Source: Candidatus Tidjanibacter faecipullorum
GTDB taxonomy: Bacteria > Bacteroidota > Bacteroidia > Bacteroidales > Rikenellaceae
NCBI GenBank assembly: GCA_019116245.1
Contig: DXCC01000021.1
Span: 1 to 46,745, forward strand
Direction: 5' to 3'
Length of the DNA stretch: 46,745 bases
The notes under the pieces were generated by a model. The model worked only from the letters and a program-made list of their open reading frames with translations, was not told the DNA's origin and ran no database searches. Of the stretch, positions 1 through 46,745 are shown piece after piece (position 1 is the stretch's first letter; each line of letters starts with the position of its first letter). Both the position numbers and the translations under genes were made by a program.

Positions 1-1035
1 GTGATAGCCTTCTACGGTATTTGTAGTATATATTATCCTTCTGATATGCTGTGAGTACTGGAAGTAGGCGGTCAGGCGGTCCCAGTTGTCACGCCAGCTC
101 TTGATGACAATCGGATAGTCCTCGCCCCACTTGATTTCAAGGTCGTCAAGTGCCTTTTCTGCGGCATCTTTGTTGACCGCCTGATATACGAGCTTCAGAT
201 CACGCATGAACTCTTTCTGGTTCTTGCTGGCAACATACTTTACAGAGTTGCGTATCTGGTGTACGATGCAGAGCTGGACCGTAGTTTGAGGAAAGACACT
301 TGCTATCGCATCGGGGAAGCCCTTGAGCCCGTCAACACAGGCAATGAGGATATCCTGGACACCTCTGTTCTGGAGATCCGTAAGGACGCCGAGCCAGAAG
401 TTGGCTCCCTCGCTCTTGGATATGTACATGCCAAGAAGCTCTTTCCTTCCCTCGCATGTAAGGGCCAGTACATTATAGATGGCTCGTGTCACTGGACGGT
501 TCTTCTCGTCCATTACCTTGTAATGAACCGCATCAAGCCACACGATGGGATACACCCGGTCCAGAGGCCGGTTTTTCCAGCTCTGTATCTCAGGAAGGAC
601 ACGGTCCGTTATGCTGCTTATGGTCTCTGCCGATATGCGGCTGCCGAACTGCTCCTCAAGGATGTCGCTTATCTCTCTTGTGCTGTTGCCGATGGCGTAC
701 AGGCCTATGATACGGTCCGCAAGGGAGTCCGCAAGGATCTTCTCGCGTTTGCGCACAACCTGGGGATCGAAAGTACCGTCACGGTCGCGCGGTGTGTTTA
801 TGGTTATTTCTCCCATTGATGTCTGTACCTGCTTGCTCATATGCCCGTTGCGGCGGTTGCCCATCTCGCGTTCGACTCCGTCAAGATGACTGTCCAGTTC
901 TCCTTCCAGGGCGCTGTTCAGCAGATTCTCCAACAAAGGCGCCAATACACCGTCCTTGCCTGATAGCGACACTCCTGCCTTCAACTTTTCGATGGCTTGT
1001 GCCTTGAATTCCTCAAAATCAAATGAATTGCTCAT
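1..1035 (-). CDS. IS256-family transposase, 3' end outside the window
   Basis: The frame is open from an ATG at 1033-1035 to the left edge, giving 345 codons without a stop. The protein has the IS256/MULE layout: an N-terminal DNA-binding half (about residues 1-150), the first catalytic Asp in VWLDAVHYKV (near 165), the second in ACVDGLKGFP (near 230), and the catalytic Glu in TTNTVEGYH at the edge (residue 342). The family is usually about 400 residues, so only the last 50-60 residues are missing and the DDE triad is intact. It catalyses copying or excision of its own insertion sequence. The element's right end lies near 1080-1100, upstream of this start; its left end is not in the window. 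Confidence 0.95.
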   Translation of the reverse strand, partial: MSNSFDFEEFKAQAIEKLKAGVSLSGKDGVLAPLLENLLNSALEGELDSHLDGVEREMGNRRNGHMSKQVQTSMGEITINTPRDRDGTFDPQVVRKREKILADSLADRIIGLYAIGNSTREISDILEEQFGSRISAETISSITDRVLPEIQSWKNRPLDRVYPIVWLDAVHYKVMDEKNRPVTRAIYNVLALTCEGRKELLGMYISKSEGANFWLGVLTDLQNRGVQDILIACVDGLKGFPDAIASVFPQTTVQLCIVHQIRNSVKYVASKNQKEFMRDLKLVYQAVNKDAAEKALDDLEIKWGEDYPIVIKSWRDNWDRLTAYFQYSQHIRRIIYTTNTVEGYH

Positions 1036-1039
1036 AATC

Positions 1040-1091
1040 AAAGTGTGTCTGTAAAGTTAATAATTTCTTTTCCCTTTACTTGACACACTTT
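1040..1091. repeat. Inverted repeat at the inner end of the IS256 element
   Basis: AAAGTGTGTC (1040-1049) and GACACACTTT (1082-1091) are a perfect 10-bp inverted pair between the transposase start and the neighbouring gene. The outer copy probably belongs to the IS terminal repeat. The exact IS boundary cannot be fixed without the other end, which is off the window. Confidence 0.6.
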
Positions 1092-1519
1092 AGTTTACAG
1101 TCTCTACCTGCCATCTGTTCTTTTGAAAAATTACACTCGAATGAAAGTGAAGCTGCGGTCGCCATTGGATCCGCATCATACGCAAATGCCGGGCTATTTA
1201 TTTCAGATGTGTCATACATCCTTTTCAGTTCCATGCAATCATCCAATGAGAATGATTCGGTAGCGAACTTTTCTCGCACACAATCCTGATAATCATGCAG
1301 AATACCTCGGACTATATGGATAATCATCTCATGGCAATTCCAGCAGACCACATTGTCACAGTCTATATACCGGTGACTGTTGATGAAGTCGTCCGCGAAG
1401 CGGCGATAAAGTTTGCCGCTGTCAACGACATCCCGGAGATAGGCTTCTCTCGCTGAAGCGAGCAATGCAAAAAGTCCATTCCACACATCCTGCTCGGCAG
1501 TAATGTGCCGATGATGCAA
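1076..1519 (-). pseudogene. Hypothetical protein, 3' end cut by the IS insertion
   Basis: A 147-codon frame that I do not recognise. It has a Cys/His-containing stretch (residues 54-82, with CDNVVCWNCH) but no clear domain. Its last five or so codons (LKCVK) run into the apparent IS256 end, so the natural C-terminus has probably been lost. The start is uncertain: position 1519 is a TTG, and the frame stays open upstream to an in-frame TGA with no ATG. An ATG at about 1561, in another frame, reads MNRSENCILSFW and could be the original start joined by a one-base shift in a T-run near 1530. I therefore treat it as a damaged remnant. It is AT-rich like the cassette that follows. Confidence 0.5.
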
Positions 1520-1715
1520 ATCTCTTCCAAAAAGAGAGAATACAGTTTTCTGACCTATTCATTTTGAAATTGATTAAATGTTTATACTATTGTGATTGTT
1601 TCCTTTTCAGATTTTCTGACAATTATAATGCTGACTTCATACAGTAAGCCAATGCCACCGCACATTCAAATACAGAAGTGATGGTAACGAAGTTTGCAAT
1701 TTAACACATCTTTAT

Positions 1716-3446
1716 CTACAGTTTCCACCCCGAAATACTTTCCTGTATATTCCACAAATGGGCATAAAGCCCTTCCTTTCGGATAAGCTCATCGTGCGTG
1801 CCCTCTTCCTTTATCCGGCCGTCCTCCAGGACGATGATGCGGTCGGCATCTTTTATGGTCTTGAGCCTGTGAGCTATGGCAATGACGGTGCGTCCTTTAA
1901 TCAAAGAGTCGATGGCTTTCTGCACCTCCACTTCATTTTCTGGGTCGAGCGAAGCGGTAGCTTCGTCCAGCAGGATGACTTGTGCGTCTTTCAGCATGGC
2001 ACGGGCAATGGATATGCGCTGCTTCTCGCCTCCAGATAAAGTACAGCCACCTTCGCCAACCATCGTGTCGTAGCCTTGCGGCAAGCGCATGATGAAGTCG
2101 TGGCAACAGGCTTTCTTGGCGGCGGCAATGATTTCCTCGTCCGTTGCATCCGTCTTGCCGAAACGGATGTTGTTGCGTATCGTGTCTTGAAACAGATAGA
2201 CATCTTGGAACACCATAGAGATGTGGCTCATCAGACTTTCGGGGGCTATTTCGTCCATCGGCACGCCGCCAAAGGAGATGCGTCCCTGCTGTGGGTCGTA
2301 GAAACGGGCGCAAAGTTTCATCACCGTGCTTTTTCCACTACCCGAAGGACCTACAAGAGCCGTCAAGGAGTTTTTGGGGAGCGTGACGGTTATATCATGC
2401 AGCACTTCCTTGTCCTGATAGGCAAACGATACGTGCTCAAACCGGATGTCGCCTGCCGCCGGAGATTGCCGTTCTCCTTTCATTTCCGGCTCGTTCATCA
2501 AGGTAAGGATACGTCCTCCTGCAATGGAAAAGTATCGGAACTCTGTGAAATTGGTCAGGGCAGAAGTCAATGGGTCGAACACACGGGAACCGACCACGAG
2601 AAACAGCACAAATACGAGGATGGAAAGTTCCCCTCCCAACAGCAGATATGTTCCGCACAGCACCATCATCGTCAGCCCTGCACGTACCAACGTGATGCTC
2701 AACAGGACGAACGGCCCTAACAAGGCTTCCTGACGGATGCAGGCACGGCGAAGTTCGGCAAAGGCATCGCGCAGCCGGACGAAACGGTCGCCCAGCAGAT
2801 TGTAGGCTTTCATCACCCGGATACCCTGCAAATATTCCTCCAATCGGTTTCCTGCATTTATCTTCGCTTGGATTTGCCTGCCGCTCAGCTTCCGCTGCGC
2901 CTTTGTACTTGCCCATAGGACGAGCAAGGCAAGCGGCAAGGCGGCAAACATACTGACCGCCATTCTCCAATCTATCCATATCAATGAAGCAAAAGCCAGC
3001 ACGGGCATTACCACTGCACCCATCAATTGGGGCAGATGGTGAGAGATTCCCGTTTCTGCCATCATGAAATCCGTAATCAGCATGGAAGACAAGTCGCCGG
3101 GGTCGCGCCTTGAAAGGAAGCCTAATGAAAGTTTCCGCAGGTGTTCCGCCAGCGACAAGCGTCCCGAAGCACTCATTTCGTAGGCTCCACGGAAATTGGC
3201 ACGGTAAGATGCCCGTTCCGCCAAAGCCATGACTAGCATATAAATGGCCATAACGCCGAATATCCACCAAAGACGGGTCGTGTCGAGCGGCTGTCCGCTT
3301 CCGTCAAACGCATTGAAAATGACGCGTATCGCCTCTATGGAAAGGCAAAACGGCACGATATTCACCAAATTGGCAAGCATGGTGTATCCCACGGGCTTGT
3401 AAAGTCGTTCGGTATGTCCTATTGTAATGTTTTTGATTGCATTCAT
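1716..3446 (-). CDS. ABC exporter, fused membrane and ATPase domains (second half-transporter)
   Basis: A 576-residue half-transporter. About residues 1-310 hold the six-helix type IV ABC membrane domain. The nucleotide-binding domain (about 330-560) has Walker A GPSGSGKST, signature LSGGEKQRISIARA, and Walker B/D-loop VILLDEATASLDPENE, so ATP hydrolysis should be intact. It is the last gene of a minus-strand operon and follows a methyltransferase by 13 bp. With the 600-residue transporter at 4088-5890 it probably forms a heterodimer. The DPENE D-loop and the paired organisation resemble the YbtP/YbtQ and IrtA/IrtB group of exporter-fold proteins, some of which import siderophores, so transport direction and substrate are unknown. 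Confidence 0.93.
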   Translation of the reverse strand: MNAIKNITIGHTERLYKPVGYTMLANLVNIVPFCLSIEAIRVIFNAFDGSGQPLDTTRLWWIFGVMAIYMLVMALAERASYRANFRGAYEMSASGRLSLAEHLRKLSLGFLSRRDPGDLSSMLITDFMMAETGISHHLPQLMGAVVMPVLAFASLIWIDWRMAVSMFAALPLALLVLWASTKAQRKLSGRQIQAKINAGNRLEEYLQGIRVMKAYNLLGDRFVRLRDAFAELRRACIRQEALLGPFVLLSITLVRAGLTMMVLCGTYLLLGGELSILVFVLFLVVGSRVFDPLTSALTNFTEFRYFSIAGGRILTLMNEPEMKGERQSPAAGDIRFEHVSFAYQDKEVLHDITVTLPKNSLTALVGPSGSGKSTVMKLCARFYDPQQGRISFGGVPMDEIAPESLMSHISMVFQDVYLFQDTIRNNIRFGKTDATDEEIIAAAKKACCHDFIMRLPQGYDTMVGEGGCTLSGGEKQRISIARAMLKDAQVILLDEATASLDPENEVEVQKAIDSLIKGRTVIAIAHRLKTIKDADRIIVLEDGRIKEEGTHDELIRKEGLYAHLWNIQESISGWKL

Positions 3447-3459
3447 ATTCTAAATTCTT

Positions 3460-4080
3460 TCATTTATGTGCTATAATATGTATTTCTTCTTTTTTACGGA
3501 TTGTTCTGATAGATGAGAATCCGGCTTCATACAACCGTTCTTCCAATTCTGCCGGAGAATAAACCACCATTCCGTCTATCCGTTCCGTCCACATTTTTCC
3601 AAGTTCGGGATCACTCGCTTCCAAACTGATAAGAAAACAGCCTCCTTTTCGGAGCACACGCGTCACCTCAGACAATGCCTTGTTTACAGGCGACCAGAAA
3701 TAGACCGTTTCAAAAGCTGTGACAGCATCAAACGCTTCCTCTTTATAGGGCAAGGAACAGACATCCCCTTGTTGTATGAAGCATCTTTTATCCAAGTCTT
3801 TTGTATTGTACTTTTGGGCGAATGAGACACTTTCTTCTGACAGGTCTATGCCGTAGATGTTTCCCTTTGGGCATAAATTCAATAGACGTTTCAAATTCGC
3901 ACCGCCGCCGCAGCCTATATCAAGCACATTCCATTCCGGCTGCCATTCCACTTGCTTCATGCCACGATTGGCTAAAGATGCATGAAAACGATTCATCCCT
4001 CGCAAAATCATCCGTCCCCAGAATCCTTGCGGACAGCTTGTGTTTTGTAAGACCTTGTTTAAGAAATTCTTTTTTCTCAT
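3460..4080 (-). CDS. Class I SAM-dependent methyltransferase
   Basis: A 206-residue Methyltransf_11-type enzyme. The SAM-binding motif I is VLDIGCGGGANL (about 52-63), the acidic residue of motif II is in YGIDLS, and QGDVCSLPY with FDAVTAFETVYFW gives motifs III-IV. The basic N-terminus is typical of small-molecule methyltransferases such as those of the UbiE/menaquinone group, but the substrate cannot be read from sequence. It lies between the two ABC half-transporters with 7 and 13 bp gaps, so it is co-transcribed with them. It may modify the transported compound or a cofactor for it; this is inference. Confidence 0.9.
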   Translation of the reverse strand: MRKKNFLNKVLQNTSCPQGFWGRMILRGMNRFHASLANRGMKQVEWQPEWNVLDIGCGGGANLKRLLNLCPKGNIYGIDLSEESVSFAQKYNTKDLDKRCFIQQGDVCSLPYKEEAFDAVTAFETVYFWSPVNKALSEVTRVLRKGGCFLISLEASDPELGKMWTERIDGMVVYSPAELEERLYEAGFSSIRTIRKKEEIHIIAHK

Positions 4081-4087
4081 ATTGCTT

Positions 4088-5890
4088 TTAGTTTTTGTTC
4101 AACGTCCAATGGTATGCACTCGTATAGGCATCCCACATATTTTTATATATGCCTTCGGTCACGGACAGTTGTTCATGCTTTCCGCACTGCACGATGCACC
4201 CTTCTTTCAAAACGACAATCTGATGAGCGGAAATGACGGACGAAAGGCGATGAGCAATCACGATGACCGTCTTGTCCTTTATCAGTGACTGTAAAGCCAT
4301 CTGCATTTTATGCTCGTTTTCAGGGTCGGCGAAAGCTGTCGCTTCGTCCAGTACCAGTATCGGTGCATTCTTCAATATGGCACGGGCCACACATATCCGT
4401 TGGGCTTCGCCGCCGGACAAGAACACACCTTTGTCGCCTATCCGTGTTTCATAACCTTGCGGCAGACGCTCTATGAAGTCGTGGCATTGGGCAGCTTTCG
4501 CGGCAGCTATCACCTTTTCTTTCGTGGCATCAGGAGAGCCGACGGCAATGTTCTCATACAGCGTGTCGTAGAAAAGGAAAGTGTCTTGAAATACGAATGA
4601 AACCATGTCCATGAGCTTTGTTGTAGCTATCTGACGTATATCCACACCACCTATGCAGATTTCCCCTCGCTCCACATCCCAGAACCGGGGTATCAGGTTG
4701 GCAACCGTTGATTTGCCGCTTCCCGACGGGCCGACAAGGGCGGTTATTTTTCCCTGCGGAGCTATGAAACAGACATCACGCAGGGCTTCCGTCCGTGTTC
4801 CCTGTTCCGTGTTTTCGTAGGAAAATGACACATGACGGAACTCCACATCGTAAGCGGTCGGCACTTGCGGATGTTCCGGCTCCGGCACAGGCGTCTTTCC
4901 CAATATGCGGTCAATACGGTTTACCCCTTCGTTGATGTCGCGTGTGTTGCCTCCTAAAAAGGTCAGTTTGTAAACGGGCGAAGCCATGCCCGGCCCCATG
5001 ATGATAAAGAATAGCCACACCACAGCCAATGAGAGCGATTGCGGACTGGCTTGCAACAGCAGGATGCCCATCGGGAGTATGAATGTCACCATCGAATTGA
5101 GCAAGACGGTAAACGCTATCATCCCGTTCTGATAGGTGTCGCAACATTTCAAGGCGAATGTCTTGTATGCCTGAATCTCGGCATTGAACTGGCGGAACGA
5201 GCGGACACTTTGCCCGAAAATCTTGACCACGGGCATTCCACGCACATATTGCACAGCGGATGCGCTCATTTTTTCCTGTGCATCGTAATAGATGGACATG
5301 AACTCCCTTGCCCGTTTCCCCATGAAGTTGGAGAATTGCAGGAAGAGGCTAATCATTACAACCGCCAGACAGACCACCGTCAGCCACACATCCAAAGAGA
5401 AAAAGATGACCAACATCACCGCCACCGTAGCCACAACATTGACCAAATCCGGGATGGTATGGGCGATGAACCCTTCTATCTTTTCGATGTTCTGATCCAT
5501 CGTTTTCTTGATGGCTCCCGTGGAAGTATTGTTCAAATATCCCACAGGCAATTTGCCGATATGCTCGGACAGGCGGACACGCAACCCATACAGGATGCGG
5601 AAAGCAGCCACATGCGAGGACATCAGGGCTGCATATAGCAATACCAATCCGCCAACAAGCCCCCCGAAGGCTATCCATCCCCAGCGCATCATATACGTTC
5701 CGTCCGAAGCGGCAGGGTTTACGCCATGAGATAACAGCTCTTTCAAGATTTCATAAACAGCCCAATAAGGCACAAGCATACATACCGCACTCCCGGCGGA
5801 CAACAGACCTGCTAATATGAGCAGACCTTTCCTTTGCCCCGCTATCTCGAACAGTCGGGACAAACCTTCTTTCTTTTTTGACTTCTCCAT
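4088..5890 (-). CDS. ABC exporter, fused membrane and ATPase domains (first half-transporter)
   Basis: A 600-residue half-transporter with a membrane domain (about 20-320) and ATPase domain (about 345-590). Walker A is GPSGSGKST, signature LSGGEAQRICVARA, and Walker B/D-loop ILVLDEATAFADPENE. The D-loop has FADPENE where the partner has SLDPENE, the sort of asymmetry seen between subunits of heterodimers. The chosen start is the ATG at 5890 (MEKSKKKEG); a TTG 12 codons upstream would overlap the previous gene. It follows the LCM-type methyltransferase by 10 bp. The predicted role is transport of a small molecule across the inner membrane together with the 1716-3446 product. Confidence 0.92.
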   Translation of the reverse strand: MEKSKKKEGLSRLFEIAGQRKGLLILAGLLSAGSAVCMLVPYWAVYEILKELLSHGVNPAASDGTYMMRWGWIAFGGLVGGLVLLYAALMSSHVAAFRILYGLRVRLSEHIGKLPVGYLNNTSTGAIKKTMDQNIEKIEGFIAHTIPDLVNVVATVAVMLVIFFSLDVWLTVVCLAVVMISLFLQFSNFMGKRAREFMSIYYDAQEKMSASAVQYVRGMPVVKIFGQSVRSFRQFNAEIQAYKTFALKCCDTYQNGMIAFTVLLNSMVTFILPMGILLLQASPQSLSLAVVWLFFIIMGPGMASPVYKLTFLGGNTRDINEGVNRIDRILGKTPVPEPEHPQVPTAYDVEFRHVSFSYENTEQGTRTEALRDVCFIAPQGKITALVGPSGSGKSTVANLIPRFWDVERGEICIGGVDIRQIATTKLMDMVSFVFQDTFLFYDTLYENIAVGSPDATKEKVIAAAKAAQCHDFIERLPQGYETRIGDKGVFLSGGEAQRICVARAILKNAPILVLDEATAFADPENEHKMQMALQSLIKDKTVIVIAHRLSSVISAHQIVVLKEGCIVQCGKHEQLSVTEGIYKNMWDAYTSAYHWTLNKN

Positions 5891-5900
5891 TGTTATTACA

Positions 5901-6716
5901 TTATTTTGAAATGATTTTATACCCAAGCAACGAGCTGAACTTATAGCATAACCGCGTCATCCTCCCCAATATCTGCCCGAAGAAGAATCCCCAACGCGGA
6001 CGGAAGAACTTCATGTAGTTGGCTTGCTCGATGAGCCGCAAGGCTGGCTCCCATTGTTCCACTAAATGCCCGTCGCTCAGCCCGGAACGGATTTGAGCTT
6101 CGTGCTTACGGAGGGAATCGGGCTTTACTCCATGCCGGCTCATCATCGTGCCGCAGACATCAAACCACAGTTCGCCTCCCCCGAAACGGCTCGCCACGTG
6201 ATGCAGGAATGTTCTCACTTGTTTCTCGTAAAAATACATCAGCACGCCCTCCACGATGAAGATAAATTCCCCGTCGGGATGCTTCCGGCGCAGGTCGTCC
6301 ATCCAGTCGGTTTCCAGCAAGGACGCCGCGATATAGACATTGCCCGGCTGTTCGGGTATCAATTCCCGGCGCAGGGTGATGACCTCCGGCAAGTCAAGGT
6401 CGTAAAAGACCGCTTTCCCGTCCCCGATACGCTGGAAACGGGTATCCAACCCACATCCCACATTGACCACAACCGGACGGGAATGCGCTTCAATAAACCG
6501 CCGCACGGCACGGTCGAAATACCATCCGCGCACCACGCATCCCACTTCGCTCAGTTTTGCCCCGTCGAATTGGGAATAATCGTATTCCAGACTGTCCGCC
6601 AGCCGTTCCGCAGCCTTGTCATACAGGATGGGATTGTCCCGGCGGCTTTCTTTGGCTCTCATGTATAGCGGAATAAGCAGTGTTTCCGCCACAATGCTCT
6701 TAAACTCGTGTTTCAT
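5901..6716 (-). CDS. LCM/TcmP-type SAM-dependent O-methyltransferase
   Basis: A 271-residue protein of the leucine carboxyl methyltransferase-like family (PF04072). The family motif VVVNVGCGLDTRFQRI lies near residues 86-101, FYDLDLPEVI gives the second SAM contact, and FIVEGVLMYF is the usual downstream motif. Bacterial members, such as TcmP of tetracenomycin synthesis, methylate carboxyl or hydroxyl groups of small molecules. It is the first gene of the four-gene methyltransferase/ABC run. A motif shared with the TetR gene sits just upstream of its ATG (6732-6740), suggesting TetR control. The particular substrate is unknown. Confidence 0.9.
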   Translation of the reverse strand: MKHEFKSIVAETLLIPLYMRAKESRRDNPILYDKAAERLADSLEYDYSQFDGAKLSEVGCVVRGWYFDRAVRRFIEAHSRPVVVNVGCGLDTRFQRIGDGKAVFYDLDLPEVITLRRELIPEQPGNVYIAASLLETDWMDDLRRKHPDGEFIFIVEGVLMYFYEKQVRTFLHHVASRFGGGELWFDVCGTMMSRHGVKPDSLRKHEAQIRSGLSDGHLVEQWEPALRLIEQANYMKFFRPRWGFFFGQILGRMTRLCYKFSSLLGYKIISK

Positions 6717-6731
6717 CTTTATTCTATTTTA

Positions 6732-6749
6732 ATAGTGAACGATATTCAG
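6732..6749. promoter_or_regulatory. Candidate TetR operator upstream of the methyltransferase/ABC operon
   Basis: ATAGTGAAC (6732-6740) lies 15 bp before the methyltransferase start and recurs at 7460-7468, 2 bp before the TetR start. After the shared nine bases both copies continue with a similar RATRT pattern. Here it extends into TGAAcgataTTCA, a short palindrome. Two copies of one motif in front of the regulator and of its neighbouring operon is the expected picture for an autoregulated TetR repressor. Confidence 0.55.
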
Positions 6750-6759
6750 ATTTGTTCAT

Positions 6760-6794
6760 AAAAAAAGGAGGAAACCTCCGTGAAGATTTCCTCC
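6760..6794 (-). terminator. Intrinsic terminator after the TetR gene
   Basis: On the minus strand the stem GGAGGAAA (6794-6787) pairs with TTTCCTCC (6774-6767) and is followed by seven T (6766-6760). It lies between the TetR stop (6846) and the methyltransferase start (6716), so the regulator and the transport operon are probably separate transcripts or partly attenuated. Confidence 0.65.
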
Positions 6795-6845
6795 CTGCCA
6801 GCCGTCCTGACGCGGCTGATTGTCTGTATGTGCGTTGCCTGTATC

Positions 6846-7457
6846 TCATATTTTGATAATAGCCCGCCAACCTTGAATTTCAAACAGTATGTAATCGTGC
6901 AGGATAGCTTCCATCTCCTGCCGGGGTACGGAGTGCATCAGCAGTTCCTCGAACATCGTGAACATCCATACCGTATGCAGGTGGATGATGAAGTCGGACA
7001 CCGCTGTATTGATTTCGGGATGCTTCTGCTGCATGGCCGCGAACCACGCCTTGACCACCTCTGTAGAGCGGTCGGTATAATTCTCGCGGAAGCGTTCCAG
7101 CGAAGAACCTTGCGCACGGAATAACAGGATTCCCATCAGCGCACGGTGCTTGTCAATCAACAAAACATATTCGTCTATGCAGGATTTCAGGTATTTTTCC
7201 GACCGCATCATCATAATATCCTCGCCCCGTATGCCGTGGTGTTCTTGCAGCATGGCTTCCAACGCGCATAAGACAGGACGGACTACCTCACGGAACAGTT
7301 CATCTTTGTTTGTGAAGTAGTTATAGATATTTCCGACGCCAACACTTGACAACTCCGCTATTTCGCGCATGGAAGTCTTGGAATAGCCTTCCCTCTCGAA
7401 TTGTTGTCTGGCAACCGTCAATATCCGACCTCGTATGTCCTCTTTCAGCACTTGCAT
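6846..7457 (-). CDS. TetR/AcrR-family transcriptional regulator
   Basis: A 203-residue protein with a typical N-terminal TetR helix-turn-helix (about 9-55, including FEREGYSKTSMREIAE and VGVGNIYNYFTNKDEL) and an all-helical C-terminal ligand domain without a named subfamily. Such proteins usually repress an adjacent transport or modification operon until a small molecule binds. It lies upstream of, and on the same strand as, the methyltransferase/ABC genes. It probably controls both itself and them, because ATAGTGAAC occurs just before both starts. Its own promoter has TACCTTTG at 7491-7498. Confidence 0.93.
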   Translation of the reverse strand: MQVLKEDIRGRILTVARQQFEREGYSKTSMREIAELSSVGVGNIYNYFTNKDELFREVVRPVLCALEAMLQEHHGIRGEDIMMMRSEKYLKSCIDEYVLLIDKHRALMGILLFRAQGSSLERFRENYTDRSTEVVKAWFAAMQQKHPEINTAVSDFIIHLHTVWMFTMFEELLMHSVPRQEMEAILHDYILFEIQGWRAIIKI

Positions 7458-7459
7458 TT

Positions 7460-7468
7460 ATAGTGAAC
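7460..7468. promoter_or_regulatory. Second copy of the candidate TetR operator
   Basis: ATAGTGAAC is identical to 6732-6740. It lies between the TetR start codon (7457) and its -7 box (7491-7498), downstream of the expected transcription start, where a bound repressor would block elongation. Confidence 0.5.
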
Positions 7469-7490
7469 AATGTCTGTTTTTAATTTTTTG

Positions 7491-7498
7491 CAAAGGTA
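7491..7498 (-). promoter_or_regulatory. Bacteroidetes -7 box of the TetR gene
   Basis: The minus strand reads TACCTTTG, an exact match to TAnnTTTG, 33 bp upstream of the TetR ATG. No convincing -33 TTTG is seen at the usual distance. Confidence 0.6.
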
Positions 7499-7672
7499 CA
7501 AGGCTTGAAATTGTCGGGCAGTACCTAATTATTGGGATTTAATAATACTCGGATAACAAGATATCTATAAGCTATGTAATGGTGCAAATTATTAATATGA
7601 TTTCGTTTTAGACGGGAACTTTGCGGTATCAAATTACAATGAGTATTCAATGTATAATCTGATAATCAGAAA

Positions 7673-7836
7673 AATATAGAATGTTATCCGGTTCAAGCGT
7701 GGAACTGCAATGCTACCACGTCTTAAGTCGGAGGTCGTAGGAAAAACCTTTATTCAGGATTATGGTAATAGCAGCCACGCTACAGCGTGAGAACCACTAT
7801 GCTGTCTCTCTGAATAAGTCTTGAATTTTCTATATT
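7673..7836. other. 164-nt gene-free element of nested inverted repeats
   Basis: Within the 440-bp gap 7458-7897 several inverted pairs nest in order: AATATAGAA (7673-7681) with TTCTATATT (7828-7836), TTCAAG (7692-7697) with CTTGAA (7820-7825), and TTATTCAG (7750-7757) with CTGAATAA (7810-7817). A side hairpin is formed by CGTGG/CCACG (7698-7702/7716-7720) and an apical one by CACGC-TACA-GCGTG (7776-7789). On the 3' side the three outer strands are almost continuous, as in a folded RNA. No coding frame fits. It could be a small RNA, a MITE-like remnant or a recombination site; strand and function are unknown. The rest of the gap shows nothing beyond the TetR promoter. Confidence 0.55.
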
Positions 7837-7897
7837 CCCGACTTCTTAGAGATATGCATAACGCTTCTTCTTTTTTCGTAATGGTTTCCGGTGCGCG

Positions 7898-8326
7898 CTA
7901 CGCCTCAACCTTCACCACCTCGATGCCGACCCGGCCCAGCAGCCGTACGCCGTCGTCGGAGTGGTAGTCATCGCAATAGACCACCCGCTTGATGCCCGCC
8001 TGGATGATGAGCTTCGCACACTCGATGCAGGGGGCAGCGGTGATGTAGAGCGTCGCTCCGTCGCCGTTATTGGTGCTCTTGGCCAGTTTGGTAATGGCAT
8101 TCGCCTCGGCATGCAGCACGTAGGGCTTGGTCTTTCCCATCTCGTCCTCGCAGATGTTCTCGAAACCGGAGGGGGTGCCGTTGTAGCCGTCCGAAATGAT
8201 CATCTTGTCCTTGACGATCAACGCGCCCACCTGCCGGCGGACACAATAGGAATTCTCGGCCCAGATCTTGGCCATGCGGATGTAGCGCATGTCGAGCTGC
8301 CGCTGTTTCTCTTCGTGGTATCCCAT
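7898..8326 (-). CDS. dCMP deaminase
   Basis: A 142-residue zinc-dependent cytidine/deoxycytidylate deaminase. The catalytic His-Ala-Glu is in VLHAEANAI (about 71-79) and the two zinc cysteines in PCIECAKL (about 98-105), the standard HxE...PCxxC site. The N-terminal DMRYIRMAKIWAENSYCVRRQVGA and YNGTPSG segments are typical of dCMP rather than CMP deaminases. It converts dCMP to dUMP for thymidylate synthesis in the cytosol. Full length for the family. It is the first core gene right of the accessory region and marks the change to GC-rich DNA. Confidence 0.95.
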   Translation of the reverse strand: MGYHEEKQRQLDMRYIRMAKIWAENSYCVRRQVGALIVKDKMIISDGYNGTPSGFENICEDEMGKTKPYVLHAEANAITKLAKSTNNGDGATLYITAAPCIECAKLIIQAGIKRVVYCDDYHSDDGVRLLGRVGIEVVKVEA

Positions 8327-8364
8327 AGCGTTTGTGCGATCCGTTCTGCCTGCCGGGAGGGCGG

Positions 8365-9075
8365 TCAGAACAATTTCTTCTTACTCTTTGTCACAACGAA
8401 ATCCTTCAGATAGGAAGGTTCGAAATAGGCCGTATCGACCGTCTCGCCGGCGGCAAACTGCTCCTCCGCCAACCGGCACAGCCCCCGGGCCGAAGGCTGC
8501 ACCTCCAGCAGCCGCACCCCGTCGGCCGGCAGCACCCCGAGGGTCTTGGCCGCGCCGTTGCCGAAGACGAAAAACTCCCGGTCGGGACGGATCAGCCCGG
8601 CGAAACTGTCGGCCGTCACCATTTCCGCCGCCACGGGCGCCACGGTACGGAGCGTCGTATCATAAACGGCCGCATAGACCTCCATGCGGCGGGCGTCGAT
8701 CATCGGACAGAGCAGCGCCGTCTCCCACGACTCGGCACGGAACAGCCCCGCCTCGTGGTTCTCGCAGGCGATGACGGCCATCGCCTCGAGCGAATCGACC
8801 GCCACGAGCGGGATGCCGAGCGCATAGCACAACCCCTTGGCGAAGGAGGTGCCGATGCGCAGCCCCGTGTAGGAGCCGGGCCCCCTGCCCACCGCCACGG
8901 CGTCCAGATCGCGCATGTCCAGCCCCGTCTCGCGGAAAAGCTCTTCGGTGAAAACGGCCACGTTGCGGGCATGTTCGCGTCCCGCCTCTTCCCGCAGGGA
9001 GACTGGACGGCCGTCCTTGGACAGCGCTACGGAACAGACGTCTGTTCCGGTTTCGATGCAAAGTATGAGAGACAT
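8365..9075 (-). CDS. tsaB: tRNA N6-threonylcarbamoyladenosine biosynthesis protein TsaB
   Basis: A 236-residue ASKHA-fold protein. The N-terminal phosphate motif is ILCIETGTDVCSVAL (4-18), followed by the family's GRGPGSYTGLRIG (about 63-75) and KGLCYALGIPLVAVDSLEA. TsaB forms a complex with TsaD and TsaE that transfers threonylcarbamoyl to A37 of ANN-decoding tRNAs. TsaB itself lacks catalytic metal residues and serves as a scaffold. It lies 41 bp downstream of smpB in a run of minus-strand housekeeping genes and 38 bp before the dCMP deaminase gene. Confidence 0.95.
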   Translation of the reverse strand: MSLILCIETGTDVCSVALSKDGRPVSLREEAGREHARNVAVFTEELFRETGLDMRDLDAVAVGRGPGSYTGLRIGTSFAKGLCYALGIPLVAVDSLEAMAVIACENHEAGLFRAESWETALLCPMIDARRMEVYAAVYDTTLRTVAPVAAEMVTADSFAGLIRPDREFFVFGNGAAKTLGVLPADGVRLLEVQPSARGLCRLAEEQFAAGETVDTAYFEPSYLKDFVVTKSKKKLF

Positions 9076-9116
9076 AGTACAGATCCGTACGGATGCGATC
9101 CGTCCGACTTAACAGA

Positions 9117-9575
9117 TTACCGTTTCATGGCGCGATCCATCTCGCGCCTGGCGTCCTTCTCCTTGATATATTCGCGTTTGTCGAACCGCTTGCGGCCGCG
9201 GGCCAGGCCGATGACCGCCTTGGCCAGCCCCTTCTCGTTGAGGAACACGCGCAGCCCCACGATCGTGATCGACTTGTCCTGCGAGGCACGCTCCAGTTTG
9301 TCTAGTTCGCGCCGGTTCAGCAGCAGCTTGCGGTCGCGCTTGGGCTGGTGGTTGTTGTAGGTGCCCCAGTGGTATTCCGAGATGTTCAGCCCCCGGATAT
9401 AGAGTTCGTGACGATCGAAATAGCAGTAGCAATCCACCATGGAAGCCTTGCCCAGCCGCAGCGACTTGATCTCCGTACCGGTCAGCACGATGCCGGCGAT
9501 GTACTCCTCGAGGATCTCGTAGTCGAACGTCGCCCGCTTGTTCTTGATGGATATTTTCTTGTTGAATTCCGCCAT
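9117..9575 (-). CDS. smpB: SsrA-binding protein SmpB
   Basis: A 152-residue SmpB of normal length. The OB-fold core holds [35 protein letters not shown] and the [20 protein letters not shown] segment. The basic tail ending in [10 protein letters not shown] is the flexible C-terminal helix that enters the mRNA channel. It binds tmRNA and delivers it to stalled ribosomes. The tmRNA gene itself is not in this window. An exact TAnnTTTG box (9583-9590) lies so close to the ATG that the message may be leaderless or nearly so. Confidence 0.97.
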
Positions 9576-9582
9576 ATCGGAA

Positions 9583-9590
9583 CAAAGTTA
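9583..9590 (-). promoter_or_regulatory. -7 box of smpB
   Basis: The minus strand reads TAACTTTG, an exact Bacteroidetes -7 box ending 8 bp before the smpB ATG. With the usual spacing transcription would start at or within a few bases of the start codon. Confidence 0.55.
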
Positions 9591-9638
9591 CATATTCCGC
9601 GCCGATAAACAAACATCCGGCCCGCCGCGCGGCCACGG

Positions 9639-11606
9639 TCAGAGGATCAGGCGCGAGATCTTCTTGGCAATCCGGGTGCGCACCTCGTTGAGGGCCGAGA
9701 TGTTCTCCATGATCTCGGTCAGCTCCTCGTCCGAGAGATTCTCGTCGGCCAGCCGCTCCTTGAGCTGGGCGATGATCGATTCGATCGTCTTCGACTTGTA
9801 AAGGGTCACCACCCGCGGAATCAGTTCCGAGAGACGGCTCTCCTCCGAATCGAGATAGATGTCGTGGCGTTTCCACAGTTCGCTGAGCACATAGTTCGTG
9901 TCGGAGGTGAGAATGTCCACCGCCGCATTGCAGACTGCCGGATCGGGATGGTTCGTGAAGTAGTGCTCCGGCACCTTCACCCCTTCGCCCAGCTCCAGGT
10001 AGTGCTGTTCGTAACATTCGTAGATGGCCCGGTACTGCGGATTGCGGATCGAAACCTCGTCGCGCAGGTCGCTGAAGATCGTCTCGGCCACATTGAAGCG
10101 CACCAGGTTCGGCCCCTCCTTGTGTTCGAAGTAGAGATGGCCGTATTTCATCAGATAGCCGACGATCTCCTTCTCCAGTTCGTCCATGCTGCTGCCGGCC
10201 GTGATCCCCTTCAAGGAGGCCATCCGCGCCATGCTCTTCTCCTCGCGCCGCTGCCGCTCCTGCATCGAACGGACAAACTCGCCCGTCTGCCGGTCATACT
10301 GCACCGAGGTGCGCTTGCGGGCCACCTCGGCCACCAGCACCTGCTCGTCCATCTCCATCGTCTTGGCGCAGTCGCGGATGAAGACCGACCGGATGATCGG
10401 GTCTGGAATCTCCGAAATGGACTGCACGATGTCGGTCACCAGCGCGGCCTTGCGCAGCGGATCGTCGCCCGCATCGGCCATCAGCAGATGGGTCTTGAAC
10501 CGGATGAAATCCTCCTCGTGCTCGGCAATGTAGGCCTTCACCTCCTCGGCGGAGTGCTTGCGGCCGAACGAATCGGGATCCTCCGGCTCGGGCAGCAGCA
10601 CCACGCGCACGTTCAGCCCCTCGCGCAGGATCATGTCGATGCCGCGCAGCGAAGCCTTGATGCCCGCCGCATCGCCGTCGTAGATCACCGTGATGTTCTT
10701 CGTGAAACGGCTGATGAGCCGGATCTGGTCGGTCGTGAGCGACGTACCGGAGGAGGCCACCACATTCTCGATGCCCGTCTGGTGCATGCGCAGCACGTCC
10801 GTGTATCCCTCCACCAGGATGCAGTAGTTCTCGCGTACGATGGCGTTCTTGGCGTGGTAGATGCCGTAAAGGCTGTGGCTCTTGCTGTACACGACGCTCT
10901 CGGGCGAGTTGAGGTATTTGGCCGTCCGCTCGCTCGTGCGCAGCACGCGGCCGCCGAAAGCGATCACCCGCCCGCTGATCGAGTGGATCGGGAAGATCAC
11001 CCGCCCGGTGAACCGGTCGTAGTAGCCGCCCGTCTCGCGCTTGATGGTAAGGCCCGTATCGACCAGATACTGCTCCTTGTATCCGGCCGACAGGGCGGCC
11101 GTCGTCATGGCGTCGCCCTTGGCGGGACAGAAGCCCAGTCCGAACTTGCGGATCGTGGCATCCGTGAAGCCGCGCTCGCGGAAGTAGCCCATGCCCACGC
11201 TCAGCCCCTCGTCCGTATCGTGCAGTACATGCTGGAAATAGTCCGACGCCCACCCGTTGAGCACCATCATGCTCTCGCGGTCGTCGTTCCGCTTGACCTC
11301 CTCGGGCGAGAGTTCACGTTCGCGCACCTCGATGCCGTACTTCTTGGCCACATATTTCAGCGCCTCGACGTAGGTCATCTTCTCGTGCTCCATGACGAAC
11401 GTCACGGCATTTCCCGCCTTGCCGCAGCCGAAGCACTTGAACAGTCCCTTGGCCGGCGACACGATGAACGACGGGGTCCGCTCGCTGTGGAACGGACAGC
11501 AGGCCTGATAGTTCGCCCCCTTGCGCTTGAGGGTGACGAAGTCGCTCACCACCTCCACGATGTTGGCGGCGGCATAGATGCGGTCCACGGTCTCCTTGTC
11601 GATCAT
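9639..11606 (-). CDS. dnaG: DNA primase DnaG
   Basis: A 655-residue primase. The N-terminal CHC2 zinc finger is built from CCPFHSERTPSF and FKCFGCGKAG (about 35-65). The catalytic core has YLNSPESVVYSKS and the TOPRIM motifs LVEGYTDVLRMH (Glu) and VIYDGDAAGIKA (Asp-x-Asp). The C-terminal third is the helicase-interaction region. It makes RNA primers for replication forks with DnaB. The start is the ATG at 11606 (MIDKETVDRIYAAANIVEVV), matching the usual N-terminus. It lies 28 bp downstream of the DUF2148 gene on the same strand and 63 bp before smpB. Confidence 0.97.
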   Translation of the reverse strand: MIDKETVDRIYAAANIVEVVSDFVTLKRKGANYQACCPFHSERTPSFIVSPAKGLFKCFGCGKAGNAVTFVMEHEKMTYVEALKYVAKKYGIEVRERELSPEEVKRNDDRESMMVLNGWASDYFQHVLHDTDEGLSVGMGYFRERGFTDATIRKFGLGFCPAKGDAMTTAALSAGYKEQYLVDTGLTIKRETGGYYDRFTGRVIFPIHSISGRVIAFGGRVLRTSERTAKYLNSPESVVYSKSHSLYGIYHAKNAIVRENYCILVEGYTDVLRMHQTGIENVVASSGTSLTTDQIRLISRFTKNITVIYDGDAAGIKASLRGIDMILREGLNVRVVLLPEPEDPDSFGRKHSAEEVKAYIAEHEEDFIRFKTHLLMADAGDDPLRKAALVTDIVQSISEIPDPIIRSVFIRDCAKTMEMDEQVLVAEVARKRTSVQYDRQTGEFVRSMQERQRREEKSMARMASLKGITAGSSMDELEKEIVGYLMKYGHLYFEHKEGPNLVRFNVAETIFSDLRDEVSIRNPQYRAIYECYEQHYLELGEGVKVPEHYFTNHPDPAVCNAAVDILTSDTNYVLSELWKRHDIYLDSEESRLSELIPRVVTLYKSKTIESIIAQLKERLADENLSDEELTEIMENISALNEVRTRIAKKISRLIL

Positions 11607-11634
11607 CGGTATGCGGTATTAAAACGAGCCCCAC

Positions 11635-12180
11635 CTACCGGGCACACGAAGGGCTCTTGCGGTCGAAATAGATATCCTTGCCCGCTACCGAGAGCGGAAT
11701 GGCATAAATGATGGCGCAGTCGCCCAGCAGCCCCATCTCGCGGGCTGCCACACCGGCCGAATAGAGCACGCGGTTGTCCACCCGCAGGTCGGCCGCCGTA
11801 GCCACCGCCGAACCTACGGCGATCCCCAGATCGGTCACGTCGAAGGCGCAGGGGGTCGGCCGTCCCGACTCGCTCCTCTCCCGACAGGTCGGATAGCCGC
11901 AATAGCCGCAGTTCAACCCACGCGTCAGGTTGCGGCAGCCGATCAGCACCACCGCCTGCGACTGCTCGACATTGGCCGCGTCGCGCAGGAAGAATCCCTT
12001 GCCGTCCCGCTCGCCGATCCGGCGCATGGCCTCGGCCAGCGCAGGCAGCTCCTCGCGCGTCACCACGCCGATCTCCAGATGATCCGCACCGCACCCCTTG
12101 GGGGCCGTCCGGGCGGCAGTCATCATGGCACAGGCCACCTGCCGCACATACGCTTCACGCAGTTCCTCTTCTCTGATCAT
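11635..12180 (-). CDS. DUF2148 protein with ferredoxin-like cysteine motif
   Basis: A 181-residue protein starting at the ATG at 12180 (MIREEELREAY); the frame is open further upstream, but that stretch overlaps recJ in codon-poor sequence. It belongs to the conserved DUF2148/COG4739 family, annotated as containing a ferredoxin domain. The cysteines are in KGCGADHLE, LIGCRNLTRGLNCGYCGYPTC, TPCAFD and SPSC. An iron-sulfur cluster is likely; the reaction is not known. It lies between recJ (136 bp upstream) and dnaG (28 bp downstream). I see no second gene in the 12181-12316 gap. Confidence 0.88.
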   Translation of the reverse strand: MIREEELREAYVRQVACAMMTAARTAPKGCGADHLEIGVVTREELPALAEAMRRIGERDGKGFFLRDAANVEQSQAVVLIGCRNLTRGLNCGYCGYPTCRERSESGRPTPCAFDVTDLGIAVGSAVATAADLRVDNRVLYSAGVAAREMGLLGDCAIIYAIPLSVAGKDIYFDRKSPSCAR

Positions 12181-12316
12181 GTTTGTTTCCTCCTTGCTTA
12201 TGCTTACCGGTCGTCCACACGGCACGCTGCCGGTCCGGCGTTGCTCCGAACGACGAACGCCCTCCGGGCGCAATGCCGTTCGGAGAGCGTTTCGGTCGGC
12301 AGTTCCGGACCGATCG

Positions 12317-14077
12317 TCAGCGGACGATCTTGATGTCCTTGATGCGAAGCTGGGGGCTTGTTTTGCCCCGATAGTGGTTCTCCACCACCGTATAGCAGAC
12401 GTCGATGGGCCGGCCACCCTTGATCCACTCGTAGTAGGCGGGCTGCTGGAAGGCAATGGCCGCCAGGGTCGTGTTCGGCTTCTGTCGCTGGGTGAGATCC
12501 ATGCGCAGGTGTTCGCGCTCGGCTCCCACCAGCCGGGCATCGCCGCGGTTGCTCACCCCGCGCGTCATGAAGACCGGCGCCGTATTCCCCGGACCGAAAG
12601 GCTGGAAGGCCTCCAGCGTAGCCATGAACGACGGCGTCACGTCGCTGAAGAGCAGCTCCGAATCGATCTCCACCTGCGGCACGAGCATGCTCGGGTCGAT
12701 GTGTTTCTCGACGTATTCGTTGAAGCGGCGCGTGAACTCCTGCACGTTCTCCGGTTTCATGGTCAGTCCGGCGGCATACATGTGGCCGCCGAAATTCTCC
12801 AGCAGATCGGCACACGACTCCACGGCCTGGTAGAGGTCGAAGCCGGGCACGCTCCGCGCCGATCCCGTCACGAACCCGTTGCTCATGGTCAGGATCACCG
12901 TCGGACGGTAGTAGGTCTCGATCAGCCGCGAGGCCACGATGCCGACAATGCCCTTCATCCACTTCGGATTGTAGATCACCGTACTCTTCAGCATCCGGTA
13001 CTCGGGATGGCTCTCGATGTAGCGGTGCGCCTCCTGGGTCACGGAACGGTCGATGCTCTTGCGCTCCTGGTTGCTGCTGTCGATCAGCACACCGAAGGCG
13101 TCGGCCAGATCCTCGTCGCGCTCCACAAGCAGATTCACGGCGGCATGGCCGCCCGAAGGCGCCGTCATGTCCTCCTCCCGGTCGACCGCCATGCGGCCGG
13201 CGGCATTGATGCGCGGGCCGATCTTGAAGACGATGTCGTCGATCGTGATCTTGTGCCCCTCCAGCCCGCAGATCTTGATGATCGACTGCAGGCCCTTGCG
13301 GGGATTCTCGTTCAGTTTCAACAGTCCGTAGTGGGCCAGAATACGGTTCTCGTCCACCAGCGGCACAATGTCGGCGGCCGTACTGACGACCACCAGATCG
13401 AGCAATGGCATGATGTGCTCGAACGGGATCCCTTTCATCTGGCAGTATCCCTGGACCAGTTTGAATCCGACGCCGCATCCCGACAGTTCGTCGAAGGGAT
13501 AGGTGTCGTCCTCGCGCTTGGGGTCGAGCACCGCCACCGCGGCAGGGATCTCCTCCCCGGGCAGATGGTGGTCGCAGATGATGAAATCGATCCCGAGCTG
13601 GTTGGCATAGGCCACTTTCTCGACCGCTTTGATGCCACAGTCCAACGCGATGATGAGGTTCACGCCCTGGCGCTTGGCGTAGTCCACGCCAAGTTTCGAT
13701 ATGCCGTACCCCTCCGTATACCGGTCGGGGATGTAGAACAGCATGTCTTTCACGCCCTGTTGCCGGAGAAAGATGTACACCAAGGCCACCGCCGTCGTAC
13801 CATCCACGTCGTAGTCTCCGTACACCATGATTTTCTCACCGCGGGAGACCGCTTCGTCGATACGGCGCACAGCCTTGTCCATATCCTTCATCAGGAACGG
13901 GTCGTGCAGATCCGACAACTTCGGGTTGAAGAACCTCGAAACGCTTTCGTAAGTGTCTATGCCTCTCTGTACAAGCAGGTTCGCAAGCACCTTGGGGATT
14001 CCGGTAGCGGCAGCCAGCTGAGCTGTCCGCTGGGGATCACCCTGGGGCTTGAGTACCCAACGTTTTTCGATAGGCAT
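12317..14077 (-). CDS. recJ: Single-stranded-DNA-specific exonuclease RecJ
   Basis: A 586-residue DHH-family nuclease of full length. The metal-binding motifs are in VYGDYDVDGTTAVA (about 79-92), IALDCGIKA and IICDHHLPGEE (DHH motif, about 151-161). The DHHA1 domain carries SARSVPGFDLY and FGGHMYAAGLT (about 410-445), and an OB-fold tail follows. RecJ degrades single-stranded DNA 5' to 3' in recombination and mismatch repair. Its start overlaps the end of lipB by 41 bp in a different frame, so it belongs to the lipA-lipB-recJ transcript. Confidence 0.96.
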   Translation of the reverse strand: MPIEKRWVLKPQGDPQRTAQLAAATGIPKVLANLLVQRGIDTYESVSRFFNPKLSDLHDPFLMKDMDKAVRRIDEAVSRGEKIMVYGDYDVDGTTAVALVYIFLRQQGVKDMLFYIPDRYTEGYGISKLGVDYAKRQGVNLIIALDCGIKAVEKVAYANQLGIDFIICDHHLPGEEIPAAVAVLDPKREDDTYPFDELSGCGVGFKLVQGYCQMKGIPFEHIMPLLDLVVVSTAADIVPLVDENRILAHYGLLKLNENPRKGLQSIIKICGLEGHKITIDDIVFKIGPRINAAGRMAVDREEDMTAPSGGHAAVNLLVERDEDLADAFGVLIDSSNQERKSIDRSVTQEAHRYIESHPEYRMLKSTVIYNPKWMKGIVGIVASRLIETYYRPTVILTMSNGFVTGSARSVPGFDLYQAVESCADLLENFGGHMYAAGLTMKPENVQEFTRRFNEYVEKHIDPSMLVPQVEIDSELLFSDVTPSFMATLEAFQPFGPGNTAPVFMTRGVSNRGDARLVGAEREHLRMDLTQRQKPNTTLAAIAFQQPAYYEWIKGGRPIDVCYTVVENHYRGKTSPQLRIKDIKIVR

Positions 14078-14771
14078 AATCTTTTTCTATTTTTATTTCG
14101 ATATTCATAATTTCTTCAAAATGTTTAACGAACCGGCTCTTGACCTCCGCCATATCCGTCGGCCGGCCGGTCTCTCCGGCGATCGAGGCCACGCCGCGAT
14201 CGGTAAATCCGCACGGGTTGATGTAACCGAACCACTTCAGGTCGGTATTCACGTTCAACGCGAACCCGTGCATGGTAATATAACGTGAAGAACGGACGCC
14301 TATTGCCGCAATCTTGCGCAACGGGCCCTCGGTGATCCACACACCGGCCGCTCCCGCAACACGTCCCGCCCGGATGCCGTAATCGGCCACCGTGCGGATG
14401 ATCGACTCCTCGATGGAGTGGATATACTCCCGCAACCCGATGCCCTCCTTCTCGAGGTCGAGTATGGGATAGCCCACCAGCTGGCCGGGACCGTGGAACG
14501 TGATGTCCCCGCCCCGGTCGATATGGTAGAACGAAGCGCCTTGGGCTTTCAGAAAATCTTCGGTCACGAGCATGTTCTCGGCATGCCCGCTTTTCCCGAG
14601 TGTATATACCGCCGGATGCTCGCACAGCAACAGATACTGTGCCGCCTGCCCGTCGTGACGGGCCTTGGCCTCCAGCAGCCCGTCGAAGAGACGCTGCTGC
14701 AGAGCCCAGCATTCGGCATAGTCTATAACGCCCAGGTCACGGCACAGCACGGTTTCCTTCGGCGTTTCCAT
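14037..14771 (-). CDS. lipB: Lipoyl(octanoyl) transferase LipB
   Basis: A 244-residue protein from the ATG at 14771 (METPKETVLC); the frame is open upstream, but that would run through lipA. Family motifs are LLCEHPAVYTLGKSG, HIDRGGDITFHGPGQLVGYPI (active-site region), GVWITEGPLRKIAAIGVRSSRYITMHG with the catalytic Lys, and the Cys in YINPCGFTDRGVAS. It moves octanoyl from acyl carrier protein to lipoate-dependent enzymes. It starts 2 bp after lipA ends and overlaps recJ at its 3' end. Confidence 0.96.
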   Translation of the reverse strand: METPKETVLCRDLGVIDYAECWALQQRLFDGLLEAKARHDGQAAQYLLLCEHPAVYTLGKSGHAENMLVTEDFLKAQGASFYHIDRGGDITFHGPGQLVGYPILDLEKEGIGLREYIHSIEESIIRTVADYGIRAGRVAGAAGVWITEGPLRKIAAIGVRSSRYITMHGFALNVNTDLKWFGYINPCGFTDRGVASIAGETGRPTDMAEVKSRFVKHFEEIMNIEIKIEKDYAYRKTLGTQAPG

Positions 14772-14773
14772 GG

Positions 14774-15658
14774 TCACTCTTGTTTTCGCAGATGCACCAT
14801 GGCCTCCTCGGCCATGTAGGAAGAACGTACAAGCGGCGCGCTGGCCACATAGCGGAAGCCGCGCATGCGGGCCAGGTCGCCGTACATGGCGAATTTGCCC
14901 GGCGTGACATACTCCGCCACGGGATAGTGAGCCATCGTGGGACGCAGGTACTGACCCAGCGTCACGATCTGGCAACCGGCATCGGCCAGATCGTCGAGCG
15001 TGGCCAGAATTTCGGTTTCGGTTTCTCCCAGACCGAGCATCAGGCCGCTCTTGGCCACCGCCCCCTGCGAGGCGATGTAGCGGAGCACCTCCAGCGAACG
15101 CCGGTACTGGGCGCGCGACCGCACCAGCGGCGTGATGCGCTCGACCGTCTCGATGTTGTGTCCGATCACATCCGGCCGGGAGGCGATCACCACATCCAGC
15201 AGGTCGGTCCGCCCGTCGAAGTCGGGAATCAGCACCTCGACAATCGTGTCGGGATTGACCTCCTTGATGGCACGGACGGTGGCGGCCCAGTGGGCGGCTC
15301 CGCCGTCGGGCAGGTCGTCGCGGTCAACGGAGGTGATGACGGCATATTTCAGCCCCATCAGACGGATGGACTCGGCCACTTCGGCCGGTTCGTTCGGATC
15401 GGGCGGCAGGGGCCGTCCGCTCTTCGTAGCACAGAACTTGCACGATCGGGTGCAGATATCGCCCAGAATCATGAAAGTCGCGGTCCGGCGGCTCCAGCAA
15501 TCGGCCTTGTTGGGACACTTGCCGCTGTCGCAGATCGTGTGGAGCTTGTGCTTCTCCACGATCTTGGCCACATCGGCATACCGTTCGTCGTTGTGAAGCT
15601 TGATCTTCAACCAGCCGGGCTTTATGTGCTTCGCTACTTTGTCATGGTTGTCGGTCAT
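14774..15658 (-). CDS. lipA: Lipoyl synthase LipA
   Basis: A 294-residue radical SAM enzyme from the ATG at 15658 (MTDNHDKVAK); the longer frame upstream has no support. The auxiliary cluster cysteines are in CDSGKCPNKADCW (about 44-56) and the radical SAM cluster in CTRSCKFC (about 71-78). The conserved RSSYMAEE segment near the C-terminus holds the Arg-Ser-Ser ligand to the auxiliary cluster. It inserts two sulfurs into octanoyl chains to make lipoyl groups. It heads the lipA-lipB-recJ run, with a TAnnTTTG box at 15685-15692. Confidence 0.97.
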   Translation of the reverse strand: MTDNHDKVAKHIKPGWLKIKLHNDERYADVAKIVEKHKLHTICDSGKCPNKADCWSRRTATFMILGDICTRSCKFCATKSGRPLPPDPNEPAEVAESIRLMGLKYAVITSVDRDDLPDGGAAHWAATVRAIKEVNPDTIVEVLIPDFDGRTDLLDVVIASRPDVIGHNIETVERITPLVRSRAQYRRSLEVLRYIASQGAVAKSGLMLGLGETETEILATLDDLADAGCQIVTLGQYLRPTMAHYPVAEYVTPGKFAMYGDLARMRGFRYVASAPLVRSSYMAEEAMVHLRKQE

Positions 15659-15684
15659 GTACGTTACTATTTTTCCAATTGACA

Positions 15685-15692
15685 CAAAAGTA
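15685..15692 (-). promoter_or_regulatory. -7 box of the lipA operon
   Basis: The minus strand reads TACTTTTG, matching TAnnTTTG, 26 bp upstream of the lipA ATG. Confidence 0.55.
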
Positions 15693-15817
15693 GCGATTAT
15701 TTTCGGATTTTCCGTGTCCCCTCCGCCAATCGCCGCGAAACTTGCGTTCCGGCTCCGGCTGCGCCCCCGCCGGGCACGTTCTGCCGCAGGGCGTTTGCCC
15801 GTTCCGCACAAATTCCT

Positions 15818-15825
15818 TATCTTTA
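15818..15825 (+). promoter_or_regulatory. Probable -7 box of the TM2 gene
   Basis: TATCTTTA differs from TAnnTTTG only in the last base and lies 46 bp before the TM2 start. The same octamer appears at 30352-30359 before the bile-acid operon. Confidence 0.4.
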
Positions 15826-15871
15826 CTCATATCAAACAACCGATTTACCAACCTCAAACCTTATTCTTGCC

Positions 15872-16207
15872 ATGACAATGGACAAAGTGGATCAGTTCAT
15901 GCTGATCAACGCCAAGTATTTCCGCGAGGAACAGGTACAGCCCCTGCGCAACGCCCTGCTCGCCGCCGATGAAGAGAAATGGAACCTCATCACCTCCATG
16001 CAGTTCAAGGATCCGATGGTCAGCTTCCTGCTGTCGTTCTTCCTCGGCGAACTCGGTGTGGACCGGTTCTATCTGGGCGACACCGGCATGGGCGTCGGCA
16101 AACTGATTACCTGCGGCGGTCTGGGCATCTGGTGGCTCATCGACCTCTTCCTCATCATGGGCGCCACCCGCGACAAGAACTATTTCCGCCTGACCTCCAT
16201 GCTCTGA
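15872..16207 (+). CDS. TM2-domain membrane protein
   Basis: A 111-residue protein. The N-terminal half (1-45) is soluble and charged. The C-terminal half is a TM2 domain: two hydrophobic helices around a short turn, with the family pattern [22 protein letters not shown] (about 53-74) and [13 protein letters not shown] (about 82-94). The role is unknown; TM2 proteins sit in the cytoplasmic membrane. ATG 15872 or the ATG two codons later could be the start. Its TGA stop supplies the first base of the left attachment repeat of the integrated element. In the empty chromosome it would overlap the DUF2752 gene as TGATG, so the two were probably one operon. Confidence 0.9.
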
Positions 16208-16222
16208 TGCCTCCCAAGCATC
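16207..16222 (+). repeat. Left attachment site core (direct repeat)
   Basis: ATGCCTCCCAAGCATC, identical to 29891-29906. Its first base is the last base of the TM2 stop codon. The outer bases ATGC and GCAT form a short inverted pair, as in many tyrosine-recombinase core sites. Confidence 0.9.
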
Positions 16223-16309
16223 AATATCGATTTCATGATTGAGTTACAATAAAATGTATATCAATCATTTATAATGCAAGAACACGTTATGCGTCTATAA
16301 AAGCACATA

Positions 16310-16323
16310 CAATTTGCATACAA
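16310..16323 (+). repeat. Left arm-type repeat
   Basis: CAATTTGCATACAA, identical and in the same orientation to 29753-29766 near the right end. Probable arm-binding site for integrase or an accessory factor. Confidence 0.55.
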
Positions 16324-16334
16324 CAATCCAAAAA

Positions 16335-16352
16335 GGGCGGATCACTCCGCCC
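16335..16352. terminator. Bidirectional intrinsic terminator at the left end of the element
   Basis: GGGCGGA-TCAC-TCCGCCC with A5 before and T7 after works on both strands. On the minus strand it ends the tape measure transcript and overlaps the last codons of the 61-residue gene. On the plus strand it would stop reading from TM2 into the element. Confidence 0.85.
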
Positions 16353-16527
16353 TTTTTTTGCTCCATACGTTAATCGTCTGCCGATCCGTACTTGTGGGGA
16401 CACTCTTGCATTTTTGGGATATGCGCCGCAAGTGCGCCACCAGTTCGTCGATGGTCATAAATACCGTCTGTGTCCCATACTCTCTGACATCTTCACGCAA
16501 TCCTCCTCGTCTCTTTTTCGGGTTCAT
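16342..16527 (-). CDS. Small basic protein after the tape measure gene
   Basis: A 61-residue, Arg/Lys-rich frame whose ATG directly follows the tape measure stop codon, so it is probably translationally coupled. The middle (FMTIDELVAHLRRIS, about 23-37) looks like a helix pair and recalls the first helices of small DNA-binding or excisionase-like proteins, but I would not name a family. The stop codon sits in the loop of the terminator. It occupies the last position of the operon, next to the left attachment site. Confidence 0.55.
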   Translation of the reverse strand: MNPKKRRGGLREDVREYGTQTVFMTIDELVAHLRRISQKCKSVPTSTDRQTINVWSKKRAE

Positions 16528-19500
16528 CTATCGGCTTATCTTTATTCCCTCGCGCGTTCCTCGTTCTATATTGGTACTCATCATACGCATATCTTGCGCC
16601 ATCTGTTCGAGGTATCTGCAGAACCTTGTGTTTTCTTGGATAGCGGACAAATGGAGGTTGGCGACCGATACCTGCTCCTGCATACCTTGACCGTTGGCCA
16701 CGATCATCTCGAATTTCTCTGCGATCGTCATGCCTTGCTGGGCAATATTCCCGACGTTCACATCTATTGAGGCCAGCAATCCTTTTATCGCCGTCTGACT
16801 GCCGTTCAGCTCGTCGATAGAATCCTGCGACGCCTGCGCAATGCCTTTCGCCTCTGCCGTGCGGGAACCCTCGTCGGGCTGGAAAATGTCAATGCCCTCG
16901 CCAGCGGCGGCATCTTGGCCAGTCTGCAAGAAATTATTGTATTCGCTTTGGCTGGCTTGGAGGTCAGCTATCAATCCACTAATCACTTTGGAAATGGCCG
17001 CCGTTTTTTCCTCCTCCGACATATCGGAGGCGTTGATCTCCTGGATCTTCTTTTGCGCCTCCTGCAGTTTGGGCTGGACGTATAGCGAGAACGCCATCTG
17101 CTCGATCCAGTTCTCCAACATCTCGGCAGCCGATTCCGTAAAGTCTTTGGCTGCATCCGTACCGTTGCGAAAGGCACTAACCAACGCATCGCTCAATTCA
17201 GCTCCCAGTTGCCCAAATACGTCGGTGAGGTAGTCGTTCATCTCGGCAACGGCTTCCTCATACCTCTCTGTGTAGTCAATAGCCTGTTGCAGGCGTTCTG
17301 CGTCTGCATCACCCAACTGCCCCGAAGTAACGATACTCTCGGCAAGCTCCTTGTTTAACTCGCCGTTGGCATCAATCAGTTCGGGATACATATCCAGCAG
17401 ATTGTCGTATGTATATCGACCTTTACCCCATCCAAACAATCCGGTTTTCTCAAAACCTGTTTTAACCTTGATCCCTGAAAAGTCGCTGCTCTGAATATAG
17501 TTGTTGAGGTCTTGTTTGGATTGTTTGGCCAAATCGATCGCCTCTTTCGCCCTGCCGTATGAATCGGTGCCAAATATAGTCGTGTACTCTTCAAACGCCA
17601 TTTTCTGCTCAAACAGCAGGTCGTTGTATTCCTTTTGCTGTTTAACTCGCGCCTGTTCGAGGGCCAACAACGTCTCTTGATAGCGTACTTCCGCCTCCAG
17701 AGCGGTCGATGTTAGTGACTGAATCAACCCCAAACCTGCACCTACTGCTGCACCAATAGGACCGCCGATAGAACCGCCGGTTAAGGCCCCCGAAATCGTC
17801 GACTCCATCGCATCCAGCGCAGACCCCATAGTGTCGGCGGCATTGGTAATATGATCGTTGCCTAAAGCCTCTCCAATATTCGACAACGATTCAACCAACA
17901 TATCCCCCCCCTTGCGCAATGTCGAAAAGTCTTGCGACAATCCAGATAACGCATCACTCCAATCGCCGGCACCGATATTCCGAGAAAATAACGCCGAAAG
18001 GTTGGCAGCAAACCGCGTTATGGCCGGCTCCGCCTCGTCTGCTGTATCCCTGATCTCTTTAATGCGCTTACTAATCTCGGACAAAACATTTGCGCTGTTC
18101 TGCAGGTTGTCAAAGGTCTCTTTGCTGATACCAAACTGCAAACCTTTTTCCTCATCCCACTCTCCGGAGGTTATGAAAGACAATGCGTTTTCTGCCTCCG
18201 CTGCCATCGCACGCAGCTCGGACAACGACCTGTCACCTATATCTTGGAACAGACGGCCTATTGTCGAATCGGCATTCTCTATGTCCAAATCAGTCAATGC
18301 CTCCGACAACTGACGCTTTAATATCTCCGCCAGCCACGTATTACCCTCGGCCATCGCATCAGCGATACGCTGGTTATACTCACGAGTTACCGCCTCCCGC
18401 TTTTGCTGAAAATCGCCATACGCTTGTAGGTAGTCATTGAAACTATCCATCTGCACACGCAGATAATCGCCCAAATCCAGCGCGTCCAAATCAATCTTCG
18501 ACGTATCAATTTTCACGGGAACTTTCGCAATGCGCAAAATGTCCACTTTCAGATTTGAAACGTCCGGACTTTTGACGCCCCATTTCTTGCCGGTCAGATT
18601 TTGGTACTGCTTTTCCAACTCCTTCAAGTCCTCACGCAGCTCGTCAATTTTGCGTATTTGCGCATCAGTCCATTCCGTTTGCGACCGCAGTCTGTTCAAC
18701 TCGGCCGACTTCTTGTTGAGGTTATCAACGACATCCGCCAGTTTGGTTATACGCTGCGTTTGATCGTCTGCCCCGCCGCCATTACCGGAGCCACCTCCAT
18801 TAGCGGCTCCACCCTGTCCGAATGCAGTATATATGTTCTGCAGCTCTGTTTTGAGGCTCCTGACGACCTCGAAATACTGAAAAATAGACTTGTTCAAAGG
18901 GCCAAACCCTCTATTAAGCGCATTTATGTCGTATTTATTCAGGACATCTACAACCCCCTGAAAATCGTCATCATTCAATTTCGGCACTAACTCATCCAGT
19001 ATGGCCTGCGCCTGATCTCCCCTGCGTTTTTGTATATATTCTCGCAGATCACCGATAATGCCGGCCTTTTTGTCGGAGGCCGTTTGGATCGCCTCATTTA
19101 TTGCATTGTCTGCCGCCCGCGCTTTGGCCGTCTCCATGATTGCATCTTTGAGCCTGTTTTGTGCGGCGGTCACGTTATCCAACGACTTCACCTCATCCGA
19201 CATCGAGGCCAGCAGGGGGGCATATTTGTCTTGTATCGTCTTTTTGGCATTGGCATATTCATCCGTACCCGATTTGGCTGCTCTCAATTTGTCAAACAGA
19301 CGGTCGAGAGTAGTTATTTCGGCCTGCACCTCGCTATCGTATTGCTTTTGCGTATCAGCGAGACGTTTTGCCGCCGCCTCTGCCTCCGTTTCCGCTGTCG
19401 CTACCTTATACAACAATCGCCCCAGTTCCATAACGGCCATTATGACGGCCGCCGGCAAAAACGAAGCCATTGTAGCTTTCAACGTGGCAAACGCTTTCGA

Positions 19501-20943
19501 GGACAACCGGACCGCAGCCGTAAGAAAACTTTGCGACGCCGTTAATGATTTTGTGGTGGCTTGGCTGATCTTTAACTGCAATGTTTCGGCCTCGATCGCT
19601 TTCGTTTTGGCCTTTACGCTCGCCTCCGCAAGTCTATCGGCCGACACTTTCGCCGCAGACGCCGCCGCACTCTTTTCCTGTTGGGCCAACAATACCGCTT
19701 CACGCTGGGCCTCGATCGCTTTCGCGTCACCCAGTTCCCACGCTCGCTGCAGCTCCTGTTCTTGAATCGCTAAATTTTGCTGGGCCACCGAAACACGCTC
19801 CAAAGCTACCTTATTGCTCCTCTCTGCTGTCGCAAGATCGGCCGCAGCCTGGCCAGCCTCTGCCTGCAGCGCCTGCAAACGAGCCTCCGCTTCCTTTCGC
19901 AATGCAACAAGATTTTCGGCCTGCGCCCTCGTTAGCGTTCCTTTGGCTGCGGCAGCCTCAATGTCGGCCTCTTTGTTTTCATCCTTTATGTCGAGCAATT
20001 CCGAGAGTATGGCCGCCTCTTCCGAGTATGCGACAGATGCAGTCGTGCGCTTTACGGCCATCGTTACGACCTGCGAGGTCTTATATATACCGATCAACGC
20101 AATCAACCGGCCCAGCACAGCGATTACACTTTCGTAATTCTCTACAAGCGTTATCGCCCCTTTCAGCGTGCCGGCAATAACGCCCTCGCTGGACTTACCT
20201 ATGTTGTTAAACATCACCTTAAAGGCATCGCCGAGATTCGACACAAGTCCCGTAATGGTTCCGGCCTGTTTCTGCATAAGGTTGTAGAATCGGCCGCCCT
20301 CGTTTGTCATGTCCTCAATGGCCTTTTGAACTTCGGGGAAGCCGATCTGTCCGGCCTCAACCATTTGCGAAATTTCATCGCGAGTTTTTCCCATAATGGA
20401 GGCCAACGACCCTGCAATATCGATACCCCTATTTTGGAACTGGTATAAGTCCTTTGTGTATAGACGCCCCTGCGTGGCCGTAGTACCGTACAGCCACGCC
20501 AAATCCTGCAGGTTGAGGCTCAATCCGGCCGCCACATTACCCAGTCGGGTCAGAATATCCGTGACGTCCTCCGCAGCAAATCCGTATGCCAGCAAGCGAC
20601 GCGCACCGTCAGCCACGCCCTTTAAGTCGAACGGTGTCTTTGCAGCCAGCTCGACCATTTCGGACATAAGCGCATCGGCTTTCTCCTTGCTCTTTAAGAG
20701 CGTCTCAAAGGCCACTTCCAACTGTTGGAACTCACCGCGAGTTTGGGCAACCTGCTTCACGAGAGAGGCAAACGAAATCCCTGCGCCCACGCTCTTTAAC
20801 GTATGCCCTATTTTGAGTATGGCCGCATCCAGCCGGTCGTAGTCAGTAACCATTCCGGAAACTGCTCTGCGGGCATCTTCTTGCAATTTCTGCAGTTTGA
20901 TTGTGGCTTCCCGCGTATCTATCTTTGCTGTCAGATCAAGCAT
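16528..20943 (-). CDS. Phage tail tape measure protein
   Basis: A 1471-residue protein from the ATG at 20943 (MLDLTAKIDTREA); a TTG further upstream is unlikely because it overlaps dnaB. The N-terminal tape-measure domain covers about 1-260, with KSVGAGISFASLVKQVAQTRGEFQQLEVAFETL-type helices. Long Ala/Glu/Gln-rich coiled coils follow (about 320-470), then a hydrophobic segment near 490-515 (FLPAAVIMAVMELGRLLY), a Gly-rich hinge near 710, and a small-residue hydrophobic stretch near 1105-1130. In siphophages and myophages this protein sets tail length and helps DNA enter the cell. At about 0.15 nm per residue it would specify a tail near 220 nm. No other tail structural gene is present, yet the frame is fully intact. 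Confidence 0.92.
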   Translation of the reverse strand: MLDLTAKIDTREATIKLQKLQEDARRAVSGMVTDYDRLDAAILKIGHTLKSVGAGISFASLVKQVAQTRGEFQQLEVAFETLLKSKEKADALMSEMVELAAKTPFDLKGVADGARRLLAYGFAAEDVTDILTRLGNVAAGLSLNLQDLAWLYGTTATQGRLYTKDLYQFQNRGIDIAGSLASIMGKTRDEISQMVEAGQIGFPEVQKAIEDMTNEGGRFYNLMQKQAGTITGLVSNLGDAFKVMFNNIGKSSEGVIAGTLKGAITLVENYESVIAVLGRLIALIGIYKTSQVVTMAVKRTTASVAYSEEAAILSELLDIKDENKEADIEAAAAKGTLTRAQAENLVALRKEAEARLQALQAEAGQAAADLATAERSNKVALERVSVAQQNLAIQEQELQRAWELGDAKAIEAQREAVLLAQQEKSAAASAAKVSADRLAEASVKAKTKAIEAETLQLKISQATTKSLTASQSFLTAAVRLSSKAFATLKATMASFLPAAVIMAVMELGRLLYKVATAETEAEAAAKRLADTQKQYDSEVQAEITTLDRLFDKLRAAKSGTDEYANAKKTIQDKYAPLLASMSDEVKSLDNVTAAQNRLKDAIMETAKARAADNAINEAIQTASDKKAGIIGDLREYIQKRRGDQAQAILDELVPKLNDDDFQGVVDVLNKYDINALNRGFGPLNKSIFQYFEVVRSLKTELQNIYTAFGQGGAANGGGSGNGGGADDQTQRITKLADVVDNLNKKSAELNRLRSQTEWTDAQIRKIDELREDLKELEKQYQNLTGKKWGVKSPDVSNLKVDILRIAKVPVKIDTSKIDLDALDLGDYLRVQMDSFNDYLQAYGDFQQKREAVTREYNQRIADAMAEGNTWLAEILKRQLSEALTDLDIENADSTIGRLFQDIGDRSLSELRAMAAEAENALSFITSGEWDEEKGLQFGISKETFDNLQNSANVLSEISKRIKEIRDTADEAEPAITRFAANLSALFSRNIGAGDWSDALSGLSQDFSTLRKGGDMLVESLSNIGEALGNDHITNAADTMGSALDAMESTISGALTGGSIGGPIGAAVGAGLGLIQSLTSTALEAEVRYQETLLALEQARVKQQKEYNDLLFEQKMAFEEYTTIFGTDSYGRAKEAIDLAKQSKQDLNNYIQSSDFSGIKVKTGFEKTGLFGWGKGRYTYDNLLDMYPELIDANGELNKELAESIVTSGQLGDADAERLQQAIDYTERYEEAVAEMNDYLTDVFGQLGAELSDALVSAFRNGTDAAKDFTESAAEMLENWIEQMAFSLYVQPKLQEAQKKIQEINASDMSEEEKTAAISKVISGLIADLQASQSEYNNFLQTGQDAAAGEGIDIFQPDEGSRTAEAKGIAQASQDSIDELNGSQTAIKGLLASIDVNVGNIAQQGMTIAEKFEMIVANGQGMQEQVSVANLHLSAIQENTRFCRYLEQMAQDMRMMSTNIERGTREGIKISR

Positions 20944-20962
20944 TTTTTTAGTGTAGTTTTTG

Positions 20963-22303
20963 TTAGAATTCAGGGTAATCCTCAACCCGCGTCATCGCGC
21001 CGTTATGCCGGAATAGAATTATTCCGGTTTGCCCGTTACGGTGTTTTGCGACAATCAGCCGGCCGGCATTCTCTGCCGGAATCCCGTCGGCGACAAAATG
21101 TTCGCCTCGCATTTCGGGACGATCTACAAACAGCACCATATCGGCATCCTGCTCGATTGCTCCGGATTCCCGCAGGTCGGAAAGAATGGGCGTCTTATCG
21201 GCGCGGGCCTCTACCTGTCTGCTCAACTGCGCCAGCAAGACAACCGGCACCGACAGCTCTTTAGCCAGCAACTTTGCCGCCCGCGAAATACCGGCCACCT
21301 CCTGCTCGCGGCTGGTGTTGCGCCCCGACGGTTGCAATAATTGGAGGTAGTCAATCACCACCATCCCGCATCGTCCTTGTTTCGATAGCGGAATAACCTG
21401 CGACCGAATATCTCGCATTGTCAGGTTGGCCGCATCGTTAATCAAGATCGGCAGCGTTGAGGTATTTCCGGCCGACACCTCCAACCGCTTCCAATCGTCA
21501 CTCGTGAGATCACCCACTTTGATCCGCCCTTTGCTCACGCCGCTCTGACCGGCCATAATGCGACCGGCCAACTCGGAGGCCGACATCTCCAGCGAAAACC
21601 AACACACCGGCGTACCCTGCCGTGCGGCGGCCAGCACGAAATGTTGTAATATGGCGGTCTTACCCATCGCCGGCCGACCGCCGAGAACGATAAGCTGGCC
21701 TCTCTGCCATCCGCCCGTAATGTTGTCGAGTGCATTAAGGCCGGTTGCTATTCCGGACGGCGTGCCAGCCTTAAAATTCCTTGACCGCTCCTCAACGTTG
21801 GCCATCTCCTGCCTGATCGCATCGCCCAAAGAGATCATATTTCCGCCCGTTACCGCCGACTGGGTGATTGCGTCAATTTGGTTGCAGGCATATCCGATAA
21901 TGTGGCCAACATCCCTACTACTGTCGGCCACATACGCCGTCAGGTTGGCAGCAAACCGAGCAATACGGCGGCGGACCGCTTCCTGCGCTATAATCATAGC
22001 GTGCGCCGTCACATCCTTTCCGCTGGCCACCTGTTGGGTCAAATCCACAATATGCACCCGCGCCTGCGCTTTGTCTCCCTTGAAAGCAGACAGCACATTT
22101 GGCCGTCTCGCAACTGTAAATATATCAATCGCTTCTCCTGCATCGAACATCGCAACAAGCTCGGCGAAAATAGCCGCATTCGTTGCGTCCGAAAAAGCCT
22201 CTTTATCGAGAATGCGCACCACGTCGGCCAGCATCGCCGGCTCCAGCAGCAAAGCACCCAACAACGCAGCTTCCTCGCGTTCCGTATCCGCACTCATGTT
22301 CAT
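20963..22303 (-). CDS. Replicative DnaB-type helicase of the element
   Basis: A 446-residue DnaB-like protein. The N-terminal helical domain is about 5-100 and the RecA-like motor about 165-440, with Walker A GGRPAMGKTA, Walker B MVVIDYLQLLQPSG, and the H4 loop region LAQLSRQVEARADKTPILSDLRESGAIEQDAD. It is much shorter and divergent from a typical chromosomal DnaB, as expected for a mobile-element copy. It should unwind the element's DNA at its replication fork. Its ATG overlaps the stop of the upstream gene (ATGA), and the tape measure gene follows after 19 bp. A helicase directly before a tape measure gene is an unusual order. Confidence 0.93.
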   Translation of the reverse strand: MNMSADTEREEAALLGALLLEPAMLADVVRILDKEAFSDATNAAIFAELVAMFDAGEAIDIFTVARRPNVLSAFKGDKAQARVHIVDLTQQVASGKDVTAHAMIIAQEAVRRRIARFAANLTAYVADSSRDVGHIIGYACNQIDAITQSAVTGGNMISLGDAIRQEMANVEERSRNFKAGTPSGIATGLNALDNITGGWQRGQLIVLGGRPAMGKTAILQHFVLAAARQGTPVCWFSLEMSASELAGRIMAGQSGVSKGRIKVGDLTSDDWKRLEVSAGNTSTLPILINDAANLTMRDIRSQVIPLSKQGRCGMVVIDYLQLLQPSGRNTSREQEVAGISRAAKLLAKELSVPVVLLAQLSRQVEARADKTPILSDLRESGAIEQDADMVLFVDRPEMRGEHFVADGIPAENAGRLIVAKHRNGQTGIILFRHNGAMTRVEDYPEF

Positions 22304-22830
22304 CGCGTTTTACGTTCAACATGTTCTGTCTTGGCGTCTGCGGATATTGCGAGGCGCATATTCCTAACAACGCGGATTGCATTCACAAAATCAGCGTAGT
22401 AGGATAACGAAACGATCCGATACAGAATCTTGCAGAACGCATCCGTTGTCATGGCCGGCGACCACAACAGTAACTTCACGCGCTCCTCAAACAGCGTGTC
22501 GATCTCTTTCTTTGTGCGCAGCGTAGCGATAGCGATAATCTCGGCCACCTCCTTTGGTTTCTCGGCACAGACAGTCCAAAGCCGCTCCACGACATCGTCG
22601 GGCTTATTGCTATTCAGCGCGAGATTAAGATCGAGAAGCCGGCGCGCAATCAGCCCCAGCCTGCCGAGCTGGAATGGGTAAATGTGCAATGTCATCACCT
22701 TGCCGGAGGCGTCCTCCAACTCGAAGCTATCCACTTCGGCAGCCGTGCCAACTTTGCCCGCCATTTCATCACATACCCCGCATTCGCTGTTGTCGTAGGA
22801 CGGGGTCATATCTTTCTTAAAATTTTCCAT
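22300..22830 (-). CDS. Probable phage tail assembly chaperone
   Basis: A 176-residue protein from the ATG at 22830 (MENFKKDM). An in-frame ATG at 23001, 3 bp after the upstream stop codon, would add 57 basic residues and cannot be excluded. The body has a short beta-like start (KVMTLHIYPFQLGRLGLIARRLLDL) and helices with EKPKEVAEIIAIATL, then LYRIVSLSYYADFVNAIRVVRNM. This pattern resembles tail assembly chaperones that precede tape measure genes in Bacteroidetes phages; I judge by pattern and position, not by a search. No slippery site for a G/GT-style frameshift is obvious. If correct, chaperone and tape measure are split by the helicase gene. Confidence 0.5.
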   Translation of the reverse strand: MENFKKDMTPSYDNSECGVCDEMAGKVGTAAEVDSFELEDASGKVMTLHIYPFQLGRLGLIARRLLDLNLALNSNKPDDVVERLWTVCAEKPKEVAEIIAIATLRTKKEIDTLFEERVKLLLWSPAMTTDAFCKILYRIVSLSYYADFVNAIRVVRNMRLAISADAKTEHVERKTR

Positions 22831-23004
22831 CTTGCTATTGGTTTTGTGGCATAATTGCCTCGACAGATAAGATTCGCTAACAATCACATCGAGACAATGC
22901 CTGTTTTTGGTTCTTTTTAGGCCCGTAATTCGACTTATTCCACAATTCCGACCACCTATGCCGGAAAAATGTTTTAATCGAAAATTCGGGCTGTTTTCCA
23001 TTTT

Positions 23005-23706
23005 TTACTCTAACGGGGTTCGGCTCGAAATGACCTTGTAGGCTGGAGGGACGGGACTGGGCGTGCTTGCGGCGGCCTTGTTGTCTGTTCCAAACCACAC
23101 GGCACGTACTTTCTGCTGCCAGCTCCGCACCGGCTTGCCGTTACTATCACGCCACCCTCCGGCAGCGTAGTATTCGTAGGCCCTCCGTCCAGTTTCGGCG
23201 TTCTGACCGTTGGCCACAAAGTACGCAATTACCTCTTCGGCCGTAGGCGGATTATCGGCTACCAAAGCGTGTGTGCGGCGCGGGGAAACCGCGCCTTTCT
23301 CTTTGGAGTATTTCTCTTTCTTTTCGTTTTCGTTTTCGTTTATATTGCTTGTTTTTAGCTTGTTTTTTGGTTGTTTCTTGGTTGTTTTTAGGTTGTTTTT
23401 AGCTTGTTTTTTGGTTGATTTTAGGTTGTTTTTAAGTGCGTTTGCATTGCCCGCCGGCGCACCTCCCAACTTGCCGTTCAGATATTTTGTGAGGCCAGAT
23501 TGCAAGATCGGCTGTATCATCATCCAGCATAACGACGAGCTACTTCCCATACTATCAACGTCAGGAAGGGTTCCATCAAGAGCATAATTTGCAATAGCCT
23601 TATAAAGAGAAAGTTGCTCCTCCGGCGCTATTCGATCGATAGCATCTCGAAAACTGCGATAAAACGTAAATCCGGCGCGTTCTGCGATACTTGTTTTGCT
23701 GCTCAT
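23005..23706 (-). CDS. DUF6291-like replication protein with Lys-rich repeat linker
   Basis: A 233-residue protein in two parts. Residues 1-90 resemble the DUF6291 fold found in phage and plasmid replication proteins (FTFYRSFRDAIDRIAPEEQLSLYKAIANYALDG). Residues 92-124 are three 11-residue Lys/Asn-rich repeats (KNNLKSTKKQA, KNNLKTTKKQP, KNKLKTSNINE). Residues 150-205 carry a second domain (PTAEEVIAYFVANG, AYEYYAAGGWRDSNGKPVRSWQQKVRAVW) often seen at the end of phage replication initiators. The likely role is origin recognition or helicase loading for the DnaB two genes downstream. It overlaps its neighbour at 23703-23706 by ATGA. Confidence 0.7.
   Translation of the reverse strand: MSSKTSIAERAGFTFYRSFRDAIDRIAPEEQLSLYKAIANYALDGTLPDVDSMGSSSSLCWMMIQPILQSGLTKYLNGKLGGAPAGNANALKNNLKSTKKQAKNNLKTTKKQPKNKLKTSNINENENEKKEKYSKEKGAVSPRRTHALVADNPPTAEEVIAYFVANGQNAETGRRAYEYYAAGGWRDSNGKPVRSWQQKVRAVWFGTDNKAAASTPSPVPPAYKVISSRTPLE
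23335..23433 (-). repeat. Three tandem 33-bp AT-rich repeats inside the replication gene
   Basis: Units are 23433-23401, 23400-23368 and 23367-23335. The first two are nearly identical at the DNA level; the third diverges after about 18 bases. They encode the Lys/Asn linker and form a strongly T-rich plus strand. Repeats inside an initiator gene can serve as its origin, as in the lambda O gene. Confidence 0.7.
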
Positions 23707-23927
23707 TGATTACCTCCAGTCTTGTGTTGCAGGGCGCGAGTGTAGCCCGCCAACGAATGAATGAATGCCTGTGCCAGTCCGGACGTGAGGACGGGTTCCT
23801 GCCCTGTCATTATAGCCAGCATAGCACGGAAAATCTCTACCTGCTCGGCCTGCGGAAACATCGAGAATGAAGCGTAGAAATTCGCCTCCAGTTCGTCGCG
23901 CAGCCGCTGTTCATTGGTCTCGATCAT
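23703..23927 (-). CDS. Small hypothetical protein
   Basis: A 74-residue, mostly helical, acidic protein of unknown function. It contains an amphipathic central stretch (FSMFPQAEQVEIFRAMLAIMTGQEPV) and no known motif that I recognise. It overlaps both neighbours by 4 bp (ATGA), so the cluster 24163-20943 is read as one translationally coupled operon. The neighbours are DNA-binding and replication proteins, so a replication accessory role is possible but unproven. Confidence 0.75.
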   Translation of the reverse strand: MIETNEQRLRDELEANFYASFSMFPQAEQVEIFRAMLAIMTGQEPVLTSGLAQAFIHSLAGYTRALQHKTGGNQ

Positions 23928-24163
23928 CGCACACCTCCTTTCCGGATAAAGTATCTCTTAAACCGGCCGCCGTGAACAGCCTTAACCCACTCGTCGGCGA
24001 TCATGACACCGTCGTTACGCAGGCAGCGAATTACACTCCTCGGATCAGAAAGACCGAGCCTAACCGAAATGTCGGCCGCAGAATACCTGTTGCCGTCGGA
24101 CAGCAGGGATAGCACGCGGCGTTTGTGGTATCCTCTACTAAATTTATTGATACAAACTTCCAT
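23924..24163 (-). CDS. Winged-helix DNA-binding protein
   Basis: A 79-residue protein from the ATG at 24163 (MEVCINKFSRG); a TTG upstream at 24199 would overlap the previous gene. Residues 15-60 read as a winged helix: RRVLSLLSDGNRYSAADISVRLGLSDPRSVIRCLRNDGVMI, with a recognition helix at DPRSVIRCLR and a wing ending in FKRYFIRKG. This form is common in Bacteroidetes phage genes near replication modules. It probably regulates or aids replication. It starts 4 bp after the preceding gene. Confidence 0.75.
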   Translation of the reverse strand: MEVCINKFSRGYHKRRVLSLLSDGNRYSAADISVRLGLSDPRSVIRCLRNDGVMIADEWVKAVHGGRFKRYFIRKGGVR

Positions 24164-24167
24164 AAGG

Positions 24168-24515
24168 CTACTTTTTTTGTCTGTGAGCAGATCGGGCAAT
24201 CTCCAGCGCGCTGTTTGTGTGCGGCGTCAAACGTGAGGCGTTTTGACTTTCCATCCACTTCAAAAGCTCACGTTTGGAAAACGACAACTGATTCCCGATT
24301 TTCCTGTAAGGAATGCTGTTGTATTGCGTTTTTTTGTAGATAGAATAGATTGATATTTTGTAACCATTGATTGCCATAAACTCAATGGCCCCAGCCGCAT
24401 CAACAATATCGGGACCCTCCGCAGGTTCCGATCTTTCTTGTCGGCTAACAACATTTGCGACAGCTTCTTCCATGATAGCTATCAGCTCTTCTTTTGTAGT
24501 TACAACTAACTCCAT
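24168..24515 (-). CDS. Helix-turn-helix / excisionase-like protein
   Basis: A 115-residue protein. The N-terminus (1-40) is helical and acidic. Residues 42-92 resemble the MerR/excisionase-type domain common in Bacteroidetes mobile elements: FMAINGYKISIYSIYKKTQYNSIPYRKIGNQLSFSKRELLKWME, where YRKIGNQLSFSK is the wing and the last helix follows. It is a candidate excision factor (Xis) or a regulator. It is the first gene of the replication/tail operon, 222 bp after the early operon's terminator. Confidence 0.8.
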   Translation of the reverse strand: MELVVTTKEELIAIMEEAVANVVSRQERSEPAEGPDIVDAAGAIEFMAINGYKISIYSIYKKTQYNSIPYRKIGNQLSFSKRELLKWMESQNASRLTPHTNSALEIARSAHRQKK

Positions 24516-24681
24516 AATTTGAACACTATTATTAATTGTTTGCGGTAAAGGTCTGTACGCACGGCAACAAAAACAAACTCGCTACAAAATTTTTTTCAAG
24601 AAAAATTTGTTTTATATTCACAATGAAACTATATTTGCGGTCGCATTTGATACAAACACAAACAAGGCAACTGAAAAAGAC

Positions 24682-24706
24682 AAGCGCAGGCGTATGTCCT
24701 GCGCTT
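24682..24706. terminator. Bidirectional terminator between early and replication operons
   Basis: AAGCGCAGG (24682-24690), loop CGTATGT, CCTGCGCTT (24698-24706), with A5 before and T-rich sequence after on both strands. It ends the early operon at 24738. The rest of the gap 24516-24737 holds an AT-rich inverted repeat near 24585-24610 and no gene. Confidence 0.85.
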
Positions 24707-24737
24707 ATCTTTTTCTCCGCAGAACCATCAGAGCGTC

Positions 24738-24989
24738 TTATATCTCTGTGTGATTCTCTTCGGAGAGAATGCGATGCTTAACGTTGGTCATTGCGAGTTT
24801 TAATACCTCGCTTTGGGCTTCGGCCAGGGCATTGTAGGCCGCCTCGTTAATGGCATCGCCCTGCAGTCCATATTCTCGTTCTGACACATCGGACAGTTCT
24901 CCGAACAGGTCGGATAGCTTAAGGTATATCCCGATATATCCTTTCGTGGCGTCGCTCAATCCGACACCTGCCAAATCTTCAACTTTCAT
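24738..24989 (-). CDS. Small acidic hypothetical protein
   Basis: An 83-residue, Glu/Asp-rich, mainly helical protein (EDLAGVGLSDATKGYIGIYLKLSDLFGELSDVS at the start). No motif recognised. It is the last gene of the early minus-strand operon, 12 bp after the previous one and just before a strong terminator. Small acidic early proteins of phages and satellites are often regulators or DNA mimics that block host enzymes; that reading is only a possibility here. Confidence 0.65.
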   Translation of the reverse strand: MKVEDLAGVGLSDATKGYIGIYLKLSDLFGELSDVSEREYGLQGDAINEAAYNALAEAQSEVLKLAMTNVKHRILSEENHTEI

Positions 24990-25001
24990 ACTTTTTCTGC
25001 C

Positions 25002-25319
25002 TTATGCATAATATTCGTTAATGGATTCTGCCGCAGATATGATCTCGGAAATCACACACACCAAATTCGTTATTTCGCTAACCCTTATAGGCGTTAGGTC
25101 TGTCGCCTCTCGCAGCTCTTGAAGCACTTTACGCGCATCCTCATCGCTGTTCCTGCTCGTGTTTCCGTATCCGTTTTGTATGTCGGATATCAGCGCGAAA
25201 TAGTCGCTAACAAGCCTCGATAATTTGGCTATCGTTGAGGCCGCACCGTAGTTCGACAACGATTCCGCCAGCCGGTCAATATCACACGTATTGACTGGGA
25301 TTGTGTTTTGCTGTGCCAT
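25002..25319 (-). CDS. Small hypothetical protein
   Basis: A 105-residue helical protein (LAESLSNYGAASTIAKLSRLVSDYFALISDIQNGYG; later SEITNLVCVISEIISAAESINEYYA). No catalytic or metal motif is seen and no family recognised. It starts 1 bp after the DUF2693 gene stops and belongs to the same early operon. Its composition and size resemble the gene that follows, so they may work together. Confidence 0.65.
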   Translation of the reverse strand: MAQQNTIPVNTCDIDRLAESLSNYGAASTIAKLSRLVSDYFALISDIQNGYGNTSRNSDEDARKVLQELREATDLTPIRVSEITNLVCVISEIISAAESINEYYA

Positions 25320-25320
25320 A

Positions 25321-25638
25321 TCAATATGCAGTTATAAAATTCTCTACTCTGAACGAGCGCCAGCCGCCGGCTTCGACATCGTAATATTTGACCGTTCGAC
25401 CGTCGTCGGGACGGCCGGTGCCTTTTATTGCGGAGGCTACATAGTGCAAAGTACCATTCGCTCTCCTCATCGATCCATCTGCTTTCTCGTAAGCAAAGGA
25501 CACGATACCCGCACGCATAGCGCGAACAAGACGGTATATCGCCCACGCTTTCGACAGGCAGACGGGGAACATCTTTCCCGTCGAGCGCGCTATCGCCCAC
25601 GCGCGCCGCATAATCATTTGTAAGTCGTTACGTTTCAT
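25321..25638 (-). CDS. DUF2693-like (WYL_2, SH3-barrel) protein
   Basis: A 105-residue protein from the ATG at 25638 (MKRNDLQMIM). The N-terminal helix AWAIYRLVRAMRAG is followed by a strand-rich part with the family pattern IVSFAYEKADGSMRRANGTLHYV and YYDVEAGGWRSFRVENF. This fits the DUF2693 / SH3 beta-barrel fold group frequent in Bacteroidetes mobile elements. These proteins are presumed nucleic-acid or ligand binders with unknown roles. It lies between the 93- and 105-residue early genes. Confidence 0.75.
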   Translation of the reverse strand: MKRNDLQMIMRRAWAIARSTGKMFPVCLSKAWAIYRLVRAMRAGIVSFAYEKADGSMRRANGTLHYVASAIKGTGRPDDGRTVKYYDVEAGGWRSFRVENFITAY

Positions 25639-25743
25639 ATCTGTTTTCCTTTCCGTTTCTCTACGCCCCTGCGGCCGTATTACCGCAGGGGACCACATAC
25701 CCGTCTTGGTCTGGTGCAAAAATGCAAGTTGAGAGAGACGCCG

Positions 25744-26025
25744 TTATTCGTTCAACATGTTCTGCAGCAGGCTGGTTGCCTCTTTGTCCTCGTCGCCATC
25801 GCCGTCATACGCCGCCAGCACTTCGATTTTCTCATCTTCGATCCACCAACTGGGGGCCGTCCAATAGTCTCCTTTGTCCTCGCCGATCGTTGCCGTATAG
25901 CGAACATCGGCTGAATAATCGTCGGCGTACACCTCGAATGTGTCGCACTCGCCGCCCAACTGGGCAATATGTGCGAATATCTCTTTGGCCAGCGTTGCAA
26001 GCTCGGTATGTATGGCGGTTGTCAT
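25744..26025 (-). CDS. First gene of the early operon, acidic hypothetical protein
   Basis: A 93-residue very acidic protein with a predicted helix (LATLAKEIFAHIAQLGG), then strands (CDTFEVYADDYSADVRYTATIG) and an acidic C-terminus (GDGDEDKEATSLL). No family recognised. It follows a near-ideal promoter at 26058-26089, making it the first early gene expressed away from the XRE repressor. A position right after the early promoter and a strong negative charge are typical of host-take-over or anti-defence proteins, which is inference. Confidence 0.7.
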   Translation of the reverse strand: MTTAIHTELATLAKEIFAHIAQLGGECDTFEVYADDYSADVRYTATIGEDKGDYWTAPSWWIEDEKIEVLAAYDGDGDEDKEATSLLQNMLNE

Positions 26026-26057
26026 GACGTTATATCTTTGGTTTTGTTTTTACAATG

Positions 26058-26089
26058 CAAATATAACTTAAATTATAATCCAATCCAAA
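26058..26089 (-). promoter_or_regulatory. Early promoter of the element, -33 and -7 boxes
   Basis: On the minus strand TTTG (26089-26086), a 20-bp spacer, then TATATTTG (26065-26058): an exact Bacteroidetes promoter for the early operon starting at 26025. It faces away from the XRE gene, forming a divergent switch region (26026-26202). Confidence 0.8.
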
Positions 26090-26161
26090 TATCAACCACA
26101 AAAAAATTACCATCATAGTATATTTTTACCTGCATTATTATACTAATAAAGAAAAGAACTG

Positions 26162-26175
26162 TATCTTTGCATACA
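26162..26175 (+). promoter_or_regulatory. -7 box of the XRE repressor gene with TTTGCATACA repeat
   Basis: TATCTTTG (26162-26169) matches TAnnTTTG 33 bp before the XRE start. It overlaps TTTGCATACA (26166-26175), the same word present in both arm-type repeats at the element's ends. Confidence 0.6.
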
Positions 26176-26202
26176 GATAAAGGCTATTAAACTATTGATA
26201 TA

Positions 26203-26451
26203 ATGGCAAAATTTCGGATATTGGAGTTATGCAAACAGAAAGGCATAACGCAAAAGGATTTGGCGGAAAAAATTGGCATGACGCCCGTAGGTTTGGCGAA
26301 AGCGGCTAACGGTAATCCCACATTTGAGACTCTCGAAAAAATAGCAACAGGGTTGGGGGTATCTGTCCCGGAACTATTCGCTCCGCAGCCGACGAACACG
26401 ATTGCCTGCCCGCATTGCGGAAAAACAATCAAAATAGAGAAAGGAGAATAA
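26203..26451 (+). CDS. XRE-family repressor with C-terminal zinc-ribbon-like motif
   Basis: An 82-residue protein. Residues 5-58 are a Cro/CI-type helix-turn-helix (KQKGITQKDLAEKIGMTPVGLAKAANG, then TFETLEKIATGLGVSVPELF). Residues 68-77 contain CPHCGKTIK, half of a zinc ribbon, so metal binding might require a dimer. It is read opposite the early operon and is the likely lysogeny repressor. The gene ends 2 bp before the RhuM gene, which has an unusual Shine-Dalgarno-like AAAGGAGA before its ATG. Confidence 0.88.
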   Translation: MAKFRILELCKQKGITQKDLAEKIGMTPVGLAKAANGNPTFETLEKIATGLGVSVPELFAPQPTNTIACPHCGKTIKIEKGE

Positions 26452-26453
26452 GT

Positions 26454-27443
26454 ATGACTACAGACGAAATAATTATTTACAAATCGGAGGACGGAGCTAT
26501 TAAACTCGATGTCCTCTTTTCCGAAGAAACTGTTTGGTTGACACAAGATCAGATGGCTGAATTATTCTGCAAAGCCAAATCAACCATTAACGAACACATT
26601 CAAAATGTTTATGCAGAAGGAGAACTTGTGGCATCCAACACTATGAGAAAATTCGGAGATTCCGAATTTTCTACAAAACCCACTAATTATTACAACTTAG
26701 ATGTTGTCATCTCAGTAGGGTACCGTGTTAAGTCCCCACAAGGTACGCAATTCCGAATTTGGGCGACACAGAGATTACGGGATTACATTATCAAGGGGTT
26801 CGCACTCAATGATGAGCGTTTCAAATCCGGATCCACAATGAACTATTTCAAAGAACTCCTTGAACGCATACGGGAAATACGCACCGAGGAGAGAGTATTT
26901 TACCAACAAATAAAGGAAATATACAAGACAAGTTGGGATTATGACCCCAACGCACAAATAACGCTTGACTTTTTTGCAGAGATACAAAATAAACTTCTTT
27001 GGGCCGTAAGTGGCAAGACAGCGGCAGAACTGCGCTACTACAGAGCTAACCATACATTGCCAATGATGGGATTAACATCTACTGCAAAAGCAGGCGTTGT
27101 TCGCAAATCAGACATAACCATAGGGAAGAACTATCTTAACAAAGATGAGTTGCAAGCTCTTAAACTCATAGTAGAACAATACCTCGCATTTGCCGAAGCT
27201 CAAGCATTAGCACATAACAAAATGAGTATGCGTGACTGGATAGACAAACTAAAGTTAATTCTTACCATGAATAACCGGAATATACTAGAACACTCCGGAC
27301 GCATATCAAAAGAACTTGCCGACAAAAAGGTTATTGAAGAATACAACGCCTATAAAGAAGAACAACGCAGGCTCCGCCAACTTGAAAGTATAAAGGAACT
27401 TGACAGAGACCTTAAACGACTTAAAAGCGGAGAGAATAAATGA
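26454..27443 (+). CDS. RhuM-family protein
   Basis: A 329-residue protein from the ATG at 26454 (MTTDEIIIYKSEDG). It matches the virulence RhuM family: FSEETVWLTQDQMAELFCKAKSTINEHI at 20-48, then VGYRVKSPQGTQFRIWATQRLRDYIIKGF, a long helical middle, and YYRANHTLPMMGLTS. The N-terminal part looks like the winged DNA-binding domain of phage antirepressors. RhuM was named from a Salmonella pathogenicity island; its biochemical role is not established. It is co-transcribed with the XRE repressor, so it is expressed in the integrated state. Confidence 0.88.
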   Translation: MTTDEIIIYKSEDGAIKLDVLFSEETVWLTQDQMAELFCKAKSTINEHIQNVYAEGELVASNTMRKFGDSEFSTKPTNYYNLDVVISVGYRVKSPQGTQFRIWATQRLRDYIIKGFALNDERFKSGSTMNYFKELLERIREIRTEERVFYQQIKEIYKTSWDYDPNAQITLDFFAEIQNKLLWAVSGKTAAELRYYRANHTLPMMGLTSTAKAGVVRKSDITIGKNYLNKDELQALKLIVEQYLAFAEAQALAHNKMSMRDWIDKLKLILTMNNRNILEHSGRISKELADKKVIEEYNAYKEEQRRLRQLESIKELDRDLKRLKSGENK

Positions 27444-27511
27444 ATTTTCCATATGATAAATACACAAACATACCTGTTTGCGAGAAAACAATAACCCTAA
27501 AAGCGGAATAA

Positions 27512-28087
27512 ATGGAACCGGCAACCATACAAAGCCTGATTTACGAGATACGCGGCCAGCGCGTCATGTTGGATCGAGATTTGGCCGAACTGTATCAAGT
27601 AACAACAAGCGCGCTTAATCAGGCCGTAAAGCGGAATATCAACCGTTTCCCGCCGGACTTCATGTTTCAACTAACGGACGCCGAAACTGAAAATTGGAAA
27701 TCACAAATCGTGATAACCAATTCGGTCAATATGGGACTTCGGCGCAATCCTTACGCATTCACCGAGCAGGGCGTATCGATGTTGTCCGCCGTTCTCCGAA
27801 GTCCGATTGCCGTGCAAACAAGCATCGCCATAATGCGGGCCTTTGTCGCTTTACGGAACTACATTACAACCACAACAACGGTAACGGCGGAGATAGACGA
27901 ACTGCGGGCAAAATTTGCCCTGCTGGAGCGCGCCAACGAGGACAATACCGCAGCGATCAACGATCTTTCGGAGGACATTCGGCGCGAGCTGGACGACATT
28001 TATATGGCCATCGCTGCGCTGTCCGTAAAACCGGCCAAAACAGAACAACCACGCCAGCGGATCGGATACAACGTGGAGGAAAAATAG
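27512..28087 (+). CDS. ORF6N-domain protein (antirepressor-like)
   Basis: A 191-residue protein. The ORF6N domain is at about 1-95, with IYEIRGQRVMLDRDLAELYQVTTSALNQAVKRN and the FTEQGVSMLSAVLRS signature at about 88-102. A coiled coil follows (AEIDELRAKFALLERANEDN). ORF6N domains are found in phage antirepressor and KilA-N proteins that bind DNA or repressors. It lies 68 bp after RhuM on the same strand. Its GC content is higher than RhuM's, which suggests a separate origin. An antirepressor for the XRE protein, or an exclusion function against related phages, are both possible. Confidence 0.85.
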   Translation: MEPATIQSLIYEIRGQRVMLDRDLAELYQVTTSALNQAVKRNINRFPPDFMFQLTDAETENWKSQIVITNSVNMGLRRNPYAFTEQGVSMLSAVLRSPIAVQTSIAIMRAFVALRNYITTTTTVTAEIDELRAKFALLERANEDNTAAINDLSEDIRRELDDIYMAIAALSVKPAKTEQPRQRIGYNVEEK

Positions 28088-28469
28088 GGGCATATTATGA
28101 TTGTGCCAACCACGCCCGACGGCATGATCCGAAAACAGTCAGGTGGCCGTTACCGTTGAGGCCGTTTGCGTTTATCAAGCCGGCACTATATGGGGGCGAT
28201 CTGCTGCGCACAAAAATGCCGAGGTCGGTTTTCCGACTTCGGCACTAATTCAAACAGTTACGGCGTATTTGTGCCGGCTTCGGGCTGGGACAATACGGCT
28301 CCACTTGACGTACACCCCATCGGCTCGAAATCGCGCGTTTTTGGCCCATTATTTCAATCCTGCATCTTGCTGCACACTTGCCCTATTCTTGCACTTGGAT
28401 CGCCCTAAACTCGCCCTTTGGGGCTTCCTGCGCCTTTGCGTAACCTTTGGGTGCTGGAGGTGGTCGGCA
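28088..28469. other. 382-bp gene-poor stretch between ORF6N and integrase
   Basis: Short frames exist but none has a convincing start or family. The stretch holds the integrase terminator (28212-28244) and three CTTGC words at 28366, 28377 and 28388, exactly 11 bp apart. This looks like a control or DNA-binding region. Confidence 0.55.
28212..28244 (-). terminator. Terminator downstream of the integrase gene
   Basis: On the minus strand TGCCGAAGTCGG (28244-28233), loop AAAA, CCGACCTCGGCA (28228-28217), followed by TTTTT (28216-28212). Twelve-base stem with one mismatch. Confidence 0.8.
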
Positions 28470-29720
28470 TTACTCATTGTCTGCCGGCGGGCATTCGGGG
28501 AAATCGGTAAGCAACATCGCGTTTTTCTCCCGCTCCTCCCGCTCAAAGCAGGCTAAATAATTTTCGGTAGTTTTAAGGTCGCTATGCCCTAACGCTTCGG
28601 ATATGTATGCAATATTCGTTCCGCTCCTCTTCAACACGGTAGCGAACGAATGGCGGGCGACATATGTCGTTATCTTGCCGATCCCCAACATCTCGCCGAG
28701 TTTGCTTGTGTATTTGTTCGTCAGGTACGTAAACTCCGCACATCTCGACCGTATGTGTTCCTCGTCTTTTTCTTTGCCTGATAGAATAGGGAATATGAAG
28801 TTTTCAGGCTCCGGACTATTTCCGCGACGTCGGATAATGTCTCGCATAGGCTCCGTCACGATAACCCGTATCTCCTTTCTCGTGCTGCTCGTTCTCTCTG
28901 TCTTGCGGCGGACAAATGATATTTCGCCGTCATACATATTCTTAAACTTCAATCGGGCAAGATCGGCAACATTGATACCATTGCACAAATACAGGAACAT
29001 CCAGTAATCACGGTATTTCTCCAGCGTCGCATCGCCTGAATATCGGGCCATCTTGCCGATTTGCTCTATTGTTAAAGCCATCTTGCGGCCCTCTCCGCCC
29101 TTTATGGAAAATTTACCCTTACCAAACGGATTATCGCTTTCCTTAATGACGCCCTCGGTGCGGGCCTCATACATGATCGTGCGGAGCTGCCGCAGGTATA
29201 TTGATATTGTCGTTTGCCTCAACCCCCGCCCTTTCTCGTAATTCTCATACCGCTGCAGCCACGTCGGGGTAACATCGGAAAACGGTATCTCCTTGCCGGC
29301 GAACCGCTCGAATGCGAGCAACGCAGTTTTCGCAATATACGCAGACCCTATTTGTCCGGCATTCCGAAACGCCTCTATTCTCGCGACGAACGCCGTGTTG
29401 ATTGTTCCCGTCATGGCCCCCGAAAGGCGCGTATTAAGGGCCGTAAACGAAAAACATCCGGCATCGGTAAGGTCCTTTACGGCGTCTCTGATTATATTGA
29501 AACTCGCCTCAACATCCTCGCGAATCCCGACTATATAATGCGCTTTCGAGGTCGGCATCTTACGCCACTCCTCCGGCGTCATAGTCTTGCTGGTAGAGTA
29601 ATATTTTTGCTTACGAGCGAAGCAAACCTGAATCTTTATAGGGTATTTACCGTCTGATTTTGGACGTCTCGTGTCCAATACCGACAACACCGTTACTTTA
29701 TCTTTTGAGTACCTGAACAT
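28470..29720 (-). CDS. Tyrosine recombinase (integrase) of the element
   Basis: A 416-residue protein from the ATG at 29720 (MFRYSKDKVTV); an ATG at 29762 would place the start inside the arm repeat. It has the Bacteroidetes arm-binding and SAM-like core domains (about 1-200) and a catalytic domain with Arg in NGINVADLARLKFKNM, and His-x-x-Arg/His-Tyr in ARHSFATVLKRSG, ALGHSDLKTTENYL. The nucleophile is the Tyr in TENYL. It should catalyse recombination between the 16-bp att cores. It is transcribed away from the right attachment site, 170 bp inside the element. Confidence 0.95.
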   Translation of the reverse strand: MFRYSKDKVTVLSVLDTRRPKSDGKYPIKIQVCFARKQKYYSTSKTMTPEEWRKMPTSKAHYIVGIREDVEASFNIIRDAVKDLTDAGCFSFTALNTRLSGAMTGTINTAFVARIEAFRNAGQIGSAYIAKTALLAFERFAGKEIPFSDVTPTWLQRYENYEKGRGLRQTTISIYLRQLRTIMYEARTEGVIKESDNPFGKGKFSIKGGEGRKMALTIEQIGKMARYSGDATLEKYRDYWMFLYLCNGINVADLARLKFKNMYDGEISFVRRKTERTSSTRKEIRVIVTEPMRDIIRRRGNSPEPENFIFPILSGKEKDEEHIRSRCAEFTYLTNKYTSKLGEMLGIGKITTYVARHSFATVLKRSGTNIAYISEALGHSDLKTTENYLACFEREEREKNAMLLTDFPECPPADNE

Positions 29721-29752
29721 AACACGATCTCTGTTTGCATACGTTGCGCGTG

Positions 29753-29766
29753 CAATTTGCATACAA
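29753..29766 (+). repeat. Right arm-type repeat
   Basis: CAATTTGCATACAA, identical to 16310-16323. A further partial copy, GTTTGCATACG, lies just to its left near 29732-29743. Confidence 0.55.
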
Positions 29767-29805
29767 ACTTAACAAATACCTGCAAACAATGGCAAATAAA
29801 CTTCA

Positions 29806-29813
29806 TATATTTG
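29806..29813 (+). promoter_or_regulatory. Outward -7 box at the right end of the element
   Basis: TATATTTG matches TAnnTTTG and points out of the element towards DUF2752, 77 bp before its ATG. No clear -33 box; it may restore expression of genes cut off from the TM2 promoter. Confidence 0.35.
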
Positions 29814-29890
29814 CATCGCATATCGCTTGTTATTCAGGACAAAAGAAAATAACCGCCAACAACGGCAACAATAGCAAAACGTAATTATTT

Positions 29891-29906
29891 ATGCCTCCCA
29901 AGCATC
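29891..29906 (+). repeat. Right attachment site core (direct repeat)
   Basis: ATGCCTCCCAAGCATC, the second copy of 16207-16222, and also the first 16 bases of the DUF2752 gene. Confidence 0.9.
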
Positions 29907-30295
29907 TGTACACCATCTCCGCGCTGCTGTCGGCCATTGCCCTGCTTTGGCTGGCGGCAGCCTTGCTTTGGACCCCGTCCGCCCTAACCACCGTCTGCCC
30001 CTTCCGGCTGGCCACTGGATGGCCCTGTCCAGCCTGCGGATCGACACGCGCCGTCGTGGCCATCCTTCGCGGCGATTTCGGCGAGGCCCTGCGGCTGAAC
30101 CCCAACGGCTATGTGCTGTGTGCCCTGGCGGCAACGGTGATCCCGCTGCTCGTGTGGGACGGCGTGACGGGTCGGCGAGCCTATCTGCGGTTCTATCTCT
30201 ACACCAACCGCCTGCTGCAGCGGCGCATCGTCTGGATTCCCCTGCTCGTCCTGCTGGCCGCCAACTGGCTCCGCCTGCTTGTCCGGGGCATATGA
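29891..30295 (+). CDS. DUF2752 membrane protein
   Basis: A 134-residue protein with three or four hydrophobic helices (about 8-30, 70-92, 112-130). The DUF2752 signature is TTVCPFRLATGWPCPACGSTRAVVAILRGDFGEALRLNP (about 33-71), with three conserved Cys. It is an inner-membrane protein of unknown function, often next to TM2 genes in this phylum. The ATG coincides with the right attachment core, so the reading frame is preserved after integration. Before the insertion it overlapped the TM2 stop codon. Confidence 0.88.
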   Translation: MPPKHLYTISALLSAIALLWLAAALLWTPSALTTVCPFRLATGWPCPACGSTRAVVAILRGDFGEALRLNPNGYVLCALAATVIPLLVWDGVTGRRAYLRFYLYTNRLLQRRIVWIPLLVLLAANWLRLLVRGI

Positions 30296-30351
30296 CGACC
30301 GCCCCTCCAAAAAATTCCGCCGCCCTTCGTACGGATCACACCGTTTTATCG

Positions 30352-30359
30352 TATCTTTA
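30352..30359 (+). promoter_or_regulatory. Probable -7 box before the Pr6Pr/bile-acid operon
   Basis: TATCTTTA, one base off TAnnTTTG and identical to the box before TM2, lies 73 bp before the Pr6Pr ATG in a 137-bp gap. Confidence 0.35.
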
Positions 30360-30432
30360 TTGAAATTTTGCCGTTCGGAAGACGAACCGCAAAGCGGGCG
30401 GCCCCGGCCGATTCATTTTTACACGACAACCT

Positions 30433-31125
30433 ATGCATATCCGGAAGAACTGGTTTTTCCTCCTCTGGAAAGCCGTGCTGGTCATCGCCTGCGGCTACGG
30501 ACTCTCGTATCACATGACCGCCGGCCGGTGGGGCGACTTCAATTACTATACGGTCCTCAGCAACACCGTCTGCTTCCTCTACTTCCTGACCGCCCTGGTG
30601 CTGAACATCCGGCGGGTGGCCCGGGGCAAACGCGTCGCCACATGGCGTCCCCGGCTGGAGGCGGCCGTCACCTTCTGCATCACGGTCACCTTCCTGATCT
30701 ACCACTTCGTGCTGCGTCCCGAGGCCTTCCGGATGGGCAACGGCGGCGACTTCTACTCAGTGCTGAACATGATCCAGCACTACGTCGTGCCGCTGATGAC
30801 CCTCGGCGACTGGCTGCTGCTCTGCCCGAAGGGACGACTGCGCCCCTCCGCCCCGCTGACCTGGCTGCTGATGCCGCTCGCCTACTTCCTGTATATCCTG
30901 ATCCGGGCTCCCTTTGCCGGCAACATCGCCGGCACGTCGAGCCCCTACCCCTACGGCTTCATCGACATCCAGCTCCACGGCATCGCCGTCGTGGCCCGCA
31001 ATGCCGCCGTGGCCCTGGCGGGCATGCTGCTCCTGGCCTACCTGTTGTACGCCATCGACCGGCTGCTGGCACGCCGCACACGCCGCATGCCGGCCGCAGG
31101 ACATGAAAAAACCTCAAAAAACTAA
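30433..31125 (+). CDS. Pr6Pr (FAR-17a/AIG1-like) membrane protein
   Basis: A 230-residue protein with about six membrane helices. It fits the Pr6Pr family related to eukaryotic AIG1/ADTRP: YYTVLSNTVCFLYFLTALVLN (about 36-56), TFLIYHFVLRP and MIQHYVVPLMTLGDWLLL (about 116-133). AIG1 and ADTRP are membrane hydrolases of fatty-acid esters of hydroxy fatty acids that use a Thr and a His. A Thr in YYTVLSN and a His in MIQHYVVP lie in comparable places here, which suggests but does not prove hydrolase activity. It precedes the 5-alpha-reductase gene by 18 bp. Confidence 0.8.
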   Translation: MHIRKNWFFLLWKAVLVIACGYGLSYHMTAGRWGDFNYYTVLSNTVCFLYFLTALVLNIRRVARGKRVATWRPRLEAAVTFCITVTFLIYHFVLRPEAFRMGNGGDFYSVLNMIQHYVVPLMTLGDWLLLCPKGRLRPSAPLTWLLMPLAYFLYILIRAPFAGNIAGTSSPYPYGFIDIQLHGIAVVARNAAVALAGMLLLAYLLYAIDRLLARRTRRMPAAGHEKTSKN

Positions 31126-31143
31126 CCGCATAAATCCATTGTC

Positions 31144-31911
31144 ATGCTCATGCAAGCCTATACGATCCTGTTGTGGGTCATGACGGCCCTCGCCGTTGTC
31201 GTTTTCATCGCCCTCTTTTTCGTGGATGCCGGTTACGGCATGCTGCTGAACCGCCGCTGGGGCCGCACCATATCAAACCGCTGGGGATGGTTCGTGATGG
31301 AAGCCCCCGTCTTTCTCTTCATGACGGTGCTGTGGCTGCTTTCCGACCGCCGGTTCGAGGTGGCGCCGCTCTGCTTCCTGCTGCTGTTCCAGATCCACTA
31401 CTTCCAGCGGGCCTTCGTCTTCCCGTTCCTGCTGCGCGGCAAGGGGCGCATGCCCATCGCCATCATCGCCATGGGCATCCTCTTCAACACGATCAATGCC
31501 CTCATGCAGGGAGGCTGGATCTTCTACCTCGCCCCGGCCGACCGCTACACGCCCGACTGGCTGCTCACGCCGCAGTTTATCATCGGCACGCTCATCTTCC
31601 TCTTCGGCATGGTGGTCAACATCCAGTCGGACTACATCATCCGCCACCTGCGCCGACCCGGCGAAACCGTCCACCGCATTCCCTACGGCGGCATGTTCCG
31701 GTACGTCAGCTCGGCCAACTATTTCGGCGAGTTCGTCGAATGGGTCGGCTTTGCCGTACTGACCTGGTCGTGGTCGGGCGCCGTCTTCGCCCTGTGGACC
31801 TTCGCGAACCTCGCGCCGCGTGCGGTGGCCCTGCACAAACGTTACGAAACCGAATTCGGCGAATCCTTCACCCGGCTCCACCGGAAATGCATTCTGCCGT
31901 TTATCTTTTAA
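31144..31911 (+). CDS. Steroid/bile-acid 5-alpha-reductase homologue (5AR)
   Basis: A 255-residue membrane protein with about six to seven helices, homologous to human SRD5A. The C-terminal NADPH-binding signature is clear: HRIPYGGMFRYVSSANYFGEFVEWVGFA (about 178-205), followed by ALHKRYETEFGESF. SRD5A enzymes reduce the 4,5 double bond of 3-oxo-4-ene steroids to the 5-alpha (allo) form. In Parabacteroides and relatives a homologue, next to a 5-beta-reductase and a 3-beta-hydroxysteroid dehydrogenase, makes isoallolithocholate from 3-oxo-4-ene bile acid. The same three genes occur here in the same order and 9 bp apart. Confidence 0.88.
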   Translation: MLMQAYTILLWVMTALAVVVFIALFFVDAGYGMLLNRRWGRTISNRWGWFVMEAPVFLFMTVLWLLSDRRFEVAPLCFLLLFQIHYFQRAFVFPFLLRGKGRMPIAIIAMGILFNTINALMQGGWIFYLAPADRYTPDWLLTPQFIIGTLIFLFGMVVNIQSDYIIRHLRRPGETVHRIPYGGMFRYVSSANYFGEFVEWVGFAVLTWSWSGAVFALWTFANLAPRAVALHKRYETEFGESFTRLHRKCILPFIF

Positions 31912-31920
31912 CCTATTGCC

Positions 31921-33144
31921 ATGAAAGATTCCCTGCTTTTCACTCCCGCGTCGATCGGACCGCTCACCCTGCGCAACCGTACGATCCGGTCGGCCGCCTT
32001 CGAGAGCATGTGCGAGAACAACGCTCCCACACAGATGCTCCAGGACTACCACACGAGCGTAGCGGCCGGCGGCATCGGCATGACGACCCTCGCCTATGCC
32101 TCTGTGCAGCGCAACGGACTCTCCTTCAAACGCCAGTTGTGGCTGCGCCCGGAGATCGTACCCGACCTGCGCCGCATCACGGATGCCGTCCACAAGGAGG
32201 GCGCCGCCGTTTCGATCCAGATCGGCCACTGCGGCAACATGTCCAAACGCAGCGTGGCCGGTACAACGCCCGTTTCGGCCTGCAGCGGCCTGAACATCTA
32301 TTCCCCGACCTTCGTGCGCGGCATGCGGGTCGATGAGATCGAGGAGACCGCCCGCGCCTTCGGCCGGGCCGTCAATCTGGCCCGGGAGGCCGGTTTCGAC
32401 GCCGTCGAGGTCCATGCCGGCCACGGCTACCTGCTCAGCCAGTTCCTCTCGCCCTACACCAACCACCGCAAGGACCGGTTCGGCGGTTCGCTCGAGAACC
32501 GGATGCGCTTCATGAAGATGGCCGTCAGCGAAGCCATGACGGCCGCGCGGGGCGACATGGCCGTGCTGGTGAAGACCAACATGCGCGACGGCTTCCGGGG
32601 CGGCATCGAGATCGACGAGGGGATAGAAATTGCCCGCACGCTGGAAGGACTCGGCGTCCATGCGCTGGTGCTGAGCGGCGGTTTCGTGAGCCGCGCCCCG
32701 ATGTATGTCATGCGCGGCCAGATGCCGATCCGCACGCTGACCTATTACATGGACATTCCCTGGCTGAAATTCGGCGTGAAACTAGCCGGCCGGCTGATGA
32801 TTCCGACCGTTCCCTTCAAGGAGTGCTACTTCCTGGAGGATGCCCTGCGGTTCCGCGCCGCGCTGAAGCTGCCGCTGGTCTATGTGGGCGGCATCGTCAA
32901 CCGCGGCAACATCGAAACGGTACTCAACAGCGGTTTCGAGTTCGTACAGATGGGCCGTGCCCTGATCACACAGCCCGACTTCGTGAACCGCATGCGGGAG
33001 GACGACGAAAACCCGGCCTGCAGCTGCGGATGCGAGCACAAGAACTACTGCATTGCCCGCATGTACACGATCGACATGAAGTGCTACAAGGATGTTCCCG
33101 ACCTGCCCGACTGCCTGAAGCGGGAGATGGAGCGGATCCACTGA
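31921..33144 (+). CDS. BaiCD-like NADH:flavin oxidoreductase (5-beta-reductase, 5BR)
   Basis: A 407-residue Old Yellow Enzyme-type TIM barrel (about 1-355) binding FMN: PLTLRNRTIRSAAFESM at the start, QIGHCGNMSKRS, AGFDAVEVHAGHGYLLSQFLSPYTNHRKDRFGGSLENRMRF (catalytic and phosphate region), and YVGGIVNRGNIE near the end of the barrel. A C-terminal Cys cluster (CSCGCEHKNYC, then KC near residue 393) is reminiscent of the [4Fe-4S] site in larger family members such as BaiCD and dienoyl-CoA reductase, but the NAD(P)H-binding extension is absent. It likely reduces 3-oxo-4-ene bile acids or steroids to the 5-beta form. Confidence 0.85.
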   Translation: MKDSLLFTPASIGPLTLRNRTIRSAAFESMCENNAPTQMLQDYHTSVAAGGIGMTTLAYASVQRNGLSFKRQLWLRPEIVPDLRRITDAVHKEGAAVSIQIGHCGNMSKRSVAGTTPVSACSGLNIYSPTFVRGMRVDEIEETARAFGRAVNLAREAGFDAVEVHAGHGYLLSQFLSPYTNHRKDRFGGSLENRMRFMKMAVSEAMTAARGDMAVLVKTNMRDGFRGGIEIDEGIEIARTLEGLGVHALVLSGGFVSRAPMYVMRGQMPIRTLTYYMDIPWLKFGVKLAGRLMIPTVPFKECYFLEDALRFRAALKLPLVYVGGIVNRGNIETVLNSGFEFVQMGRALITQPDFVNRMREDDENPACSCGCEHKNYCIARMYTIDMKCYKDVPDLPDCLKREMERIH

Positions 33145-33154
33145 CCCGGAGGCC

Positions 33155-33961
33155 ATGCACAGCAAGACGACGGAACGAAACGGCCGTTGGGCAGTGGTCA
33201 CGGGAGCCAGTTCGGGCATCGGACTGGCACTGGCCCGCGGACTGGCCGCCCGGGGCTACGACCTCTTCATGGTCAGCCGGGATGCCGAACAGCTCGAGAC
33301 GGCCGCCCGCAGCGTGCGGGAGACCTGCGGCGTGCAGGCGCGCTGCTGCCCGATGGACCTGGCGGTGCCGGGTGCGGCCGAAGCGCTCTTCGAACGGTGC
33401 CGGGAAGCCGCCATACGCCCCCACGTGCTGGTCAACGATGCCGGAACCTTCATCTACAACGACATACTGGACACGGCACCGGAACGGATCGACCGCATCC
33501 TGTGCCTGCACATGCGCACGGTGACGATGCTGTGCCGCCTCTTCGGCGAGGAGATGGCAGCCGACGGGGGCGGCTATATCCTCAACATGGCCTCCTACTC
33601 GCTGTGGATGCCCTGGCCGGGCATTGCCCTCTACAGTTCGACCAAGGCCTACGTCCGCTCCTTCTCGATCGCCTTCGCCAAGGAGATGCGCGAACGGAAC
33701 GTAGGCGTCACGGCCATTTCGCCCGCCGGCGTGGCCACCGACTTCTACGGACTGAGCCGCGGCCTGCAACGGCTCGGCTGTCGGCTCGGCGTGCTGATGA
33801 CTCCCGAAAAGGTGGCCCGAAAGGCGCTGCGCGCCCTCTTTGCCCGCCGGCGCCACATTGTCCCCGGCTGGTACAACCGCCTTTTCATCCCCTTCTGCAC
33901 CGGCATGCCCGACCCCTGCGTGCGGCTCATTCGCCGCAAGACGGCCCGCTTCCGCCATTAG
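33155..33961 (+). CDS. Short-chain dehydrogenase, probable 3-beta-hydroxysteroid dehydrogenase
   Basis: A 268-residue classical SDR: cofactor motif VVTGASSGIGLALA (14-27), LVNDAGTF (about 91-98), catalytic Ser in ILNMASYSLWM (about 145) and YSSTK (Tyr and Lys, about 157-161). It should oxidise or reduce a hydroxyl/keto group with NAD(P). Third gene of the 5AR-5BR-HSDH set, 10 bp after 5BR, where the characterised homologue makes the 3-beta (iso) alcohol. The C-terminal 40 residues are Arg-rich and may bind the membrane. A strong terminator follows. Confidence 0.85.
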   Translation: MHSKTTERNGRWAVVTGASSGIGLALARGLAARGYDLFMVSRDAEQLETAARSVRETCGVQARCCPMDLAVPGAAEALFERCREAAIRPHVLVNDAGTFIYNDILDTAPERIDRILCLHMRTVTMLCRLFGEEMAADGGGYILNMASYSLWMPWPGIALYSSTKAYVRSFSIAFAKEMRERNVGVTAISPAGVATDFYGLSRGLQRLGCRLGVLMTPEKVARKALRALFARRRHIVPGWYNRLFIPFCTGMPDPCVRLIRRKTARFRH

Positions 33962-33992
33962 GCGTGGCGATGCGTCCGGTCCGAAAACAAAC

Positions 33993-34021
33993 GAGGAGCC
34001 GTTGCCATGCAACGGCTCCTC
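33993..34021. terminator. Terminator between the bile-acid operon and the efflux operon
   Basis: A perfect 13-bp stem (GAGGAGCCGTTGC / GCAACGGCTCCTC) with loop CAT, flanked by A-rich and T-rich stretches, lies between two convergent operons and can serve both. Confidence 0.9.
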
Positions 34022-34045
34022 GCTGTTTTATCCTTCGACGGCTAC

Positions 34046-35152
34046 TTAGCTGCTCTTGCGGTAACTGAGAATTGCCCAGACATTCAACACGACGGTCATG
34101 ATGACGAGCGCCACCCAGTCGGTCGTCAGATCGGCCAGCCCGCTACCCTTCAGATAGATGTTTCGCATGGCATCGACCATATAGAGGGTCGGCGTCACCG
34201 AAGCAATGTACTGCGCCCAGTCGGGCATGCTGCGCACCGGCGTGAAGAGGCCACACATCAGCAGGAAGATCATCACGAAGAAGAGCATCACGAAGGTGGC
34301 CTGCTGCATGGTGGAGGAGTTGTTCGAGATGACCAGACCCATGCCCGACATGGTCAGGATGAAGAGCATCGTAAAGAAGTAGATTGTCCAGAGGCTGCCG
34401 GCCGGAGTCAGCCCGTAGATGAGCCATGCCAGCAGCACGGAGAGCGTCATGGCCAGCAGACCGATGATCCAGTAGGGGATCAGTTTGGCCAGGATGAACG
34501 AAAATTTCGACACGGGCGTCACGTTGATCTGCTCGATCGTGCCCAGCTCCTTCTCCTGCACGACGTTGGCCACCGGCATGAAACCGCACAGCAGCAGGAT
34601 CACCACCACCATCAGGCCGGGAATCATCGTGTACTTGTAGTCGAGCAGCGGATTGTACATGTTCTTGACCAGCAGCTCCATCTTCGGTGCCGGTACCGCA
34701 ACGGCGGAGGTATTGTCCACGGCCGGCGGGAACTGGGCCGCCAGCATCTGGATGTAGGCCCGGCCCAGCACGCCCTTGGTCGTATTCACGGTATTGATCG
34801 CCACCAGGATGTTGGCCGTTCCCGTCTCGGCATACTCCTGTTCGAAGCCGGTCGGAATCTCGATGATGAGATCGGCATCGCCGAACTCCATCATGTCGAT
34901 GGCCTCGTCGTAGCCGGAGACCACATCCTGCAGCAGGAAATAGGAGGAGGCGTTGATCGTCCGCGTGAAACGGCGCGACGTTTCGGTCACGTCGTGATCG
35001 ACAATCGCCGTGTTGATGTCACGGATGTCCAGCGTGGTTGCCCACGGCATGAAAATCATGATCATCAGCGGGAAGAAGATGACCAGTTTCGGCATAAACT
35101 TGTGCCGGAACAACTGCTTCCACTCTTTCTCGAGCAAATATTTGATTACCAT
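34046..35152 (-). CDS. ABC-2 type permease (second)
   Basis: A 368-residue permease of the YhhJ/YbhR type. One N-terminal membrane helix (about 20-40), a large extracytoplasmic domain (about 45-180), then five or six C-terminal helices with the family KELGTIEQINVTPVS segment (about 230) between them. It ends the minus-strand operon of TolC, HlyD-like lipoprotein, two ATPases and two permeases, 1 bp from its paralogue, and forms the membrane heterodimer of the pump with it. Confidence 0.92.
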   Translation of the reverse strand: MVIKYLLEKEWKQLFRHKFMPKLVIFFPLMIMIFMPWATTLDIRDINTAIVDHDVTETSRRFTRTINASSYFLLQDVVSGYDEAIDMMEFGDADLIIEIPTGFEQEYAETGTANILVAINTVNTTKGVLGRAYIQMLAAQFPPAVDNTSAVAVPAPKMELLVKNMYNPLLDYKYTMIPGLMVVVILLLCGFMPVANVVQEKELGTIEQINVTPVSKFSFILAKLIPYWIIGLLAMTLSVLLAWLIYGLTPAGSLWTIYFFTMLFILTMSGMGLVISNNSSTMQQATFVMLFFVMIFLLMCGLFTPVRSMPDWAQYIASVTPTLYMVDAMRNIYLKGSGLADLTTDWVALVIMTVVLNVWAILSYRKSS

Positions 35153-35153
35153 C

Positions 35154-36257
35154 TTATTCCAGACGATTGTTCAACAGTTTCAAACTGGCGGCGATCAGCA
35201 CGACGGCCATGGAGATCAGAATGACGGTCTCCTTCCACGCATAGATCAGCGGCAGGCCCTGAATCATCAACTTGCGCACGGCCGAGATGTACCATCTCGG
35301 CGGTACGATGCAGGAGATGGCCTGCAGCAGGGGCGGCATGCTCTCCACGGGAAAGACCATGCCCGAAAGCACGATGGCCGGCACCATCAGCAGCAGGCCG
35401 GAAAACATCAGCGCGATCACCTGCTGCTGGGCCATCGTGGAGATGAGCAGGCCGAGCGACAGGTTGGTGATGATGTAGATCAGCGACACGAGCCCCAGCG
35501 CGGCCAGACTGCCCGCCACGGGGACCTTCAGCACGAAGACCGACAACAGCAGGATGGTGAGCAGATTGATGCACGAGAGCACGAAGTAGGGCACCATCTT
35601 CGACACGACGATATAGACCGGACGCACGGGCGAGACGAGCAGCACCTCCATCGTACCCATCTCCTTCTCCCGCACGATCGAAATGGAGGTCATCATGGCG
35701 CAGATCAGCATCATGATGAGGCCCATGATGCCCGGCACGAAATTGTAGGCCGACTTCATCTGGGGATTGTAGAGGAACTGCACCTGCGTTTCGATGCCCT
35801 GTCCGCCGCCCGTCGCGGCCAGTTCGCGGCTGAAATCCGCAATGATGCCGCTCGCATAGGAGACGTAGCTCTGGGCCATGTTCGAGTCGCTGGCATCGAC
35901 CACCAGCTGCATCTGCGATCCGTCGGGCGTGAGGACGTTGCCCGAGAAATGGGGACCGAAGGCGATGACCATCTGGATCTCGCCCGATTTCATCACCCGG
36001 TCGATCTCGTCAGGCGTCCGCAGCCACTGCCGGACGGTGAAATATTCGCTGGCGTCGAGCCGGTCGGCAATCTGTTCGATCGTCCGGTCCGGTTCGGGCG
36101 TCAGAATCGCGATGTCCACGTTGCGCACCTCGGTGGAGAGGGCGAATCCGAACAGCACGATCAGCACAACCGGCATGACCAGCACGATCAGCACCGTCCG
36201 CCGGTCACGCAGAATGTGGTAAAACTCCTTTTTGATAAATGCTCCGAACTGCTTCAT
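35154..36257 (-). CDS. ABC-2 type permease (first)
   Basis: A 367-residue paralogue of the next permease with the same layout: N-terminal helix, periplasmic domain (about 50-175) and C-terminal helices. The motif EKEMGTMEVLLVSPVRP (about 205-221) and GMVFPVESMPP are shared with YbhS-type permeases. It is 18 bp downstream of the second ATPase gene. Confidence 0.92.
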   Translation of the reverse strand: MKQFGAFIKKEFYHILRDRRTVLIVLVMPVVLIVLFGFALSTEVRNVDIAILTPEPDRTIEQIADRLDASEYFTVRQWLRTPDEIDRVMKSGEIQMVIAFGPHFSGNVLTPDGSQMQLVVDASDSNMAQSYVSYASGIIADFSRELAATGGGQGIETQVQFLYNPQMKSAYNFVPGIMGLIMMLICAMMTSISIVREKEMGTMEVLLVSPVRPVYIVVSKMVPYFVLSCINLLTILLLSVFVLKVPVAGSLAALGLVSLIYIITNLSLGLLISTMAQQQVIALMFSGLLLMVPAIVLSGMVFPVESMPPLLQAISCIVPPRWYISAVRKLMIQGLPLIYAWKETVILISMAVVLIAASLKLLNNRLE

Positions 36258-36275
36258 CTTCTCTCTGTGACCGGT

Positions 36276-37019
36276 TTATTCCGAACGGGTTGCCTTGCGG
36301 GCCAGGCTGTGGAACACTTCGTCCATCGAACGGGCGCCGAACCGTTCCTTCAGGTTGCCGGGCGTGTCGAGCACCTCGATGCGGCCGTCCACCATGATCG
36401 ACACCCGGTCGCAATACTCCGCCTCGTCCATGTAGTGCGTCGTCACGAACACGGTGATGCCCCGGTCGGCCGCCTCGTAGATCATCTCCCAGAACTGACG
36501 CCGCGTGTAGGGATCCACACCGCCGGTCGGCTCGTCGAGGAAGACAATGGCCGGATCGTGAAAAATGGAGACCGAGAAGGCCAGTTTCTGTTTCCAGCCG
36601 AGCGGCAGTTGGCTCACCATCGTGTTGCGCTCGCGGGTGAAGTGGAGCCGCTCGAGCAGGGCATCCGTCTTCTCGGCGATCTCCCGGTCGTGCATGCCGT
36701 AGATGCCGGCATAGAGGCGGATGTTCTCCCACACGCGCAGGTCCTCGTAGAGCGAGAACTTCTGGCTCATGTAGCCGATATTGCGCTTGATCTTCTCGGC
36801 CTGACGGACAATGTCGTAACCGGCCACCGTGCCAATGCCCGACGTGGGCCGGCTCAAGCCGCACAGCATGCGCATGGCAGTCGTCTTGCCCGCGCCGTTG
36901 GCCCCGAGGAAGCCGAACACTTCGCCCCGGCGGACATCGAACGAGATGTGATCGACGGCCGTAAAGGTGCCGAAGGTTTTGGTCAGCTCTTCGGCATGTA
37001 TGACGATCTCCTCTTCCAT
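36276..37019 (-). CDS. ABC transporter ATPase (second)
   Basis: A 247-residue ATPase from the ATG at 37019 (MEEEIVIHAEEL). Walker A GANGAGKTT, Q-loop GYMSQKFSLYEDL, signature LPLGWKQKLAFSVS (the usual LSGG appears as LPLG, so the site looks divergent), Walker B IVFLDEPTGGVDP. One of two ATPases that replace the fused tandem YbhF of enterobacteria. Starts 2 bp after the first ATPase ends. Confidence 0.92.
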   Translation of the reverse strand: MEEEIVIHAEELTKTFGTFTAVDHISFDVRRGEVFGFLGANGAGKTTAMRMLCGLSRPTSGIGTVAGYDIVRQAEKIKRNIGYMSQKFSLYEDLRVWENIRLYAGIYGMHDREIAEKTDALLERLHFTRERNTMVSQLPLGWKQKLAFSVSIFHDPAIVFLDEPTGGVDPYTRRQFWEMIYEAADRGITVFVTTHYMDEAEYCDRVSIMVDGRIEVLDTPGNLKERFGARSMDEVFHSLARKATRSE

Positions 37020-37021
37020 AC

Positions 37022-37927
37022 CTATTGTTTGGCCAGCAACATGTAACAATCTTCAATGGTCGCTTCGCCGGGATAGAGCACAATGTCGCCGTGCCCCAGA
37101 TCGCGCAGGTAGCGCTTCAGCCCCTCCGGATCGAAACCCTCCCCGGCCACGAAATGGTGCGTCTCGCCGAAGGCATAGCCGTAGTCCACTCCCGGAAAGG
37201 CCCGCACGTCGTTCAACAGGCTGTGCATCCGGTTGGTCCGCACCACCCACAGGAGCGCGGAATAGCCGCTCCGGATCCGCTGCGGCGTGTCGATCTGCAT
37301 GAAGCGTCCCTCCTGAATGAGAGCGATCCGGTCACACAGATTGGCTTCATCCATGTAGGGCGTCGAGACGATGATCGTGATCCCCTCCTGCTGGAGCTGC
37401 TTCAACATCTCCCAGAACTCCTTGCGCGAAACGGGATCAACGCCCGTCGTCGGCTCGTCCAGATAGAGGATGTCGGGTTTGTGGATCAGCGCACAGCAAA
37501 GGGCCAGTTTCTGCTTCATGCCGCCCGACAGTTTGCCCGCCCGACGTTTTTTGAAGGGCTCCAGAAACTTGTAGATTCCCTCCACCAGGTGGTAGTTGGC
37601 CTCGATCGTCGTTCCGAACACGGATGCGAAAAAGGCCAGGTTCTCCTCGACGGTCATGTCCTGATAGAGCGAGAAGCGGCCCGGCATGTAGCCGATCCGC
37701 TTGCGCAGCTCCTTGTAGTCCTTCACCACGTCGAAGCCGAGCACAGTGGCCGTACCGCTATCGGCCAGAATCAGCGTGGCGATGATCCGGAACAGAGAAG
37801 TCTTGCCGGCGCCGTCGGGGCCGATGATGCCGAACAGTTCACCCGGTTCCACTTCGAAGCTGACGCCGTCCAGCGCGACCGTATCACCGTACCGTTTGGT
37901 AATATTTTCAACGGTTACCGCAGCCAT
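37022..37927 (-). CDS. ABC transporter ATPase (first)
   Basis: A 301-residue ATPase with Walker A GPDGAGKTS, Q-loop GYMPGRFSLYQDM, intact signature LSGGMKQKLALCCA, Walker B ILYLDEPTTGVDP, and a C-terminal extension (about 235-301) absent from the partner. Because this ATPase has the intact signature and the partner a divergent LPLG, the two may contribute unequally to ATP hydrolysis. It is 5 bp after the HlyD-like gene. Confidence 0.92.
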   Translation of the reverse strand: MAAVTVENITKRYGDTVALDGVSFEVEPGELFGIIGPDGAGKTSLFRIIATLILADSGTATVLGFDVVKDYKELRKRIGYMPGRFSLYQDMTVEENLAFFASVFGTTIEANYHLVEGIYKFLEPFKKRRAGKLSGGMKQKLALCCALIHKPDILYLDEPTTGVDPVSRKEFWEMLKQLQQEGITIIVSTPYMDEANLCDRIALIQEGRFMQIDTPQRIRSGYSALLWVVRTNRMHSLLNDVRAFPGVDYGYAFGETHHFVAGEGFDPEGLKRYLRDLGHGDIVLYPGEATIEDCYMLLAKQ

Positions 37928-37932
37928 GGCGC

Positions 37933-38838
37933 TCAGAAATTGATGCCGCCGTACATGCCGATCTTGAGGTAGCCGTCGTTCGGCACCGCAATCTTGACGG
38001 CATAGACCATGTTGGCGCGGTCATCGGCCGTCACGATGTTCTTGGGCGTAAATTCGCTCTGATCGGAGATCCACGTCACCGTACCCTCGTAGGTGCGTAC
38101 GGAACCTTTGCCGAAATCGGCATAGACCTTGACCGGCTGTCCCAGCTTCACGTTGGCCAGCTGGGACGAGAGCAGGTAGGCCCGCAGGTAGATGTGCGCC
38201 ACGTCGGCCACCTTCATCAGCGGCTTGCCGGCAATGGCCAGTTCGCCCGCCTGGGCATATTTCGCCAGCACCGTGCCGTCGATCGGCGAAGTGATGCGGC
38301 ATTTGGCCAACTGCTCCTCCAGCTGACCGAGCTGTGCTTCGGCCGCCGCAATCTGGGCGTCGATGCTCGTCACCGAATTCTGCAGCGAAGTCCGCTGGGC
38401 ATCGAGCTGTTTCTCCAGCACGGAGATGGCCGACGAGATGTCGTCGAGCTGTTTCTCGGTGGTCACGTCCGCCTGCAGCAGGTTCTCCACCCGCTGCTTT
38501 TCACGCCGCTGCTTGGCCAGCTGTTCCTCCAGCGGGGCCAGCTGCTGTTCCACGTCGGGACGGCTGCTGCGCAGGGCGCGGATGTTGCTCTCGATCTGGA
38601 GCCGCTGCAGATGCAGCTGGGTGGAGTCGATCAGTCCGGCTTCCGCGCCGGCCGTCAGCACATCCCCCTCGGAAACGGGGAAGGCAAGGATCCGTCCGTT
38701 CACCTCACTGGAGACGATCACCTCCGTGGCTTCAAAGTTTCCCGTCGCATCATACTGGCTGCGATTGCGGTTACAGGCCGTTGCGGTCAGCAGAAGCGAA
38801 GCCAGCAGCACGACGCCGTGTTTGGTTGTCAGGTTCAT
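37933..38838 (-). CDS. HlyD/YhiI-type periplasmic adaptor lipoprotein
   Basis: A 301-residue membrane fusion protein from the ATG at 38838. The N-terminus is a lipoprotein signal ending LLLTATAC (Cys about 22), so it is anchored in the inner membrane. Biotinyl-lipoyl-like and long coiled-coil hairpin (about 75-165, DVEQQLAPLEEQLAKQRREKQRVENLL) are followed by the beta-barrel domain. It should join the ABC-2 pump to TolC. An in-frame ATG at 38856 would overlap the TolC gene and lacks the lipobox spacing. Confidence 0.92.
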   Translation of the reverse strand: MNLTTKHGVVLLASLLLTATACNRNRSQYDATGNFEATEVIVSSEVNGRILAFPVSEGDVLTAGAEAGLIDSTQLHLQRLQIESNIRALRSSRPDVEQQLAPLEEQLAKQRREKQRVENLLQADVTTEKQLDDISSAISVLEKQLDAQRTSLQNSVTSIDAQIAAAEAQLGQLEEQLAKCRITSPIDGTVLAKYAQAGELAIAGKPLMKVADVAHIYLRAYLLSSQLANVKLGQPVKVYADFGKGSVRTYEGTVTWISDQSEFTPKNIVTADDRANMVYAVKIAVPNDGYLKIGMYGGINF

Positions 38839-38848
38839 AATATTGTGT

Positions 38849-40141
38849 CTATTCATTGACGGTATATTTCAGATCGTAAATGTTCTTCAGCCACTCCACC
38901 TCGTGGGCCGCCTTGTTCTGACGGGCACGGTCTTCGGCATTCATGTCGCGCAGCAGATCGTTCACGCTGGCCTCGCCGTTCTTCACGCTGGCCTCCGTGC
39001 GCCGTCGGATCGACTCCCGCAGGGCAATGATCTCCTCGTCGTAGCGCATCACCTCCTGCATCTCGGCAATGGCGGCACGCTCCTGCATGCTCTGCAGCCG
39101 GATGTTGTAGAGGAAGGTCTCCCGCTGCGACTCCAGCCGGCGTTCGTTCAGCGCAATCTGCGCCATGCGGTTCTTCTTGGTGTAGAATCCGCCGATGTTC
39201 CACGACAGGCTCACGCCGGCAAACACATAGGGCGACCAGTAGCAGTGATCCTTCATGCTGCGGAAGATATCGGGGCCGGGATTGGTGTACATGCCCCAGG
39301 CGAATGCGCCGATCTGGGGCATCACGCTGGCCCGCACGGCCCGACGCTGGGCATCCAGCAACTGCTGCTGGGCATCCAGCAAGGCCATTTCGGGACGTTT
39401 GTCCCCCGTGCTCTGCGACAGATCGACGGCCACGGGACGCTCCAGCCGAGTCTCCTCCGTAAAGGGCTGGCCGGTCATCACGCCCAGCATGGCCAGATAG
39501 ACGGCGCGGGACGACACGAGCTGGGCCCGCTGTTGCCGGGCTCCGAGAATTTCGACCCGCAGCTGATCCAGATCGTTCCGGTCAGCCGTACCGAAGGTTT
39601 GCATGGATTCGAGCATCCGGTAGTTGCGCTCCAGATCGGCAATGAGCAGATCGGCAAGGCCGATGTTCTCCTGCAGGAGCAGCGTACCGAAATAGAGCTG
39701 ATTGACCCGCTCGCGGACCGCATACATCTCCGCCTCCCAGTTTCGGCGCGACACCTCGCCCTCGGCTTTGGCAGCCGCCACCTGCGCACCGATCAGGCCG
39801 CCGTCCCAGATGGGCTGCTTGACCTGCACGGACGCTCCGTAGAGGCCGTGCGAAAAGGAGCCCACATCCACATTGCCGATGGCCAGCAGCGACTGGAGAC
39901 TGGCGGGAATCTCGGGCACCTGCGACAGATAGGAGGCCATGGCCGACACGGAGATCTGCGGCAGCCAGTTCCGGCGGGCGTTCGACACGTTGAACTCGGC
40001 CAGTTTTTCGATCAGCTCCTGTTGGGCGATGACCGGATAATTCTCCTGGGCGAACTGCTGGCACTCGTCGAGCGTGACCACCTGCGCCCGGCAGGAGGCG
40101 CCCGCAGCGAGCAGGGCAAAGAGGAGGACGAAACGTTTCAT
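38849..40141 (-). CDS. TolC-family outer membrane efflux protein
   Basis: A 430-residue protein from the ATG at 40141, with a hydrophobic signal ending ...GASCRAQ. The OEP domains give two repeats of long helices and strands (VTLDECQQFAQENYPVI first, later SQSTGDKRPEMALLDAQQQLLDAQ). It forms the outer-membrane channel of the pump. First gene of the operon, with a TAnnTTTG box 106 bp upstream and a possible attenuator in its leader. Confidence 0.92.
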   Translation of the reverse strand: MKRFVLLFALLAAGASCRAQVVTLDECQQFAQENYPVIAQQELIEKLAEFNVSNARRNWLPQISVSAMASYLSQVPEIPASLQSLLAIGNVDVGSFSHGLYGASVQVKQPIWDGGLIGAQVAAAKAEGEVSRRNWEAEMYAVRERVNQLYFGTLLLQENIGLADLLIADLERNYRMLESMQTFGTADRNDLDQLRVEILGARQQRAQLVSSRAVYLAMLGVMTGQPFTEETRLERPVAVDLSQSTGDKRPEMALLDAQQQLLDAQRRAVRASVMPQIGAFAWGMYTNPGPDIFRSMKDHCYWSPYVFAGVSLSWNIGGFYTKKNRMAQIALNERRLESQRETFLYNIRLQSMQERAAIAEMQEVMRYDEEIIALRESIRRRTEASVKNGEASVNDLLRDMNAEDRARQNKAAHEVEWLKNIYDLKYTVNE

Positions 40142-40210
40142 ATGTTTTTCGTGATAGGTATATCGCATGGCATGCCGTACGGAGACGGCCCGTAATCCAT
40201 CTCCAATATA

Positions 40211-40233
40211 CAAAAAATAGAGGGACAACCCTC
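40211..40233 (-). terminator. Candidate attenuator in the TolC leader
   Basis: On the minus strand GAGGG-TTGT-CCCTC (40233-40220) is followed by TATTTTTT, between the -7 box and the TolC start. The stem is only 5 bp, so termination would be partial. Confidence 0.4.
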
Positions 40234-40246
40234 AATTACCACCCTA

Positions 40247-40271
40247 CAAAGTTACGGGTTATTCGGGTTAT
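40247..40271 (-). promoter_or_regulatory. Promoter and tandem repeats of the efflux operon
   Basis: TAACTTTG (40254-40247) is an exact -7 box. It abuts two 9-bp direct repeats, ATAACCCGA and ATAACCCGT (40271-40254), placed where an activator could bind. Confidence 0.5.
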
Positions 40272-40360
40272 TACCCATAATAGCGACAAATTTTACGAAA
40301 AACTCGTCCGATGCTTTGCAACAGGGAGGAATCCGCCGTCCCGACAAGAGCAACGGCCAA

Positions 40361-41506
40361 TTATTTGTTTTCGTATTTCCGGACGAAAACAAACAACAGG
40401 AAAAACCCGAGCAGCGCGAACGGCGCACCCAGCAGGGCCGGATAACGGTAGTCCAGACCCGCTGCCAGGGGCAGTCCGCCGCAGAAGGCACCCAGCGCAT
40501 TGCCAAGGTTGAAGGCCACCTGCACGCTGGCCGCTCCGAGCAGTTCACCGCCCTTGGAATAACGGATCAGCAACAGTTGCTGGGGGCTGGAGACACCGAA
40601 CAGGCCGAATGTGCAGAGACACATCAACAGCACCGCCAGCCAGGGAATGGCGGCTCCGAAAAAGATGCCGGTCAGCACCAGGGCCAGCATCCCCTGCAGG
40701 ACGGCGGCCACGCGACCGGGCGTATAGCGGTCGGCCAGACGGCCGCCCGTCAGATTGCCGGCCACCATGCCGAAACCGGCCAGTACCATCAGAAAGGTCA
40801 GACTGGAGGGTGCGAATCCCGACACCTGGGTCAGCATGGGACTGACATAGCTGTACCAGCAGAAGACGCCGCCGTTGCCGAGCATCGTGGCGCCGAGCAG
40901 CAGCCACGGCGCCGGCGTGCGGAGAAACCGGAACTGACCGCGGAACCCCGTATCGGGCAGCTTCTCAACCTGCGGCACCCACCGCCAGATGAAATAGAGG
41001 ATGGCTACCCCCAGCAGCCCCCCCAGCAGGAAGGGAAGCCGCCACGAAATCTGCGAACTGAGAGCCGTGCCGAGCGGCACGCCGAACAGATTGGCGATGG
41101 TCATGCCGGCCACCATGATCGAAACGGCCTGGGAGGACTTGCCCCGGTCGGCCAGCTTGTCGGCCACGATCGATCCGACGCCGAAATAGGCGCCGTGGGG
41201 CAGACCGGAGATGAAACGTGCCGCCAGCAGCATGCCGTAGCTGCGGGAGAGCGCGGCACAGAGGTTACCGGTGATGATGATGCCGGCCAGCACCAGCAGG
41301 ATATGTTTCAACTGGCACCGGCGGGCCAGCACCAGCAGCGGAGCACCGACACACACCCCGATGGCATAGGCCGAAACCAGATGGCCGGCCGTGGGAATGG
41401 AGATGCCCAGATCGGCGGCCACGTCGGGCAGAATGCCCATCATGATAAATTCGGCGATGCCCAGTCCGAGGGTACCGAACGCGAGGGCAATCAAACTTTT
41501 TTTCAT
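40361..41506 (-). CDS. MFS transporter (DHA1, AraJ-like)
   Basis: A 381-residue 12-helix transporter from the ATG at 41506 (MKKSLIALAFG). Motif A-like sequence appears as LVLARRCQLKHILL after helix 2 and GGRLADRYTPGRV after helix 8, and the fifth-helix region has GLPHGAYFGVGS, typical of AraJ-type sugar/drug efflux proteins. It uses the proton gradient to export an unknown compound. Own promoter (41535-41542); separate from the ABC pump by 219 bp. Confidence 0.92.
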   Translation of the reverse strand: MKKSLIALAFGTLGLGIAEFIMMGILPDVAADLGISIPTAGHLVSAYAIGVCVGAPLLVLARRCQLKHILLVLAGIIITGNLCAALSRSYGMLLAARFISGLPHGAYFGVGSIVADKLADRGKSSQAVSIMVAGMTIANLFGVPLGTALSSQISWRLPFLLGGLLGVAILYFIWRWVPQVEKLPDTGFRGQFRFLRTPAPWLLLGATMLGNGGVFCWYSYVSPMLTQVSGFAPSSLTFLMVLAGFGMVAGNLTGGRLADRYTPGRVAAVLQGMLALVLTGIFFGAAIPWLAVLLMCLCTFGLFGVSSPQQLLLIRYSKGGELLGAASVQVAFNLGNALGAFCGGLPLAAGLDYRYPALLGAPFALLGFFLLFVFVRKYENK

Positions 41507-41534
41507 GACACACAAAAAAAAATCTACCGAGCCG

Positions 41535-41542
41535 CAAAGATA
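41535..41542 (-). promoter_or_regulatory. -7 box of the MFS gene
   Basis: The minus strand reads TATCTTTG, matching TAnnTTTG, 28 bp upstream of the ATG, with a TTGA about 18 bp further up. Confidence 0.55.
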
Positions 41543-41713
41543 GCATCTGTCCCGTCAGATCAACCCTGCGACCGGCTTTCACCCGTTTTTTTTATCTGCC
41601 AACCCTTATGACAAATTGACAGTAGCCTGTTTTGGCAAGCAATTTGCATCTCCTGAAAGAGCCGGTCGTCGGACCGGTCAGCAATACGACAAACAAAAAC
41701 AAACAAGCCATAT

Positions 41714-44314
41714 ATGAACATCAACACGTTAACCATCAAAGCGCAGGAGGCCCTGCAGGCGGCTCTCTCTGCGGCTGCGGCCGCTTCCAATCAGGCGGTG
41801 GAGCCGGCGCACATCCTTTCGGCCCTGATCGCCGAGGATGACTCGCTGGACGCCTACCTCTTGAAACGAATCGGCGTGAACGTTGCGCCGTTGCGCAACG
41901 AGGTGCAGCGCGTTATCAACAGCCTGCCGAAGGTTTCTGGAGGCGGTGAAAACTACTTCTCGCAAGCCTCCACGCGTGTCATTCAGAAAGCGGTCGACTA
42001 CACGACCACCTTCGCCGACAAGTTCGCTTCGGTCGAGCACCTGCTGCTCGGTCTGCTGGCCGACGGCGGCGACATTGCCCGTCTGCTGAAAGGCAGCGGC
42101 GTGTCGGAAAAGGAGCTGATCGCCGCCATCAAGGAGATCCGCAAGGGCGGTTCGATCGACAGCCAGACCTCCGACCAGGTCTTCGATGCGCTGGGCAAGT
42201 ATGCCATCAACCTGAACGAGATGGCGCGCAGCGGCAAACTCGATCCCGTGATCGGTCGTGACGAGGAGATCCGCCGTGTGCTGCAGATCCTTTCGCGCCG
42301 TACCAAGAACAATCCTATTCTGGTCGGCGAGGCAGGTGTCGGTAAAACGGCCATCGCGGAAGGCATCGCCCACCGTATCGTCAACGGCGACGTGCCCGAG
42401 AACCTGAAGAGCAAACAGATCTTCTCGCTCGACATGGGTGCGCTGGTTGCCGGTGCGAAATACAAAGGCGAATTCGAGGAGCGACTCAAAGGCGTCGTAC
42501 AGGAGGTGATCTCCTCCGAGGGCGAGATCCTGCTCTTCATCGATGAGATCCACACCCTCGTGGGCGCCGGCAAGGGCGAGGGCGCCATGGATGCGGCCAA
42601 CATCCTGAAACCGGCCCTGGCACGAGGCGAACTGCGTACGATCGGTGCCACGACCTTCGACGAGTACCAGAAATACTTCGAGCAGGACAAGGCGCTGGAG
42701 CGTCGTTTCCAGAAGGTGATGATCGACGAGCCTTCGACGACCGACGCCATCTCGATCCTGCGTGGTCTGAAGGAGCGTTACGAGAACCACCACAAGGTGC
42801 GGATCAAAGACGAGGCCATCGTTGCGGCCGTCGAGCTCTCGCACCGTTACATCACCTCGCGTTTCCTGCCCGACAAGGCGATCGACCTGGTGGACGAGGC
42901 AGCCGCAAGGTTGCGTCTGGAGATGAACTCCGTGCCGGAGGACATCGACAACCTCGACCGTAAGGTACGTCAGCTGGAGATCGAACGCGAAGGCATCCGC
43001 CGCGAGGGCGACGAGAAGCGCATCGAGGAACTGACGCGCGAAATCGACGACCTCAACGCCCAGCGCAGCGAACTGCGGGCCAAATGGCAGACTGAAAAGG
43101 GCATGATCGACAAGATCCAGAAGAACAAGGAACTGATCGAGCAGCTCAAACAGCAGGCCATCGAAGCGGAGCGTAACGGCGATTACGGTCTGGTGGCCGA
43201 GATTCGCTACGGCAAGATCCGTGACGCCGAGCAGCAGAACGCCACCCTACAGCAGGAGCTGAAGAGCGCCAACGCTTCGCACGGCTCGATGATCAAGGAG
43301 GAGGTCGATGCGGAAGATATCGCCGAAGTGGTTGCCAAATGGACGGGCATTCCCGTCAGCCGCATGCTGGAGAGCGAGCGGACGAAACTGCTCCACCTGG
43401 AGGATGAACTCCACAAACGGGTAGTGGGCCAGGACGAGGCCATCACGGCCATCGCCGATGCCGTGCGCCGGTCGCGTGCCGGTCTGCAGGACGCCCACCG
43501 GCCGATCGGTTCGTTCATCTTCCTCGGTACGACGGGTGTCGGCAAGACGGAGCTGGCCAAGGCTTTGGCCGAATTCCTCTTCGACGACGAGACGATGATG
43601 ACCCGTATCGACATGAGCGAATACCAGGAGCGTCACTCCGTATCGCGACTGATCGGTGCGCCTCCCGGATACGTCGGTTACGACGAGGGCGGCCAGCTCA
43701 CCGAGGCGGTACGACGCAAACCCTACTCGGTCGTGCTGCTCGACGAGATCGAGAAAGCCCATCCGGATGTCTTCAACATCCTGTTGCAGGTGCTTGATGA
43801 CGGTCGTCTGACCGACAACAAGGGTCGTACGGTCGATTTCCGCAACACGATCATCATCATGACCTCCAACATGGGTTCGCACCTCATCATGGAGAACTTC
43901 TCGAAAGGGTACGACGGCGACAAGATCCCGCAGGAGACGATCGACCGCACCCGCAACGAGGTGATCGACATGCTGAAACAGACGCTCAAACCGGAGTTCC
44001 TGAACCGTATCGACGAGATCGTGATGTTCACGCCGCTGACCCGTCGGAACGTCTTCGAGATTGTCGGGATCCAGATCCGCGCCCTGACCCGCATGCTGGC
44101 TTCGAACGGCATCGAGCTGCAGGTAACCGACGCGGCCAAACACTGGCTGGCCGACCACGGTTACGATCCGATGTACGGTGCCCGTCCGGTAAAACGTACG
44201 ATCCAGCGTTACGTGGTGAACGATCTCTCGAAGAAGATCCTCGCCGGCGAAGTGGACAAGGAGCGCCCGATCGTCATCGACATGGCGAACGATGCCTTGA
44301 CCTACCGGAACTAA
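41714..44314 (+). CDS. clpB: ATP-dependent chaperone ClpB
   Basis: A full-length 866-residue disaggregase. N-terminal substrate domain (about 1-145), first AAA+ domain with Walker A GEAGVGKT (about 205), a long middle coiled coil (about 400-530, [19 protein letters not shown]), second AAA+ domain with GTTGVGKT (about 605) and Walker [14 protein letters not shown], and the C-terminal oligomerisation region. It rescues aggregated proteins with DnaK. The internal start near residue 150, used for ClpB-short in some bacteria, is not assessed here. It is divergent from the MFS gene and followed by a terminator. Confidence 0.97.
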
Positions 44315-44356
44315 AACCGCTCTGTCGGACAACCTCCGATATCTTTTTCATAGCCA

Positions 44357-44400
44357 ATCCCCCGTATCATGCCCCAAAAGCACGGTACGGGGGATTTTTT
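44357..44400 (+). terminator. Terminator of clpB
   Basis: ATCCCCCGTA (44357-44366) pairs with TACGGGGGAT (44386-44395) and is followed by six T. Confidence 0.85.
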
Positions 44401-44472
44401 ATTGTATCAAAAAACCTATATGGCATATGTTTTGCTACCTGAACAATAGATTCACTCTAACACTAACCGCGT

Positions 44473-45003
44473 ATGAAACGTTACCTCATCGCCCTGCTGT
44501 GCCTGTTGGGAGCTACGACAACCATGGCACAACAAAACAACACCCCGTACCAGAAGTTCAGCTTCATGGCCTACATGGAAATGAGCACCAACTACAGCGA
44601 GACGAATCCGTTCCGAGAGTTTGGCGCTTCGCTGATTCCTACCTACTCGATCACCCGCAACTGGTTTGTCGGCATTCCGATCAACCTCTCTTGCGAACTC
44701 TATAAGAATCAGCTGACCGGTATCAAGAACAACTTCGGCGGTGACTTCCGCCTCGGCGTGACGGCCGGTTACGACTTCCATTGGGATGAGGACGTCTTTA
44801 CGGTTTCCGGAGCCGTGCTGAGTACCCCGCTGATGAACCAAACCCCTCAGTCGCTCTACTATGAACTCGGCGTGAAGTGGAGTCCCAACTACTACATTCC
44901 GTTCCGTCCGATCGTCGGCATCGGTGTACGCTACTACCAGTCCCTGACCAACACGTTCCGTGACGCTGTCTGCTGCTATGTCTGCATGGGTCTGCGCTTC
45001 TGA
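44473..45003 (+). CDS. Small secreted or outer-membrane protein
   Basis: A 176-residue protein with a signal peptide ending ...GATTTMAQ (about 19). The mature part is rich in Tyr, Phe and alternating strands (FGGDFRLGVTAGYDFHW, YYELGVKWSPNYYIPF, PIVGIGVRYYQSL) and ends in Phe (MGLRF), which suggests a small eight-strand beta-barrel of the outer membrane. Family unknown. Single-gene transcript between two terminators. Confidence 0.75.
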   Translation: MKRYLIALLCLLGATTTMAQQNNTPYQKFSFMAYMEMSTNYSETNPFREFGASLIPTYSITRNWFVGIPINLSCELYKNQLTGIKNNFGGDFRLGVTAGYDFHWDEDVFTVSGAVLSTPLMNQTPQSLYYELGVKWSPNYYIPFRPIVGIGVRYYQSLTNTFRDAVCCYVCMGLRF

Positions 45004-45027
45004 GGCATCCCTATCCATAAAAACAAC

Positions 45028-45060
45028 ATGACCCGGAAACCATTCGGTTTTCCGGGTCAT
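45028..45060. terminator. Terminator between the barrel gene and the fimbrillin-like gene
   Basis: ATGACCCGGAAAC (45028-45040) pairs with GTTTTCCGGGTCAT (45047-45060, one bulged T), followed by TTTCTT. It lies between convergent genes. Confidence 0.8.
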
Positions 45061-45083
45061 TTTCTTACTGTCTCCTTCCGTCG

Positions 45084-46421
45084 TCAGCGATACCAGATGC
45101 GGATGCTGCGGATCCGGGCCGACTGCAATGTGCCCGTATGGGCAATCCGAAAATAGCGGGACGCTGCGTCACCGGCCTCAAAGGTATTGACCCCTTCCGA
45201 CGCTCCGCCGGCTGACGTACCGCCTTCCGGCGTGGCACCGATCGTCACCGTCGTATAGCGGGCTCCGAGCGCCGTGGCGAAATCCACCTCGATCCGCTGA
45301 ATGGCTCCCGGAACAGGTGTCGTATTATACAATGTTCCCGTCTGGGTTGCCAGATCAAGCCAGGTCTCCTCCCCGTCGGGCACCTGCCGCAACCGCTCAT
45401 AACAGAGGGTCACGCCGTCCAGTTCAGCCGACCCGGAACCGTACACGGTTCCGGTGGTCAGTGTTCCGGCATCCACCGCCATGACCTGCACCGGATCGTA
45501 CCGGTCACTGTCACGGAAACGGAGCGTCTGCACCTTCACCACCCCCGAACGGATCGGCAGACCGCCGCGTTCCATGGTCAATGTCCCACCCGAAGCGGTC
45601 CGGATGGTCAGTATCACCGTTTCATACGTAGCGGGCATCATGGCAAACCAGCATTCGGTCAGTTCGCCGACCGTCAATCGTGCCGCCGAAAAATCGACCG
45701 TCAGCCGATCGGTCGTCTCGGCGCCCGGTGTCATGGACCAGGTTCCCGCCTCATCGTCGATGGCCAGATGGTACACACCGGCTACGGGTTGTTCGGCGGC
45801 AGCCAGTTCGACCGCCACGACCTGTTCATCGGCCGCCTCGGCCGGCAGTCCCTCAAACAACAGCCGCAGATACCCCGTATGGTGACGGAACCGGAAAGCC
45901 GACGTGTGCAGGGTTCCGCTCTCCGGCAGTTCGGCCATCACCGGAGCCGAACACATCACCACGGCCGCCGGATCGAATGATCCCGCCACCCATTGCTGCC
46001 CGGCCGGAAACCGGAAAGCGTCCTCGTCCGGCGCCGTCAGCAGATCGTACGGATAGAAGGCATACAACGCCTGACGGCTGCCCGGCGTACCCAGGGCCTC
46101 GCCCTCGAACAAGAGGTAATCGGGATCAAACGGATACGCCTCCGACTGAAGGAAGCAGCGCCAGCGCACCCCGCCGTCACTGACCCGGCCGCCCGCTTCG
46201 CAGGCTGCCACGGCCAGCCGGTCCGTTTTCGTCCAGCTGACCCGTCCCCGGTCTCCGTCGTACATCACCCGGCTTTCCGCCTCACCGGACCAGGCTCCGG
46301 CCACAATCCGCACCGGCTGCGCTTCTGCCATCCGCTCCGGCCGGCTGCAGGCCGTAACGCAAACCAGCCCCGCAAGGGCCACAACGCCGATTTTCAGCGC
46401 CCTGTCATGTCCTACGCCCAT
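45084..46421 (-). CDS. Fimbrillin-like (Mfa-like) lipoprotein
   Basis: A 445-residue protein with a lipoprotein signal whose lipobox is LVCVTAC (Cys about 25), so it is exported and lipidated. The mature part is strand-rich with two repeated beta domains; the pattern (VSWTKTDRLAVAA, LYAFYPYDLLTAP, FRFRHHTGYLRLLFEGLP, WFAMMPATYETVILTIRT) is that of Mfa-like/fimbrillin family proteins of Bacteroidales. Such proteins are pilus shaft or tip subunits or anchored surface proteins. It starts 5 bp after the 55-residue gene. Confidence 0.8.
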   Translation of the reverse strand: MGVGHDRALKIGVVALAGLVCVTACSRPERMAEAQPVRIVAGAWSGEAESRVMYDGDRGRVSWTKTDRLAVAACEAGGRVSDGGVRWRCFLQSEAYPFDPDYLLFEGEALGTPGSRQALYAFYPYDLLTAPDEDAFRFPAGQQWVAGSFDPAAVVMCSAPVMAELPESGTLHTSAFRFRHHTGYLRLLFEGLPAEAADEQVVAVELAAAEQPVAGVYHLAIDDEAGTWSMTPGAETTDRLTVDFSAARLTVGELTECWFAMMPATYETVILTIRTASGGTLTMERGGLPIRSGVVKVQTLRFRDSDRYDPVQVMAVDAGTLTTGTVYGSGSAELDGVTLCYERLRQVPDGEETWLDLATQTGTLYNTTPVPGAIQRIEVDFATALGARYTTVTIGATPEGGTSAGGASEGVNTFEAGDAASRYFRIAHTGTLQSARIRSIRIWYR

Positions 46422-46426
46422 ATCCG

Positions 46427-46594
46427 CTACCAGTTCAGATCCGTATCGTCCGTCACCAGGTCGTCACCGGCTGCGCCTGCTTCGCCGAAGGACTGGGCCA
46501 TGCCCTGTTCCGGTTGTATTTCCAATTGTTCCACCAGCGGCCGCACATAGACCGACCGCTGCCAGTTTTTGGTATTTCCGTGTATAGATTCCAT
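46427..46594 (-). CDS. 55-residue protein before the fimbrillin-like gene
   Basis: ATG at 46594 to TAG at 46427. The sequence has YVRPLVEQLEIQPEQGMAQS and an acidic end DDTDLNW. No signal peptide. Small proteins of this shape (a short Pro-Val-Glu-Gly segment followed by an acidic tail ending in Trp) often precede fimbrillin-like genes in Bacteroidales. Translation is coupled to the downstream lipoprotein gene. Function unknown. Confidence 0.7.
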   Translation of the reverse strand: MESIHGNTKNWQRSVYVRPLVEQLEIQPEQGMAQSFGEAGAAGDDLVTDDTDLNW

Positions 46595-46669
46595 AGTTGT
46601 TCGTGTTGAGGCACAAGGTAGTGTTTCAAACAGTGTGTCCGGAGTAAGCCTTCAGACCTCTTAGTTTTG

Positions 46670-46677
46670 CAAATATA
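46670..46677 (-). promoter_or_regulatory. -7 box of the fimbrillin-like operon
   Basis: The minus strand reads TATATTTG, an exact match to TAnnTTTG, 76 bp upstream of the 55-residue gene. Confidence 0.6.
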
Positions 46678-46692
46678 TCAATTTATCTGTTA

Positions 46693-46719
46693 CTTCATTG
46701 GCAGGGCCTGCCAATGAAG
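46693..46719. promoter_or_regulatory. 27-bp perfect palindrome upstream of the fimbrillin-like operon
   Basis: CTTCATTGGCAGG, a single G, then CCTGCCAATGAAG. It lies 15-42 bp upstream of the -7 box, over the -33 region, and is followed by ATTTTTT on the plus strand. It could be an operator or a plus-strand terminator; no plus-strand gene ends here. Confidence 0.55.
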
Positions 46720-46745
46720 ATTTTTTCATTCGTCCGGGAACAGGT

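Follow-up and report, generated by a model that had tools for sequence, protein, structure and literature searches.

The window analysed here, the whole stretch of 46,745 nucleotides from Candidatus Tidjanibacter faecipullorum (Rikenellaceae), is one entire contig (C17) of a genome of 1.86 Mb in 32 contigs, and carries an integrated element of 13,684 bp, repeat to repeat, both ends of which are defined. The termini are an exact 16-bp repeat, ATGCCTCCCAAGCATC, with one attachment-site copy at the end of a TM2 gene (16207..16222) and the other at the start of a DUF2752 gene (29891..29906), the two neighbours of the element. Exactly two copies of this repeat occur in the host genome, one per element end, and none was found in the 22 congeners searched. 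The empty site was examined in G249 alone among the congeners, which has the closest TM2 gene (88%); there the left flank (15872-16222) aligns to positions 136-486 of locus L399 (89.5%) and the right flank (29891-30273) to positions 471-853 (75.6%). Since the two flanks adjoin in G249 and overlap by exactly the end repeat, the element is complete.

Reading from the integrase end, a tyrosine integrase (28470..29762, minus strand; PF00589 E 2.6e-13, PF13102, PF17293) accompanies this specific attachment site, which is empty in G249, and is followed by three plus-strand genes encoding an ORF6N (KilA-N type) protein (27512..28087; PF10543 3.4e-35), a RhuM-family protein (26415..27443; PF13310 1.3e-94) and a Cro/CI-type HTH repressor (26203..26451; PF01381 1.6e-13). 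The remainder is a minus-strand operon in which all reading frames are open, and transcription therefore runs both ways, the integrase and early operon on the minus strand and the HTH, RhuM and ORF6N genes on the plus strand. The early genes specify a conserved 93-aa protein (25744..26025; 59% identity to that of a related element in genome G004), a WYL_2 protein (25321..25641; PF10902 7e-22; 77% identity to the G004 element and 38-72% in other loci), two small ORFs with no Pfam match (25002-25319 and 24738-24989), an HTH_17-like, AlpA/excisionase-like protein (24168..24515; PF12728 E 0.0022, under the curated cut-off) with homologues in relatives, a 91-aa winged-helix-like protein (23924..24199) with weak HTH matches, whose homologues in relatives precede the replication gene, and a 74-aa ORF with no Pfam match (23703..23927). 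Then come a DUF6291 protein (23005..23706; PF19808 6.8e-12), probably a replication initiator or loader, whose position before DnaB is kept in relatives, a tail assembly chaperone comprising the G part only (22300..22836), a DnaB-like replicative helicase (20963..22303; PF03796 2.7e-84) that is 43-49% identical to the DnaB of 10 related elements, the tape measure protein (TMP; 16528..20943) and, as the last gene of the operon, a 61-aa ORF (16342..16527) for which the G004-type element, alone among the fetched loci (E <= 0.05), has a homologue at the corresponding end. The DnaB gene sits between the chaperone and TMP genes, and the phage loci are arranged otherwise. The end repeats, the empty site and the Pfam and PHROG scans agree with the limits and gene content that a first-pass annotation, made from the letters of the window, had given this element.

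Close to both ends lie exact plus-strand copies of TTTGCATACAA, at 16313..16323 near the TMP side and at 29756..29766 near the integrase side. At <=1 mismatch the window holds 3 matches, against a mean of 0.78 in shuffled windows, of which 5 in 100 reached 3. The TTTGCATACAA copies are possible integrase arm sites, and AATTTGCATACA occurs near both ends of the G004 element too. The DUF6291 gene contains about eight 11-bp repeats (23349..23434), and this array is reminiscent of phage lambda, where the origin is located inside gene O. The array may be an origin, and it suggests that the element could drive its own replication. Ten of 11 elements (G004 included and L150 left out) have tandem repeats within their replication gene, L359 being the exception. 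About four or more copies are found in six (the window, L374, L099, L111, L444 and L031), and L158, L321, L100 and L446 have 2.1-2.6 copies, equally short repeats being present elsewhere in the elements.

Ten minus-strand ORFs between 16342 and 25319 were scanned with Pfam and PHROGs and six more between 25321 and 29762 with Pfam. None matched a terminase, portal, capsid, baseplate or lysis family, in keeping with the earlier claim that such genes are missing, and neither a small terminase nor another packaging-redirection gene was recognised among the ORFs of the element; primase and Fis had no match in the Pfam scans. Nor did the ORF scans match broken remains of head, packaging motor or lysis modules, and the operon is open. 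Virion-related genes recognised in the element are two only, the G-part chaperone and the full-length TMP, the former identified by synteny and 43-49% identity and the latter by Pfam and PHROG. The TMP of 1471 aa, described from the outset as intact, is indeed an open frame with matches to PF20155 (E 4e-25) and phrog_9959 (E 6.8e-207). TMP length was considered as a sign of a short tail and rejected, since within the window's family the range in satellites (1297-1764 aa) overlaps that in phages.

The assignment of the chaperone is informed by four phage loci found in the bacterial family of the window (L032, L033, L035 and L036), in which a homologue of the 178-aa window protein (43-49% identity) lies upstream of TMP and overlaps a second open frame, -1 by our reading. 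This overlapping-frame layout resembles G/GT of phage lambda, in which, as described in PMC5009743, TMP is bound by G and the tail tube protein by T, and tail assembly needs a G:GT ratio of ~30:1. The window protein, whose start is uncertain and whose homology begins at about residue 36, ends short of the frame overlap and is immediately followed by DnaB. The likely tail chaperone of the first-pass annotation is thus upheld by synteny and identity to phage proteins, while the direct PHROG chaperone match is weak (E 0.16). The AlphaFold model is poor (pLDDT 58.5) and retrieved no PDB match with Foldseek at E <= 0.001, and the identity of the chaperone therefore rests on synteny.

Searches with four T peptides (tblastn, E <= 1) left the window element and also L158, L359, L374, L321, L100, L111 and L150 without a match, and gave a single match in L099 (E 0.088) that falls within TMP. 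Applied to 80 viral-contig loci, a T profile detected T near the TMP start in 54; the 26 misses comprise three satellite-like elements and 23 loci that are not such elements by their marker genes, and non-detection of T is therefore not by itself diagnostic. It says little for L099, L100, L111 and L150, since their TMPs belong to other families. In the window, gene order firmly indicates that the element carries no T part. A G-type chaperone was recognised in the window only (n=1) and in none of the other 10 TMP-bearing elements, the profile having been built from one TMP family, so that no match is to be expected in L099, L100, L150 and L111.

When genome and viral contigs were scanned with the window TMP as a single protein, no match was obtained, and the relatives were reached by whole-genome and alignment searches instead. 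These yielded 10 further small elements (L158; L321, L359 and L374; L444 and L446; L099, L100 and L150; L111) in which the TMP gene is open and neither capsid, portal nor large terminase was recognised in the part of their ORFs that was scanned. Of the two observations said to speak for decay, a complete head and tail set was recognised in none of the ten, as far as their ORFs were scanned, and broken TMP frames were absent from all TMP-bearing elements (11/11 open), one further related element, L153, having a TMP remnant only. PHROGs applied to 33 unlabelled ORFs of seven elements (95 ORFs listed) retrieved no head, packaging-motor or tail family; L444, L446, L150 and L111 had their ORFs scanned in part. 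The TMP family of the window is present in seven of the 11 elements, and L099, L100, L111 and L150 have other families.

Within the bacterial family, DnaB of the window kind occurs in 13 of 268 genomes (E <= 1e-90), ten of which have an integrase homologue on the same contig. In four of the 13 (the window, G172, G153 and G009) DnaB has a TMP or TMP-like gene downstream of it, and TMP is therefore a minority cargo; the contigs of G148 and G150 end soon after DnaB and could not be judged, and the remaining genomes have other cargo or none in the stretch seen. The TMPs of G172 (L099, 971 aa) and G153 (L100, 1021 aa) match PF10145 at about 1e-31 and are followed by a small terminase (PF16677). The element of G159 (L150) has TMP and small terminase as in the L100 type (91.8 and 93.9% identity), and the end of a DnaB gene at the contig edge. 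In L111 a 732-aa TMP-like protein (phrog_3336 4.6e-11) follows a 1034-aa protein without matches, and the contig stretch has no integrase on it.

Further afield, L158 comes from a MAG named Bacteroides sp. UBA939 and encodes an integrase, a DUF6291-like protein, DnaB, RusA, a TMP of 1635 aa (phrog_9959 6.4e-159), a Fic-like protein (by eye), an HTH protein and WYL_2; Terminase_6N, the one terminase family tried, had no match in this genome. L158 was the one locus mapped and used among 80 genome-contig matches of the DnaB alignment (33-40% identity), which were mostly host-DnaB-like, as judged collectively and not singly; of 80 viral-contig DnaB matches, L238, L239 and L240 were mapped. The TMP-profile scan of viral contigs confirmed 261 matches and 80 loci were kept, most of them unmapped, among which marker genes identified L321, L359 (integrase called by eye only) and L374 as elements. 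These markers are also common to phages, as L319 and L327 have T and WYL_2, and L327 DUF6291 as well. In the order, 24 of 393 genomes have a TMP of the window's family (E <= 1e-40), the genome of the window included. Seventeen of 27 listed places were fetched (L449 and L450 were left unmapped); L444 and L446 are elements, 11 places have T upstream, and L438 and L447 have head genes by homology to the phage of G004. L446 lies in a single-contig genome of 4.3 Mb between two 63-bp repeats, 92% alike and tRNA-like by eye, that are 13,405 bp apart. It encodes an integrase, a DnaD-like loader, a small terminase (PF03592 2.8e-39), a 1556-aa TMP and a 156-aa phrog_5377 protein. Since the G004 phage protein of phrog_5377 also matches a tail-completion/neck family (7.8e-6), L446 may hold one more virion part. 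A small terminase was recognised by Pfam in three elements (L099, L100 and L446) and a large one in none.

The tree of TMPs was built on 280 conserved N-terminal columns from 35 proteins, seven from satellites and 28 from phage loci of our choosing, of which 25 have T upstream and three (L038, L438 and L447) were classed as phage by neighbouring genes. It requires at least seven changes between satellite and phage, all of them forced by well-supported branches, and the direction of transfer appears to be from phage to satellite. Sister to the window TMP in this tree is that of the G004 phage (support 100/99), the window's branch being the longer one (0.58 vs 0.054). That several elements of the same build carry TMP genes from different viruses suggests that swapping of tail parts is a trick repeatedly used by such hitch-hikers. 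Selection was assessed in one pair with another TMP family than the window's, L100 and L150, for which our own Nei-Gojobori script gave a dN/dS of 0.16 over 1021 codons and below 0.25 in each of six segments, the last of 21 codons.

Could the element be a decayed or deletion-derived prophage that by chance kept TMP and chaperone? Both genes are close to phage genes, as the sister relationship just described illustrates for TMP, and one related element, L153, carries a TMP remnant. Set against this are the open frames of the operon, the two intact ends, the position of DnaB between chaperone and TMP, which is unlike that in phage loci, and the recurrence of the same body plan in elements without recognised capsid, portal or large terminase, with TMPs in seven places of the phage tree. 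On these grounds this explanation, which the first-pass annotation had called the dull alternative, was rejected and is considered highly improbable. The 10 further TMP-bearing elements and the intact operon are the reason for regarding the element as a satellite rather than a lone relic.

The G004 element shares with the window the integrase (65% identity), ORF6N (67%), DnaB (47%), WYL_2 (77%) and the 61-aa ORF, and has a small-terminase-like gene (phrog_309 4.6e-12) at the position of the window's TMP. It interrupts the chaperone gene of a phage region within the G part; this region has terminase, portal, capsid and tail genes, all named by eye from order and sequence. Two IMG/VR contigs from one metagenome (L238 and L318) display the left and right junctions, with protein identities of 96.8-100% in all but one edge ORF, and the nesting is therefore unlikely to be a misassembly, unless these contigs derive from the same reads as G004. 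The G004 phage contig also encodes an HTH protein 93% identical to that of the window. Sequence relationships would make the lineage of the G004 phage, the nearest source of the window TMP, the putative type of helper. A larger prophage sharing the TMP family had been envisaged in the same genomes; in that of the window there is no other homologue of the TMP, and the search for a resident helper, made with one terminase family (Terminase_6N), recognised no complete helper phage and retrieved one gene, accompanied by portal- and capsid-like genes that are of a different type.

The explanation we consider the most probable, with some reservation, is that of an integrative phage satellite, resident in a host from the Bacteroidota, that has its own tail ruler and G chaperone and obtains the rest from a helper. 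The satellite reading of the first-pass annotation is supported, and transfer by a helper is inferred. The element would excise when a tailed helper phage grows, and its DNA would be replicated by its own initiator and DnaB. The satellite would make its own TMP and also the G-type chaperone that coats it, and the helper would give the T-bearing GT chaperone, which recruits the tail tube protein, as well as the tube and tip of the tail, the capsid and the packaging motor. Element DNA would then exit in particles with chimeric tails, in which the ruler and DNA-injection protein is that of the satellite. The gain would likely be an escape from phage or host factors aimed at the helper TMP, or a better match to the envelope of a host.

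One may speculate that TMP and G-only chaperone are instead weapons which, made early, compete with or poison tail assembly of the helper and give tailless helper particles, the satellite itself travelling with unmodified helper tails or by another route. Given the lambda G:GT ratio (PMC5009743), a surplus of G unaccompanied by T could be disruptive to a helper, and blocking of tail assembly is described for satellites and prophages (Tai systems, PMC11364771; Rta in PLE11). However, a decoy could be short, whereas satellites of the window's TMP family keep long TMPs (1297-1764 aa), and the TMP is constrained along its whole length in the L100/L150 pair of another family. Moreover, deletion of tmp in PLE satellites lowers satellite transfer (PMC12987554), and a G chaperone was recognised in none of the other 10 elements with TMP, four of which are not expected to match the profile, so this role is rather unlikely. 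Still less likely is an accessory role of TMP outside virion assembly, such as superinfection exclusion or membrane activity. Satellites with antiviral defence genes have been described (PMC10803314) and TMP-driven exclusion is conceivable, but TMP lies in the replication/packaging operon beside small terminase or chaperone and not among the regulator genes.

For the PLE satellites of Vibrio, the principle that a satellite may bring a tail ruler of its own was published in March 2026 (PMC12987554). PLE1, PLE4 and PLE11 of Vibrio cholerae encode TMP and tail assembly chaperone and obtain other tail parts and the head from the helper, and the chimeric tails were demonstrated by Western blot, mass spectrometry and tmp deletion, which cut transfer by 96 to 99.9%, satellite TMP being present in virions (PMC12987554). 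The first-pass annotation had considered this a new way of using a helper, a claim that is thereby superseded, the more so as putative tmp genes exist in some cf-PICIs (PMC12987554, legend of Extended Data Fig. 10), as in the window. The window element is like the PLEs in encoding both TMP and tail assembly chaperone. PLE11 has a baseplate hub protein in its tail cluster (PMC12987554), whereas no baseplate family was matched among the ORFs of the element at the thresholds used, and unlike the PLEs the window element has a tyrosine integrase, DnaB/DUF6291 replication and a G-only chaperone related to a GT-type phage gene. These are apparently unrelated systems. PLEs have a serine recombinase, reside in a different phylum and depend on ICP1, and are set apart from the window by description, not sequence.

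Integrase, repressor, replication module and specific attachment site are shared with PICIs including SaPIs, whose small terminases have counterparts in L099, L100 and L446, whereas the window has no small terminase or primase match, nor any matched family of the small terminase or capsid genes by which PICIs redirect packaging. Transcription in Gram-negative PICIs is described as unidirectional (PMC6092414), unlike that of the window, and cf-PICIs make their own capsids (PMC10803314), whereas no capsid family was matched here. PICMIs, like the window element, are small and without capsid remodelling genes, and are recognised by integrase, AlpA (PF05930 or PF12728), a DUF3987/DUF5906 primase and Fis (PMC10803314). 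Of these the window has the integrase, an HTH_17 match under cut-off (E 0.0022) and neither primase nor Fis, and it differs from PICMIs in having tail genes. A search by title and abstract, with subscription papers mostly outside it, found no paper on TMP-bearing satellites besides PMC12987554, the main text of which has no word beginning with Bacteroid. This search turned up no published account of the Bacteroidota lineage, of repeated capture, of a G-only chaperone or of a DnaB placed between chaperone and TMP. We tentatively propose, at somewhat less than even confidence, an unrecorded large class of Bacteroidota satellites with repeated independent TMP capture from phages. Under the same proposal, lambda-type tail initiation would in the window's type be split between the genomes of satellite and helper, the former bringing ruler and G-only chaperone and the latter having to bring frameshifted GT and tail tube, so that the tail of the satellite could be built only in a helper-infected cell.

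If TMP capture happened at least seven times in one phylum, a change of the tail ruler would be a general strategy of satellites. With the T part missing, how satellite and helper divide the labour becomes directly testable, and the elements described here offer a second system for asking why a satellite needs a TMP of its own.

Within the replication gene of the window element, tandem 6- and 11-bp repeats occupy positions 23317-23434 and may constitute a replication origin. Repeat arrays were strong in six and weak in four of the 11 elements examined. Two elements with a related integrase, L103 and L113, encode a small DUF5681-like protein (a weak match, below the cut-off), and in L113 the place of the DnaB gene is occupied by a D5/DUF5906-type primase.

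In L111, a small related element with a TMP-like gene, a 1034-aa protein is encoded upstream of that gene (4581-7685). It had no Pfam or PHROG match and weakly resembles a protein upstream of a TMP in the phage-like locus L155 (25% over 164 aa); perhaps it is a tail tip protein. G153, the genome carrying the small TMP-bearing element L100, has another element (L153 9205-10351; G153:C1, about 989 kb) whose small terminase is 96% identical to its L100 counterpart, whose integrase differs from that of L100 and whose TMP is only a remnant (110 aa at 88%).

Window positions 1716-7457 have mostly lower GC (0.43-0.54 versus about 0.6) and possibly form a separate island; by eye, the ORFs include two transporter-like ones, methyltransferase-like ones and one TetR-like regulator. 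Elsewhere in the same genome no homologue of the window TMP was found; a resident phage-like region (G000:C32 57114-70471; L148, L149) carries a large terminase and portal- and capsid-like genes.

A sister element lies inside a prophage tail assembly chaperone gene (G004:C20 39627-52700; L031/L051-L053, and the IMG/VR contigs L238 and L318 spanning its junctions), and the chaperone is therefore split while the element is integrated. This arrangement could represent integration of a satellite into its helper.
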